From the NCBI GenBank assembly GCA_030247885.1, contig JAPDRO010000005.1:1-64000 (forward strand): DNA of 64,000 nucleotides, written 5' to 3'. Position 1 is the stretch's first letter, and every line of letters starts with the position of its first letter. A program made the position numbers and the translations under genes. Below, in pieces: positions 1 to 64,000 of this stretch. The DNA comes from Taxawa tesnikishii (nom. ined.) (taxonomy: Eukaryota; Ascomycota; Dothideomycetes; Dothideales). The notes under the pieces were generated by a model, which saw only the letters and a program-made list of their open reading frames with translations, had not been told where the DNA came from and searched no databases.

Positions 1-72
1 TAACCCTAACCCTAACCCTAACCCTAACCCTAACCCTAACCCTAACCCTAACCCTAACCCTAACCCTAACCC
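1..72 (+). repeat. Telomere repeat array
   Basis: Twelve perfect tandem copies of TAACCC start at the first base, the C-rich strand reading inward from a left chromosome end. TTAGGG is the usual telomere unit of filamentous ascomycetes. The array is short and is probably clipped by the assembly. Confidence 0.97.
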
Positions 73-107
73 TCACTCACTCACTCACTCACTCACTCTT
101 ATTCTTA
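73..107 (+). repeat. CTCA tandem repeat next to the telomere
   Basis: The telomere units pass directly into about eight copies of the tetranucleotide TCAC/CTCA. A second short CTCA patch lies near 121-134. No function can be read from it. Confidence 0.85.
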
Positions 108-1274
108 CTCATTCTTACTCTCACTCACTCACTCTCTTTTTCAATGTTTTTTCTCTTTCTACTTTATTTCTTTCTTTCTATTTTATCTCTACTTCTTTTA
201 TTCTTCTTATATCTTATTACTCTACTACTTTATTACTTTACTACTCTATTACTCTACTATTCTATTACTCTACTATTTTATTACTCTATTATTTTATTAC
301 TTTACTACTTTACTACTTTATTATTTTATTACTTTATTACTATATTTTTATTACTTTCTTATTCTTTTTTAAATATTACTTTAACTCTACTAATTTATTA
401 TTCCATTCTTATATTACTATATCTCTATTACTTTACTCCTTATCTTTTACTATAAATCTCTTATTTTAACTTTTTTCTTTTATTTCTTTTCTTTCTTTTA
501 TTTTATCTCTTCTTATTTTCCTATTTTTTACTTTTATTCTATTTCTATATTATTATATCCCTATTACTTAAACTTTCTTTCTTTATTCCTTCCTTATTAT
601 AACTCTTATTTTCTAACTTACTTATTTTATTCCTTCTCTTTTTATTACCTTTTCTTTTTATTATCTTCTTTTTCTTTTATATTATCCTCCCTTACTTTAC
701 TTTCCTTTTTACTTTTTTTCTCTTATTCTTAACTAATCTCCTTTTTCTTTTTATATTCCACTATTTTACTTTAATTTCTTTTACTTTACTATTAAATCTA
801 TTAGTTTTTCTTTTTCTTTCTTTTATCTTTTTTTATCTTAAGAGATATATCTTTTTCTCTTTAAAATATTATACTTGTTATAGAGAGAAATATTACCTTT
901 TTTTTTGAAAATCCTATATAGAGAAATATTGTTCCTTTCTTTAAAACTTAGCTTTTCTATGATTATCGTCTTCTTCATTTATATACTTACTTTTTACCCT
1001 TATTTATCTAAACCCTAACTCTTAGTTCTATATTATCCTATATAATCCCTAAGGTTTAAGAAGAACTTTATTATACTTTAGGATTCTTTCTTAACTTCTT
1101 TATAACTTAGCTTAAGTCTATTTAACTAAGTTACTTTCCTTATCTATTAGACTTCTTCTTAACTACTCTAACTAACTTATTATTAGGCGTTTACTTTTTG
1201 TTAGGACTCTTCTTGCTTGTCGGAGCTAGTAAGGACCTAACGTATTTACCTCTTAAGCTATTATCTATTTTTTT
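108..1274. other. AT-rich, pyrimidine-biased subtelomeric tract, no gene
   Basis: More than 1 kb in which the plus strand is almost entirely T and C with scattered A. G is nearly absent from about 140 to 830. Open frames here are low-complexity Leu/Phe/Tyr strings and are not credible proteins. A degenerate telomere-like patch (AAACCCTAACTCTTAG) lies near 1010-1025. Confidence 0.7.
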
Positions 1275-1370
1275 CCTTCGCTACTTCTTCTGTTTTTTCC
1301 TTCACTACTTCTTCTGTTTTTTCCTTCACTACTTCTTCTGTTTTTTCCTTCACTACTTCTTCTGTTTTTC
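1275..1370 (+). repeat. 24-bp minisatellite, four copies
   Basis: Four head-to-tail 24-bp units beginning CCTTC(A/G)CTACTTC and ending in a T run. The first differs by one base. The array ends about 40 bp from the helicase stop codon, in the helicase 3' flank. Confidence 0.85.
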
Positions 1371-1410
1371 TTATAGGTCGTTGCTATTAGTTGTCTCTGA
1401 CCTCGCTATC

Positions 1411-4400
1411 TTAGAACGACAATAAAGCCTTTGCCGCTACTCTGACTCCCTGTACCGCCATTCCGCCTCCAAATCTTGTCTCCTCTCCCAACCAGTCAAA
1501 GAAATCCTCCACCCCGGCGAATCTGCGCCGGAAGTGGTCCTCTAGCCATCTGGCTCCTCCGGCGCTCACGAATATCCCGTAACAGAGCGGCAGGACCACG
1601 TCTCCGTGCTCACACGCTTCTTCCTTACTGGTCTTGCTGAGCTCAGCCCTTTGGCAGATGGACTGAGGGTTTAGGCACCAGAAGCAGCTCGTGTACGGAC
1701 GCAACCACTTTCGTCCGCGTGTCTCGTGCCGCTGCCGTACTCGACTGCGCTCGTGAAACACCTCATGCCGCCGGGCACACTTGGAGAACTCGTGCTTCCA
1801 TTCCTCGTCCATCGCACGGCAGAGCAAGCATGTCCCGCGCACGCTGGCCAGGTCCAGACGGTAGTTGACAAGTTCGGAGTGAGCCTGCAGCCGCTCTTGC
1901 TGGATGAGATCGAGTCCGGTGTGGGCGGTCTGCCGTCTTGTCGCGTCCGAGGCTGCGATTGGATCCTCGTGAGCCGCTTTGCAGACGTCGCAAGCCACGT
2001 CTTCCGGCATGCACCACCTTCGGTGCTGAGCGAGATCGAGGTGTTCGCTCAGCGAAGTTCGGAAACATTGCTCGCCTCGTAAGTACTTGTGCACGGCCTG
2101 CTTGTCCCGTCGCTTGCGAAGTGACACGTCGTCCCTGCAGCTGCCCGTCTGCTCCGAACCGACGTCGACGTCGTCTTCGAGCTGTGCCTGCCACGTCGCC
2201 GGCAGGAGAACCATCGAGTACGCCTCCATCCCGTCGCGGCCGGCCCGACCCGACTCCTGCGCGAAGGTGACCAACGAGTCCGGCTCCCCTACGTTCATGA
2301 CCAGACGTACATGAGCGTGGTCGAAGCCTTCGGCAAGAGCGGTCGTGGCAACGAGATACGGGCGGTCGGAGGTATGGATCCAGCGATCAACGATGAGCTT
2401 CTTCTGTTCCGGCGTTCCGCTCTTTGCGGTGTATGCAGCACAACCAAGCAGTTGGCACAGGCTGTCCGCGTCCTCACACGTTCGGACGTATAGGACGATC
2501 TTGTCACGGGAATGATCGAACAGGTCGGAGTCGCGCCACGCGTCTTGCGCTTCGACCGCACTCTGCTCCAGAAGGCTGCCTTTGCGAGGGTCTGCCCTGC
2601 GGACCATGTAGAATATGTTGGGTCGGTTGCTCGATGCTCTGATGGTTGTCGGACGGTAGAGGTAGTTGCGCTCCTCAAACTCCTCTTTCATGGACGGAGG
2701 CAGTGTGGCTGTCAGGTAGACAAACTGCGTCCTGAGATTGCGGACCGCAGTAAGGTCGACGATGCTCGATCGGTAGTCAACGGCAGTCACCGTCAGGTGG
2801 CATTCGTCGATCACGATTCGATCGAGTTTCTGCTGGACGATCAGGCTTCGTGCGTATTTCGTGAAGTGTGTTGTGGCCGCAGCCTCAACGCTGACGATTA
2901 TCAGCGATGCTTCTCGACTTTCTCCCGGCAACCATTCGAGGTGAGCGATGTTCAGTTCCCGTATCCGCCGAAGCAGGTCTGCCCGAAGGGATACGAGCGG
3001 CACGATGAGGATGGTGATCCCGGCATCAGGCAGCGTACACGGCAACATGAAGGACAGGCTCTTTCCGGCTCCGGTTGGCAAGATGGCCACCACCTGCTCC
3101 GTCCACGACATGATCGTGGTGAGGGTCTGTTCCTGCTCCCTCGATTTCCACATCATTCTCTGGTTGCCGTAGAGCTTTCTGAGCCCTTCCAGCAGAGCCT
3201 CTGCCGACCACGGTTTGCGGGGCCGATAGACACCCTTGGCAAGTCGTTCCTTCAGTCGACACTCTTCTCCGTCCCTCTTTCGCTTCTTGCCTTTTAGCAT
3301 CGTCTCCACTCCCCAGAAGTCCTGCCACAACGTTGACGCGCGAAGTCCCATTCGGATCAGCCCGTCCCACACGTTGCCGAAGGTCGCTCCCGTCTGATTG
3401 GCATACGCCCTGTTGACCGTGCGTGTCTTGTGGTTGCGCTGTCTCGTCATCGCTCGGATATCCTCCTCCATCTCCTCGGCGTCCTCGTCGTCTTCGTTGA
3501 CTTCGAAGCAGCCTATGTTGCTCGCAAACTTGGTCTTGACGATGGCCACGCTCATCTGGCGCCAGTTGGAAACGTGAAGCCGGGGTGTGCACGCCCGAGC
3601 ACTGGCTTCCTCCAGACAACGACTCAACCGTCCTTCGCCCCACACCTTCCGTCTTTCTCCCACAAGAACGAGGAGAGCAGTGCCTTTGGTGATTGCTGCC
3701 GCAGAAAGACCTGTCGTAGCGGCACGACATAGACGAGGTAATCCAGCAACAGGTCGCCCACCGGATTGGCGAGAAACCGGATGTTTTCCTTGTACCTGCC
3801 CGTCTGCTGCTGACCTTTGTGGTATTTGACATGTATCATGACACGATCGTGGCGGAGTGTGATGGATCGTCGTCGTTGCGTGTTCCGCCAGGTCATGGAG
3901 AAGAACTCGCTTTCGCGGATGGGCTGACCGCCACTGATGTGAACGAGGACACACAAGCGTTTCAAGAACTCCTGCACAGTTGCCTCGTAGCCGGCTAGCG
4001 CACTGTCCCTCCAAACGAAGCCGCTCGCTGATCGACGGTCTTGCTGAAGGAAAAGGCGGCACAGTTGCTCGGAACGCTCAACGGCGGCCAACAGAGCTTT
4101 GTCCGTCCCCTCAGCAGGAGAGCGTTGTCACGATGCTGGATCAAGCTCCAGCCGACGGTATCGACGTTGCCGCTATCTCTAAGCGCCCAAGACTGCATGC
4201 GGCGTAGGTCCTTCTGACCCAGCAGCAAGTCGTCGTACAGTAGCCGTTCGCACTCACGGTATTCGGAGAGCAGTAGCGTGGGGATCTGGTCCATACGCAG
4301 CTCTGTATCTTCGTATGTCAGGACCTGTTCGCTTTCGTCCCAACAGGCCTCATGATCACCCACGCTGTCCTTCGAGATGCGAAACAGCAACAGGCGCCAG

Positions 4401-5843
4401 CGGAGTATCTCCCCATCGGCGTCTCGGCCGTCTGCTGCAGATAACTCTCACAGCATTCCTTGACGAGCGCGAGCGTTTCTCCCCACCCTGCCGCTCTTTG
4501 CGAGCACAGTCATAGAAGATCAGCAGCTGCGCGACCCATATCATCGCAGACAGACTGCTGTTGAAGTTGCCGGGTTCCATCCAGCCTTGCGTAGACGGCT
4601 TGATGCTTAGCATCGCGCAGAAGCTCACTATTGGCGAGCGGTACCGTCGGGCTCCGGTAGTGTGACGGATAACGAGCATCCATAACTCAACCAGCCCATC
4701 TCTCAGTTGGCCCTTGATCCCTTCACCCGTGCCCGTCGCTCCCCGTTCTGCTAACCGACGGAGGTTATGCCACACCACCCTTTGCTTGTCCGTCGGTTCG
4801 ATCACGTCCTCTGGCCGGATCGTCTCCTCCGAGTCAGCACTGAAGTGGTACTCGTCACAGATCGCCACTCGCTCCAGGTACGACAGGAACTGTGACGCCA
4901 GCTTGAAGTAGACCTTGAGCGTGCCGGGCTCCTTGTAAGGATCGAACGGCCGAACCTTCCCAATCGACTCGACCTGCGACGACTGGAACCGACTGAGAAC
5001 GACGCGACATGGCCAAGTGAGCATACAGTCGGGTCCGTCGAAACACCAGCCGTGCGCCTCCCTGAGCACGTCCTCCATCGCATCGACGATCGTCCGCAGA
5101 GGACATCCTTCGTCTCGCGAGGGCACGGCGATCGCTGCTCGGATCTCGTCTTTCTTCAAGCCGCAGACATGGTCGACGATGCCGGTCTCTCTGAGCCATG
5201 GTACCACGGTAGAACGATGCTCGTCGAATCCGCGGACACGGTTGGCCGCAGATGCGGCGTCGCGCTCTGCCTGAAGGATGTCTTCTTCTTGCGTCCGGAA
5301 GAAGTCACGCTGGTGACCGGCTCGCCTCCGACCGCAAATCTCCAGGTCCGCTACTTGGACCTCGAAGTACCTCTGCCAGCTTCCGACCTTGAAGAAACGC
5401 TGACAGGCGCGGTCGCAAGACCACAGCTTGTTGTGGGTATGGACCTGCTTCAAACGAGCATCGCCGCCTCGCTTCTGTCCGTTGACCCAGCCGTGTTGCC
5501 GCTCACAATGATCTTGCATGCCACGCGGAGTGCGGCATATATAGGGACAAAGCCTGCCTTCGCCATCTTTCCCGCCACACTTCAAGCCGTCGAAGTACAC
5601 CGGAAGTCCCGTTACGGGAGGCTCTGTTGCTGCTGGATAGATGACATCTGCCTCGACTTGCGCAAGTTCGGTAAAAGACCCGACTTTGGCAATAATGTCC
5701 CGCCGTTGTTGTAAGCTGAGACGCTTGTGATGCACACGAAGATGTTTGGCGAGCTGCGAAGGTACGACTGCATACTGACAATGGATGCAAACAAGGATGC
5801 GGTGCTGGGCGACTACTTGGAAGAGACGATGAAAATCATCCAT
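1411..5843 (-). CDS. TLH: Telomere-linked RecQ-type helicase
   Basis: Subtelomeric RecQ-family DNA helicase, the fungal telomere-linked helicase type. The start at 5843 (MDDFHRLFQ) leads into a zinc-finger region like DUF3505: a C-x2-C...H-x3/4-H motif in the first 40 residues and a second Cys/His cluster near residue 90. A middle region is rich in Arg-Asn-His. The helicase core lies at about 3100-2200, with Walker A (LPTGAGKS), DECH box, motif III (TATLP) and motif VI (QESGRAGRDG). The C-terminus has several Cys pairs, possibly zinc binding. Reading is continuous apart from single-base frame changes near 4470, 4412, 4115 and 3643, the second and fourth at G runs. It is the last gene before the telomere, where this family normally sits. 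TLH genes are known or suspected to act in telomere maintenance when telomerase fails; that role here is inference. Confidence 0.9.
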
Positions 5844-6183
5844 CTGAGTCTTGGCTTGCCTTCACGGCTGCCATACTTGCGAGGCCAGACATAGCTATAT
5901 TACCTTTCTAAGGATTTAAAGGATCCATGTGATGCTCAGGATCAATTGTTTAGAGCGTACTGATCACGTCGCATAGACACAGGGCTGGTCTTTGTTTGGA
6001 GAGGCCGCCCTGCGAAAATGCGGGAGTGGCCTATGCACAAGGCGCCTCATCTTTTTCCTTTTAAGACCGCCGCCCTTGATGTTCCATGTATATGGCATAT
6101 ATATGAGTGGTGTTTGGCATGCAGAGAGAATAACCTTATGACAGTATAGTGTGTGGGTTTCGAGAAGGTTGGGGCTCGGGAAG

Positions 6184-6277
6184 GCAAACGAATCGTGGTC
6201 AACAGGTGCAAACGAATCGTGGTCGTTCCTCTAACCCTTAGGGTTATAGCCCACGCAAAAGCAAACGAATCGTGGCC
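6184..6277 (+). repeat. 17-bp repeat, three copies, around a telomere-like palindrome
   Basis: GCAAACGAATCGTGG(T/C)C occurs at 6184-6200, 6208-6224 and 6261-6277. The third copy also forms an inverted repeat (CAAACGAAT...ATTCGTTTG). Each copy contains CGAATCG, a heptamer that is also abundant in the large transposon at 33729-48144. They could be terminal or subterminal repeats of an element now mostly gone. The rest of 5844-6290 shows no gene. Confidence 0.7.
6232..6246. repeat. Head-to-head telomere motif
   Basis: TAACCCTTAGGGTTA is an inverted repeat of one telomere unit per arm around one central base. It may be a trace of a telomere repair or fusion event, or chance. Confidence 0.6.
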
Positions 6278-6289
6278 ATTCGTTTGACT

Positions 6290-8827
6290 TCTACGAGTAG
6301 CGCTTTATTATTTTAAAGTATAACGTATAATTACGTTTTTTATCCTTTAAAATTACGGCCTAAACTATAATACGTAAACTCTTACTTTTATTATAGTTTT
6401 AAATTTTATTATTATCGTATTTTTCGTATAAATACTAAAAGACATATTTATAATATTTTTCGGAACTTAATTTAACTAAATACTCGTCCGAAAATATAAC
6501 TATATATAACTTTATAATAGGCTAAAAACGGTAATTTAAAGCCTATTTTAAGCGTTTTTCGGTAGTTTGTTTTATTAATAATAGCTGGCGCGTAGCCTTC
6601 TATCTTTAGAGGCTAAATTATTATAAAACGCGCCTAACGTAAACTACGAAGTAGTAAGATACGTAAAGTAGTAAGATACTTTTATATATACTTTATAAAC
6701 TTAACTACTATTTATGTATTATAATAACGATATAGTTAGAATTCGAGTTACTAGATAAATTCCCTAGTTATTCTTATTTATTACTATTAAGTATTTCCTT
6801 AATTAAATGCTTACGTAGTCGTCTACGTAGTTTTTTAGTAAATAACTCCGCTTTAGTTACCTTTATTATCTTAAGTACTTCTTTTATATTAAATATAAAC
6901 CTTCCCTTTAATACGACTTACTTACCCTTTATTCGAGTCTTTTATATATTAAGAAGTTCTTATTACTCTTTACTTACTTTCGTAAAGTAATATTCTTATT
7001 ATACATTACTTTAAAAGCGTAAGTTATTTACTTTATATAGTACTTTACTATAAAAGGTAACTCCTATATAGCTTATATTACTAAGTTAAAAGCTAGATTT
7101 ACTTTATATAGTTTAGTACTATTTAGTAAAGAACTATATAGTAGTAGTAAGTTTAAATCGACTTATTATAAAAGTATATAAGGTAGTAAATCCTTTATAT
7201 TTAACTAAGTAAGTAACTTATTAAGTACTATTATAAGGCTTAGTAGCGCTAAACTAGTAGCTTTCTATTTACTTAAGATATTACTTATAGTAATAGCCTT
7301 AGCTCTTATATATATATATATTTCCGTCTATTTTACGCGTAATATATAGCTAAAGTCGAGTCGTAAAGTAGCGTTAATTTTAGAAGTTAGCGCGCGCTTT
7401 AGTAGCGTAAATACTTTAATATTAAGTAGCTATAATAAATGCGAATAATAAGGTAGTAAGATAAGTAAGTCGATCGCGTTCTTTATATAAAAGGCGATTA
7501 CCTTTACTATTATATAACTATTATAGCTATTTATAATTAATAGTCTCTACGTTATAAGGTCTTTTAGTTATATTAAAGACTCGAAAATAGTAGTTAACTA
7601 CTTATAACTATAACTATTAAACGTCTAGCTATTACTACTAGTTAAGAACTTTTAGTTTAAAGGCGTATATATAAGTATCTATATTATATTAATATGTTTT
7701 ACCTTAAAGATAATTAAGGGTAATATAGTAACTTTAGTAGCGCTTATATACTCGATTATTATTATTTACTTTCCTTAGCTTTCGATTTACTTTTAGCTTA
7801 TTACCTTATATATATTAATTAAAACTCTTAATAACTAACTTACTTTAATTACGAAGTTAAACTCGTTTATATTATAAACGCGCTTTAGAGGGTAGTTATA
7901 TTATAAAACTAACTTAATTACTACGTTAAATTACTTCTTTACGCTATTATAACTTATTATATTAAAGCGTATACTATTAATTTAACGAGTCTAAATACCC
8001 GTAATTTCTAAATAGTAAGACTTAAAGTAATTAAGCTACTTCTTACTAATTAATCGAGGAAATAACTATAGTTTCTTTAATAGTTAAATATAATTACGTC
8101 GAATTTCCTTAATTATTTATATTACTAATATAAGTAAGGTAAGGAAACTAGTATATATAAGACGCGTAATTTATCGAAATAGTATCTTTTCTTTCGCGTT
8201 TAAAAGGATCTATTCTATTTTATACGTTATAGCGCGCAATCTTTATCTAGTTATATAGTTACTAAGAGTTAACTTTAAAACGTTAAATATAAGCGTAGCC
8301 TTTTAAACTAACGTATATTCTCGATTTTTAAGGGCTAAGAGGGCGTCCTAGACGTTAGTTTCGGAATAAGTCTACTTTTGAGTTGCACGAGTATTCATGT
8401 TAAATCATATCAGTGTATAAAGGTAAAAGAGTTAGAATTTAGTGTCCCACTACCCCGCGTGTCCCACTACCCCGCGGTTTACGTTAATAGTTTTTGTTGA
8501 CGCCGAGATTTTGAGGTTTCGCTTCAAGTCCGAATATTTCGTAAACGGGGCCTTTTTGACGTGTCGAATTATAGCACGAGTTGTACGTTCTAATATTGAT
8601 TTCGGCCTTCCATTTCGGGGTAAGTCATCAAAAGGGTTGTTGCGTGTTGTAGCATTTTCGATAGTTCGTCGAATTGTTGATTCTGCAAAATTCGTCTCTT
8701 GCGCAATTGTTGCATAATTTTCACTAGCCATAGCACGGCCGTATAGATATGCACGGTCCGTTGGTTTCAGTTCACCATCACGCATAACATTAGGCGACAT
8801 CTTGCGTGAAACACGTTGTGGTGGCAT
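6290..8827 (-). mobile_element. Tc1-type DNA transposon, split by a Fot-type insertion
   Basis: Two pieces of one minus-strand transposase flank the Fot copy. The right piece (8827 to about 8487, starting MPPQRVSRK) is an unmutated N-terminus with a helix-turn-helix typical of Tc1/mariner transposases (YATIAQETNFAESTIRRTI). It stops exactly at the Fot terminal repeat. The left piece (about 6634-6290) is AT-rich and RIPed but keeps the Tc1 catalytic surroundings: a VIFSDE motif (first catalytic Asp) and, further on, a sequence matching the MVWGAI block. The insertion is at a TA. Outer ends of this element were not found. Confidence 0.75.
6637..8484 (-). mobile_element. Fot/pogo-type DNA transposon, copy 1 (full length, RIPed)
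   Basis: An element of 1,848 bp flanked by TA on both sides, as expected of Tc1/mariner-pogo transposons. The right terminal repeat (about 8442-8484) begins ACGTAAACCGCGGGGTAGTG when read inward and contains an internal direct repeat. The left one (6637-6680) is the same sequence with C-to-T and G-to-A changes. The body aligns in reverse orientation with the copies at 14270 and 32193. The decayed frame matches a CENP-B/DDE-type transposase (Fot family) and is full of stops. The body is strongly AT-rich with TpA in place of CpA, as RIP leaves it. Confidence 0.85.
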
Positions 8828-9404
8828 CGTGGGTGTATACAGCAACTATACCTTCACAGAAGGAAGAGTTGAATGCGACGAATACGCCAAGACTTCTGTC
8901 CTCCGGCTGTACGAGCGGGCTTTTATAGAGATGTAGAAGGCAGTCGAGTCGAAGCGTGCTTTAACACATCGCATAGCTATAAACCTGCGTGCTCTTTAAA
9001 AGTAACATAGAAAGCTAGATGAGCGGAGCGATTAGGCTTAGAACAGCCCGCATAGTTCTACTCTTACGCTATGTTCCAAACCTGTCGTATGCGAAGCGGC
9101 AAAGGTAGACCGAAGCCTATATTTTCTATCGTCAAGATCTTCAGCCGGTGTGTTATGCCCTTTTCGGAAGCTCGTCGCCGTTGACGAAAGTGCTTCTAAC
9201 GAGCGCACTAGATGGAGGAAGTACGGTTTCGCACCAGTTGGTGTTAGAGAGTTTTTCAGACTTTGGTGCCTTCCTGCGGCACGCAGTTGATATAGCTGGT
9301 GGGAGGAGTGCTCACAGCCAGTGTATACACGCAGGGTATAATCCAGCAGCAGAAGAGGGCGACAACGAATGATTTTGTATACAAACTACATACAAATTGA
9401 TTCC
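8828..9404. other. Intergenic, no gene recognised
   Basis: Balanced base composition, no long credible frame and no clear repeat. It includes the 5' flank of the Tc1-type element (8828-8900), whose outer terminal repeat I could not identify. Confidence 0.5.
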
Positions 9405-10520
9405 TTAACTCCCTCCATGCCTATTCTTCTTGTATTGCTTAGCAGCACGCTGTACGCGGCCAAGCAGGCCCGCCTTAAAGGACCACTGCTCCCACGTGAT
9501 CTCCTTGATGCCTCTGATGCCATCCAAATCAAACGACTCATCAACTAGCTTGGCCTCAATAGCATTGAGTGCATCTAGCTGATTACGCCATTGTGGCGTG
9601 CCTTTAAGCTCGGAGAAGAAGTCCTGTAGTATTTCTACTAGATCGCTTTCGCTGTCAAGAGGTGAGGACATACCCTGTGTACCTTGCCGGATATCTCTAC
9701 TCCCTCCACCTCCACCAATGTAGAAGTGCTGGTGTTGTACGGTTTACTGCCGGCTACTACCAGCTGTAATAGGTTGTTGCTCCTTCTTTGCTGCCTTCAT
9801 TGTAGCCGGTAACATCTTGGTAGCGATAAGTGAGGGTGTCTCAGTGACAGTGTACATAAAAGGGCTCTTCCTAATAAGGTTGGACCACTGTATCTGGAGC
9901 TCTCCATTGACTGGATAGTGGTGAGCTGGCTGATCAGGTCCAGGGTTATAGCAGCAGTGGCTGTAGTTAGGGCAGGACCGGTTGGAACAAGGCCACCTTT
10001 GTGTAATCGATGGTATGAAGTTGCCTCTTGCCTCTTCTCTCTCAAGACCAGCAGTAAGTGTTGCTAATTGTTGTATAGTAGCCGTGCGGCGAGGTTGAGA
10101 CTCTAGCTGCTGCTGTAACTGCTGGCTAGAGGAAGCAATTGAAGCAGTTACCCTATCGTTGACCTCCTTCAGCTCCACAGCAATGAGTATGATCAAATTG
10201 CGCTTCTTCTGCAACTTCCAGTGCTATAGCTGCTCGTTGACGCCTTGGAAATCCATAGCACCGCTAAGAGTGGTTCCAAATTGATCCCTTGCAGGGCACT
10301 TCTCAAACGAGCCTCTGATGAGACGTCTATCCACAGCAAAGGGACGGTCTCGTAACCGGAGGGTCTCTGCCAACTGGAGAGCCTCCCAATCAACAAGATA
10401 GTCCCAGTCAAAGGCACGTTGTATGTTGTCCGCTGTGAATTGTCCGTCCTCCACTAACCAACTCTTGACAGCCACAGGCTTTTTGCCACGCGAGGCAGTG
10501 TAGGAAACGCGGTATCTCAT
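9405..10520 (-). pseudogene. Unrecognised protein with Cys/His motif and SAM-like C-terminus
   Basis: One minus-strand frame runs from ATG 10520 (MRYRVSYTASRGKKP) to 9405, interrupted by two in-frame stops at 10224-10226 (TAG) and 9744-9746 (TAA). Both can be derived from Gln codons by a CpA-to-TpA change. Coding character continues past each stop. Visible parts: a conserved-looking N-terminal block (FDWDYLVDWEALQLAETLRL), a Gln-rich coiled segment, a Cys cluster C-x4-C-x5-CC followed by HHY (possible zinc site), a Gly-rich linker, and a C-terminal helical block around GIKEITWEQW resembling SAM-type folds. Function unknown. Two-frame layout and RIP-like stops fit a repeated or mobile gene family (inference). 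Confidence 0.5.
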
Positions 10521-10529
10521 CACTTCCTC

Positions 10530-11085
10530 TTACGACTGGCTATTAGCAGCAACGGCGGCAGCAGCAGCGTGACCAAGCAACTCGTCATCCACATCCTCGT
10601 GGTTATCCTCATCACTCCCTCCATCAACTCTTCCACCAACACTTCCGCCAGCTAGCCAGTCGCGCGGCCGTGAGGCAGCAGCAGTAGTAGCAGCAGGTAA
10701 GGCTACTCCAGCAGTGGCAGCAGCGGCCTCACGCTCACGCGCCTCATGTGCTGCCTTCAGCTCTCTCTCTCGCTCTCCGAGCGACCATTCTGATCACAAA
10801 GCGCGTTTTGTCACCCTCTGTAGGTGTAAGGGCCTCTGCATCCAGCCGTCGCCTCCTCTCTGACGCTGTCTCCTTCTTCTTCTTCTTTGTGGATGAGCCC
10901 TCCTTGGTGCCCTTGTCAAGCCGGACCTGCTTCTTCTTCTGCTTCTTTGAGGTAGTGGCAGCTCTCTGAGGGGAATGGCCATGAGGAGGAGGGGACAAGG
11001 GAGCGGTAGAGGGAGCAGTGGCAGCAGTGGCAGCAGATGCCTCAGAAAGAGCACGCTTGCGACCGCGAGTCTGCACAATGGACAT
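10530..11085 (-). pseudogene. Basic, Ala-rich unrecognised protein upstream of the previous frame
   Basis: Starts at ATG 11085 (MSIVQTRGRKRALSE). The first half is very basic, with Lys runs that look like nuclear localisation or DNA-binding sequence. The second half is Ala- and Asp-rich and ends at a TAA at 10530-10532. A frame change near 10795-10800 splits the two halves (one frame shift, or an unrecognised intron). The stop lies only 9 bp before the ATG of the next frame on the same strand, a spacing unusual for two separate nuclear genes. Function unknown. Confidence 0.45.
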
Positions 11086-11112
11086 GGTGGTGGATTTGCT
11101 CTTACACCTCAC

Positions 11113-12711
11113 AAAAGATGGTATGGACGAAAAATGGCTTCAGAAATGGCTGCAATCAATCGTGGAAGGTGTGTTTGTTGCTACCCAGAATTACTATGGT
11201 ATCTGTTAACAGATTATGGGGTGCGGGGAACTGGACCCTGCAATTGACAGTCATTTTGCAAAGCACTGTATAAACCGGAATCTCGTCGTTCCTCCGACTT
11301 TTGTCTCATTGATGAAACAACACATGCTCACATCTGTTCATCGAGAGGGCGAGATGCACCATCAAAAGGACGAGTGTTACATATACTAAGGAAGACATCT
11401 CGACACCCAGATCAACAGGTAGCACTGTCTGTTCTACGACAATCTCGTTTATAGTGAGAGGCGGTCGAAGTAACCAAAGATAGCCCGCTTCACTATGCAT
11501 GACGAAAAACGAGATCGTTGTACTACCAATCCACGAAAACTAGGGATAAGCTTATCTCATAGATCAGACCGTCTCCGGGGTTGTGATCAATCAAAGTTCC
11601 AAACAGGGTCTGATTCATGAGATAAGGATAAGCAATGTTTAATGCCGGCAACGAATAATGCGCACTCCTCCTGCTTTCCGTCAAACGATCCCTACATACA
11701 TCATCATGACTTCTCCACCCTCAGGCAAAAAGCACGCTGTCCCGCTAATGCCGAGTGCGTTGTGAGCGCTACTGTCTCATAGCCTCCGCCTCGATTCGCG
11801 ATAATCAATTCTGGACAATCCTGCAGAGAGCCGCATCGAGATCTGGCCAAAAGGCTTCCATCAGGTACGTACAGAAGCAGCCAATAAAGCCAACCAACTA
11901 TGTCACGCCTTTGTACGGCGCTGGTCAGGACGGATCACTGAGCAGTATGGCAGCATCTCACCAGAATGTCCCTGTTCCCTTTGCACTGGATTCTATCTGG
12001 AAGAACTCATGCCCTCTAATTACAACATGAGCAAGAGTTAGCGATTCGGCTCTCTTCAGCTTCGCTACACCGCTGCGTCTCTCGAGTAGTCTAGACGGCA
12101 ACGATAACACTGCTACAACGAGCAGCGGCAGATGAGACCGGTCTTCCAAGCTGTGTTTGCTAATCAGCAGACCTACCATTGTCGTGACATCGCGCTAGAC
12201 TCCAGATCGAGCGGGGACCCGGGAACAGTGTCCGATCACTGAACAATTGAGCGCTTTCTGCACGCAGGTCTCAGTGGACCGAGACATGCTGATCTTCAGC
12301 CAGGATATCCGCAGGATGCAGCATAGGTCCATGCTGCATGCCTGCAGCTCACCTAGTCTTGCATAGCGCAGGCGATGCTGCGGCTGATGTATACCCATGG
12401 ACCTTGCCTGCATAGCGCTACTGTGGAGTATCCCATCTCTCGGCTACCTTTCCTGGCCATTGGGATGCTCTGCCGTCTTCATGGTCCCTAGCATCGCTGT
12501 GGCGGACGGCATACAGCTTCGTATATTCGGATACCATTCTGGCCATATGCAGGGTTGCAGTTCCTGTGTAGCGAGCCTAGCGGGACCTGGTCGACGGAGA
12601 AACTTGGAGGTCGGCGTATCCTCTGGGCTGGAATAGTCCTCATCAAGCCACTACCACTTCAACACGCGAGAATTGTGGTTATAGCTACTAGTAGGGCTGC
12701 AGGTTCACGCC
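11113..12711. other. Intergenic, no gene recognised
   Basis: Only short, overlapping frames on both strands with no recognisable domain. Contains one clear inverted repeat (11551-11626, listed separately) and CATGC/GCATG-rich sequence around 12290-12420. Confidence 0.5.
11551..11626. repeat. Inverted repeat with GATA motifs
   Basis: Arms of 20 bp (11551-11570, CTTATCTCATAGATCAGACC, and 11607-11626) match at 18 positions around a 36-bp loop. GATAAG/CTTATC hexamers occur at both arm ends, and GATAAGCTTATC at 11545-11556 is a palindrome. It may be a MITE-like remnant or a GATA-factor site cluster. No adjacent gene makes regulation obvious. Confidence 0.55.
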
Positions 12712-12923
12712 ATGAAGGTGGGTGATGGAGTTCTAGCACAGAGTTCTAGACTGAGGAACTTCTTCAACTCGGGATATAAGATTCCCCTCTTTCCCAATCT
12801 TTTGTCTGCTCATCTCAGCACAGCAAGTCCTTCGCTTGCATCTTCATCCAGCGTCCTTCCATACTTATCGAATAGTCCCTCGTTCCAAAATCACTTCTTT
12901 GAATCATCATCCCGAGCAGCAAA

Positions 12924-13805
12924 ATGGTCCGTCTCAGCCTCGCTTCAGCTTCTCTTCTCCTCCTTCTCGGTGCTCCGTCCCACTCATTCGCCGCGCACAT
13001 CCCACACCTGCTCGAGCGCGCCCCGCAAAACAATGGCAACACGAAGACCAACGGCAACGCTGGAGGCGGAACCACAGTGACATCCGTGGTCACATCCAAG
13101 ATCACTACCACTATGACGGCTGCAGGTTCATCTTGCGTGGCTTCGACCATCACCGTTGCTGGCTCCGCTCCCCCAGCTTCAACTGTCACCGTTCCCGGCG
13201 CTACTCCCTCGGCTTTGACCATCACCTCGATCACCACCGTTTCCGCGCCGGCTCTTTCAGCCTCGACCGTCACCGTGACAAACATCGAGACTGCCCCACC
13301 GGAGACCAGCATCACCACCCTGCCAGCCGTGACCGAGACTACTACGGAGACCAGCATCACCACCCTGCCAGCCGTGACCGAGACTACTACGGAGACCAGC
13401 ATCACCACCCTGCCAGCCGTGACCGAGACTACTACGGAGACCAGCATCACCACCCTGCCAGCCGTGACCGAGACCACTACGGAGACCAGCATCACCACCC
13501 TGCCAGCCGTGACCGAGACCACTACGGAGACCAGCATCACCACCCTGCCAGCCGTGACCGAAACCACGACTGTCCTCTCGACCACCACTGAACAATTGCT
13601 AGCCAGCACAGTGACCACTACCAGCACTGTCATACAGCCCACGACCCAGACCGTCATTTCAACCCAGTCAGCCAGCCCGGCCTCCACGACTACCATCACC
13701 ACCGTGAGCACTATGACCAGTAACACCTGCGTCAGCAAGACATCTACGTTTACATCTACAGTTTCTAAATGCACGGCTACTGTCACTAGGGGTGGTAGTT
13801 CTTGA
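12924..13805 (+). CDS. Secreted Thr-rich repeat protein
   Basis: A single exon of 293 residues. MVRLSLASASLLLLLGAPSHS is a clear signal peptide, and LLER at about residue 30 could be a Kex2-like processing site. The mature part is almost all Thr, Ser, Val, Ala and Pro, with six perfect copies of ETSITTLPAVTETTT in the middle, so it should be heavily O-glycosylated and extended, as in cell-wall or surface mucin-like proteins. Two Cys lie near the C-terminus (CVSKTSTFTSTVSKC). No hydrophobic GPI-signal tail is seen, so it is probably released or wall-trapped. Other frames over the repeat are also open because the 45-bp unit is divisible by three; those are shadows. Confidence 0.8.
   Translation: MVRLSLASASLLLLLGAPSHSFAAHIPHLLERAPQNNGNTKTNGNAGGGTTVTSVVTSKITTTMTAAGSSCVASTITVAGSAPPASTVTVPGATPSALTITSITTVSAPALSASTVTVTNIETAPPETSITTLPAVTETTTETSITTLPAVTETTTETSITTLPAVTETTTETSITTLPAVTETTTETSITTLPAVTETTTETSITTLPAVTETTTVLSTTTEQLLASTVTTTSTVIQPTTQTVISTQSASPASTTTITTVSTMTSNTCVSKTSTFTSTVSKCTATVTRGGSS
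13302..13571 (+). repeat. 45-bp coding tandem repeat, six copies
   Basis: Six head-to-tail 45-bp units. Units 1-3 end in ACTACTACG; later units carry a C in place of a T. The near identity implies recent expansion, and copy number is likely variable between strains. Confidence 0.92.
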
Positions 13806-14269
13806 AGAGAGTGATGTACACCTGGCTCGCTGTATTGCGGGATGGGAAATGAATACTCGGAAGATGACATCGGATGGATCATGAGATATAGGATCATGTC
13901 ATCCTTTATGAATCCTTTGGGGTTGCGATGGGGCGCGGGAAATGGGTTCCATTTACAATGTTTGATTTCTTCGCGCCTCTCTGGGGTTCACTGTTTTAGG
14001 CATTAACAAGTGACGATGCTTACATAGTGATGTTGTTGAATGCAAGGTGTACATTCTTACTCCTCTGAACCTCGTTTAAATTACGCTCTCGCCCATCATC
14101 TTGAACTGGAGCAAACATGGGCAATACTCGCCACCAGATCTCTCCATTATACTATATGCTCGCTAATTGAAACCGCTTACGCCAGAATCCGAATCCGAAT
14201 CGCTACTTATGTTTTAGGCAAACCATAGGAAGCAAAAAGTGAAAAAGGCACTAATATAAGGGGAGAGAA
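13806..14269. other. 3' flank of the repeat-protein gene, no gene
   Basis: No credible frame. Base composition falls sharply toward AT at about 14230, where the Fot-derived sequence begins. Confidence 0.5.
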
Positions 14270-15215
14270 CACCTAATTAACAACTTGCGACCCCCGATCT
14301 TTTAACTCTACTACTACTCGCTATAAGTACTTCTACAACTAGTAAACTAGTATATACTAAAGCTAATATTTAGAATACTCTTTCTACCTTAGAAGAAAAG
14401 TAATATACGTTTATCTATAAGGCTACTAGCGTATATAGTAGCCCTTATAATACATTACGTAATTATATAGCTAGATAAACTTTACATACTATAGTATATA
14501 AAATAGAGTAAATCCTCTTAAATATAAAAGAAAGAACGTTAATATAATAGATTATACGTCTTATATATATTAATTTTCCTACTTTACTTACGTTAATTAT
14601 ATAAATATTTAAAGAAATTTAATATAAATATATTTAGTTATTAAAGACTTTATAACCTTTTTCTTAACTAATTAGTAAGAAGTAACTTAACTACTTTAAG
14701 ACTTATTATCTAGAAATTATAAGTATATAAACTCGTTAAATTAATAATATATACTTTAATATAATAAGTTATAATACTATAAAGAAATAATTTAACGTAG
14801 TAATAAAGCTCTTCTTATAATACTAGTACTTATTAGAGTATATATATAATATAAATAAATCTAGGTTTATAGTTAAAGCGAATCAAATATTAAAAGTATT
14901 AATTAATATATATAAGATAACTAGTTAAAAGTAAATTAAAAGTATATAAGAGTAAATAATAGTAATTAAAAAGGACTTCTTAATTAGTATTACTTAGCTA
15001 CTTTAAATAGGTATTAAGTAAATAAATATAAGATAGGAAGAAGGTTCGAGTATTTATTTAAGATAACTTATATAAATAAATTACTTTCTTAGCGTATATA
15101 TATACTAATAAATTAGTATTACTACTAGGCCTCTTATTTAAGAAACTACTTTATAGTATTATATTATACTTAAATCATTTTGTACTAATCTTACTAGTAA
15201 ACTACAAGTATATCT
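14270..15215 (+). mobile_element. Fot/pogo-type transposon, copy 2 (truncated, RIPed)
   Basis: Aligns along most of its length with the 5' part of the copy at 32230-32900, for example the blocks around ATTAGTAAGAAGTA(A/G)CTTAA and TTTAATATAATAAGTTATAA. The plus strand carries the decayed transposase. Very AT-rich, with no surviving long frame. No terminal repeat is recognisable at either end, and the catalytic half is missing. Confidence 0.75.
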
Positions 15216-15716
15216 AAGGGTAGGATTTAGACTCGGCAAATCTCGATACTTTAAGCGAGTTACTCTATAGCTTCGGGAAACGCGTACTATCTTAGCCGTG
15301 TCCCCATGGGGCCGACTAGAGAGCCGCATATTTTCTTAGCCGTGTCCCCCACAGTACCGACTAGGGCATCACGCATAGCGGAGAGTAACTAGGGTTGGAA
15401 CACTAACGATCAATCACGCGAACGAGCCCCATGGGGTATGAACTTATCGAACGATTCTACTAGCCGAAGCACCCCTCAATGGAGCTTAGTCTATCTCCAC
15501 CCCGGAAGGAGCTCGATCTTTCTCTTCTGCAGCTCTCGGATGAGACCCCTTCATCCTTGGTCTCGATTGGCACAAACCAAGGGAGTAGTTATCTTATAAG
15601 AAGTCAACCGTCGCAGTCCTCGTATCCCAACACGAGGCTTCTACTTCTTTGTTAAGCCTGCAATTAACTCCATCCCTTTGACTCTATAGATACGATTTTC
15701 AGGACAACGATCATAA
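15216..15716. other. Intergenic with a two-copy direct repeat
   Basis: Composition returns to normal at about 15225. CTTAGCCGTGTCCCC occurs at 15291-15305 and 15335-15349, each followed shortly by CCGACTAG. The rest is the promoter region of the MFS gene. Confidence 0.5.
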
Positions 15717-17580
15717 GATGATGGTCCACACGATGGATCCGACAACTGTTGAACGGGATCCAAAGGAAATCGAGCGGACGACGACACTTGGCAACGTCCG
15801 TTTGAGGCACGAGGAGACGAACGATATCATCCTCGTCCCTACGCCCTCCAATGATCCTAATGACCCTCTCAACTGGTAAAACTTCTCTACAGACCAAGTC
15901 GGTTTGCTTTCGCTCATTCATCGATAGGTCTAAGGCATATCGGAGGTATATTGCCTTCCTGGTATGTATGTCCATCTTTTGAGTAACTTCATGGCGGCCG
16001 GCCCCGCCGTCTCCGTCGTTTCAGCAGCCGAGACCTTCTTTAGCACCAGCCCTACCACTCTCTCTGGCAGCATCTCCAAAGTAGCCTACCTCTTTACCGG
16101 TGCCTCACTGCTCCAAGGCGTCGGTAACCTCTTCTGGATTCCTTGCATCATCAAATTTGGCCGCCGCCCGGTCTATGTGATTTCGATCGTCATGTTCACG
16201 ATATGCTCAATCTGGTGTGGTGCTGCCCAGACGTTTGCGAGCGAACTGGTCGGCCGTCTCTTCTTAGGCTTCTTCTCTGGCGCTGCTGAATGCCTGGCCC
16301 CCTGACTATTGCGGACATCTTCTTCCTGCATGAACGTGGTTCTCTCATGGCGTAAGTAGCAGACCCAATCAGTTTATAAGAAATATTCTTAACCCGAGTG
16401 CAGCCTCTATACCGCATCCCTAGCGGCGGGTGCTGGCATGGGAGTGCCCGTCGATGGCCTCATCATGAAAAGCCTACCATGGCGGTACATTTACTGGATT
16501 GGAACTGCCCTGCTTGGCTGCGTGGCCATTCTTGTAATCTTTACCTTCCCCGAGACCGAATTCGACCGTGCAAGCGCCATGAGGGCTCCGAGTGAGACTG
16601 TGGCTGTCAACAGGCATACTTACGATCTGAAGAGCGAGGCCGGGAGCGGCGCAGTCCATATTGATGACTTGCCTGTCCAAAGTCATCCGCCGAAGCGCTC
16701 GTACTGGTCCAGATTGAGGATCTATTCGGGTATCCTTACTAAAGAGCCTTGGTGGAAACTGTGTGTGCGCCCGCTTGTCCTGATTGGTCTTCCTCCTGTC
16801 CTCTACGCAACCCTGGTCCAATCTGCTACAATCGGATTCATGGTCGCGATTAGCTCGAACTTCGCAGTGGCAATGCAGGGAGCGTACGGATTTGCGCCAT
16901 GGCAATCAGGGCTTTGCTTCATCGGCTCCGTCATTGGAGCCGCGGCTGGCATCATCTTCGGTGGTTATTTCTCCGATTGGGTGGCTGACTATTTTACTCG
17001 CCGCAACGGAGGTATCAGGGAGCCTGAGATGAGACTTCCCGCTATCCTTATCAGCAACCTCATGGGTCCATTGGCCTTGGTGCTCTATGGAGTCGGGATC
17101 AATAATAACCTTCACTGGATGGTGCCTACCTTAGGCTTATCTTTCCGTAAGTCGCACATCTGAGCATTTGTCAAGATCCTAGGCTAACACTTATGCTACA
17201 GTTGGCTTCGTCCTTGCCCAATCCATGAACGTGGTTCTAGTCTACACGATCGATTCGTACCGCCCTATCGCAGGGGAAATCACCGTCTGTGAATTGGGTT
17301 ACAAATGTAAGCCAACAAGCCTCGGAATAGTAGCAGGACCAGCAACTAATGATAAGATACAGCTTGCTTCGGCTTTCTCCTTGGCTTCTATACCAACAAT
17401 TGGATTGCAGAGAGCGGCTATGCGACTGCTTTTGGCACCATGGCTGCCATTTGTGGTGGAGTGATACTCTTCTGGATCCCCTTGTTTTTCTTCGGAAAGC
17501 GCATCCGGCACGTCACCTGGCACTGGAAATTTGTAAGACATCTGGCACATTGGGATAATGACCGTGAAGTTGGTGAATAG
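15717..17580 (+). CDS. MFS transporter (DHA1-like drug/metabolite exporter)
   Basis: A plasma-membrane secondary transporter of the major facilitator superfamily. The N-terminal cytoplasmic tail ends in SNDPNDPLNW, the motif preceding helix 1 in fungal MFS exporters. Loop 2-3 carries KFGRRPVYV (the G-x3-D/G-R-R signature). Later helices follow 16480-17580, ending at a TAG after VRHLAHWDNDREVGE. Introns are placed at about 15878-15929, 16351-16401, 17145-17201 and 17307-17361. Two single-base losses break the frame, in T run 15975-15980 and C run 16298-16302; both reading frames match the family on either side. It is convergent with the SDR gene and may belong to the metabolic group at 15.7-26.6 kb. 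Substrate cannot be read from sequence. Confidence 0.82.
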
Positions 17581-18103
17581 AGGGCATTTGTCGATAACTT
17601 TCGAAGCTACAAGAAAATCTTCAAACTCATGAATCCCTTTTGCACGGGTTTTCCATCACTCACTCTCAAGTTCATGCGAGGGTTAGAGTCCCTCGCTAAC
17701 GTAGTCACAAACGTTCCGTATCAGCCACAAGCGTTCTTGAGGTTCACTCCGGATGTGCCATGGTTTATTTAGCGGTGTTATCCCCTGCGGTAGCAGCCTG
17801 AGTGTTGTCCATCCTGTGTTCGGTTTTGTTTTGAACAACTAATAGTAATTCCGCGACCACACCGTCGAGTTCAGACGAAAATGTAGAGCACTGATAGGGA
17901 AGGTCTTGTGAGAGAGGCACCATGGGGTAGTCCTGGAAGGTGGCTTTCTAAACCCGGTCTACAGCATTCACCATACCGCCGGGTTCAGCGCCCAAAACAT
18001 TGGAGTCAGCAGAAAATGCATACACACCACCCGCCGGCTATTGACCGGCGTGTATATGGCCATGAGCTTCATGTTGTTATGGTTCGTCGTTTGTCAAATT
18101 ATC
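17581..18103 (+). other. Intergenic with a possible membrane-protein fragment
   Basis: An open stretch at about 17950-18105 reads as a short soluble part followed by a hydrophobic helix (GVYMAMSFMLLWFVVCQII). It has no start or partner exon I can find. It could be the relic of a transporter or simply chance. Confidence 0.3.
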
Positions 18104-18893
18104 TCAAATGATGGTTGAACCACCCGTGACAGGTACATACAAGCCATTGAGCCAGCCTGCTTTCTCTTCACAAAGCATCGCTACAGTCCACGCAATCTCC
18201 TCCGGCTCCGCCATACGAGAAGCAACCGGAACTCTATCGTAACTTTTCTCAAGCAGCTCGTGAAGCTCTCGCGGTGCCGCTCGCATCGCCTCTGTGTTGA
18301 TCGGCCCAGGTGCAACTGTGTTGACCGTGCAGCCGTATTTTCTGGGTAGATCCCTCGCCCAGCATCGGGTAAAGCTCTCGACCATGCCTTTCGTACCCGC
18401 GTAGATGGTCATGTTAGGGTCCGGGTTGCGCGATGTCGAACTGCAGATGTTGATGATGCGTGAATGCTGCCGCGACAGGTGCTTTAGTACGGCGCGTGTG
18501 AGGAAGAGCGTGCCGCGCCCGTTGACGCCCAGAACGGTGTTCCATGTCTTCTCGAAGTCTGCGTCATCTGGCGTATCTAGGACGGAGAGCATGCTGATGC
18601 CCGCATTGTTGACTAAGATGTCTATTTTGCCAAACTCGGCTGCCGCCTTCCCAGCCAGCATAGAAGGGCCATCCGCAGTGGAGATGTCGGCTTCGACGAT
18701 GATCGACTTCACGGTGCCTGGTAAGCTGGCGAGGACTTTCTCTGCGTTGGCCTTCTCAGACGGGAAGGGATAGTTGATGACTATGTTAGCGCCGCGCAGC
18801 GACAGCTCGGGCAATCGCAGCTCCGAGCCCGCTCGATGAGCCACTTATCAGAGCTACCTTGCCCGAAAGAGGTTGTGTCTGTGGAAGAGCCAT
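18104..18893 (-). CDS. Short-chain dehydrogenase/reductase (classical SDR)
   Basis: An NAD(P)H-dependent oxidoreductase of about 262 residues, the usual size for 3-oxoacyl-ACP-reductase-like SDRs. The start at 18893 (MALPQTQPLSGKVALISG) places the cofactor loop SGSSSGLG at residues 17-24. Then come the NNAG motif, the catalytic Ser in ICSSTS and Tyr/Lys in YAGTK, and PGPINT after the active site. One base is missing near 18790-18797, joining the first 35 codons out of frame with the rest; both sides are clearly the same protein. It is divergent from the P450 across a 466-bp shared promoter, so co-regulation is likely (inference). The substrate is unknown; close relatives act on polyketide-like or quinone substrates. 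Confidence 0.85.
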
Positions 18894-19359
18894 GGCTAGA
18901 GATGCTGCTGGCCGAATCTTGCTCATTATAAGGTCCAATCGATCCGTGGAACTCGATCTAATCTCATACTTACTGATTGGAGACGAAGTCATTGGGTCAC
19001 AATTCGTCTGGATTTTCCCCGCCTCACGCGCCCTTGGCGGAGTCTTCGTCGTCCACATGGGCCGCTGGAAGAGCTGCGCTTCCGGGATGTGGACCCGAGC
19101 TCATTCGGAAGCCTCCCGTGTTTTCTCTCTCTTCCGACCCTCAATGATCGGCATCCTTCGTCAATGTCATGTCCCGAGATCAATCCGCGCGCGCGGTTGG
19201 GATGATTGGAGGAGGGGTCTCGGGAGTGTAGCTTCCCAATAGCCAAGCTGCAATCAAGGACGCATTCCCGTTTCGACTCGGTGGGATGCCGACGGCAGGG
19301 CTGCTGCAATACTGTCCTGAGATCGTTATAACAAGAGCGGGGCCTTTACCAATCCTTCC
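18894..19359. promoter_or_regulatory. Divergent promoter between SDR and P450 genes
   Basis: 466 bp separate the two start codons. I see no confident individual binding site. Its short length and divergent layout suggest joint control, perhaps by the regulator encoded at 21725-24768. Confidence 0.4.
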
Positions 19360-21308
19360 ATGACTGCGTCAACCACATCTGCTGAAACACACTCTCCATC
19401 AGTGGTGCAGCGTTTTTCGTTGCGCAAGTTTTCGAACGACGACATGGCGCTTCTGGACTTCTCTAGTGGGCATAGTCTAGTATCGATGGCCATAGTCTTC
19501 TTGTCCATAGCATTTCTCGTCTGTTATACATACGAATATGTTCAGTTCAAGAGGAAGTACCGTTTTCCGAACATCGTCCCGGGATGGCCAATTATCGGAA
19601 ACAGTCTTCAGATGCCTGCAGAGGCGCAAGGTCCATACCTTGAGAAGATGGCCAACAAATATGGCGAGATGTAAGCTCTATCTTCCAATACAACCATGTG
19701 GTTTTGCGGAGGGTATAGCTGATTTCCCTGTCTTCCAAGGTTTACAATGAGGTTTGGAAGCAAGTATTGGGTGTTTCTTAACTCCAGGCGGGTAGCGGCA
19801 GAATTACTGGACAAGAAGGCTCCCATCTATTCGTCGCGGCAGGATCTCATCGCAGCACACGACCTGATTTCAGGTGGCATGCGGCTCCTAACTATGCCAT
19901 ACGGAGATCGATGGCGAAGGATGCGCAAAGCCGTACATCAGATCCTCAACATCAGCCAAGCCGGCATGTTCGAAGGCTTCCAGGATATCGAGTCCCGCGC
20001 GCTACTTTATGAACACCTCGAGATTCCGGATTTGTGGTGGTTGTCCCACGCCAGATACGCAAACTCAGTCATCATGAGCGTCGTCTTTGGCCGCAGATGC
20101 AAGGTCGACGATCCGGAACTGGCGAAATTGTTGGCCGTCGGTGAAGAGTTTGTCAAATACTTGATGCCCGGACGCGCCTGTGTTGACATCTTCCCGTTCC
20201 TGGTCAGGATTCCGTGGCTCAAAAAGTGGCAACCGTGGAGGAACTGGGCCGATCGTATCAATATTGAAACGATATCGTTAGTCCTACCTTGCTTCTTCCT
20301 TACCTAGCACCCGTGTTAACACTGTATCATCTCCAGTGTATACCAGAAACAGATCGACGATCTGCATGCGAGGATGAGACTAGGCAAGCAAAACGACTGC
20401 TTCATGTCCGAGTTCATGAAATTAGGCAAAAACGAAGAGTTCACGGAGGAGGAGCTGTGTTTTGTCACTGGAGCTCTCATGGAAGCAGGCTCAGACACCA
20501 CACGTGTCTCGCTACATGAAATGGTTGCAGGCGCGGTCCTGTTTCCAGACTGGGTCGAACGTGCACGCCAGGAGTTGGATGCTGTATGTGGCGCGAATGC
20601 GGAACGACTCCCAGAGTTTCAGGACAAGGCCAGACTCCCTCTCATCAAGGCTGCAGTGAAGGAGACTATCCGCTGGAAGTAAGATCATCCACATATCTCT
20701 CATTCTACGGTGGTTTTTCTTCTATCTCTCGATATCAGAGAAAAATGATGTTCCTCCTCCGTGCGATCGGTACTGATACATTTTCCACCTACAGACCAAC
20801 CATAGCAGAGACCGGAATCCCGCATGCACTAACTCAAGACGACGAGTTCGAAGGCTACAGGTTCCCCGCCGGCACCGTCTTCACATGGAATCACTGGGGC
20901 ATCTCGAACAATCCAAGGGAATATCAGCAACCGGAGCGCTTCTGGCCCGAAAGGTTCGTCAACGAGGATCTGGACAAAGTAACCAAGGGCCACTTGGGAT
21001 TTGGAGCTGGTGAGCGAATGCGTCCCATACTCCATACAATCAATGCGATAGGGGATACTGATTGGTGTTATTAAAAAGGTCGTCGCATCTGTGTTGGGGC
21101 TGGTGTCGCCGCGAATAATCTTTTCATCTCCATTGCGAGGCTGCTCTATTGCTTCGACTATAGCATGGTTCCGGGTGAGCCGATCGACACTTCAAAGCCG
21201 TTTCCACCGTCGAATACCGGCCCGCCGTTCAAGGTCCAGATCAGGGTCAGGAGTGAGGCACATAGACAGCTAATTGAAAGGGAATGTAGGGAGGCCATGA
21301 TCTTCTAG
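19360..21308 (+). CDS. Cytochrome P450 monooxygenase
   Basis: A membrane-anchored haem-thiolate monooxygenase, apparently intact over five exons. Exon ends are near 19671, 20277, 20679 and 21010; introns run 19672-19739, 20278-20337, 20680-20794 and 21011-21078. The N-terminus has a hydrophobic anchor (SMAIVFLSIAFLVCYTY) followed by a Pro-rich hinge (PNIVPGWPIIGNS). The oxygen-binding I helix is EAGSDTT, the K-helix ExxR is KETIRW, and the haem loop FGAGRRICVG spans the last intron. Length is about 520 residues, normal for the family. It resembles fungal P450s of the O-methylsterigmatocystin-oxidoreductase type in overall pattern, but the substrate cannot be named. An internal Met at 19444 is an alternative start. 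Confidence 0.92.
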
Positions 21309-21724
21309 ACAACGTCCAAATTTATGTCAAACTCGCATCAATCTTGTTAAGAAGTCACAGATGCAGATCTGGTTGCTTGAGAGACGACAGGAACCTTAAA
21401 CTTTTTCCGTCAAGCCCAGACTTGGATGGCCTCATTGTTTGTTAGACTCGTAGGTACTCCAGACCCCAGAGCATTGACACTCACTGTCCGTGGATATCTT
21501 ATATAGTCAGGTTGACACTGGTGGATGACGCCCTGCCGTAGGAGCGTTGATCAAGTAGAGGCCACTATTCAGAACGACCTTTTCAGTAGAGATATGGAGC
21601 CCAACATGTTGTTTTCTAAGATAGAGGAAGGGGTAGAAAAGGAAGGATGGTGGCTAGATTCTACGTAAATTAAGTAACTAGGTAAGAGTAATATAACCGC
21701 TTCTAGAGCTCGCTTAGATATTGA
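21309..21724. other. Convergent 3' flank between P450 and regulator
   Basis: Both neighbouring genes end here. No frame or repeat of note. Confidence 0.5.
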
Positions 21725-24700
21725 TTAATGCCCGACAGACCCTGCAGCAACACTTAGGTCTTGCAGCAGCTGCACGAGATTCTCAACAAGCGGAGGCAGT
21801 GCCTCGCCATCCATGTGCCGGAAGTTCTTCTTTAGCACCGAGAGTACCACCGTCATGACAGCCTCTGGCTCCGAAAGTCTCGTTAGCTCCGTTGGCTCCG
21901 ACGCATCATCAGCTTGCGCGATGACGGGGCTACCTCTGCCCAGCACCACAAAGCGCTGCACGTCAGGCGTCTCGTCGCCATCCAGCCTAGGGCGCTGAGT
22001 CTGTTGTTGCTGTAACGACACCGAAACATCGTCTGGAGCGGTGGTGCCTACGTCCTGCTGATCCCTGACTGACTTGAAACGCGAAATCAGACCATATGCC
22101 CAGCAGGCCAGACTAGAGTAAAACACTGTGATAGCGAAGAAGCCTGAGAGTTTCCTAGGCGGAAAGCTTTTCGCAGCAGCCAGCACCTGGCCCGCATGCC
22201 AGACGGCCTGGCGGGATTGAGAGTGCTCGATCCACTGCTGCAGCAAAGGCAGCACGCGTCGGGCTTCCTCGATGTCTTCTTTACCTGCAAAAGCTTGATG
22301 TCGTCGAGGGACATATGAAGGTACATCGAGAGGGCTTCAAGGACCAGAATTGTCTCGGGGACAGGAGGTTCCCGCATAGCGTGGATGCCGACACGGAAGT
22401 GGTTGAGGCGGTGACAGAGTTCTTGATAGCGGAGGTCCATAACGGCGTTAGTGTCTCCGGGACGCAAATTCAGCATGATGAGTTGCTGGGAGTACTCCCA
22501 ATTCAAACGCCAGAAGCCATGAAGCACGATGAGGTTGGAGAAGTGCACGTCGTGGTATCCCTCCAGGGCCGAAGGTTCTGATCGTTGCCGCAGAAAACTT
22601 GTCAGGGAAAGCTGGCTACCAGGCGACCTCACCGGTCTTTGCAGATACAGCGCCTTCCACTGCTCAGCGTCCCCTGCCATCCACAAATCCGCTGACTCAG
22701 GAGACTTTCAGAGACTTCAGCGTAGGATATCAGCGGATTGACAAGCCATGTCATGGATGTTTGGGCGTCCATCAGGAACACACGAAAGGCTAGTCTTCGA
22801 AAAGATTCATCTTCGACCCACTCCAGCCACTTGCGGTGTAACACCTCTCCGCAATCTTCTGGTAGAGGAGGTGAGAGGGGTCGTTTCGACCTCTGGAACC
22901 TTCCAGCCCTACGAATCATCTGCACGTCGTTAAGAATGGTTAATCAGAGACGGAGAGATTCTTACAGTGGTCACTATCTGTACATGGCCTTCTGCGATCT
23001 CCATCTTTCTCGTGTTACCACTCCAAAGCCCGACCTCTAGGATACAAGCGAAGGTTTGCATGAGCCAGAGTTCTCTTGTTCTGGTGTTTACTTCATCGCA
23101 TCGTTTGGGGATAGTCAACCGCACTGCTTCATGTAACGCAAAGCCGAGCTTATGCAAGGCCTTCAAACCAACCGAGGTTGCTCCATAAGCGACGATCGCT
23201 GCAAGTAGTTCCGGCTTTTGTTGGTTGGGATGAAATGTGGGAGCATGAATGAAGGAAGGAATTTCCCTGCGATGATTGGAGAAGAAATTCTGCATAAGAT
23301 CATCAAGAAGCTCAGCGGAAGGGAAACAAGCAGCGATAGAAGCGGCTCCGTCCGGAGGACTGGCACCTAGTACCAAGGCCAGTATTTTATCTCGTGAATG
23401 CCGATTTAGACTTTCAAGCATCGGACATTGGTCGAGCTTGAGTCGGGCACTGGGCGGACTGTCTTCGCTCCTCAGATATTCGTCCATTACATGGTTAGCA
23501 TTCTCCTTGCGGGCAGGTGACCAAGGCGCAAGGGAAGATTTCTTGAACGCTTCTGCACCTAGGCCCACAAACCTCGTCGACGCCCCGCGCTGGGGTGTAG
23601 GCTCTGCAGCTTGACTTTGTACGTGGACCGCATTTGAGGACAGAGCTTGTCCCAAAGGCTCGTTGGTCGTCTTGCTGCAAAGTTGATCCAAGAAACTGAA
23701 GTCAGCACTATCAAACTCCAGGTCGCCATCGACACTGAAGTCCAACACATGCCGTGGACCAAGGACCGCGTTTTGCCAATCTGCAAGGTCATACCCGCCT
23801 GGCGAATTTGATCTGACTGGTGTCATGACCCCTCTGAGAAAGTCCGAGAAGTGGTGGTCCTGCAGTTCTGTTAAAACATCGTGTAGGCCCTCGTCATGTG
23901 AGAGCGGTCGATCTGTTGAAGGGAAGCAGACTGGCAGACGGTTAGAAATCGAAATTGATCGAGGGCTAGGGGGCTCACGTTGCACTGCTGTGTTTGGTGT
24001 TGGTAACTGCGTAAGGTTATCATTGTGGTGGTCTGCCGCTGTTACTAAGTCGTCTAGAGCTGGTGCAGCGTTGACTCCCTTCCTGACAACGGATGCTGCT
24101 GCTCTTATCTAGTGTCAGCTTTGGCGACCAGTAACGACTACATGGTGAGCTCCTGAGTCGAGATAGCTTGACAATCATGGAGACGCAGACGATGCAGGCA
24201 GGTTGGAAGACAACATTGGTGACATCACGTAGCGCACAGGACCGAACACTTGCCTGGTTGATGATTTCGGGTCCCAGATGGTCGTGCCTGCGCGGACCCG
24301 TCCTTGGTATAATGACAATCCATGTTCCGGTGCTGGCATCTCCCACAAGGCTTGTTTTCATCACACCTCAACTTCGCTCTGGCGCATGCCGTGCAGGCTT
24401 GCGAGGCTCGAGGAGGGTTGTGCTTCCGTCGCTGTTTCTTTGACCCATCCGATTCATCGTCATTGTGGCATTGTACATGCCTCTTGAGGAGGTCACTAAG
24501 AGATTCTCAGAGGGCGCAAAAGACGTCTATCAAGTAGACGATACTCACGGTCGGCCAAAGCCTTTGTAGCAGGTCGGGCATTGAAATGGCCTCTCTTGTG
24601 CATCTGTGTCTTGTCAGAGGTTGCGGTTTTGGCAATGCGAACATGACAGTCACAGCACTCACGGGACCGGATATGACGGACAAGATGGTCAGGCCGCGCA

Positions 24701-24768
24701 TAGGTACGCGAGCATTCTTTGCATTGTAGCAAACCTCGATTCGCATCTCCAGAAAACTGCTCGTTCAT
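21725..24768 (-). CDS. Transcription factor with two C2H2 fingers plus Zn2Cys6
   Basis: A nuclear regulator combining two DNA-binding types. Exon 1 (from 24768) carries C2H2 finger 1 (CKECSRTYARPDHLVRH). Finger 2 (CPTCYKGFGRPDLLKRHVQCH) is built from two exons flanking a short intron. It is followed by a perfect Zn2Cys6 cluster (C-x2-C-x6-C-x5-C-x2-C-x6-C, core CTACARAKLRC) at about 24395-24315. After an intron at roughly 24280-24115 comes a linker and the fungal-specific regulatory region (about 23500-22300), as in Fungal_trans proteins. The C-terminus contains a possible membrane-like helix (FFAITVFYSSLACWAYG). Single bases are missing near 22700 and in A run 22289-22292. Such hybrids are known in ascomycetes. 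Its position beside P450, SDR and MFS suggests pathway-specific control (inference). Confidence 0.85.
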
Positions 24769-24782
24769 CGCGAAGGCCGTGG

Positions 24783-24827
24783 CGAGTGGTGAGTGGTGAG
24801 TGGTGAGTGGTGAGTGGTGAGTGGTGG
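24783..24827 (+). repeat. GAGTGGT microsatellite in the regulator's promoter
   Basis: About six tandem 7-bp units (GAGTGGT) begin 15 bp upstream of the regulator ATG, on the shared 845-bp promoter with the reductase gene. Length changes could alter expression or the 5' leader. Confidence 0.85.
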
Positions 24828-25612
24828 TGCGCTTTCTGGTGAACGAGCGTGCGATATCCGGGGGCGCGTGTCAGTTGGGAGATGCGCGCAGAAGCGGTAG
24901 ACGGCACTCAAGGGCAAACCGGGGTCAGGTGAGCTTGGGGTTATCTCCGGTGGCAAAAAGCGCTGTGCAGGCTGAAGCTGTACCCCGCACAACCTCACAA
25001 GCGAACCAGCTCTTCCTGACTTCCACACGGACACATTCAACCAGGCCAGCGGGTTTTCCCTACATGTTCCGGGTTCCAGACGTACCCGCAACCGCAACGG
25101 CAACCGCGACCGCAACCAGTACCTCACAAGCGCCACCAAGTCGTGTTGTCGCCGAGCGAGGCCGCATCGCTGCACCGGTCTCTGGTGCTTCGCTCCTGCC
25201 GAAAGAAATCCACACAAGGCATCCCCAGTCAGGCCCCACGTTTCTGGCAAAGCTAGCTCTTCACATTACTCAGCTTCAGCTCGGATATGGGGTCCGGCCC
25301 TGTTTGGAAAGGCCGAACATCCGTATTGGCCTCTCCCCCACTTCCCGAGCGCACCCGAGGCAGGTTATGGAGGCACTACTAGCGCCCAGCGTTTGTTCCA
25401 CTCACTCTGAAGCATTGCGGCCATCTTGCACGAGAGTTTTATGCATTTCCGCCGGGCTAGAATTCAGTCTCCCGCGCGATTTTGACAAAGCAAGTCATGC
25501 CAGATATGATATTAAGCTTGACTCGACCGCGGCTGTATCGCACAAGCTGCTCTCGTGTCCCACAACGATTTTCAAGATAGACTGCTATCATCGCTGTCAC
25601 AAAGCTTCCAAG
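24828..25612. promoter_or_regulatory. Divergent intergenic region, regulator/reductase
   Basis: The plus frame is open through this region and joins the reductase frame, but it has no domain, is rich in simple repeats (CCGCAA-like hexamers at about 25085-25115) and precedes a much better start. I treat it as promoter and leader sequence. Confidence 0.5.
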
Positions 25613-26641
25613 ATGCATATTCTCGGCCTCGCCAATGGCTCTATCAATGGCAACTCGGAGATCCTCATGAAAGCCGCCTTGCTCGCCGCCCGTGCCAAAC
25701 ATCCCTCCGTAACGACTGCATGGATCCATATCCCCTCTCTCTCCATCCCGGCAAAGGGCGCGCCGCCAAAGACGGCACAAAATGCCGAACTCCTGCCAGA
25801 CTCTCAGACGAGGGATGTTACCCAGCACAGTTCCAGTATCCCCGACGATCGAGAGGCTGTATTACAAGCCATCATGGATGCTGATGCTCTCATCATCGCC
25901 ACGCCCGTCTGGAGCCACCAGCCTGCCGGCACTCTGAAAGCACTCGGCGACTCCATCCTTGGCCCCTACGCGGATGTGGCCGGCGCAATGAGGAAGATCA
26001 AGCAGAATCCCAATAAAAGCCTGGCGGAGCTGGGCATCGGCCCCAAGGTCGTGAAGCCTCGCGTCGCAGGCTTCATCGCGGTGGCCGGATCGAACACTCC
26101 ATTTCCGGAGCAATGGAGCCAGGCGCTGCCGACGATGCATTTGTTCACGTATCCCCTTCATGCCAAAGTCGTCGATCAACAGGTGTTTCCGGGGAACGCA
26201 AATGCGGCGGCGGTCCTGACGCATCCAGAAGAAACTGTTGAGCGAGCGAAAAAGCTGGGGGAGAACGTGGTGAGCCAGATCGGGAAGTCGTTCGACGAGG
26301 CAAAATATCTCGGTCCACGTGAGAAGGGCGCGTGCCCCTACTGTAACTTGCTGAAGCTGGAGTTCCGGGAGGGAAACCATGTGCAGTGTATTGTTTGTGG
26401 TGCAAATGGGGAACTGGAGACGGACTCAGACGGCGATATAAGACCTGTCTGGGAGGAGGATTCGCTTGCCAGCCAGTTCACGTTGAAGGGAAAGTGGAAG
26501 CATATAGACGATATCGGGGTGCAACTCAATGAGGAGAGGGAGAAGCTGCCGGGCATTCAGGAGGAACGGCAGAAATGGCAGAGAGTAGAGATACCAATGG
26601 TCAAGTTGCCCAGCAATAGCCAGCAGCGTTCGAACCTTTGA
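25613..26641 (+). CDS. Flavodoxin-fold NAD(P)H-dependent FMN reductase-like protein
   Basis: A single exon of 342 residues. The start at 25613 is chosen because MHILGLANGSINGNSEIL begins with the first strand and FMN phosphate loop (GSxxGNS) of the flavodoxin-like fold. A second flavin-contact block is ATPVWSHQPAGTLKALGD at about residue 105. The C-terminal 90 residues add a small Cys-rich domain with C-x2-C pairs (CPYC and CIVC), which could bind zinc or iron. It probably reduces quinones or flavin using NAD(P)H; the substrate is unknown. It is divergent from the zinc-finger regulator and appears intact. As the outermost member of the 15.7-26.6 kb group it could take part in the same pathway. 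Confidence 0.8.
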   Translation: MHILGLANGSINGNSEILMKAALLAARAKHPSVTTAWIHIPSLSIPAKGAPPKTAQNAELLPDSQTRDVTQHSSSIPDDREAVLQAIMDADALIIATPVWSHQPAGTLKALGDSILGPYADVAGAMRKIKQNPNKSLAELGIGPKVVKPRVAGFIAVAGSNTPFPEQWSQALPTMHLFTYPLHAKVVDQQVFPGNANAAAVLTHPEETVERAKKLGENVVSQIGKSFDEAKYLGPREKGACPYCNLLKLEFREGNHVQCIVCGANGELETDSDGDIRPVWEEDSLASQFTLKGKWKHIDDIGVQLNEEREKLPGIQEERQKWQRVEIPMVKLPSNSQQRSNL

Positions 26642-27152
26642 ATTGGAACCCGGTTAGACCGCAATCAGGCAGCTTGGGTATTGTGTCTCTTGATCTTAGA
26701 TATTTCCGTCGTTTTGAACCCCGACTACCACGGTGTGTATAGTCGAGAATGATGAGTGAACTTGCAAAATTGTTTTGGTTGGCAGGCTTGACGAACAGGG
26801 ATCGTACGCCAGTCTCGCTTCTTTTGCTACCTCGTTTGTGAAGCCGGGACGGTATGTACAGCCTACTGGCGAGGATCTTTCTGGGCGAACAGAACTGGAG
26901 TACATACAAACCAATAGGACGCTGTGCCTTCTCTGAATTAGGGTTATGTGATCAGCGCCACACGTAACAGCTGGAAGTAGCTGCGCACAGTCCGAACAAC
27001 CTTAGCGCCATGAATAGGGGCTGCAGATCTCGAAACTGAACAAACATGGATCCGGCTGAGTGCAGATTTCGCACCCTCAGAAGGGATTCGTCGAGGACAT
27101 GATAGCGTTCCTCCTTTCTCGCAAACGCGCATTTCCATCGGCGCTTGCGAGG
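26642..27152. other. Intergenic, no gene recognised
   Basis: 3' flank of the reductase and 5' flank of the protease-like gene. No repeat or RNA gene seen. Confidence 0.5.
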
Positions 27153-28859
27153 ATGGATATCTTCGGAGCAATTTCCAGAGTGTTCTCTGTGCTCGCACTC
27201 TTCGCCGTCGTTGGGCAATCTGATCCCGCGAATCCAACCACAAGTGCTCTAAGTATTCCACCGAGCGCATACTGGTGCAATAACATCAGCCTGGCGAACG
27301 CTATGTATATCAAGGACCTGGCTGATATCGCTTTTCAGGGATGGCAACAATGGATGGTGGTCGACGTTCCACATCCAAGCGGGCACACCCGGACAGACCG
27401 TTCGGCTTCTTCCGGGTACCTCCGCCGCTGCGGGCGACACCACCTGGGTGGTCATCGATGAAGGCTGCATTGCCGCCAACCCGACTTTGCCCAATTGCGG
27501 CGATGAACGAGGATACCTTCTCACTGCAACCTCTCTACTCCATGGTCGACCGAACGCCTTGCTGGCGTAGGCCTATACTCCCTCAATACCTTCGAGGATG
27601 GCTACCGTGGCCTAACCGGCAACGCCTACTATGGCTTCGATACCATCAATCTTGGGGTGCCAGGTTCTGGTTTTCCCAGCGTGCATAACCAGGTCATCGC
27701 TGGCTTCTGCACAAATGACTTCTGGCTCGGCAGCCTTGGTTTCAGCCTGATACCGTTCAACTTCACCAACCTCAACTATCCGCAGCCAAGCCTACTCACT
27801 ACGCTTTACAACCAGAGCCTCATTCCTAATTTAACTTGGGCTTACACTGCCGGTGCTCACTATCAAGATCCGCCTGTGCTAGGTAGCCTTACCCTTGGCG
27901 GATACGATACGACTCGCTTCACGCCGAATAATGTAACATTTGCATTCGGGGCAGGCGTTTCACGGAATCTGTTCGTCAGACTCCGATCTATAACTTACAA
28001 CACTCTCGGTAGCTCGCCATTGTTAGCAAGAGATACTATCTTCTTGATTGACTCGATGATTACCCAGCTATGGCTGCCTGTTGATGTCTGCCAGGCCTTC
28101 GAGCGAGCCTTCAATCTCACCTGGAACGCGACAGCAGAGCTGTATCTCCTAGATGAAGACACGCATAATGTACTCCTCGCTCAGAACCCAACTTTCATAT
28201 TCCACCTAGGCAACGGCAGTGACGGCAGCAGTAGCGTTGTCGATATAGTAATCCCCTACGCTGTATTCGACCTCAACGTCACTCAACCGCTCGTCAACTC
28301 GGATATGCGATATTTTCCAGTCAAACGAGCCGAGAATTCTAGCCAGTACACGCTCGGCCGAGTGTTTCTGCAAGAGGCGTACGTTATCGCGGACTACGCC
28401 CGGCAGAACTTTTTCGTGTCGCAGGCTTTGTTCCCGCAAACGAACGTTGCCCAGAATCTTGTTCCGATATTGCCGCCAGGATACAAGCAGGACCATCATG
28501 GCGCCAGGAAGCTCAGCTCCGACGCCATTCCCGGTGTAACGGTTGCATCTGTTGTCGTTATCGCTGTCATCGCCGTGTGCCTCTGGCATCGCGCGAAGCG
28601 CCAGCAGACCGAGCGCATGGCGCTCGTAAACCAACTTATATGTTATGGTGATAGGAAAGCTGGAGCTGCCGCTCAGCACATCGAGGAGCTAGATGGAGAA
28701 GCGCCAACACGTGAGCTCGATGGCCGGCATGCTGTCGGGCTAGAGCTCGAGGCAAGCGGTAGCAGTGGTGGTAGACATGAGCTTGCCGGCCCAATCAAAG
28801 TGCACGAGATGGAAGGGAACGATGTGCCTGCAGCGGAGCTGGAAGCGACTACTCACTAA
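27153..28859 (+). CDS. Aspartyl-protease-like (A1 fold) membrane protein, probably non-catalytic
   Basis: A secreted or surface pepsin-fold protein. The signal peptide is MDIFGAISRVFSVLALFAVV. An intron (about 27272-27339) separates it from the first lobe. The pepsin block that normally holds the first catalytic Asp reads VRLLPGTSAAAGDTTWVV, with Pro where Asp of DTGS is expected. The second lobe keeps an Asp in FLIDSMITQLWLP. There are many N-glycosylation sites (NFT, NLT, NVT, NAT, NSS). A transmembrane helix (VTVASVVVIAVIAVCLW) lies near residue 460, followed by a cytoplasmic tail with repeated ELDG/ELE motifs. One base is missing near 27531-27540. The loss of the first Asp suggests a binding or scaffold role rather than proteolysis. 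Confidence 0.75.
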
Positions 28860-29743
28860 GCTGACCCCATGGATCCGAGGAGCATGTAGGCACTGGTCGC
28901 CATGCAAAGATATTGCAACAGGACTGATCAGTATGAGCCACGGTAGTCGACGCTACTCCACCGAGGACCTCATTCGATAAACCGCTACCGGACATGTTCG
29001 AGAGACGGAAAGGGGTAGCAGAGGGTTTAGCAGCCAGCAGTCGGTCGAGGAGGCATGGTATGCAATCGCCAGCAAGCGACCAAGGCAGCGCTGTGGTCCA
29101 GCACTATGACTATTCAAGCAGCCCTCCAGATGAAGCGAATACTGCGCCGCCCGCTCTGGATCTACCATCCTCACCATTGCCAGCAGACCACCTATATAAC
29201 ACTATTCTTAAAGTATGTTGATGGATTGAAGTGAGGGCCTGTAGGCGCCGTTCAATTGAGATACAAGATGCCATCGATTTGCAGGGGATGATGTTAGATG
29301 GACCGGAAAAAGAGCAGGAGCAGCCTCAAGAGCTCCAGCTCGATGGAGAACGAATGGACAATACAAGGGGTGGACTGTTAATTGAGAAACCCGCTTGGCA
29401 ATCGAATTTCGGTGATTATTCCATACAAACAAGATTGCGACGCGGGAAGACGGCACTCAACCTCTGGAAAGTTGTGATACAGCAAGGCTGAGCAAAAATA
29501 GCACGAGGCTGAGCTAGTCGGCGCCAGTCTCGGGCGGAGCTTCATAGGCGGTCTCAACAATGATGTACTCTTCCCTGACATCCTACTACGTGCCGGTCCG
29601 TTGCAGCGAAGGGTGGGCGCTTAGTGTTCAACATTAGCCTTACGTGGGACAGTCTATACGTATAGGCTGTTCCTTGTGGGAGTTTCTCAATCTTTACCTC
29701 CACTACAAACAAGTCTTGGAAAGCGACTCAACAAGAAGCGGTC
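28860..29743. other. Intergenic, no gene recognised
   Basis: Acidic/Gln-rich open stretches at about 28994-29490 resemble the tail of the protease-like gene in composition (repeated ELDG-like words) and may be a decayed duplication of it. No start, domain or splice structure supports a separate gene. Confidence 0.35.
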
Positions 29744-30917
29744 ATGACACGCGAAGAGGATATAAAATGCGTTCCAAATCCTGATGTCGCGGGACTTGGA
29801 GTTCGTTCCGTCGCAATTCGAAAAGCGTTCTAGTGCTGACAATCACGGACATAAGTTATCGTCTCTTTATTCGTCATGGCTTGGGCCACGAATGCAGCAT
29901 GCTTTTATGCAATATACTTATGGTGGCCCAGGAGAGGCGTGTCAGACAAGCGTCGCAGACAGCTCAGGTTCAGACGTCGGCTACTTCGAGCGTCAGGCCA
30001 GCAAGGTATCACTGGGTTGGCGCTGCTTGCGACGCTGCTTATCACCTATTGGTCATCGCCGGATGATCCGCATTGCCAATTCGCTTATTGTCTGAGTCAA
30101 CTTAGTTTACAGAGTTGCATGAATTGCTTGCAACCGCTCTACTTCCAGCGGTCTGAACAACGTCCATGGCATCAACGGGCCCGTTTTGCAAACTGGACAA
30201 TCATGCAAGGGCTGGTTCTACTGCTGGCCATTGATACCATCAGGTTCGAAAGGTCAGGAATCAATATATTTCTGCTAGTATGGAACATGATCTGGTTTAT
30301 CTATGCATAGGTCATGCTTTGGTACTCATGCCGCCACCGTCGCGAACACACATCAGCAAAGGAAGCGCCACGAAAGGATACGCTGCCAATGGCCACGCCC
30401 GCCTACGTGGAAGGAGACCGCATATCGATTTATATAGGCACGGGTTTCACGATTCTTGGAAGCCTCGCCTGTATCGAGTTCAGCGTACTTATCCTACTAT
30501 GGAAACTGGGGCCGACTTATCTAGGGCCAAAAGCATACTGCGATCTAAACGCAGCAGAGGAAAACGAGCTGAGTTTTGGACAAATTCTCGCCATGTTCTC
30601 TCTTTTGCTCCCATCCTGTCCGCTCTCGATGCCTACAACGGTATGTACGCTTTTCACTGATAGGTTAGCATAAAACTGATCTGGTGTAGATGAAAAGTAC
30701 GATGAGAGGGAAAGAGCCGAAGTCCATGATACTCCAAGTACTCTAAACTCCTCGGTGGTACGTCGTTGTAGCCATCTCCCGGAAAGCCATCTGCAAGCTA
30801 ACGTGCTTCACACTGCAATTTCAGACTGCTGACGACACACGTCGGGACTCTGCTGTTCCTCCTGAAGCTGTAGACTCATCAGGCCATGACGCAAAAGCAG
30901 ACCTGCTAGCGTTATGA
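29744..30917 (+). CDS. Multi-pass membrane protein of unknown function
   Basis: The start at 29744 (MTREEDIKC) is followed at once by NPDVAGLGVR, a motif I know from the N-termini of a family of uncharacterised fungal multi-pass membrane proteins. Several hydrophobic helices follow (LALLATLLITYW, TIMQGLVLLLAIDTI, FLLVWNMIWFIYA, YIGTGFTILGSLACIEF, LAMFSLLLPILSALD), then a polar acidic tail after introns at about 30641-30690 and 30759-30823. Early reading needs an intron or frame change near 29830-29865. An in-frame TAG lies at 30308-30310, and one C is missing in run 30610-30612. No enzyme motif. Confidence 0.55.
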
Positions 30918-32190
30918 GGATCGATGAGACGCGCGAAAATGATGACGCTAATGTTACCTCTTCCAATTCAGCATCAAATAGACCTCTGAGGCGAACAACT
31001 ACGAGGCTCGAGAGTCAGGATTGACCGACACGATACAACATACGCCGGTACTTGTGCTCTACATCGAATATAGCTGCAATATTGATGCATCGTTTGAGCG
31101 GATCGGGCTAGATAAGCGCGAAGCGCAATGGAGAAGATGGAGCGCGAATGCTTTCGGTATGAGGTTGTCCGGATAACAGGGAAAGACGGGGTAGCTAATC
31201 ACTTCCGTAGAGCACGATATAAACTTCTCCCCGTGTTCACAGTGCGACTTTGTCTCTTTCGTCAGTAGTGTATAGATTCGTTCGTAGTGTTGCTCGAAAA
31301 GGTCATTTTAAGAATTACTTCGCATCTTTTAGCTAAAGGTCTATCTCTCACGTTCCAGCAAAGCGACATGAATGTCCATTTCTTGCTTCTTTCGCAATCA
31401 TCTTAGGCGTCAATGCCTTTGTAATTCGATACAGCCAACACCAATATCACCAACGCGAACAATCAGACTGTCTGCGTGAAGTGGACTACCCGTCAATTTT
31501 GGGTCCGCTGTTCGATGTGTTCACGCTCTGTAGCGGTTCTCGGCAAGCAGGCAGTCGAACAATGCTACGGGCAGCCACACTACAAGTGGTACTAAGTCGG
31601 CCGCACTACTGGTGGATATCCAAAGCTTCCGAGCTGCACGAATGTTCCTGAGCGACTACAATGGCATCGTGGCTAGTTGGAGCCTGCAAGCAGCTCTACT
31701 AAACACCCTACAAAGAGGCGGGCGCAAGCCGCCTCTAGGCTAACACTGTAATTGGGGATTATTGATCATGGGCATAGAGGTAATTCCGCTCTACGAAACT
31801 TAGATAGTACTCAAGACGAGTGCACCATTTGCTTGAGCACTTTTGTGCGCATAGTAGACCAATCTGGAAGGTTGATCCGGCGCGGACCACTCGATTGACC
31901 CCGATAAAAGACAACGTGCCCGCTCTATATGCTGAGGTATTCATCAACCTATGGATCGCACGGATTAGAGCTGGGCGGACGTTTGGTACGACGGGTTCCT
32001 GATACTCCTGTCATCATACCATGTTAGGATTCTCCCCGTCGTCTATGGTGGTGTGGCCCCTCGCGGCTCACAACCGTGCCGTCCCGCTCTATGTCGTAAC
32101 CCATGCGGAACATATATCGAAATTGTGCATATTGTCTCGGGTCCTCCGCGTGTGCAGAAGAATGATTCGCGTAATTACACGGAAAAAATA
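30918..32190. other. Intergenic, no confident gene
   Basis: Only short frames. A plus-strand stretch at about 31765-31890 contains DECTICLSTF, which looks like the start of a RING finger but lacks the remaining Cys/His residues. I regard it as unproven. Confidence 0.4.
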
Positions 32191-33728
32191 TAACGTAAAC
32201 CGCGGGAAGCCGGCCAGGTAGGGTAGCCGGCCACCTAAACGCGACCTTCTCATCTTTGTGTATTGCTACCGTCAACTATGAGTACTCCTATGCCTAGCAA
32301 GCCGGCTTATACTGAATCTAATATCTAGAGTGCACTCTCTACCTTACGAAAAAGGACTACGCCTCGATTCGATAAGCTACTCGTGTATATAGTATACCTT
32401 ACTAAACTCTACGCGATCGTATAGCCGGACATAATTCGCGCGCGAGAGCGCATAAAATGGAGTAGATTCTCTCGAACGCCGAAAAAGTATATTAGTACGA
32501 TAGATTACGCGTCTTATACGTACTAGTTTCCCTACCTCGCCTACGTTAGTAGTACAAATAGCCGAGGAAATCCGACGCGGTCGCGTTTAGCTATTAAAGA
32601 CTTTATAATTATTACCTCGACTAATTAGTAAGAAGTAGCTTAACTACTTTAAGACTCGCTATCCTAATATCGTAGGCATTTAGACTCGTTAAATTAAGAG
32701 CGCGCGCTTTAATATAATAAGTTATAATACTATAAAAAGTAGTTTAACATAGTAACGAAGCTATTCCTATAGTACTAGTATCCTCTAGAGCGCGTCTATA
32801 ATATAGACGAGTCTAGCTTCGTAGTTAAAGTAAGTTAGTTATTAAGAGCTTTAATTAATATTTATAAAGTATCTAGCTAGAAGTAAATCGGAGGCTAGTA
32901 AAAGTAAATAATTATAGTCGAGTATATAAGCGCTATTAAGGAAGCTATATTACCCTTAATTATCTTTAAAGCTAAATATATTAATACGGCGTAGATACTT
33001 ACTAATATACTATAAGACTAAAAGTTCTTAACTAGTAGTAATAGCTAGACGTTTAATAATTATAACTACGAGTAATTAACTATTATTTTCGAGCCGTTAA
33101 CGTAGCCTAACGACCTTATAATATAGCGACTATTAATTATAGATAGTTATAGTAGTTATATTACTATAAAGGTAATTACCTTTTATATAGAAAATATAAT
33201 TAACTTACTTATCTTACTACCTTATTACTCGTATATATTCTAGCTACTTAATATTAGCGTCTTTACTTTACTAAAGCGCGCGCTAACTTTAGAGACTAAT
33301 ACTACTTTACGACTCGACTTAGGCTATATATTACGTATAAAATAGACGGAAATATATATTTAAGTAAGAAATAAAGTACTTACTATATATAATATCCTTA
33401 GTAAATAGAGAGGCGCTAGCCTTAAGCCTCTAAGCCTTATAATAGTACTTAATAAGTTACTTACGAAGCTAACTATTACGGATATATAACCTTATATACT
33501 TTTATAATAACCCGATTTAAATCTCTTACTACTAGATAGTTTTCCTCTAAATAATATCGAACTATATAAAGTAAACGTAGCGCTTAAATTAGCTATTAAA
33601 GCTACGTAGAACTTACCTTTTTAGTAAAGTAATATATAAAGTAAATAAGTTACTTTACTAAAATAACGTATAGTAAGAATGTTATATTATAAAAGTAACT
33701 AAAAAAGTAATAAGAGCTTCTTAATATA

Positions 33729-33749
33729 CCGTCACGAAATCCCGGATCG
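33729..33749 (+). repeat. Left terminal inverted repeat of the large transposon
   Basis: CCGTCACGAAATCCCGGATC plus one further G. The exact inverse occurs at 48124-48144. Comparison with the uninterrupted Fot copy 1 puts the insertion in a TTAATATA(T/C)A context with at most about 2 bp duplicated. Confidence 0.92.
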
Positions 33750-33751
33750 TA

Positions 33752-33776
33752 GTATCGGTAGTAATACTACCGATAC
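33752..33776. repeat. Hairpin inside the left terminal repeat
   Basis: GTATCGGTAGT and ACTACCGATAC are perfect 11-bp inverted arms around AAT, starting 2 bp inside the terminal repeat. More GGTA/TACC words continue to about 33890. Confidence 0.85.
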
Positions 33777-33899
33777 CACTCGTACCAATGATACCACCTA
33801 TACCAGACGTTATGGTACTTACCACGCATACCGGTATGCATGGCAATCACCATATGTACCGATAATTCTGGTACATACTAGTACATCTAGCTCATCTCG

Positions 33900-34180
33900 C
33901 CAGGCGAGTCGTTAGGCGAATCGCGCTTCGACTCGGTACTACGTATGTCTCCGCAAGCTCCGAGTAATAACCTTATCTAGAGCGATTTAATAACACGTAC
34001 CGACTCGTCCATGCAAACCGATTCGTCTATCTATATCGAGTCGGTCATATGCATCGACTCGTCGATATCCGTCGAGTCGGTGACACGCCACTATTAGGTT
34101 ACTTAAACTAACCAAGTTGCACGTTCCGACTCGCTGGTATATACTAGCTCATTAGCTCACCTCGACTCGCCAATATACGT
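33900..34180. repeat. Left subterminal array of CGANTCG heptamers
   Basis: About ten copies of CGACTCG/CGAGTCG or CGATTCG/CGAATCG within 280 bp, in both orientations, for example CGAGTCG at about 33904 and CGACTCG at about 34058. The same word recurs in every non-coding interval of the element. Confidence 0.85.
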
Positions 34181-34724
34181 TAGCCTTCCCCGACGTGGAA
34201 TATATGGCATATATAGATTCTAGCAATGTGCAACGTCGGTACGAGAGCGTAGCCTAGTACATTTGTTCTACGGTATCTACCTATCTATTAACTCTATCCT
34301 TACCTTTACCTTGGCCCTCTTCTTCTTGAGCTGGGGATCTAGTAACTACTTCCGAATCGCTTTGAAACTGTCCTCATCAAACGGGCGATCATCCTTGCCC
34401 CATAGTGTAGGCACAAGTCCATCGGCCTTAGCGTAGATACTATATAACTATAAGTGCTAGCCTCGTAGTGGTCCTAGTATGTCCAACGTCCTTTTTCAAC
34501 CCTTGCCCATGAAGCGCCTTTGCGAGTGAAGGTTACTACCTCTAGCGTGCACTCCGACTGCCCTCCAGTTTGCTATTGTCCTTGAGTATCTGTAGACAGT
34601 TGCGTAACGGATGATGGTAGGGAAGACAGCGAACTGCTTGATGATCGCCGTACTATGCTTCCTACCGCGTCAGACTATCGTTCGGGGGACGCTCCGCCCT
34701 AAGCGGGCTCCGGAACCCTTGCTC

Positions 34725-35993
34725 CTACGGTGGCTTTGACTGCGTTGCCGTGTCCCGACTCGTCAGGTCATCGTCCGACTCTACATCGTCCGACTCGCGG
34801 GGCATGGCGTAGTCTATAGTAGCTCTGTAGCTAGATTTCGATGGAGAAGACGGCTGTCCCTTGCGAAGACTGGCTTTGTTTAGATCTTCGCCGCTGTCAA
34901 TTTCCTCACTGTTCGAGCTCTCCTTAGAAGTCAGTCTAGCAAGTGTATTTACCCATTTCTGCATGTCCGTTACGTCAACGAATTTGTCCATGTATGGGTC
35001 CTTCTTAAGGGTCGCTAGCACGGCTTCGGTAAGGCGGCTCTGGATTAGCTCCTAACGTTCTGAACATTGGGTTAACCAGGTCCTCTACTTCTCCTCGAAC
35101 AGTTCTGCCGCCTCGTTTAAGTCGAAGTCCGGATATATCGGCTCGCTAGTCTTATCGGATCTGCACGTTCCAGTAGCCTAGCTATTGAGGAATAACTGCA
35201 AAGTAGCACAGACCGACACTATAAGGAAGGGCGACAGTGGTCGAAATAACTTAGCTGTTAACGGATAGACACTAGCTTGGCCTGCTCCAAAGTATGCGGA
35301 CCGGATGCTCTCTATTATCAAATAGCTAGTATACCTCTTGGCCTACGTTCGAATTAGCTTCTAGTATCTAGCGAAGAACAACGTTAGTACACTTTTCCCG
35401 TCCTTGCACTCGAACAAGGCGTTCGGTATATGCTTACGGGCCCATTTCTTCCTAAATGCGACGCTACGATGCCGCGAGCAGACTAGCCTTTCGAGTGTGG
35501 CCTTGATTGAAGCGGTAGCAGTACTCCTACTCTTGCGAACGGCTTCGCGAAGCTAGTGTACGCTTAGTATTATACCTGTTCCGTCGGTCTTCCAATGTCT
35601 TACCTTAAATCTCATGCCTTTATGCATGGTTGCTGGAATGCTCTGTAGAGGGTTGGTCTTTAGCTTTTCGTCTCGGACTCCCGCCCACTCGCCCTCGGCC
35701 ATCTCGAGAAGTGTAGCTTCCGCTTGTGAGGTAGGAAACATTGACTGTTCGCAGTGTCCGTTGTGCGTGCGAGCGATGAGTCGTATACGCACTTCCGAGT
35801 ATATCTCGCGCTAGTCTAGTGGCATCACCCATCCTTTCCCTATGTTCACGCTATAGTGTCCTGGTTGGTCTAGTATACTGCTATCTTGCGAGCCACTCGC
35901 TCGGCCGCCGGATTGTAAAGAACCAATGTCGATTGCGTCGACGCCGGCGCCTGTTATGCCTACGTCTCGTTTTCTTTTTCGACTAGAAGGCAT
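34725..35993 (-). pseudogene. Unassigned gene A of the large transposon
   Basis: One minus-strand frame from ATG 35993 (MPSSRKRKRDVG, a basic nuclear-localisation-like start) to 34725, about 420 residues, broken by several in-frame stops, mostly TAG and compatible with CpA-to-TpA change. The region after about residue 45 (GKGWVMPLD...RLIARTHNGHCEQ) and the central helical part look folded. The C-terminus is acidic and Ser-rich (SDDVESDDDLTSRD). No family recognised. It sits on the outer left side, transcribed toward the left end. Confidence 0.55.
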
Positions 35994-37034
35994 TTCCTTG
36001 GAGAACGTAAGTAATAGCGCTGCCGCCGATAGCATACCTACTTACCTCCTCCCATACTGCCCCGGAAAGACTAGGGACATACGACCGGCCTCCGCTTCTG
36101 TTAGTACTATCAGGCGTAATGTTAGCGTACGTTCGTTAAATACGTAGTCGCTTGTTATGTGTCCTGAACTCTCCTAGTGCCATGCTACTAAGATATCGTA
36201 CTCGTATACTAGCGGGATAGTAGCATATAGACGTAGAGTACTACTTGCTCTCTTAGTGTTAGTCTAGAGTGATAGCAGTGGATGTAGTATAGGCTTTCAT
36301 CGAACTAGGCGCGTACGGATTTGAGTTGAGTCTAGTGGTTTCAGCGTGCTAACCGACGTAAGGGAACGTCATCTTTCGCAAGGAATCGTTAGCTAACGCA
36401 ATATCGTGCAAAGTCTAGTTCGCGGGATGTAGCCGAGCTAACTAGCGTTCATTTGGAGTAAGCCTGGCAGCTAACCCGCTATGCCATTGTTCGATATGCG
36501 AAGTAGTTCTCCCTGCTAGTAGGAAGCTAAGCATAGATGTTAGGGCCTAAGTCTTTGGCAATGTCCGACGATCCTAGCCCTCTAGGTACTAGGGTGTTTA
36601 ATACCGCCGATCGTGTCAACGTTGATGCAAGCCGAGCTTCGAGACACTATATAGCGAGTAGTGTTACTTGACGGAAGAGACCCGACAGACTTGTGTCTAA
36701 TTAGTTGGCTATCTACTCAGTCGACTCGGAAATCGGTAGGGACCCCGCCCCTGTCCGACTCGGAACGTGAATTGTAGAGATCGCCGACTTGGGACGCAAG
36801 TCGCCCATATCGTCGAATCGCCGCGGACGATTCGGTAATCTCTTACGAGTTTGCGCATCCATAGCGGGCGGCGACGTACCAAAGGACCTAAGTCTCTTGC
36901 CTTTGATCCCTTACTCGCATGCTTTGCTATATCCTCTAAGCCTCGACGGCGCTCCCAGTCAGAACAGTGTACTTTCATGCAAACCATTCGCATAGACACT
37001 CTCTTCTTCGTACAATACCCCTCGTCTATGCGCT

Positions 37035-38227
37035 TCACTTAATCACTCGACGCGACTTGGTGGGGACGGGCAGTAGTTTGACAATATGCCTGCGTAGTAG
37101 CCTCGCGCAGTTACGGATCCTGTCGTTGTCTAATCTATTAGGATTAATCTTCTTGTCGGTTCTAGTATTCGGTTTGTCTAGATGGTCTTGCACGCGTCTC
37201 TTGAATCGTGCCTCTTGCAGCCCGGCGAGCTCCTCCGTGTAGGCTTCTCTAATGCCGTCTCCGTTAACGGTCCATGGCTTCTTTGCGGCCGTCTCTAGTT
37301 GGAATGCGCGACGGCTTGCTTAGTGTTGCTACTCGAGAATAAGCGAGAGGAAGGCGTCGACGAGCCGATGACTTTTATAGACCGGCTAGATATATAGGCC
37401 GTTTATGGCTCTAGACATTCTGACGCAGTCGGTGCTAGTGGCATAATGAAGAAAGTCAGAGGTTACCCCAAGAGCGTCTTGTATGCTAAGACTGCCTTCC
37501 ATTACCGCTCGTTGTCTATCGAAGGGCGGTCTCCAATCTGGTCATTGTCCTATCCGAGGAGATCGGCCTCGCGTTGGAAACCATGGTCGGATTCTAGTAT
37601 CGATATGAACATGTCCCAGTCTAGATCTTCTATCGTAATCGCGCTCGAAGAAGTACTATACGGCCAACTGCGCGCTAGTTCGCAAGGTCGACAAAGCGCT
37701 TTAAAAGTGCCATCCCTTCGCACAACCGACATCATTCCTTGCCACGTCTCATGTTTTGTGGTTGCCATGGAGGTTTGGGGAGCACTAGCGGATAGATGGG
37801 TATCGTCTAGCAAGTAGTGTTTCGGCTGCGCATCTTTCTCTCCGTTTACGCACTTTGTATCCTTGCTCTTAGGGAGTCCTTTGCGCCGTCGTCGGAAGTT
37901 CGTGCTTATACGGTATACTAGGTCCCGAAAGAGTACTTGACCCTTCTCCGTCCGCATGATCTCAACCGTATCTGGGAAGCGACTTTGGGTCTACTTAGAC
38001 GCAAAGATGCACGTAAACATCTCCTTGTGTATGGCGTTCTTTTTGGAAATCGAGCGGAATGTCTACCCAAGCAAGCCTCTTTATATAATCTCGTATTCTA
38101 CGCGTACATAGAATTCTTTGTAGCCATCGTCATCTAGACCGAGACCCTCTCGAAGACTACCGTATCTAGGTTGACTGTCTAGCGACTGAGTAGATGCAGG
38201 TTTAGTGATTCGTGTTGTTGTTGTCAT
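37035..38227 (-). pseudogene. Unassigned gene B of the large transposon
   Basis: Starts at ATG 38227 (MTTTTRITKPASTQ), reads through 37550 with RIP-type stops, then continues in a shifted frame from about 37500 to about 37035. About 390 residues. A short polar N-terminus precedes a folded part (GYKEFYVRVEYEII, GQVLFRDLVYRIST), and the C-terminal third is rich in Lys/Arg/Asn (TRTDKKINPNRLDNDRIRN). The family is not recognised. It is divergent from the helicase gene across 1.7 kb. The 3' end is uncertain; heptamer-rich sequence follows at 36720-36840. Confidence 0.5.
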
Positions 38228-39960
38228 CCGAGTCGTCTTACTTGGGGTAGCCGGTCTGTCCGAGTCGGTGCCATATTAACTGACGGCAGAAGATCGCAGT
38301 TGTGTCTTGTTGAAAAACGAGGTGGACATTAGTACGGTATAGTTGGATCTATTGATCGTACGGCCTCGTTATGCCGATATATTGTGTAAGGTGTAGTAGC
38401 TTGATGCGAAGGGTTGCCGTCATGTATACTACTATATTCGGCCTAGATCTTAATATTCTAGGTTATTGTCGTGCGTATATGTCCTTATACTCATTACCTC
38501 GAGTTAATAGGACCACGCTTACGTCGTGCACGGGTTAACCGAGGTCGCTTGTATATATACCCTTGGAAAAGCGACGTCGGCTCATCGCGCTTCTCCTTGT
38601 CATCGAAAAGAACACTCTATAAATGCAATGACCTCGTTTAATGTTGGCTTCGACAATGGCAATGTTTGGGCGTATGGTTCGTACAATCACTCTCCTCTAC
38701 TTGTGTGCAACATCTCTATCGCTAGATGCGCTAAACTGCAGTAGATCCGAACGGCCGGCTGTTCACATCAACCATAGCTTGTATACTTACTTCCGTTGTC
38801 GTCGTATGCGAGCTTGTAACACCAATAATCCTCGCCAGGCTAGGCCTACCTCTAGGATCGATGGCCGAGGTATGGGGACTTCTTATTAGCCGGGGACGTT
38901 CTCTCCGTTAAGGCGACTGCAATGGCGCGTCAATGGTCTAGTTTGGACGGCCGCATGGCGAGATGTTGTCTTCAGTTTGAGGAAGCATCTCCATGTAGGT
39001 ATATGCGCCTAATATACCGATTAGAACGTTTGTTGCTGTTTCCCTATCTCTTTGTCACAAAGCCTACATGTTAGCTAACAGCGTGATTGTAGTGGCACAT
39101 CATCCATATCGGTCTCTTTGTGCTCGCCACGTCATGTATCGGGTTGCATAGTTTGGCGCGTTCTCAGTGCAGTAGACGGCGCATGTTTAGTGGATTGAGT
39201 CGACGAGTCGGTGCCACTACGTGTGAATCGCCTTTCGAATCGCCTTTGTCCCTTGCATTCATGTGCTGCCACGTGCAGACCCGCCTCACATGATACGAGT
39301 GCATAGGGCAGATAGGAAAGCGATTCGCAAGCAACGAGTCGAATAGCGATTCGTTTCTGCTACTGGCCTTTCAACCTACTAGTGAACCGAGTTTGCTCTA
39401 TGTTTGCATACAGGTACCCTATCAGTCCGATTGCACTCATCGTTTATCTCATTCACAAATACACACACATATACACACTAATAATCTTTCTTACGTTTAC
39501 TGCCTCTTTCATCCACTACTATACAGAGCTTTCCTCCTTTGCTACGTTCTTCTCCTAATCACAAATCACTGCGTCTAGCTGTATCGGTTACGTGCAGCAC
39601 TAGTAATACAGCAACTCGTCACTCTGCGCATCAACTGTACGTTTCTCGGCGATCTACCAACTGTCTCGCCTTACACTCCGTCCAAACCTCCTCCAACTGT
39701 CGCTTGCGCGTCACCTTACGCGCCGCAAGGCTTCTACCAAAGCTCTTCATCTACGCCACTATCGGGAAATACTGCCGTTCTAAGATCCTTCACTCAGTTA
39801 GTTTAGCTATATACTCAGTACTCGCGTACGTTGTTCGCTCTTTAGGCTATCAATCTGGGACTAACAACCGACATCTCTAGATTACTTACTCCACCAACCC
39901 TCTCATCCATCGGCCCTACCGCTTCGACTGCTCCTTCCTCTGTTCCATGTTCTAGTCATC
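38228..39960. promoter_or_regulatory. Divergent spacer between gene B and the helicase gene
   Basis: Heptamers CGANTCG occur at about 38236-38270 and cluster at 39185-39350. From about 39400 the plus strand becomes C/T-rich with CACACA patches, typical of a fungal 5' leader before the helicase ATG. No credible frame. Confidence 0.5.
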
Positions 39961-42900
39961 ATGGCGGCCCATTCCGGAGTGTTCAACGTATCCGACGACA
40001 CAACCTGGACGGAAGATGGCATCATAACATGGTTGCGTACCAAAACAGGCGAGAGGTCCGACTCGTTCTTCAGGACGTTCTTTAACTGGAACGCAGATGA
40101 CTTCCGCGCCGCGGCAACCACTACTATAGACAAATGCAGGAGTGCCGGTATGGACATGGAAGCCCCCGCCTCGGTGACAAGAAACTCTAGATCGAGCAAC
40201 GCTTTAAAGCCGAGAGCTTGATGATAAATGACCCCGCCGACACATTCAAATATCACGGCGGAACGCAACCGCAATGGTTTACTGAGAGAGTGCTTCGTGG
40301 TCCAAACCGCACCGCGGAAGTTCCGGTAGACGTGAAAGGGAGCGTACTCCAGGCGTGGATTGCAAAGGCATGGGGAGCCCGGAAGAAAGGAAACAAAGGT
40401 TTAACACTTGCTCGCTCTACGCTACGGTCCCAGACTCGGTCGAGGAGCCCTACAGCAACATCGTCGTCTAGCTACCGCAACTGCAGCCCTCTCAGGTCAC
40501 GTTTGTCGAGTTCAAGCCTTGGAGCCGATGACTTCGCAAACCTCAACTTCGGTCCGTTACGCCCTGGTAATGAAGACGCGATGGATGTTGACGACCCACC
40601 GTTCGTGGTGCACACGCTGCATGAAATGCCTCTCATCATTGTAGTTATCGAGCAAACCGGGCCGCATCTCTGCATTGACCGGAATGCCTGTTATGGTCAG
40701 ACTGGTGCGTTCCTTACACCAGATGGAGCTACTCAGTGGGACACGTTTACTGAGTTTCTGGGCACGTCGGGCCATGAGGATTGGCCAGTGTTTTGGTTCA
40801 ATCCATGGGCTAGACATACACACTCGAGTCGATAATAGGTTCAAGCTTAGTACTGCAGTGATGCAACTCTGGAAATTCTGGCGTGGAAGGAGCAGTGCTA
40901 TCTAGCTCTTTCTCGCTCCCAACGAGGACACTGTCCAGCTTGTACCCTACGAAGAGAAAGGTAAAGTCATTACGCTATCCTAAGTGGTACACTACTGACA
41001 TGTCAACAGTCAAGACGCGCTTGGCCAATAACGTTCATGATGTGGTCATTCAGACTCCAGAAGAGCAACTCACGGAGGACGATTTGGTCCAACAGCGACT
41101 AGCGAATGAGGACGCTCAGCGGCTCGCGGATGAGGAAGCTCAGCGACTCGCGGATGAGGAAGCCTAGCGACTTGCGGATGAGGAAGCTCAGCGACTCGCG
41201 GATGAGGAAGCTCAGCGACTCGCGGATGAGGAAGCTCAGCGACTCGCGGATGAGGAAGCCTAGCGACTTGCGGATGAGGAAGCTCAGCGACTCGCGGATG
41301 AGGAAGCTCAGCGACTCGCGGATGAGGAAGCTTAGCGATTCGCCGATGAGGAAGCTCAGCGCGGCGATAAAGAACGCGATGTTGAAGAGACCAGATGGCT
41401 GTGGATGATTCCTGCCACATCAGACGACGACATTAAGGTTGCCGAAAGCCCTACCGCACCCTCTATCGATCTCAGTAGATACAACTACTCGAAGAATGAG
41501 GCACTGTCGTCCGCGAAGCTACGCCCTAAGATACGAGAGGGTTCAACCGAAGAAGCCTTAGCGAAGGTAACAGATCTGAAACAAATCGACGTCGATACCT
41601 GGAACGCTGTATGTAGGTTTTTCGGCCATGACCCCACTAACATACATCCAAGATCCGGCGTGTTCTTCCCGGGATGGAAGCGCAGTGCCAAGCTTCTGTC
41701 ATACTAATTCTATACGGTTGGATGGCTTCTAAAGAGGCTACTGCAGGGATCTGAATGCGTCTTCATTGGACACTCTATGGGCATGGGCAAGACAGCTATC
41801 GTCCTTGCACTCTTGAAGCTTCTAGCGAAGGTAGCCAAAGATGGAGCGGCAGGTGTCGCGCATTTATTGGATTCTAGCTTCCATCTGAATCCTAACGCGC
41901 TTACTTAAGTCGATGGACCATTACGACGCACCCAATCAGGACCTATGCTAGTGATTACTCCTACCTACTTGTCATCTAACTGGGTCAACGAATGGCGCAA
42001 GTTTTCTATAGTCATCTCAGAGAAATCTACTGGAGTTAAGATGATTCTAATGTTACTAGTCGGCCTGTTGACTAACAGGGCTATGGAATCCGAATTCAAG
42101 GATTGCTACAGGCTTGACGATGTGGTTAGGCCTAAAGACCTGCCGCCTCGAGAGCAGCTAGTAGCCACTTACGGATTAGAGGAAGATGTACCCATAACGA
42201 TTATAGCCAAAATTCTGCTGGAACCTAATGCGTCACATAAACCTGAGCCGTGGCAATCGGAATAGTGTGTGCTTACTACCCAGGCAATTGCGGTATCAAA
42301 ACTCGCGGTTAAAGTACTAGGAGACTTAAACGTCCACGGAGAAATCTACGCCCGTTGGAGTGTCGTCGCATTCGACGAGTACTATACGAACCGCAACCCT
42401 AATTCGTCTGTTTGGTCCAAGTTGGCGTACCTTCCTAGCGATCCGAATTTCATTTTCATAAGCGGAACTCCGTTTCCGCCGACGCTTGCTTTGGTCCCTC
42501 CTCTTCTCGCTACTTACGCTCGCTACTATGAACCAAAGTCCGGAACAAAGTTTATAACCATCGCGGCGAGCAAATGGACCCCGAGCAACGTACGCACTAC
42601 GAATCTACCGTTTCGACCGAACCTTACCCAAGTAAAGCAACGCGCTTTGTCTCGAACCGGCTTTATACTAATCGCTCAAAGTGTAGCGATTATCGACAAG
42701 GCTTAGAACAAGAAGAACAAACTCTCCGATGCGATCGCCAAATCGGCATAGGATAAAGAGGACGAAGAGGACGAAGAGGGACGCAACAGTGATGACGAGC
42801 AGGATGCCCCCGGATAGTGTCCGCGTCGAGCTGACACTAGAGTTGCAACGTGCGATACAAGTCGTAGCGAAGGGCGCTGAAAAGTATATGATCCGCTTCC

Positions 42901-44109
42901 CTACGGAGCTTTAGTGGCAGGTCGATCCAAATTCCGAGGGCCAACTAGCACTAGACTTCCCACCGCATGCCATATGGGATTAGTATTTTGACATCGACGA
43001 GAAGTTCCGTCGCGACGGCCTAGGGGACGAATGGTTGCAATCGGTAAAGGAAGTCTAGACGAAGACTAACAAACACTCTGAAGCTCAGACGGAGTGGCTG
43101 TTCTTCCAGATTATTCGCAAATTTCGCATCTGGACGGTATTCCCTTGTCTGTACACTCTGATGGAGAACGACGATGAGATAAAGGCCGAGCTAAACAAAA
43201 TGGACCGTGACGACGCGGCAAGGATTCTAAAGGGCGCACGGAATTCTACGTTATGGAGCCACATGCACAAGATCGATTAACTCCCTCCGATGATAGTATT
43301 GAAGGACATGATTGCGCAAATACGTGGTCAACTCAACTTCTTCAAGAGGCCACGAAAGATCATCATTGCGGCTTTTGTACTATTCAACGTTATAGTGGTC
43401 TATATGGTAAGTAGTTACTACTCACACGTACTAACAAACCGCTAATACTATCGTAGTACCTACTTTGGCTAGTAGGGCGGCCAAACTACACGGCAATTAA
43501 CGATGAGAAGGACATCGCACTTGTCGCTTCATGGAATAGTCAAACCGAGCGTAACGAGTAGATTGCTAACTTCAAGACTACGACCCCTAGCTACAAAGAA
43601 TAGCCTGGCATCATGGTCGCCTTAGCGACACAGATCGCGGCGGGCCTGTCCCTCGACCCAGCGGACGTGGTGATTATCGTCGATCCTGAGTTTGACATGG
43701 CAAAGGTTGAGTAGGTTATGGCTAGAGTGAGACGTATAAGGCTCACGCAAAGGCTCCCTACACTAAAGGGTTTCGTCTAATATGCAGTGCTCCATAGTGT
43801 AACCTTTAGGATTGGATGTGTAAGCGCTAGAATTCAGCCACTCATATCCGCGATTAGGTATACCGTGTAGCCGGACAGACTGGCTATGGTGGCAATTAAA
43901 CAGGTACCTGGAGCGCAGATAGTACTTGGAAGAAGACATTGCGAAATAGCACGGAGGATCCCTTATGTCTAGCGACACGATTCGCTAGGTCTCATGCTTG
44001 GTTTTGCTTCTTTCTCTACGATTATGAAGGTAGATAGACATAATGTCATTAGCTTTCTTATGCCCTTTACTCCGTCCGCGACATGTTGTAGTTCTTACTA
44101 CGAACTATG
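39961..44109 (+). pseudogene. SNF2-type helicase/ATPase gene of the large transposon
   Basis: ATG 39961 (MAAHSGVFNVSDDTTW) opens a long gene with several introns or frame changes and RIP-type stops. An N-terminal region of unknown fold is followed by an (AQRLADEE)n repeat at 41116-41356. The ATPase core has motif I GHSMGMGKT (about 41768), motif Ia-like VITPTYLSSNWVNEW (41944), a DE box in VVAFDEYYTNRN (42364) and motif III FISGTPFPP (42457). The second lobe has IAAGLSLDPADVVIIVDPEFD (about 43640) and VMARVRRI (43717). This order and wording is that of SWI2/SNF2 proteins. Its role in transposition or chromatin opening is inference. The C-terminal end is approximate. Confidence 0.75.
41116..41356 (+). 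repeat. 24-bp coding tandem repeat, about ten copies
   Basis: Each 24-bp unit encodes an octapeptide like AQRLADEE, giving a charged helix or coiled coil in the SNF2-type protein. Most units contain CGACTCG, the same heptamer as the non-coding arrays. Three units have TAG where the others have CAG. Confidence 0.92.
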
Positions 44110-44517
44110 AGTCGTTCATGATTCGAGAGTCATTAAACGAGTCGCAAGGCGACTCACATACTTGTAGTGTTCCTTTAGGGGTATAGGGACAGGACGTGGG
44201 AAGAGATAATCTAGGGTAGATCTAGACGCGCCGAATTGCAACACGAATCGCAACACGAATCGGCAAAAGACGAATCGGCGGAAGGCGAATCGGAAGATCT
44301 GATCTAATCTAATCGAGCGCCCAGGCGTCTGGGGTTAACCCTCTTCGGCTTATACATATGCGACTTTAACACGATAGTAGACACACACTGCCACCATGGT
44401 CTAACCGCATGCCTGCAGTGCATGTGGACGCGTATATAAACAATCGTACGGCCTACGGATGCACATCGCTACGTGCAGGGCACGCTATTCGTATAACCCC
44501 GACACGTAACTGTTAGC
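44110..44517. promoter_or_regulatory. Heptamer-rich promoter of the transposase gene
   Basis: At least six CGANTCG words at 44110-44300, including four CGAATCG spaced 10-20 bp apart just upstream of the transposase leader. They may be binding sites by which the transposase or a partner controls its own gene (inference). Confidence 0.55.
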
Positions 44518-47500
44518 ATGGAGGATACTACTCGTCCACTAACAACCGATATATCAACCGACATCACGGACGGAGAAACGGCTACACTACAAATTAAAGA
44601 TACACCGTAGCTACAGTTCAATTATATCAACGAAGGCTATAGCACACAAAACGTAACCGGCGCAACTATAGACGATAGTAAGTTCGAAGAACTACTAGAC
44701 GTTTTTCAAGACGTCGCCTATAACCCACCAACCGCGGAAGAGGAGGATGACTCATATGGAGACGTACTATAGAGTTCTGCACTAGAGGACGAACGAGACA
44801 GCATTGGAACCGGCGGCTCTATAGCTTACGGTGGCAAGGGTAGACTGTCGTCGTCTACCTCGCGTATAGAAGGTAAAACGAGGACGTTTGAAGAAGTTAC
44901 AGGGAGAGCGGCAGGTAGAGGAGTAAACAGGTAAGTGGTATTGCATATCGACACCGTTTCTCTAGGTTCTGACACAAACATATGTGTACGCCTCCCGTAT
45001 TTACGGACCCGGAACGACTCGCCGGCTTTACTAGCGATGCGGATGTTACGTTCGCGAACTGGCTACACTAGGAAAACATATCCAAAAACGCAATTACTCG
45101 CCTGATGCGTGAACCAAGGCTACATGCGATCACGCAACACTTTAGCTGGCGTTCGGCGGCCGAACTCGAAGAGAAGATAGCTGCAATGGGAAGAGGAAGA
45201 AACGTCGCATAATGGAATATCTGGCCTTTTACGCTACCTTCGACGAACACATCACAGGGGACCAAAAGATACTACTTTCGATATAGACGAGTCGAAGACG
45301 CGATTCGGTTCTTCCTAGGGCATCCTAGTTTTAGTAACGACCTCTAATTCTCTCCTTACCGGATATGGACAGGCGATAGAAACGCGCGCAGGGTATACAA
45401 CGAGATAGCTTCGGCTAATTAGTAGTAGGACACTCAAGAGTAGCTTGGCCGTGATGATGCCACAATTATACTATTGATCGTATCCACCGACAAGACACAG
45501 GTGACGAACCATCAGGGAGACTAATTAGCTTATCCAGTGTACCTCACTATAGGTAACCTCATAGCGGATGTACGGAACTCTAACCAAAGGCCTAGATCTA
45601 TGCTTCTTGCTTTGATCCCGATAGTAAAAGAGAAGGACGCTACTACTCGAGCTCGTGTATTCCATGATTGTCTCAAGGTCCTGTTCGACCCTATTAAGGA
45701 GATCCTACACAATGGTGGCAGAGAGCTACCGTGTAGTGACGGATGGACGCGTCAGTGCTTCCCCATTCTCGCTGCAATGACTCTAGACTACGAAGAGCAA
45801 GCCCGGGTAACAGGGGTTAAGAGTAGTCGACAATGTACTATATGCAGCATACGTCCAGGTGATCGAGAGGACCTCGAAGCGTGGGCTCCCTGGAGGACAC
45901 ATGAGGAGACTCAACAGCAAATCAGTTACTAACGGATGAACCCTACCGACCGCGACCGAGAGGACTAGGTACACGATATCGACTCGTTCGCTTTCGGCCA
46001 TCCATGGGTGAATATACACGTAACAATGATGGTTAATATCCTACACTAGCTACTTAAGGGCGTGCTTGATCACGTACGGCAATGGTTGATTGCCCTACTA
46101 GAGGACTTGCTTCCTAAAAGGCACGGCAAAATATACAAGGCGGCAATCGAAGAAGCTAGACAGCGCGGAATACGATTTCGAGGTAAGACACTACTAAAGG
46201 ACTTCGTCGCAGATCTCATCGACAGGCGTTTTGCGGCAGTCTCGCCGTACCGCGGCTTACGTGTATTCAAGTAGTTATTAAGTAGAAGACAGATGATAGG
46301 GAAAGAGCTTAAGAGCATCCTACGACAGCTGCTGCTAGTATTCACCCCATTCTTGGAGGAGGCTAGAGCTACGGAGGCAATCCTATTTATACGCGCGGTC
46401 GTCGACTTTGTCTTACTCTCGCTCTATCATAGTCATGACGACGACACCCTCCGCTACATGACGTTGGCGCTGTTTCGTATGAACTAACACAAGGAGATAT
46501 TCCGAAGGTATCGGCCTAATACAATAGAAGACACGGAAGGCCATTTCAACTTCCCTAAATGGTATGTAATGACATACTATACGGACATGATCAGACGACT
46601 CGGATTAGCGCTAGGACTCGATACAGGCCACGGTGAGCATAACCACGTAACGTTCGTCAAGCAGGGGTATAAGCGTACTAACAGGAAGGAGGGCTAGGAG
46701 GATCAGCTTACTATGTGGAACGATCGTAGTCTAAGCATGGCTGCCGAATTCGACATCGGACCGTACCTACGCAACCTTACTGTAGCGGAGAAGATAGAAG
46801 AAGTAGATGAACCAGTAAGGCTAACCGAGGCAGTTAATGTGGAGCGTTATTTTGGGTGGCCGCCGACGGCGCGACCAAAACTACACGCAGCGCGGGAGAA
46901 ATGGCGGCAAGTCAACGAAGTGCAAATGCTCCTTGGGCCCACAGCCAGTGTCGTCTTTCGACAAGCGTTGGCCGTGTTCGTGCGCGAATCGAGATTACCG
47001 GAAGCTAGTGCCACCTAAGCTAGCATATACGATCCTAATCGGTTAGAGGAAGACGACTCGTGGATATTGCCGTATTAGGTACAGTTTCACCCCTCATTGC
47101 GGTGTAGAAAAGCTACTAGTAAAGATCCTAATGATCCCGATAGTACTAAACATGATATAGTTAGGTGCGCGCCGAACTAGCAAAACATTAATGGTAACGC
47201 AAGACATGATTGGATATGGGTATAGGAGTACGTAACGGTCACCTCCGAGTCGTGCGACGATTCGGCAAACACTATATCCCAAGTAGCGTTCGACGGACGT
47301 CTGCTAGCGCGCTTGTAGCTCATCGTTACTATAGAAGACAGGTAGCGCGACAAAAATGGCAACATGACTACGCGGAGATATATAGGTGCGTTGGTCGATC
47401 TATATGTACCTAAGAACCCACACGGCCGCGCAGATGCCGTACATGGGATAACTATCATCAAGCCGATACTACTACCACCTCGGAGAGGCTTACGACGCTT

Positions 47501-47726
47501 GGGTGGACGAAGAATATATCCCTTGACCGGTATTTACCATAGTATCCACGTAGTATCTACGTTAGCACTATGGAACGACAAGAGCGGTGAAATGTATATT
47601 AACAATACTGCCGATTGGGAGACGTACAATTTCCTATGGAACGCGGACTGGGAGGAGGAGGCAGCTCGAATAGCCGTCGACTCGAGGAACGCCCGCATAA
47701 GAGCGGCGAAGGTTGTGACACACTAA
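44518..47726 (+). pseudogene. Plavaka-type (KDZ superfamily) transposase gene
   Basis: ATG 44518 (MEDTTRPLTTD) begins an acidic N-terminal exon ending near 44931 at a GTAAGT donor. The transposase body runs from about 44985. Family-typical blocks are STDKTQVTNHQGD (about 45487), followed by YPVYLTIGNLIADVR, then HDCLKVLFDPI, a C-x2-C pair in RQCTICSIRPGD (about 45829), DSFAFGHPWVNIHV, and NFPKWYVMTYYTDMIRRLG near 46550. The frame is shared over almost 3 kb and is interrupted by many TAG/TAA codons where Gln is likely, so the gene is RIP-inactivated. Plavaka elements are placed in the KDZ superfamily of DNA transposons. The C-terminal part ends with TAA 47724-47726. Confidence 0.82.
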
Positions 47727-47759
47727 AGAGCTAAACACTACTCATAAGCAAGATGACCT

Positions 47760-47960
47760 TAGTATCTGCCGAATCGTTAACTCGCTCGCCAAACGAATCG
47801 CAAGGGTAGCGACTCGCGCGGTCTTATATACGGCTCGTATATTAGACGACTCGCGTACAGTAGGGAGATAGTAGGCTATAGTTAGGTTAGTAGCCGATTC
47901 GGTCAACGATTCGGTCAACGATTCGTAGACTAGGCGATGAATAGGTCTATAGGAAGAGAG
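47760..47960. repeat. Right subterminal array of CGANTCG heptamers
   Basis: About eight copies in 200 bp, including a tandem GATTCGGTCAAC run at about 47900-47926. It mirrors the left array at 33900-34180. Confidence 0.85.
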
Positions 47961-48057
47961 TTATCGATTCGCTTTACATAAAGTTATTATAATAATGTTT
48001 CTCGTAGTATAGTATAGTCTCGCATAACGTGGTATATATTTGTATAACGTAGTAAGC

Positions 48058-48115
48058 GTGGTAAGCGTAGTATACCTAGTATATACGGTACGATTATTCG
48101 TACTACGCTTACCAC
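48058..48115. repeat. Hairpin inside the right terminal repeat
   Basis: GTGGTAAGCGTAGTA (48058-48072) and its exact inverse (48101-48115) flank a 28-bp loop, ending 8 bp before the terminal repeat. Confidence 0.88.
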
Positions 48116-48123
48116 TAATACCG

Positions 48124-48144
48124 CGATCCGGGATTTCGTGACGG
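48124..48144 (-). repeat. Right terminal inverted repeat of the large transposon
   Basis: Exact inverse of 33729-33749. Immediately beyond it the Fot sequence resumes and aligns with copy 1. Confidence 0.92.
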
Positions 48145-48574
48145 CCACGAAAGGCTTAAAAGAAGGGAAAGTAAGTTATATTAAAGGGAAGGTTTATATT
48201 TAGTACTTACGAAGTACTTAAGATAGTAAAGGTAATAGAAGCGAATTTAGCTACTAAAAAGCTACGTAGATAACTATGTAAGCGTATAATTAAGGAAGTA
48301 CTTAAGGATAAGGAAGATAAAGTGCCTAAAAGTATATATAGCGACTTAGATTCTAACTATATCGTTATTACGGTGCGTAGATAGCGATTAAAGCTAGAGA
48401 GTTCGTGTTCTAATAGCCGGATACCCTACCTAGCCGGATACCCTACCTAGCCGGCTTCCCCGCGGTTTACGTTATTAGTCCGACGGATCATATATATAGT
48501 ACGTACCGAATTCGCTGTTCGGCCTCTATATTAGCATACTCTACGACTATATAGACCGCTTAAGGACACCTTAC

Positions 48575-48845
48575 TCCAAGATCGCAGGTATCTAGACTCA
48601 TTAGAACAACAGCACGCACTATAATGCAACGAGGAATGAGCGTATAAGCAGTTGTTGTGTTTTAATAGCGGAGCATTTTGTGCAATACCGCTACCCTCCC
48701 GAGCGCGTCTATGATTTGGACGAATGTAGCTTCGCTATCGGGGCAAGTCATTCGTCAAAAGATCTAGTCAACATACGCAAAGTTTCCATAAAAGCATCAC
48801 AAAGATCGATGACATCCGTTCAGACATCTATATTTCATTAAGCAG
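48575..48845 (+). mobile_element. Fot/pogo-type transposase fragment, copy 4
   Basis: Aligns with 32655-32860 of copy 3, for example ATCGCAGGTATCTAGACTCAT against ATCGTAGGCATTTAGACTCGT, and with the first catalytic Asp region (RVYDLDECSFAIG). Base composition is normal, so this piece largely escaped RIP. No terminal repeats seen. 48473-48574 between the two copies shows nothing else. Confidence 0.6.
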
Positions 48846-48939
48846 ATCACCCACAAGGACATCTGCAAGCACGCCGACCTCATCCGCATGAACAAGCACA
48901 AGTAGAACCTGTTACTAAACTCATTCGGATTCACTGTTT

Positions 48940-51683
48940 CTATACGATAGTCACCCATACTTTCGAATCGTTCGTAGTCACCGGACCCCACGATTCCGCG
49001 CCTGAGACGTGCAGGATGTCTTCGAGGCTCAACTTGCTAAATTCCTCGTCGGTCAGCGTTGTTGGCTGTCTGGCCTCTTCATCTAAGTTGTCCCCTTCAT
49101 GATGTTTAACAAAACTCGCGATGCCGACGCGTACGACATCAAAGATTGCTTTGAACCTCCAGCCTTGGATGTCCGGGCGTTCCTTTGTCTCCCGCTGCAC
49201 ATCTTCGCTCGTCAATATCGGCTTGTAGCGTAGTTCTTTTTGACTGTGTTGCATAGGGTCATGCCGATCTTTAGTCCTAATTATCAGCGCGTTGGCAGGA
49301 TCGAGGAACAACGCGTAACATGGGAACTCGAGAGGTTCGTTGGGGAAGTCGAGGTGGAGAGCACCCACTGACGTTCCACGCTCATCATCGAAGTCAATCG
49401 CGACTGGGACGCCATGTCTGTTCCACGCTTTCTTTGGCTCGTGGCGCTTGAGCTCAAACACTGGTCCCTGCAAAGCCGTTTGCATAATTTCGAAAGCTAG
49501 AATCTCTGGTACTCACCTGAATGTCTAGCTTTCCATCCGACACCATACCAAAAGCGTCAGGACCCGCCGGTGTTGTTGAGCATCTGAGAACACGGGCGAC
49601 GAGGAGGCTGTAGTTCAATGGAATGAAACGAACAGGAGCATCGAGAGAAGCCCAGGACCAAGAAGGTGCCCGATATTTATCAGGCTTCTTGATGTCTCCA
49701 ATAATTTTGCCCTTCACCACCCTGTGGCCATGACCGTCGCATCCCACGTTGTCTTCGTTCTCTTCTTGAGCATAGACACGCCAGTGCAGATCCTCGATAA
49801 GATGATTGGCCCAAAGGCCAGCAAGATACCGGTCGTTGGTCTCTTGTGCAATGGCCCGAGCTAGACCCGAAAGGGCAGGGAGCTTGTCCTGTGGCTTTGT
49901 AAGTTTGCGCTTAGAAAAATCTTCTATTAGCATCAGCCAACCCCTTCCCACCTGCCTATGGGAGAGATGGGAAAGCTGCCGGCGGACCGTCCCGCAATGA
50001 ACGATATGCCACTGTCGCGGGAAGGCCGTGGTCCTCGAACGCTATCAACTGAGTGGCCAGGAGGCGTTTCATGTTAAAGTTGGTATCTAGAAAGCTGGAG
50101 CCATCCTCTGACCTCAGAATTGACTCGCATTCAAAGTACATCTGGTCTTTGGTATAGTAAATGATCCTCGGCGACAGCAAGCGTTCCTGTAATGTCCAGG
50201 CCCGAGTACTGATAGGTTCTTCCGCCAGTGGGTCGAAGCACTTCCCGAATGCTCCGATAAGGGATACTTGAGGTGTGTTGGAGGTTGATCCGGGTAGCCA
50301 CTCCTCAAAAAGATATAGGTGCGAAGATTTTGCAGGCTGTAAGGGACTCCACAAGTCCAACTGGCAACTTCCAGGTCCGAGCACGTCTCTGGGTGTATCA
50401 TAGCCCAGCGATCGCGTACCGGGTGATACGTATGAGTTAGAGTCTCCAGTTCGTGAAGGGAAGCAGCCCATGTAGCTGTCAACCGAGCTTGAAGCCGAGA
50501 CCGTCAAGTACGAGTTCCTGTAGACTTGCCCCATAGTAGCTGCTTCTCGTAGCCAATCCAGACGGTCATCTTGGATGATGTAGAGACAGTCGATCCACAG
50601 GTACCTCAGCCCAACCTCTTTCGTGATCCGGATGGCGTCACAGAATGTTTTTGGCAGATATGAGATCGCAATCCCGTCTTTCAAGTCCTCTAGCGTAGCT
50701 TCCGTGAGTTTCAACCGCGGGGTCGAGCCCCAGCAATGACTGAGGCTGATATACCTTCCACGCTGTCCCTTGGTCTCCCAGAGTGCCACGGAGCGATCTG
50801 ATACGGATACATCAATGACTCTTGTAGGAAGAGGCGGGTTCAATGCCGCAGAATCACAATATCCGTGATTGGCATCGCAGTCATCTATCCAGTTTCTAAG
50901 GCGATCAAAAGCTGCTTTTGAATCTGACACGGTCTCTCGTAAGCGGCCTGGAACCTGGCTGAGGGTGCTGCCTGTCCACGCTTAAATCCTGAATCGCTGT
51001 AGATGCAGAGTCAACAAACCGTCATTTGTACACACACCTATAGCGCTGCCGCAGAGATGTACGTGATCCGTTGTGTTATTGATCGCATCCCAGATGAGTG
51101 CGGATCTTCCGAAACGCGCACCAATGCCTACAAGACGCATGTCGGATCTGTCGTCCCCGTCGGATTGCTGGATGTCTTGCCACCAGTTGCCGTAGAGCCA
51201 CACTTTGATTGGAGCGGTGGAAGATAGGATTTCCATCGACTCTAACCATATTGTGTCCTCTGTCGATGTTTCTTCTTCGAGAAGGTGCTCTCCACTTGCG
51301 TCGATGCAGCCAGTTGGCGCGATAACTACTGCTCCACGATTCTGACGACCAGAAGTCGTATCCGTAGTAGGTGCACACGAACCTAGCTCTTTCGAAATGG
51401 TCACATCGCGTACAGCGAAATCCTCCACATACTTGAGGCTTGATAGTTCGCGCCAAAATCCTTTGCTGTACCGTGTGTTTCGAGAAAAACGGTAGTTCGA
51501 TCTTGCTGCGCCAAGTACTAATTTACATGCCCGGCATGTTTTAGCGGAAGTTTCAAGAGCTTGCCGTGACGTCTGGTGAGGATAACCGGGCAACTCTTCT
51601 GATGGCAGATCATACCAGGGCACCTTCAAGCACACATCACAGAGATTCCGTGATGAGAGCATGTACTGTGAGCGTGATGTCAT
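48940..51683 (-). CDS. HET-domain (heterokaryon incompatibility-type) protein
   Basis: A cytoplasmic protein of about 850 residues with the HET domain used in fungal self/non-self recognition. From ATG 51683 (MTSRSQYMLSSRN) the N-terminus carries CDVC and CRAC pairs. The HET core at about 50820-50500 reads YISLSHCWGSTPRLKLTEA, LPKTFCDAIRITKEVGLRYLW, then IDCLYIIQDDRLDWLREAA. Further conserved blocks are ISTRAWTLQERLLSPRIIYY and KLPALSGLARAIA. One intron lies near 49520-49480. A TAA at 50982-50984 and a one-base frame change near 49955-49962 interrupt reading; the former might instead be an unrecognised intron. HET genes are commonly subtelomeric and variable. Confidence 0.82.
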
Positions 51684-53493
51684 GGTCCGAATTGCTCGTC
51701 GGGTTTATCAAGTTGTTGCTATTGCTGTCACAGACCTTGGGGACTGCTTTCCCTCAATTTCCTAGAAGGACAGTATCGGAGACTGCGCAAGGCAGACGAC
51801 CACATACATCCAAAGGAAACAAAAAGAACCCCCTGCAAACATCACGAGACGCTTCATTCAGGTTGGAGGTAGGCGAACTTGGCGAGCTCGGCGGTCAGCC
51901 GCCAAGACGGCATGGGAGCAGACATCTGCGGGGTTACCAGACGAGGAGCAAGTGATTCGCTAATACGCATAGCATCGAGAGTGGACGTGTAACAGATGGT
52001 TTCGTCTGTCGGTTACGGCCGCAGCCACCCATGCAGCTCTCGGCTGATTCATGTGCATCCCCATGCATACCAAGCCATGTTCTCTTGTCGAGCTTGCCGG
52101 GTAATTCTCACGTACGGCACTGGACAGAAAGCTCCGTACCTGAGAGTATCTTGCCTTCACTTCGATGCACGTCTTGAAGATATTTGCGCCCAAACGAGCC
52201 AGCCGTGGATCCATCCGAGCTGATTAGCTTGTCTAAGTAGAACTATCGCGCGTCAGTCTCGTGTCTTAACGTAAAGTGCTAGATTGCTGTACCGCCAAGC
52301 AAAGTGCTACACCGGCGTAATGCTCACCCTGATAACAAGAATGTCCTTGCACATGGAAATGATAGAGTGCTACAACACGCTCAGTGATAACGAGGTTACT
52401 GATCAATCGATCACGTTCGATGACGACTTGGAGGTGCTCAGGACAGAACCATTGACGCTCATTGATGACATGACCGAAGAGATACGCACGAATATTCCAT
52501 TGGCTCTCGGTCAGGTCGAACCAGGCGAGCGGAATCAGACGGTCGAACTGCCAAAGGCCTCTCGGGTGTCGTTGAGTATCGTTGGACTCAAAACAGTGGT
52601 TAATGGTCGTTTTACTCGTCAGCACCACTAAGCTCAAGCAAGGAATGCTTCGTGGGAGATGGCGCACCGTCCGATGGTGAGACATGTTGACGAAAACCAT
52701 GATACCAGGTGACATTTGTATAGAGGAGCGACCTTAAAACTCGGTGTATCTGCATTGTCTAAGTGCATGAGCTACAGTCATGCTCTCAACCCATGTTTGT
52801 GCACGAAGTAGAAAGCGGACTCTTCCGACATGCAGGGAGAGAAGGCTGTATTATTGGTCAGCGAGATTGCTGCGGTCAAGGAAAATATCCATTGCTGAAA
52901 CGTCTCGCAAGAGATAGGGCTGTAGATGAGGCACTACAGTCAGTCAAATGGTCAAGCCTGTGAGCGGTCCTTCGCGAGCGATCCTTTGCGAGCCTGATTT
53001 GCGCCGCCGTCGATCCCCCGAAGGCTTGGCAACGTGGCTAGCGTAGCGCTGACGGCCACACTGTTTTCTCCGCGTGCGAGCCGCTTCCGAAGAGGCCACT
53101 TCCGAGCACGTTGTTCTGCTCAAACTGGAGATGGATCTTACACGCTGCTTATATTCTCCTACTGATGTCTCGAATCTGAACTCAGCTCGCAATGTTGAGG
53201 CCGATACTGAAGTAACTCGCATCTCGTGGCTTGCGAGTCTGATGGTGGATGATGACGGCGAAGCGTACACCTCATGACGTGTACCACACACATGATCGTG
53301 TTGACACATGATCGTGTTGATTGACACTTTGCCGAAGGTGCTGCAACGGTGCAAAGCTTCGTCGACATCATTGACCGTGATATATAATGGCCGAACCTGG
53401 TCGCACCATAGCAAGTTGGTTGAACACAGGTCAACATCCTCTAGAGTCATTTACAACACCTCGTTGCTATTCCTACTCTTTCCCAAGATCAAG
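51684..53493. other. Intergenic, no gene recognised
   Basis: Open stretches at 52266-52715 occur on both strands without domains or splice structure. A short direct repeat (ACATGATCGTGTTGA) lies at 53290-53323, in the promoter of the sterol reductase. Nothing else stands out. Confidence 0.45.
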
Positions 53494-55042
53494 ATGACTA
53501 TCGATAGCATTTCGTCTGCCGTGAAGTTCGTCGATTGGGGCAGGAGGAGGACTGCAAGTTGTTCCACGGGTTTCAAGGCTCTGTTGATGATGCTTGTTTG
53601 TCCCATGTTCGTTCTCTTACTCTCAGTATCGGTGGAATCCTACCACGGGGCCGTATGGAATGCCTTACAGTCGTTAGCAACTCCCAACACATTGCGAAAA
53701 CTCTTTGTCCTGCCTGAGTGGCATATGCATGTGGTCATTGCGGGATACATGTTGCTTCAAGCCATCCTGTACAAGTATCTGCCCGGCTCTTACCACTCCG
53801 GCCAGCTGACTCCCGCCGGTCATCTGCTGGAGTACAAAACGAACGGGTTACTGGCCTGCATCGTTACTTGCACCTTATTTGCACTTGCTGGAGTCACCGG
53901 GATGGTGAGGGCCTCGTTCATGGCATCACACTGGAGTTCTCTCCTGTCAGTTCTGAACGCATGGGGACTGTTGATCACGGTGGCCGTCTACGTGAAAGCT
54001 CGCTTGGCTCCCACACATCCTCGAGATCGCGTGTTCACTGGTATTTTCTCCCAGACCGTGGCCTTTGGGTTGTAGTTAATCTGTGCAGGCAACGCCTTTT
54101 ACGACAATTTCATGGGTGTGGAACTAAATCCGCGCCTTGAATTGCTTGGTGATATCAAACTGTTCATCAATGGCCGGACAGGGATGATGGCATGGCCTTT
54201 AGTGTTAGTGTTGACGGTATCATGGCTGATAGGTAGCGACTGATATGGTTGCAGCATTCTTTCGCATGCAGCTCTGCAATACGAGATCCACGGATATGTC
54301 TGCAATGCCATGCTTGTGGTGGTGGCTTTGCAGCTTGTCTACATCATCGACTTCTTCTGGAATGAGCACTGGTGAGCGATCTGGCACTGGGAGACGGAAG
54401 TCGCGACTAACATAGCTTTCACCCTCAGGTACCTCCAAACCATCGACGTTGCTCACGATCACGTCGGATTTTATCTTGCCTGGGGCTGCATCGCCTGGCT
54501 ACCAACAACATATACACTACAGGCTCAGTTCCTGGCTCGGTCTCCAAGATCCTTGAGCAACGAAGGCGCGATCACAATCTTTTTAATCGGCCTTGCAGGC
54601 TATATGATGTTCCGATCGTCCAACAACCAGAAATACCGCGTCCGCAACTCGCACGGAAACTGCAAGATATGGGGCAAACCAGCCACTTTTATCACAGGTC
54701 AATACAAGACTTCCGATGGGACTGCACGGAAATCGCTTCTCTTGACAAACGGTAGTTGAAACCCAATTCTTCCACTTGAACACCTCAAAAACTAACTCTG
54801 GAAAAGGTTGGCGGGGTATGGGTCGCCACGTCAACTATGTCGGTGATCTCGTCTTGTCATTCTCGATGTGCGCCGCTTGTGGGACCACGTACGTCTTGCC
54901 TTGGTTCTACGCAATCTACATGAGCGTTCTCCTGCTGCATAGGTGTTATCGGGACGAATCGAGGTGTGCGAAGAAGTATGGGGCGTATTGGCGAGCATAC
55001 TGCGATCATGTGCCCTGGAGGATCGTTCCCTTCATCTTCTGA
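53494..55042 (+). CDS. Sterol reductase, DHCR7/ERG4/ERG24 family
   Basis: A polytopic endoplasmic-reticulum NADPH-dependent sterol double-bond reductase, apparently intact. The start at 53494 ([17 protein letters not shown]) is followed by hydrophobic helices and [16 protein letters not shown], a family hallmark. Introns are at about 54030-54088, 54230-54268, 54374-54428 and 54751-54806. Then come [50 protein letters not shown], and the C-terminal signature NYVGDL...[15 protein letters not shown] ending [10 protein letters not shown]. The wording is closest to 7-dehydrocholesterol (delta-7) reductases rather than ERG24, but the exact bond reduced cannot be fixed by eye. Length is about 430 residues, normal. 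A subtelomeric copy is probably an accessory paralogue of a core ergosterol gene (inference). Confidence 0.9.
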
Positions 55043-56660
55043 GAGTGTCAAAACACCAAACTTGAAAGACTATATGGGAGCCACGAGTCTCAGGAATCGG
55101 GAAATAGGCCATTGGCTCCCATTTTGTTAGAAGGGAGCATCGTGCGACGCTTTTTGAATTGGTAAGGAGAATTCATCCGTCAACCTATCTTAGGGTCTTC
55201 TTCTCCTTTTGTAGCCTTAGCCTCTCCGCCGGCTGTCGTGCTACTCTTACCCTTCACCCTGCTCACGATTCCCATTGACCGGTGAGGGTCTGCTAAAATC
55301 GGGGTTTGCAACCTCCAATTATATGCTTGTTCGAAACCTGATGGGCTGGAGCGATTCGCTGCCTCTCCGCCTTTTCTGGTTGATAGTACTGTCAGCACCT
55401 CGTTCCTATCGCTATTTCTATCGCTATCTTCGTCATCCTAGCCCAGGATCTAGTCTCACTAAGCGCCCTTGACTTACCGCTTCCTATCTTCTGCTTTGCC
55501 TGTTTTTTTTTTTCCAAACGCTTGAACCCCTAGTATCCGACGTATTTACCCCTTGATATCGCTAAATTCCTTGCTTTTCCGTGTCCCATCCGCTGAACAG
55601 CTATATCGAGAGCGCTCAGACTAGGGACGAGCCAGACCCATACACCATCGGTTCGTGCTTCAAGCTGGGGAGAGCAATAGCACACATCTGCATCCCATTG
55701 CCCAAAAGTGATGCGAGTGATGCAGGATTCGTTGTAAAACATAAGTGGAATGCTGTGGTAAGCAAATGCCGAGGTTTTCTCACCGTCGCAACAAGGATCT
55801 TTGGCACTGACCCTGTCAGGGTCGCAGGAAGTACGGGTTCTTGAACGCTCGTCCGATGATGATACCGGCTAGCATGCGTTTATTGGAGCCATTTTGGTAT
55901 TATCCTCTGCCACGGAAGTTGCTAATTTCCTATGCTGACTCTCTACCTGTCTGTCGGAAGGCCGATGTACACACCGTGCGCATTGAGAGTTGGTTCCACA
56001 TTGCGGTTTTGTAGCATGTATAGCGAGTGCTGATAGGCGATGATTAGGTTGAGTGCTACAGAGAAGGAATGAGTTGAGATCCATGGAGCAGTGTGGCCGT
56101 GTCCGCACGCCAGGTCCCCGTACACGAACAGACGAGGCATCGTGGGAGCACATTCAGTGTCAGCCGCACCCTAGTTGGGATCTACAGCGCTTTACGAAGT
56201 GAGCAGTCGATTGAAGGCAGACGGAAGGGTATTGAGATAGTAGGTTCGCCACATCGCTTCCATGTAAAGCAAGCTGACATACTTCCATGCTACCATACGC
56301 TGATTAAGTTGTTCCCAAGCTATTTTTCCACAAATATGGGCCTTCAAAGCACATATGACGCTTGCAAAATCAACCTAAGTTGACTCTTCCAAAACACAAG
56401 AAGAACAGAAAGTGGTAACACACTAAACAAAATCGCCAATTTAGTTCTGAAAATGGATAGGCCCCATCTAAAGTGGAGCTGGAAGAGGGGTATACAACGC
56501 CCATAAATGCAAAAAGAATCCAAATCGCATGTATCAACGAACAAACATCGAACGACAAACGGAAAAAGAGAGCAGATACAACAACCGGTTAATCAACCGA
56601 TCAACGAATCAAGCAAAGGAGACTTGCACAAAGGAAAAACTAGATTCAGGTCAGTGATGA
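55043..56660. other. Intergenic, no gene recognised
   Basis: Contains short frames only, a T run near 55502-55513 and low-complexity CTATTTCTATCGCTATC at about 55410. This is the apparent border between accessory subtelomeric DNA and the conserved gene that follows. Confidence 0.45.
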
Positions 56661-59600
56661 TCAAGCAGTCTCATCGAGCTCAGCAGCAAGACTGCGCTGC
56701 GGAACCTGGTCGACGGGCGTGGCTACCGCCTCATCCGCCTTATCCCCTTCCTCGTCCTCAACACCCATACCGCCCACGATCGACGCATCCACATCAACAT
56801 CGACGTCGACATCTGGGCCGATCTTAGCGTCGTCATCATAGCTCCGGCCACGGAACAGCATCGGCGTCGACGGCTCATCGTCACGAGGTTCGTCGTGCTG
56901 ACGCGCTGTCTTCCTCGCCGTGTTTTGCATCGAGGACATCTTGGCCGAGTACGAGGAACCCGGTCTCTGGTGCTGAGTCGAATGTTCGGGTTGCGGGCTG
57001 GGTGTGCGTCGCAGATTGCTCGCCGGCGGCGTCATGAGGCCGGCGAAGATACCTGGGGAACTGGGACCGCCGTAGGAGGGTTTGGAGGGGTCTGGTTCCG
57101 GCTTCGCGCACCGCCAGCAGCTGAACGCTGCGTTCGTGTTGGAGCGGCGGCAGTAGTGGTGTTGGACTCGCTCTTGCCTTTACTGCGCCAATTGCCAAAG
57201 GCCGCCGCGAGCTGGACCGCCTTCGGCGAGGCGAAGTTGGTCAGGCCGGCCAATGCTTGGCCAGTCAGGGACGAGCCAGCGCTGATCAAGCGCTCCTTTT
57301 CCTGCTGTTCCATTTGCAGATTGGCGCGGATGCGGATGGCCGTCTCACGCACCGTTTCACGGTCGTAGCCGGGTTGCTCCAGGTTGCGGATTAGCTCCGA
57401 CAGGTCCTCGCTACGAACCGAAAGGAGTTCCCGCAGCCATGAGATCTCAACATCGCGTTCCTTGAGCTTGGCCGGCGCGGTCGTGTCAAGACTCGAGATC
57501 TGGCTCTGCAGGCGTTCGATACGGCTTTCGCGCTCTTGAAGTTGTTCCTGGAGAACAAGTATGGACTCGCGGAGCGCTTGTGGCGAGATCTTTTCGGGTT
57601 CATCGTTTCTAGCTGGGACTGGAACCGAGGAAGTGGAGACCTTTGCCGCTTGTGCGGCAGATACTGCGGCTTGGGCTGCGGATTTGGCAACCTCGAGTTT
57701 CTCTTCCAAGTGCGCGACCCGGTCTTGGTAATGCTCAACCTTAGCGTCCGACAGTGCCATGCGCTCGGCAAGGTGAGATTCTGCGCGCTGCTTGTCTTCG
57801 AGCGCGTTCGCGATCTCACGAATATGTTGCGACTTCAAGTATTCAATATCGGCAGCATGCCTGCTGTTGATCTCACGGACCGCTGCAGCGCTGGACTCTT
57901 CGACCTTACGGATAGCATCCCTTCTAAGGTCAGCCTCTTCCTCAAGCAACAATTCATGTCGAGCTTTGGCGTGATCAGCAGCCATCCTAACGTTGTCCAG
58001 CTCGTTCTTAGCCATGGCGATGTCGTTCTCGAGGCTGGCACGGATGATTTTGACCTGGTTGTTGGCGGCTTCAATGTCTGCCTCCATGAGAACACGATTA
58101 CGGTGAACTTCAGCACGGCCAACCTCTTTAGCGTCGTTGAACTCCCGTTCGAAGCGCGCTGCCGCAGCCTGGGCGGTATTCAGCTCGGTAGTCAGATTCT
58201 GCACGGAGCTCTCCAACAGTGCGTTTGCTTGCAGCGCATGTTCCAACTTCAACTTCGCCTCAACGCCATCGTTGACTTGAACACGCATGAGCTGTAGTTC
58301 GTTCTCTACCCGGCGGCGTTCGCTAGTTTCCGTGTCGTAGCGAGCCTGCAGTACAGCGAACCTCTTCTGAAGCTCTTCATTGCGGTTCTGCCACGCTGCC
58401 TTCTCGCTCGCGAGTTGCTCTGCCGCAGCAGCCATATCGGCATGGATCTTGTCCAGCTTGCCACGCATGGACTCCTTGATGTTCATGCCATCCGCAATCT
58501 GTCCTTGCAAATCGTGTACAGTCGATCTGAGCACCTCCCTGTCAGCGATGCCTTCGTCGACCTCTTGGCGCCACTTGTCGCTCGATACGCGATACTCCTC
58601 CAACGTTGCTTCCAGTGCCGCATTTTCGGCCTCGAGGTCTGAAACTTGCTTGTCGGCACCGACTTGGGCTGTGTCCGCAATCTCAAGACGACTCTGCAGG
58701 TTTTCCCGCTCGGCTTGCAAGGCGTGAATCTTCTGGTCCTTATCCGACGTCGTGGCGCGCAACAAGCTGAGTTCTTCCTCCGCGAGACGTAGCAATCTCT
58801 TAGCGTCCATTTCGCGTTCTTCGATGGCACGCCGTTGATTGGCTTCTTCGAGAGCACCAGCCAGAGTCTCATTGAGGCGACCCTCCAACTCGGATATGTG
58901 ACGCTTGTGTTGCTGTTCGACTTCCGGATTCAAGTTCGTGGGACCGGCACGGATAACGGCTTGGGCTTGCCTGTTCATTGTATCCTCGACGACGGCTCTG
59001 ATATCATCCAAATCAAGGTTGGCTGAAGCGATGCGTGCAATCGTCGTGTTCATGTCCACAAGCGCAGAGTGAATGTTAGCGGATGAGGAAAGCGGCGCAT
59101 TGTTAGCTTGTTGCAGAGCAAATGCTTCGACAACCGCTGCCTTGATATACTCTGTTCGCTTCTCCTTACCGCGAGAAATGGGGCGGTTCAAGCGACCGCT
59201 TTCGAACAGGTCATCTTCGTCGTCTGCATCACTCTCTGCATTTGATGAGCGACGTGCTTGTTGTGGCCTCGGCACCGTCAGTCCTTGCATGCATTTCTGA
59301 ATGACTTGCAGAGTCTGGTTGAGTGGGCGGAGATGCTCTTGCACAACGTTGCCGACAAGTTGATCTATACGGCTGTCGAAGAACGTACTACGTTCATACA
59401 GCTTGGTTTCATCGTCAGAAGGGACGTCAGACCATACTTCGATAGGTACGTCATCGGCTTTGTTCAAGCGGTGCACTGCCGTGGCCGGCATGTCGAAACG
59501 GCCATTCAGAAGGTGATTATCAAAGGAAGACACGGAGCGATTTTGGAATGACCTCTGAGTGGTGATCTTCCTTGGGCTTGGGCTTGGAGCGTTGCTGCGA

Positions 59601-62600
59601 ACGTTAACGGATGTTGTGTCTTCAGGCATGGCGCTGCGCTCGGAAGCGGGCCCCACAGGGACATACTGTTCGCGCCTATTGAACCCGTCTTCATCGTCCT
59701 CGCCGTTGAGCTGTTGCATGACGGCGTCAATCTCCGCAAATGAGGGCTCCGCAAAGGTTGGGAACTCGAGGCCTTCACTATCTGGGTAGGGTAGATGCTT
59801 CCGCGGCTCAGGAGCGGTCTGGTAGGAACCATCCTCGCTCACACGGAGTGGAGTAGTGGACTCGCGCGAGTAGAGTCTGGAAGGACTGAAGTCCGGCTTA
59901 ACCCTTTCCACTTCATCCTTCTCCTCTTCTGAAGCTTCTTGGACAGTTGCAGTAGGCGGGTAGTTGACTTCATGCACAGACGGATTGAACTGGAATGGCC
60001 TTGCGAATGCAGACAAAGAGCTCTGGCTCTTGTGGCCGCGTCGTGCAGGCAGAGGCGCGGAGGCCTCTGAGCTTTGCGTAAGTTGATCCCTGTCCGAGTC
60101 GAGCTGCATGGAGGGGTGGGACTGGAATGGTTTCGCTAGGGCGGACAACGAGCTCTGACTCTTGTGGCCACGCGATGCGGAAGGAGCAAAAGTCCCCGAG
60201 CTCTGGTCAAGCTGGTTTCCGTCAGAATCGGTCTTCGCTTGCTCTTTGTTCTTCTCCTCGATTGCAGGAGTAGCTGTGGGGTGCTGTTCCATTTCTTCAG
60301 TATCGTCCACAAAAGTCAAGGCCGGAGGCTCCTCAGCTATAACATGCTCCAAAACCTCCATCCCAACCGCAGCGTTCCTGGAAGGAGTTTCAGCGCGTGA
60401 CGGCACGTCCGCTGAAAGATTGGCCTCCGTGGTAGGCTCAGCAGGCTTCTCAGGAGACACAGGAGGCTCAGCGAACAGAGGGACATCGTCACCATCCTCC
60501 TTGTCGAATTTGGTCCTCTTCTGCCTTTCTGGGCTTTGTATGGGTCTCCCATCCTGATCCTCACGTTCTGCTGCTTCGTTGATTGGAGAATCTGGCTTGA
60601 TGATCGCAACTGCCTTCGACTTCTTCACAGGCTTGACAACATCCGGAATGCTAATTGGACCAAAGATGCTCTGCTGTCCTGCAGGTGGAGCAGAAGGAGC
60701 AGGCTCGAAAGCAGAAACACCGGGCTTGAAAGTATGCGCTGATGAGAAGTTGAAGTCTGATGATGGCATCGACAACCCCAAGAATCCCGTTGGATTGAAG
60801 GCCGGAGCAGCGACATTCAGACTGGCGGAAGGCTCGCGCTGATGACCAGCCGGTCTATTGACGCTGGCAGACATGGGGGCGAAAGGCTGTGGAGCTTGTT
60901 GAGGTTGGGAGAGAGTTGGAGTGCTGACCGCTCCGAGGGAGGCGGAAGGACCAAACTTGAATTCTGGCGCAGCAACGCTGAGCTTCGAAACATGGCCCTT
61001 GATTCGGTCGTGAATCTTGTTTGGCAGCGGAGGCTGTTGGGTGGCGGAAGCGGTTATGGTAGGAGTTTGAATGAGCTGCGGAGACTGCGTAGTAGACCCC
61101 GGTCCGATGGGCTTGACGGACTGCTGCGTTCCATTAGATTGCAGTGTGTTGGCGCGAGAGCCACGGCGCCATTCAGGAACGTCAGACGTTGACTGGGCAT
61201 TGGACGTTGTTCGTGAGCGCTGAGCCTCGAAGTTACTCTGTTGCTCATAGTCATCTTCATCCAACTGTCTGTCGATCGACTTCTCAAGGTGGTACTCAGC
61301 CTCTCTGATTTCCCTTTCTAGTGTTTCACTGATGTTGTGTCTATGACCGCGGGGAGTTGGCACAGCGATTTCCTGCTGTTGCTGATGCGGCCGAACACCG
61401 GCAAAGTAGTCTTTCATAGCCTCCTCCTCTTCTTCATCTTCCCGCACTTCTGCAAGAGCTGGAGTGGCCCGGTTGCTTATATTGTTCTGCACATGCTGAG
61501 CTGGGAACGTAGGATAAGCGGACTGCTGTCTTTGATGTGCTTGAGATCGCCAATCTCCTGGGCCTTGGTTTGGACTGGGCTGCAAAGGGGGCAAGCTCAA
61601 CGGAGAGCCTGGCGACATCACTCGCATCCCGTCCGTCTTGAGATGCGCTAATTGTGGTGAGCTAGCACGGGGCATACCGTTCATATTAAGATGCTGCGAA
61701 GGTGGCCATACTGGTAGGCCAGAGTGCGCGTTTTGCTGCTGAGGGAATCCGTACGGCATGCCAGGCATTCCGAAGACCGAGTGTCGTGACATATGGCCAC
61801 GCATGTCGTTTGGTCCAGAAAGGGGTGATATCACGGATGCAGAGTGCGCATGGCCCATCATTGGTCCAGAGAGTGGCGATATCACAGACGCTGAATGTCC
61901 ATGTCCAATCATTGGCCCCGAAAGAGGTGGAATCACAGACGCAGAGTGAGCGTGTCCGGGGATGCCAAACGGCGATCGGGGCAAAGTGGGTGTGGTCCGT
62001 TGAGAAGCCGCCAACGATGGCAATCCCGGCATCGAAATACTCATGGACGGCGAGAACGCGCGATGCCCTGCTGAAGCCGGACGAGGGATTGGCGGCGGTG
62101 CATCATCGCCACCTATGCTCACCCCTAAAGCACGGAGCTTCTCCTCTGTAAGCCAGTTGACATATTCTTTCCAGGTCTTTGGATCCGCCACGCGCACGTT
62201 GAAGTTCTTCTTCTCACGCTGCACTAGATCCTCCGCTGGGTCCGGGTACTCTGGTCTGTTCTGCGAGGATCCCTTCGTTCCCCGTTGCTCGTCGTCCAGA
62301 TCGAACCCGTGCACGTTGTAGCCCGCTTGCTCAAAAGATCTCAAGCGCGCCTCCACTTCAGATGGGTGCAACGGCTCGGGCCAGCCGTTCTCGCCAGACT
62401 CGGCGGGAGGTAGAGCGACCCAACAGGCTTTGCCGCGCCAGAGCAGTTTCTTGCGTGGGGTTGGCACTGAAAGCGCAGGCTCAGCCGGAGCTAACTGCGA
62501 GCCGCTGGCATCGTGTGTGTTCTTGTCCACTGTGTTTTCAGTCTGAACCTGCTTCTCCGGCACTCGCGGCAAAGGCTTCTCGAATTCCACCGGGCCATCA

Positions 62601-63562
62601 TCCAGCGATGCAGACGCCCAAGACTCTCGTCTCCCATCCGCCTTAGGGGTCCACCTCGAGGACCACATCCTGTTCGCTTCTGTGTCCTTTTCGATCCTTA
62701 CGATATCCCAAAAATCTTCCTGGCGCAAAGTCAAGTTTTCCTCTCGAGTCTTATGCCCCCTCTTGGAAGATTCAATCCGCTTCGAACCAATACCAGACAA
62801 CCGTTGGTTGGGCTGTCTTTCAAGCGTTGGACTTGCTTCCCGATCTTGTGTCTGGCGGCTTGCAACAGCTGGGGCTGCGTCTCGTGCTGCTGGCACCGGT
62901 GTCTTGAGGTCGTCGAGATCCGAACCGCTTCCAACAGACTCGTCACTCAACCAGTTGCCTCTCTCTGATCGCCACCTGCCGGTCCTGTATTGTCTGACCC
63001 AATCTTCTGTATGACTCCGTACAATCTGCTGCCTCTGTGGTCGAGGTCCTTGAGCGGTAGGGGTCTGTTCGATCGATCGAGGACGCTGTCGTTGTGCGCT
63101 TGAGGGACTCGAAAAACGCGGGATAGGTACTCTTGAAGGAACCAAATGATCCAAGCCAAAATAGAAGCCAGGAGAGGAGCTGTCAAGATCGTGAGTAATC
63201 TGAGAAAATGAGCGAAAGCGATTGCTGCTCGCTCGGCTCTGAGCACGATCGCGCACAGTGACCTGATACGGTGAGCCCCAACTGGCGGTGTAGTATGTAG
63301 CAGCGTCGTTGGAAAGGTTGTCTTGTACAGATTCTGCCGGATCTGATGCCGATTGGAGAGCAAGGTATGGTGGCAGTCGAGGAAGATCCGGACTGCAGGA
63401 CCGCGTAGAGCGTCTACCAGTCGGAGCAGTCCACACGGATTGAGCGGGAGAACACGTCAATGGGACGCCATTACCGCTCGAAACCCTGGTGCGAGAAGGA
63501 GTGAAGAGGGGTGGGGAAGACGGCGGCGCAGTTGGATTCGTCTTGTCGTCTTTCTCTGTCAT
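56661..63562 (-). CDS. Very large coiled-coil protein of filamentous ascomycetes
   Basis: About 2,300 residues. The start at 63562 (MTEKDDKTNPTAPPSS) is preferred over an upstream in-frame Met because the acidic/Pro-rich start fits. The first 1,500 residues are mostly disordered (Ser/Pro/Gln) with a conserved block at about residues 375-475 (CWVALPP, TWKEYVNWLTEEKLRALGV) and three repeats of a GHAHSASVI-type unit near 61800-61960. Residues of about 1,540-2,050 form a long heptad coiled coil. The C-terminus (GIFAGLMTPPASNLRRTP) is reached only after a one-base frame change at the run 57063-57065, giving the stop at 56661. Relatives are sometimes annotated as myosin class II heavy chain-like, but there is no motor domain. 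A cytoskeletal or scaffold role is a guess. Confidence 0.78.
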
Positions 63563-64000
63563 GGCGGTCAGCGATGTTGCGTGTACTCGAGGCGTTGTTG
63601 ATGGTTGTATGCACCTCCTGGAGCACCGGACAGCAGTGAGCGATACAACCTCGCTCAATGGCTGTCGATGCACGCTTGCCTCGTTGCGAAAAAGTGTCGA
63701 GCGCGTCAAGAGGGCCTCTGAGTCCTGAAGCTTCGAATAACGGCTGGCTGGCTGGAAGACGCGTTGTAAGCAAATCGATAGCAGCAAGCTGGATCACAAA
63801 AGAAAGAGTATCAGGTAGGGAGTTAGAGTATTATGCACAGGACAGGAAGAATAACGGGCAATGAACCTCCTTCATATCGATACATGCAGATAAAACAAGA
63901 CGTTGCACTCTTAGCCAAGTAGTGCTTCTCGACGTCCATCCGTCAACAACTCTCAGGGATGGAGCCAAACACGGTCCGCGGGATGACGCGTGCCACGTGT
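63563..64000. other. 5' flank of the coiled-coil gene
   Basis: Probable promoter and leader. The upstream frame stays open to 63787 but has no conserved character. Confidence 0.45.

Follow-up and report, generated by a model that had tools for sequence, protein, structure and literature searches.

Ends and gene content of the element

Within the 64,000-nucleotide stretch that was analysed (the window), positions 33,730-48,143 hold a transposon of 14,414 bp, whose limits were set from sibling ends, terminal inverted repeats (TIRs) and the target duplication. Its layout is TIR, gene A (-), gene B (-), SNF2-type ATPase (+), transposase (+), TIR. An earlier note on this DNA had described four long coding regions between the repeats. 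Four gene regions are indeed present, but in the window copy they are pseudogenes: read along the exons of a sibling copy on contig C2, the transposase contains 22 in-frame stops, SNF2 16, gene B 7 and gene A 6. One SNF2 exon has also suffered a 2-bp deletion, and nowhere in the element do more than 214 aa pass without a stop. The window copy is a dead Plavaka copy with four genes, inactivated by repeat-induced point mutation (RIP), while elsewhere in this genome a nearly unmutated sibling, C2, has kept its genes open and reveals their structures.

In the window, the 21 bp at 33729-33749 recur without mismatch, in inverted orientation, at 48124-48144. Allowing up to 3 mismatches, this pattern occurs in the window at these two sites and nowhere else, compared with 0.00 occurrences expected from 100 shuffles, which rules out a chance inverted repeat. 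The perfect match reported earlier, 14.4 kb apart, is real, but its length needs correction. Since the outermost base at sibling ends is A, T or G as compared with C in the window, the element's own repeat is 20 bp (CGTYACGAAATCCCGGATCG) and the 21st base belongs to the target duplication. Sibling comparison places the left TIR (CGTCACGAAATCCCGGATCG) at 33730..33749 (+) and the right TIR at 48124..48143 (-). The element ends can also be given as CGTYACGAAATCCCGG-like, and in the window and siblings the termini read CG..CG, CGT..ACG and CGTCA..TGACG. Both subterminal regions (33730..33929 and 47944..48143) are rich in TACCA/TGGTA, with 10 motifs per 200 bp at the left end of C2, as against a mean of 0.5 and a maximum of 3 in interior 200-bp windows, and 7 motifs in its right region.

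The window copy is flanked by AC at 33728..33729 and GC at 48144..48145, a mismatch that a single RIP-like G>A change at TpG would explain. The other five of six checked copies have exact 2-bp duplications, namely TA/TA (C2, C24, C6), CT/CT (C11) and AA/AA (C1). One lightly mutated copy is nested in an older, more mutated copy, so that the empty site can be read. It shows the 2-bp duplication, and a G run close by differs by one base.

The transposase gene (44518..47726, +; exons 44518-44930 and 45035-47726) encodes 1034 aa. The C2 exon matches PF18759 with E 3.1e-73 and 247 bits (cut-off 26.3), and the window copy, read through its stops, still scores 210 bits, in support of the Plavaka-type identity proposed in the earlier note. 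Residues D290, D389 and E672, assigned by eye, are putatively catalytic. A C(2)C motif (CTIC at 405) and an H(3)H motif (HVMTH at 648) both lie between D389 and E672, and the Plavaka rule is that C(2)C and H(3-4)H motifs lie between the second D and the E, as given in the accessible text of Kojima 2025 (PMC12730594). The element thus combines a PF18759 match above the curated cut-off, the zinc motifs, TIRs and a 2-bp target duplication, all features of Plavaka. The earlier placement of Plavaka in the KDZ superfamily did not hold, as no KDZ transposase domain appears among Pfam matches of the C2 reading frames at E up to 1, and the accessible text of PMC12730594 groups Plavaka with CACTA/EnSpm-like elements. 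According to the same text, termini of the CMCT clade are 5'-CA..TG-3' "in most cases"; the CG..CG ends found here lack this form, from which PlavakaA (TGT..ACA) also deviates.

The SNF2-type gene (39961..43780, +) is modelled at 1174 aa with exons 39961-40055, 40130-40960, 41010-42788, 42841-43406 and 43457-43780, of which the first intron is uncertain. It contains a 24-bp minisatellite (41093..41361, +) encoding ADEEAQRL repeats that varies among copies. In the spliced C2 model, SNF2-rel_dom (E 1.5e-10, 41.1 bits, cut-off 24.9) is followed downstream by Helicase_C (E 1.2e-5, 26.0 bits, cut-off 23.5). SNF2-type ATPases have motifs I, Ia, II, III, IV, V and VI in this order, and motif-like stretches that we assigned by eye follow it: GHSMGMGKT from 539, MLVITPTYLSSNW at 598, VVAFDEYH at 737, FISGTP at 768, KIIIAAF at 1051, ASATQIAAGLSL at 1122 and EQVMARVRRM at 1152. 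These matches bear out the earlier call of an SNF2-type helicase. The protein is nevertheless very divergent and its top PDB hits are weak (ALC1/CHD1L, 0.0073; DDM1, 0.14), so that a putative remodelling activity is an extrapolation.

Genes A and B had been left unassigned, which stands for B, while A carries DUF6532. Gene A (34653..36080, -; 421 aa in C2; exons 36046-36080, 35604-35982, 35391-35552 and 34653-35342 in the spliced C2 model) matches PF20149 with E 1.6e-9 and 38.4 bits against a curated cut-off of 24, over positions 10-178 of 194. In this genome the DUF6532 profile found two places, both inside these elements, and a PDB search with gene A returned nothing useful. Gene B (37403..38329, -; 308 aa in the C2 model) had no match in Pfam or PDB. 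An AlphaFold model of B made without an alignment has a mean pLDDT of 41, with a predicted helical stretch at about residues 72-163 where pLDDT is about 50-77. A Pfam scan of ten long reading frames of C2 detected no TET/JBP dioxygenase domain.

Copies across the genome

Eleven copies could be matched at both terminal regions, and all 11 carry A, B, SNF2 and transposase in the same gene order, which rules out a composite of unrelated insertions. Siblings with the same ends but lacking the helicase and genes A and B, which would have spoken against the earlier suggestion that the genes move as one unit, were absent among these 11. That suggestion is further strengthened by a divergent family (C18), which retains all four genes collinear with order and orientation kept. 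At a single locus of a third family (C10:490k), SNF2, the transposase and part of B remain, and gene A was not found there. Terminal repeats of the second family were searched for, and its outer limits were not located. Matches at 50-60% amino-acid identity had been considered as a second family, but a full comparison of one of these copies, C6, showed it to be this element altered by RIP, and the same holds for the portion of the older C11 copy that was compared.

Copying within larger duplicated blocks is ruled out, as the flanks compared differ and five of the six copies checked have their own exact 2-bp duplication. These data show that the whole unit has inserted at many places in the genome with 2-bp target duplications.

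At 27 of 33 transposase loci an SNF2 match lies no more than 8 kb upstream in the same orientation, compared with a mean of 0.16 and a maximum of 3 in 2000 trials of uniform placement, a control that ignores the clustering of transposons. SNF2 was not detected at the remaining six, one of which is a tail separated from the rest of its copy by an interruption. Matches to SNF2 at the far loci often span just ~100 residues.

RIP and selection on the four genes

Six copies were compared base by base, and five of them carry 348 to 3726 RIP-type changes. The compared copies are shown to differ almost only by changes of this type, which are of the CpA type here; in C6, for example, 3726 substitutions are C>T/G>A and a single one is of another kind. 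The CpA type of RIP and the gene content suggest that the host is a filamentous ascomycete. Of 2454 sites, C2 is derived at 4, as against 348-2012 in four siblings. This contrast could suggest that SNF2, A and B mainly counter host defence, delaying RIP or cytosine methylation in cis or in trans and thereby carrying some copies through one sexual cycle, and a defence against methylation or hypermutation is the presumed role of TET/JBP genes on other fungal transposons (PMC12730594, accessible text). We consider this distinctly unlikely, as other copies such as C6 are heavily RIPped and recent insertion explains an unmutated copy equally well. SNF2 clearly does not prevent RIP of the element.

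RIP makes no transversions. Between diverged families, transversions are in excess at third codon positions in each of the four genes, and the sequence comparison thus shows purifying selection on all four while the families diverged. The third-position fraction is 0.41 for SNF2 compared with 0.58 for the transposase, and SNF2 looks less constrained.

This selection bears on whether SNF2, A and B are captured passengers with no role in transposition. Transposons do capture host genes, and a largely unmutated SNF2 relative lies at C29:410,223 with no transposase nearby. Passenger genes are, however, largely refuted by their presence in 11 of 11 complete copies, by the order and orientation kept in divergent families and by the RIP-insensitive transversions, and we regard this explanation as very improbable.

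Selection on SNF2 is also what would be expected if the protein belonged to the core transposition machinery and had no anti-silencing function, pairing ends 14 kb apart, remodelling the transposase-DNA complex or aiding strand transfer or repair. Other transposons possess motor ATPases, and the same-strand linkage of SNF2 to the transposase extends to the third-family locus at which A was not detected. Against this, PMC12730594 describes its Plavaka families with no SNF2, a word absent from the paper, and a Plavaka transposase presumably works without it. We therefore judge a core function possible but rather unlikely.

Proposed role and relation to known systems

As the best explanation of the whole we tentatively propose, at a little under an even chance, a RIP-inactivated four-gene Plavaka transposon in which SNF2 is a self-supplied chromatin opener. 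The transposase would bind the TIRs and the TACCA-rich ends and cut and join DNA. In En/Spm-type elements a second protein plays an accessory role, and A and/or B may likewise serve as binders of the subterminal repeats or as assembly factors for the complex. By ATP-driven translocation, the SNF2 ATPase would clear nucleosomes or heterochromatin from ends and promoters, allowing the element to be transcribed and cut within silenced DNA. Its role would be comparable to that of TET/JBP in other fungal transposons, with nucleosomes rather than methylated bases as the target. A putative role of SNF2, A and B in silenced chromatin is plausible. The broader proposal is that a lineage of fungal Plavaka elements made SNF2 permanent and, with the DUF6532 protein and B, obtained a chromatin-opening module for transcription and excision from RIP-marked heterochromatin, a nucleosome-based counterpart of TET/JBP; this we hold to be possible yet doubtful.

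This lineage has kept an SNF2-type motor and two further proteins through deep divergence, in a genome with strong RIP, which makes it testable whether a transposon can supply its own chromatin remodeller. Because the compared siblings differ almost only by C-to-T-type changes, one lightly mutated copy is nested in another and one is nearly unmutated, the copies act as a clock by which rounds of jumping and RIP can be ordered within one genome.

To our knowledge few transposons carry anti-silencing enzymes. CACTA/En-Spm elements resemble the present one in having subterminal repeats and accessory proteins, and we know of no SNF2 in En/Spm. Their transposase is also related and shares the zinc motifs (PMC12730594, accessible text), but they differ in having a 3-bp duplication and CAC ends, as compared with a 2-bp duplication and no CAC ends here. 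The fungal anti-silencing case described in the accessible text of PMC12730594 is that of the TET/JBP dioxygenases, carried by Plavaka, Kyakuja, Zisupton and other fungal elements. These are alike in having a companion enzyme that possibly acts on chromatin or DNA marks, the companion being a dioxygenase there and an SNF2-type ATPase here. AcademH, KolobokH and Helitrons likewise encode a helicase-fold ATPase, but belong to other transposon classes and have DEAD, Helicase_C and PIF1 domains, and SNF2_N is listed among non-transposon domains (PMC10799480, accessible text). Among the open-access papers searched, none mentions Plavaka together with SNF2. The closest relatives described in the accessible text of Kojima 2025 (PMC12730594) are PlavakaA and PlavakaB of Agaricomycotina, which share the transposase family, zinc motifs, TIRs and 2-bp duplications (2 bp in PlavakaA, 2 or 3 in PlavakaB), and some Plavaka families there carry extra genes. 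The ends found here (CGT..ACG, CGTCA..TGACG) match neither TGT..ACA of PlavakaA nor CATCA..TGATG of PlavakaB, and unlike both, as they are described there, the present element carries SNF2, DUF6532 and gene B.

Ends, copies and genes of the element

The window holds a perfect inverted repeat (33729-33749 and 48124-48144) with no third occurrence within the window even when three mismatches are allowed, and the chance expectation from 100 shuffles is 0.00. Searched with ≤3 mismatches in the window's own genome (29.4 Mb in 34 contigs, here C1, C2 and so on), the repeat occurs at 11 places, ten of which form five pairs spaced 14.3-14.4 kb apart on C30 (the window copy), C1, C2, C11 and C24, while the eleventh is a lone end on C6. 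The earlier note had described 21-bp terminal inverted repeats (TIRs); the perfect repeat is there, but its outermost base differs among copies, so that the repeat proper is 20 bp. Adjoining bases form a 2-bp target duplication, TA/TA at C2, C24 and C6, CT/CT at C11 and AA/AA at C1, and the window element is thus delimited at 33,730-48,143. Its own left flank is AC and its right flank GC, a mismatch that a single G-to-A change at TpG of the type made by repeat-induced point mutation (RIP) would explain. In the terminal 200 bp of the C2 copy the words TACCA/TGGTA occur 10 times on the left and 7 times on the right, while the C2 interior has a mean of 0.5 and a maximum of 3 per 200-bp window.

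Telomere repeats, (TAACCC)n, occupy positions 1-71 at the start of the window, which places the element ~34 kb from a chromosome end. A subtelomeric frame pair at 1411-5861 (-) comprises a DEAD/Helicase_C helicase and an OrsD-domain protein and resembles telomere-linked RecQ-type helicases. A HET-domain (heterokaryon incompatibility) frame lies at 49956-50981 (-), 1.8 kb past the element's right end.

With C2 terminal DNA as query we detected 16 left and 12 right terminal regions in the genome, both lower bounds as heavily mutated ends can escape detection. Both regions are present at 11 copies (C2; C11:595,884; C11:594,937; C30; C24:19,465; C24:160,600; C1:1,694,043; C1:140,553; C12:6,528; C6; C9), and all 11 carry gene A, gene B, the SNF2 gene and the transposase in order. 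Both TIRs were read directly at six of these (C2, C11:595,884, C30, C24:19,465, C1:1,694,043 and C6); four of the remaining five have up to 23 outermost bases unaligned, and the ends of C11:594,937, C9 and C24:160,600, which hold extra DNA, were paired by order. The leftover regions mark partial copies. Five of them are left ends, which carry A, B and a portion of SNF2 (C12:28,902), A and B (C1:2,816,518 and C13) or A (C17 and C1:146,812), and one is a right end with the transposase (C29:741,955). SNF2 and B also lie at C1:96-106k without a matched end. This genome-wide search of sibling copies returned no two-ended copy without the helicase, A and B, which bears out the proposal that the four genes moved as one unit.

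The C2 copy is nearly unmutated, its long frames are open, and the genes were read from it. Splice models were predicted from the DNA sequence, by GT-AG sites and an unbroken reading frame, with uncertainty at the first intron of SNF2. The 1034-aa transposase matches the Plavaka profile over its full length (E 3.1e-73), as the earlier note had predicted. Its reading of an SNF2-type helicase is likewise upheld, in that the 1174-aa SNF2 protein matches SNF2-rel_dom (1.5e-10) and Helicase_C (1.2e-5), both above cut-offs, and has the helicase motifs, assigned by eye, in order. Its nearest solved structures, ALC1/CHD1L (0.0073) and DDM1 (0.14), are weak matches. Two genes had been left unassigned. 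Gene A (421 aa) does carry a known domain, DUF6532, whose match improved from E 1.4e-5 for a single exon to 1.6e-9 for the spliced gene, which supports the splice model; across the genome the DUF6532 profile matches two places, both within these elements. Gene B (308 aa) stays unassigned, with no match in Pfam or PDB.

Mutation of the copies and a copy within a copy

Alignment of five copies (C2, C11, window, C1 and C24) gave 2454 two-state transition columns and 135 other variable columns, the majority of the latter in one minisatellite. Transitions make up ≥99.4% of substitutions in all ten pairwise comparisons (lowest 386/388). Derived states fall at CpA in 90-93% of cases when the neighbour is taken from the same copy and in 75-90% when it is taken from C2 (window 329/386, C11 314/348, C1 1335/1772, C24 1520/2012), and these CpA-biased transitions are the mark of RIP. 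C2 has 4 derived states, C11 348, the window copy 386, C1 1772 and C24 2012. Compared with C2, the C6 copy shows 3726 C>T or G>A changes, 0 reverse changes and 1 transversion. The four long coding regions noted in the window do correspond to four genes, but their frames are broken there, with 22 in-frame stops in the transposase, 16 in SNF2, 7 in B and 6 in A, and a 2-bp deletion in SNF2. A direct role of the companions against RIP is less likely because most copies are mutated.

The minisatellite (window 41093-41361, 24-bp unit) lies inside the SNF2 gene, varies in copy number among siblings, includes a 72-bp stretch in the window copy that is missing from C2, and is the chief non-RIP difference among the five copies. 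The lightly mutated window and C11 copies have 108 CpA-type RIP sites in common, with 57.6 expected under independence, and other pairs are closer to expectation; shared hot spots and shared history are both possible.

On C11 the copy at 595,884-610,227 is nested in an older copy. When the flanks were joined and one CT removed, 2517 columns aligned to C2 with 609 C>T/G>A changes, 0 other substitutions and, next to the junction, a gap of one base in a run of G; the remaining gap columns reflect the greater length of the C2 piece at its end. Against this reading, a crude count made without gaps across ≤69 bases gave 5 non-RIP mismatches with three bases removed and 12 with two, the lower value arising from the one-base shift in the G run; what the flanks duplicate, however, is CT and no third base. 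With light mutation in the inner copy and heavy mutation in the older one around it, both of the same transposon, this stretch (L016/L017, C11:594,937-634,762) lets two rounds of jumping and RIP be dated relative to each other.

Selection and linkage in divergent families

A divergent family at C18, C10:462-476k and C22:53-68k has all four genes collinear, with identities at C18, over aligned stretches and despite RIP, of 31-47% (transposase), 28-37% (SNF2), 34% (B) and 30-35% (A). In a third group at C10:490-500k, B (84 residues, 29%), SNF2 and the transposase (33%) keep their order; gene A was undetected at this locus, the sole one of the group examined in full.

Since RIP makes only transitions, transversions were tallied for each codon position. 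The comparison of C2 with C18 gives 87/74/222 at positions 1/2/3 in the transposase, 176/157/235 in SNF2, 29/29/67 in B and 53/55/78 in A (binomial p against 0.336: 1.6e-22, 6.7e-5, 3.4e-6 and 0.011). For each gene 0 of 100 neutral simulations with the same alignment step matched the observed third-position share, although more codons were aligned in the simulations than in the real data, which makes their spread somewhat narrower. The third-family locus has the same sign (transposase 5e-12, SNF2 2e-5, B 0.013). The third-position excess therefore shows purifying selection on all four genes while the families diverged, with the weakest support for gene A. That the companions are passenger genes is nearly excluded.

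Genome-wide, 27 of 33 merged transposase loci have an SNF2 match no more than 8 kb upstream and in the same orientation, 13 of them also with B and A in order; loci placed uniformly at random, a control that ignores transposon clustering, gave a mean of 0.16 and a maximum of 3 of 33 in 2000 trials. SNF2 matches at far loci often span only ~100 residues around motif I, which makes membership of the same subfamily less certain there. The six transposase loci without SNF2 are C5, C8, C9:33,237 (tail end of the interrupted copy on C9), C11:678,906, C29:738,796 and C30:1,429,727, and 10 of 37 SNF2 loci have no downstream transposase.

Three further stretches were observed. L050 (C29:410,223-410,522, -) is a largely unmutated SNF2 gene piece with no transposase nearby that by eye closely resembles the third-family SNF2; it may be a fragment that escaped alone, a copy that became domesticated, or a donor gene. 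A short open stretch in L049 (1592-2059; C23:55,025-55,234, +), 43% similar to the region that immediately precedes the motor domain in the transposon SNF2 protein, looks like a single-copy relic. At L048 (about C10:476,555-476,567), TTACGAAATCC adjoins the right limit of a second-family copy, resembles the window-family TIR and is possibly the end of another element.

Collectively the data show that the unit inserted whole and with 2-bp duplications, that repeated rounds of insertion were followed by RIP, and that every gene was under selection. We propose that the transposase would cut at the TIRs aided by the subterminal repeats, that A and B may assist, and that SNF2 may open chromatin at the element. 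A rival explanation, in which SNF2 belongs to the transposition machinery itself, is almost equally good.

Relation to known transposons

These transposon groups were reportedly named in a 2014 paper. Searches of an open-access library yielded no paper naming both Plavaka and SNF2 and none combining EnSpm, SNF2, fungi and transposase. The one paper there that mentions DUF6532, on Ganoderma, lists it together with Plavaka and KDZ among the extra domains of two species, in a passage that draws no link among them (PMC8955403), and the relevant passages of PMC10799480 and PMC13297926 describe no such four-gene element. The transposon class is thus known and the four-gene variant appears new, with an earlier description possible in the subscription literature. 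Plavaka elements have been described before, some families with TET/JBP genes (PMC12730594). In the C2 transposase a C-x2-C (405) and an H-x3-H (648) fall between the probable second D (389) and E (672), the same placement between second D and E that Kojima describes there for Plavaka and its CACTA/EnSpm-like relatives (PMC12730594).
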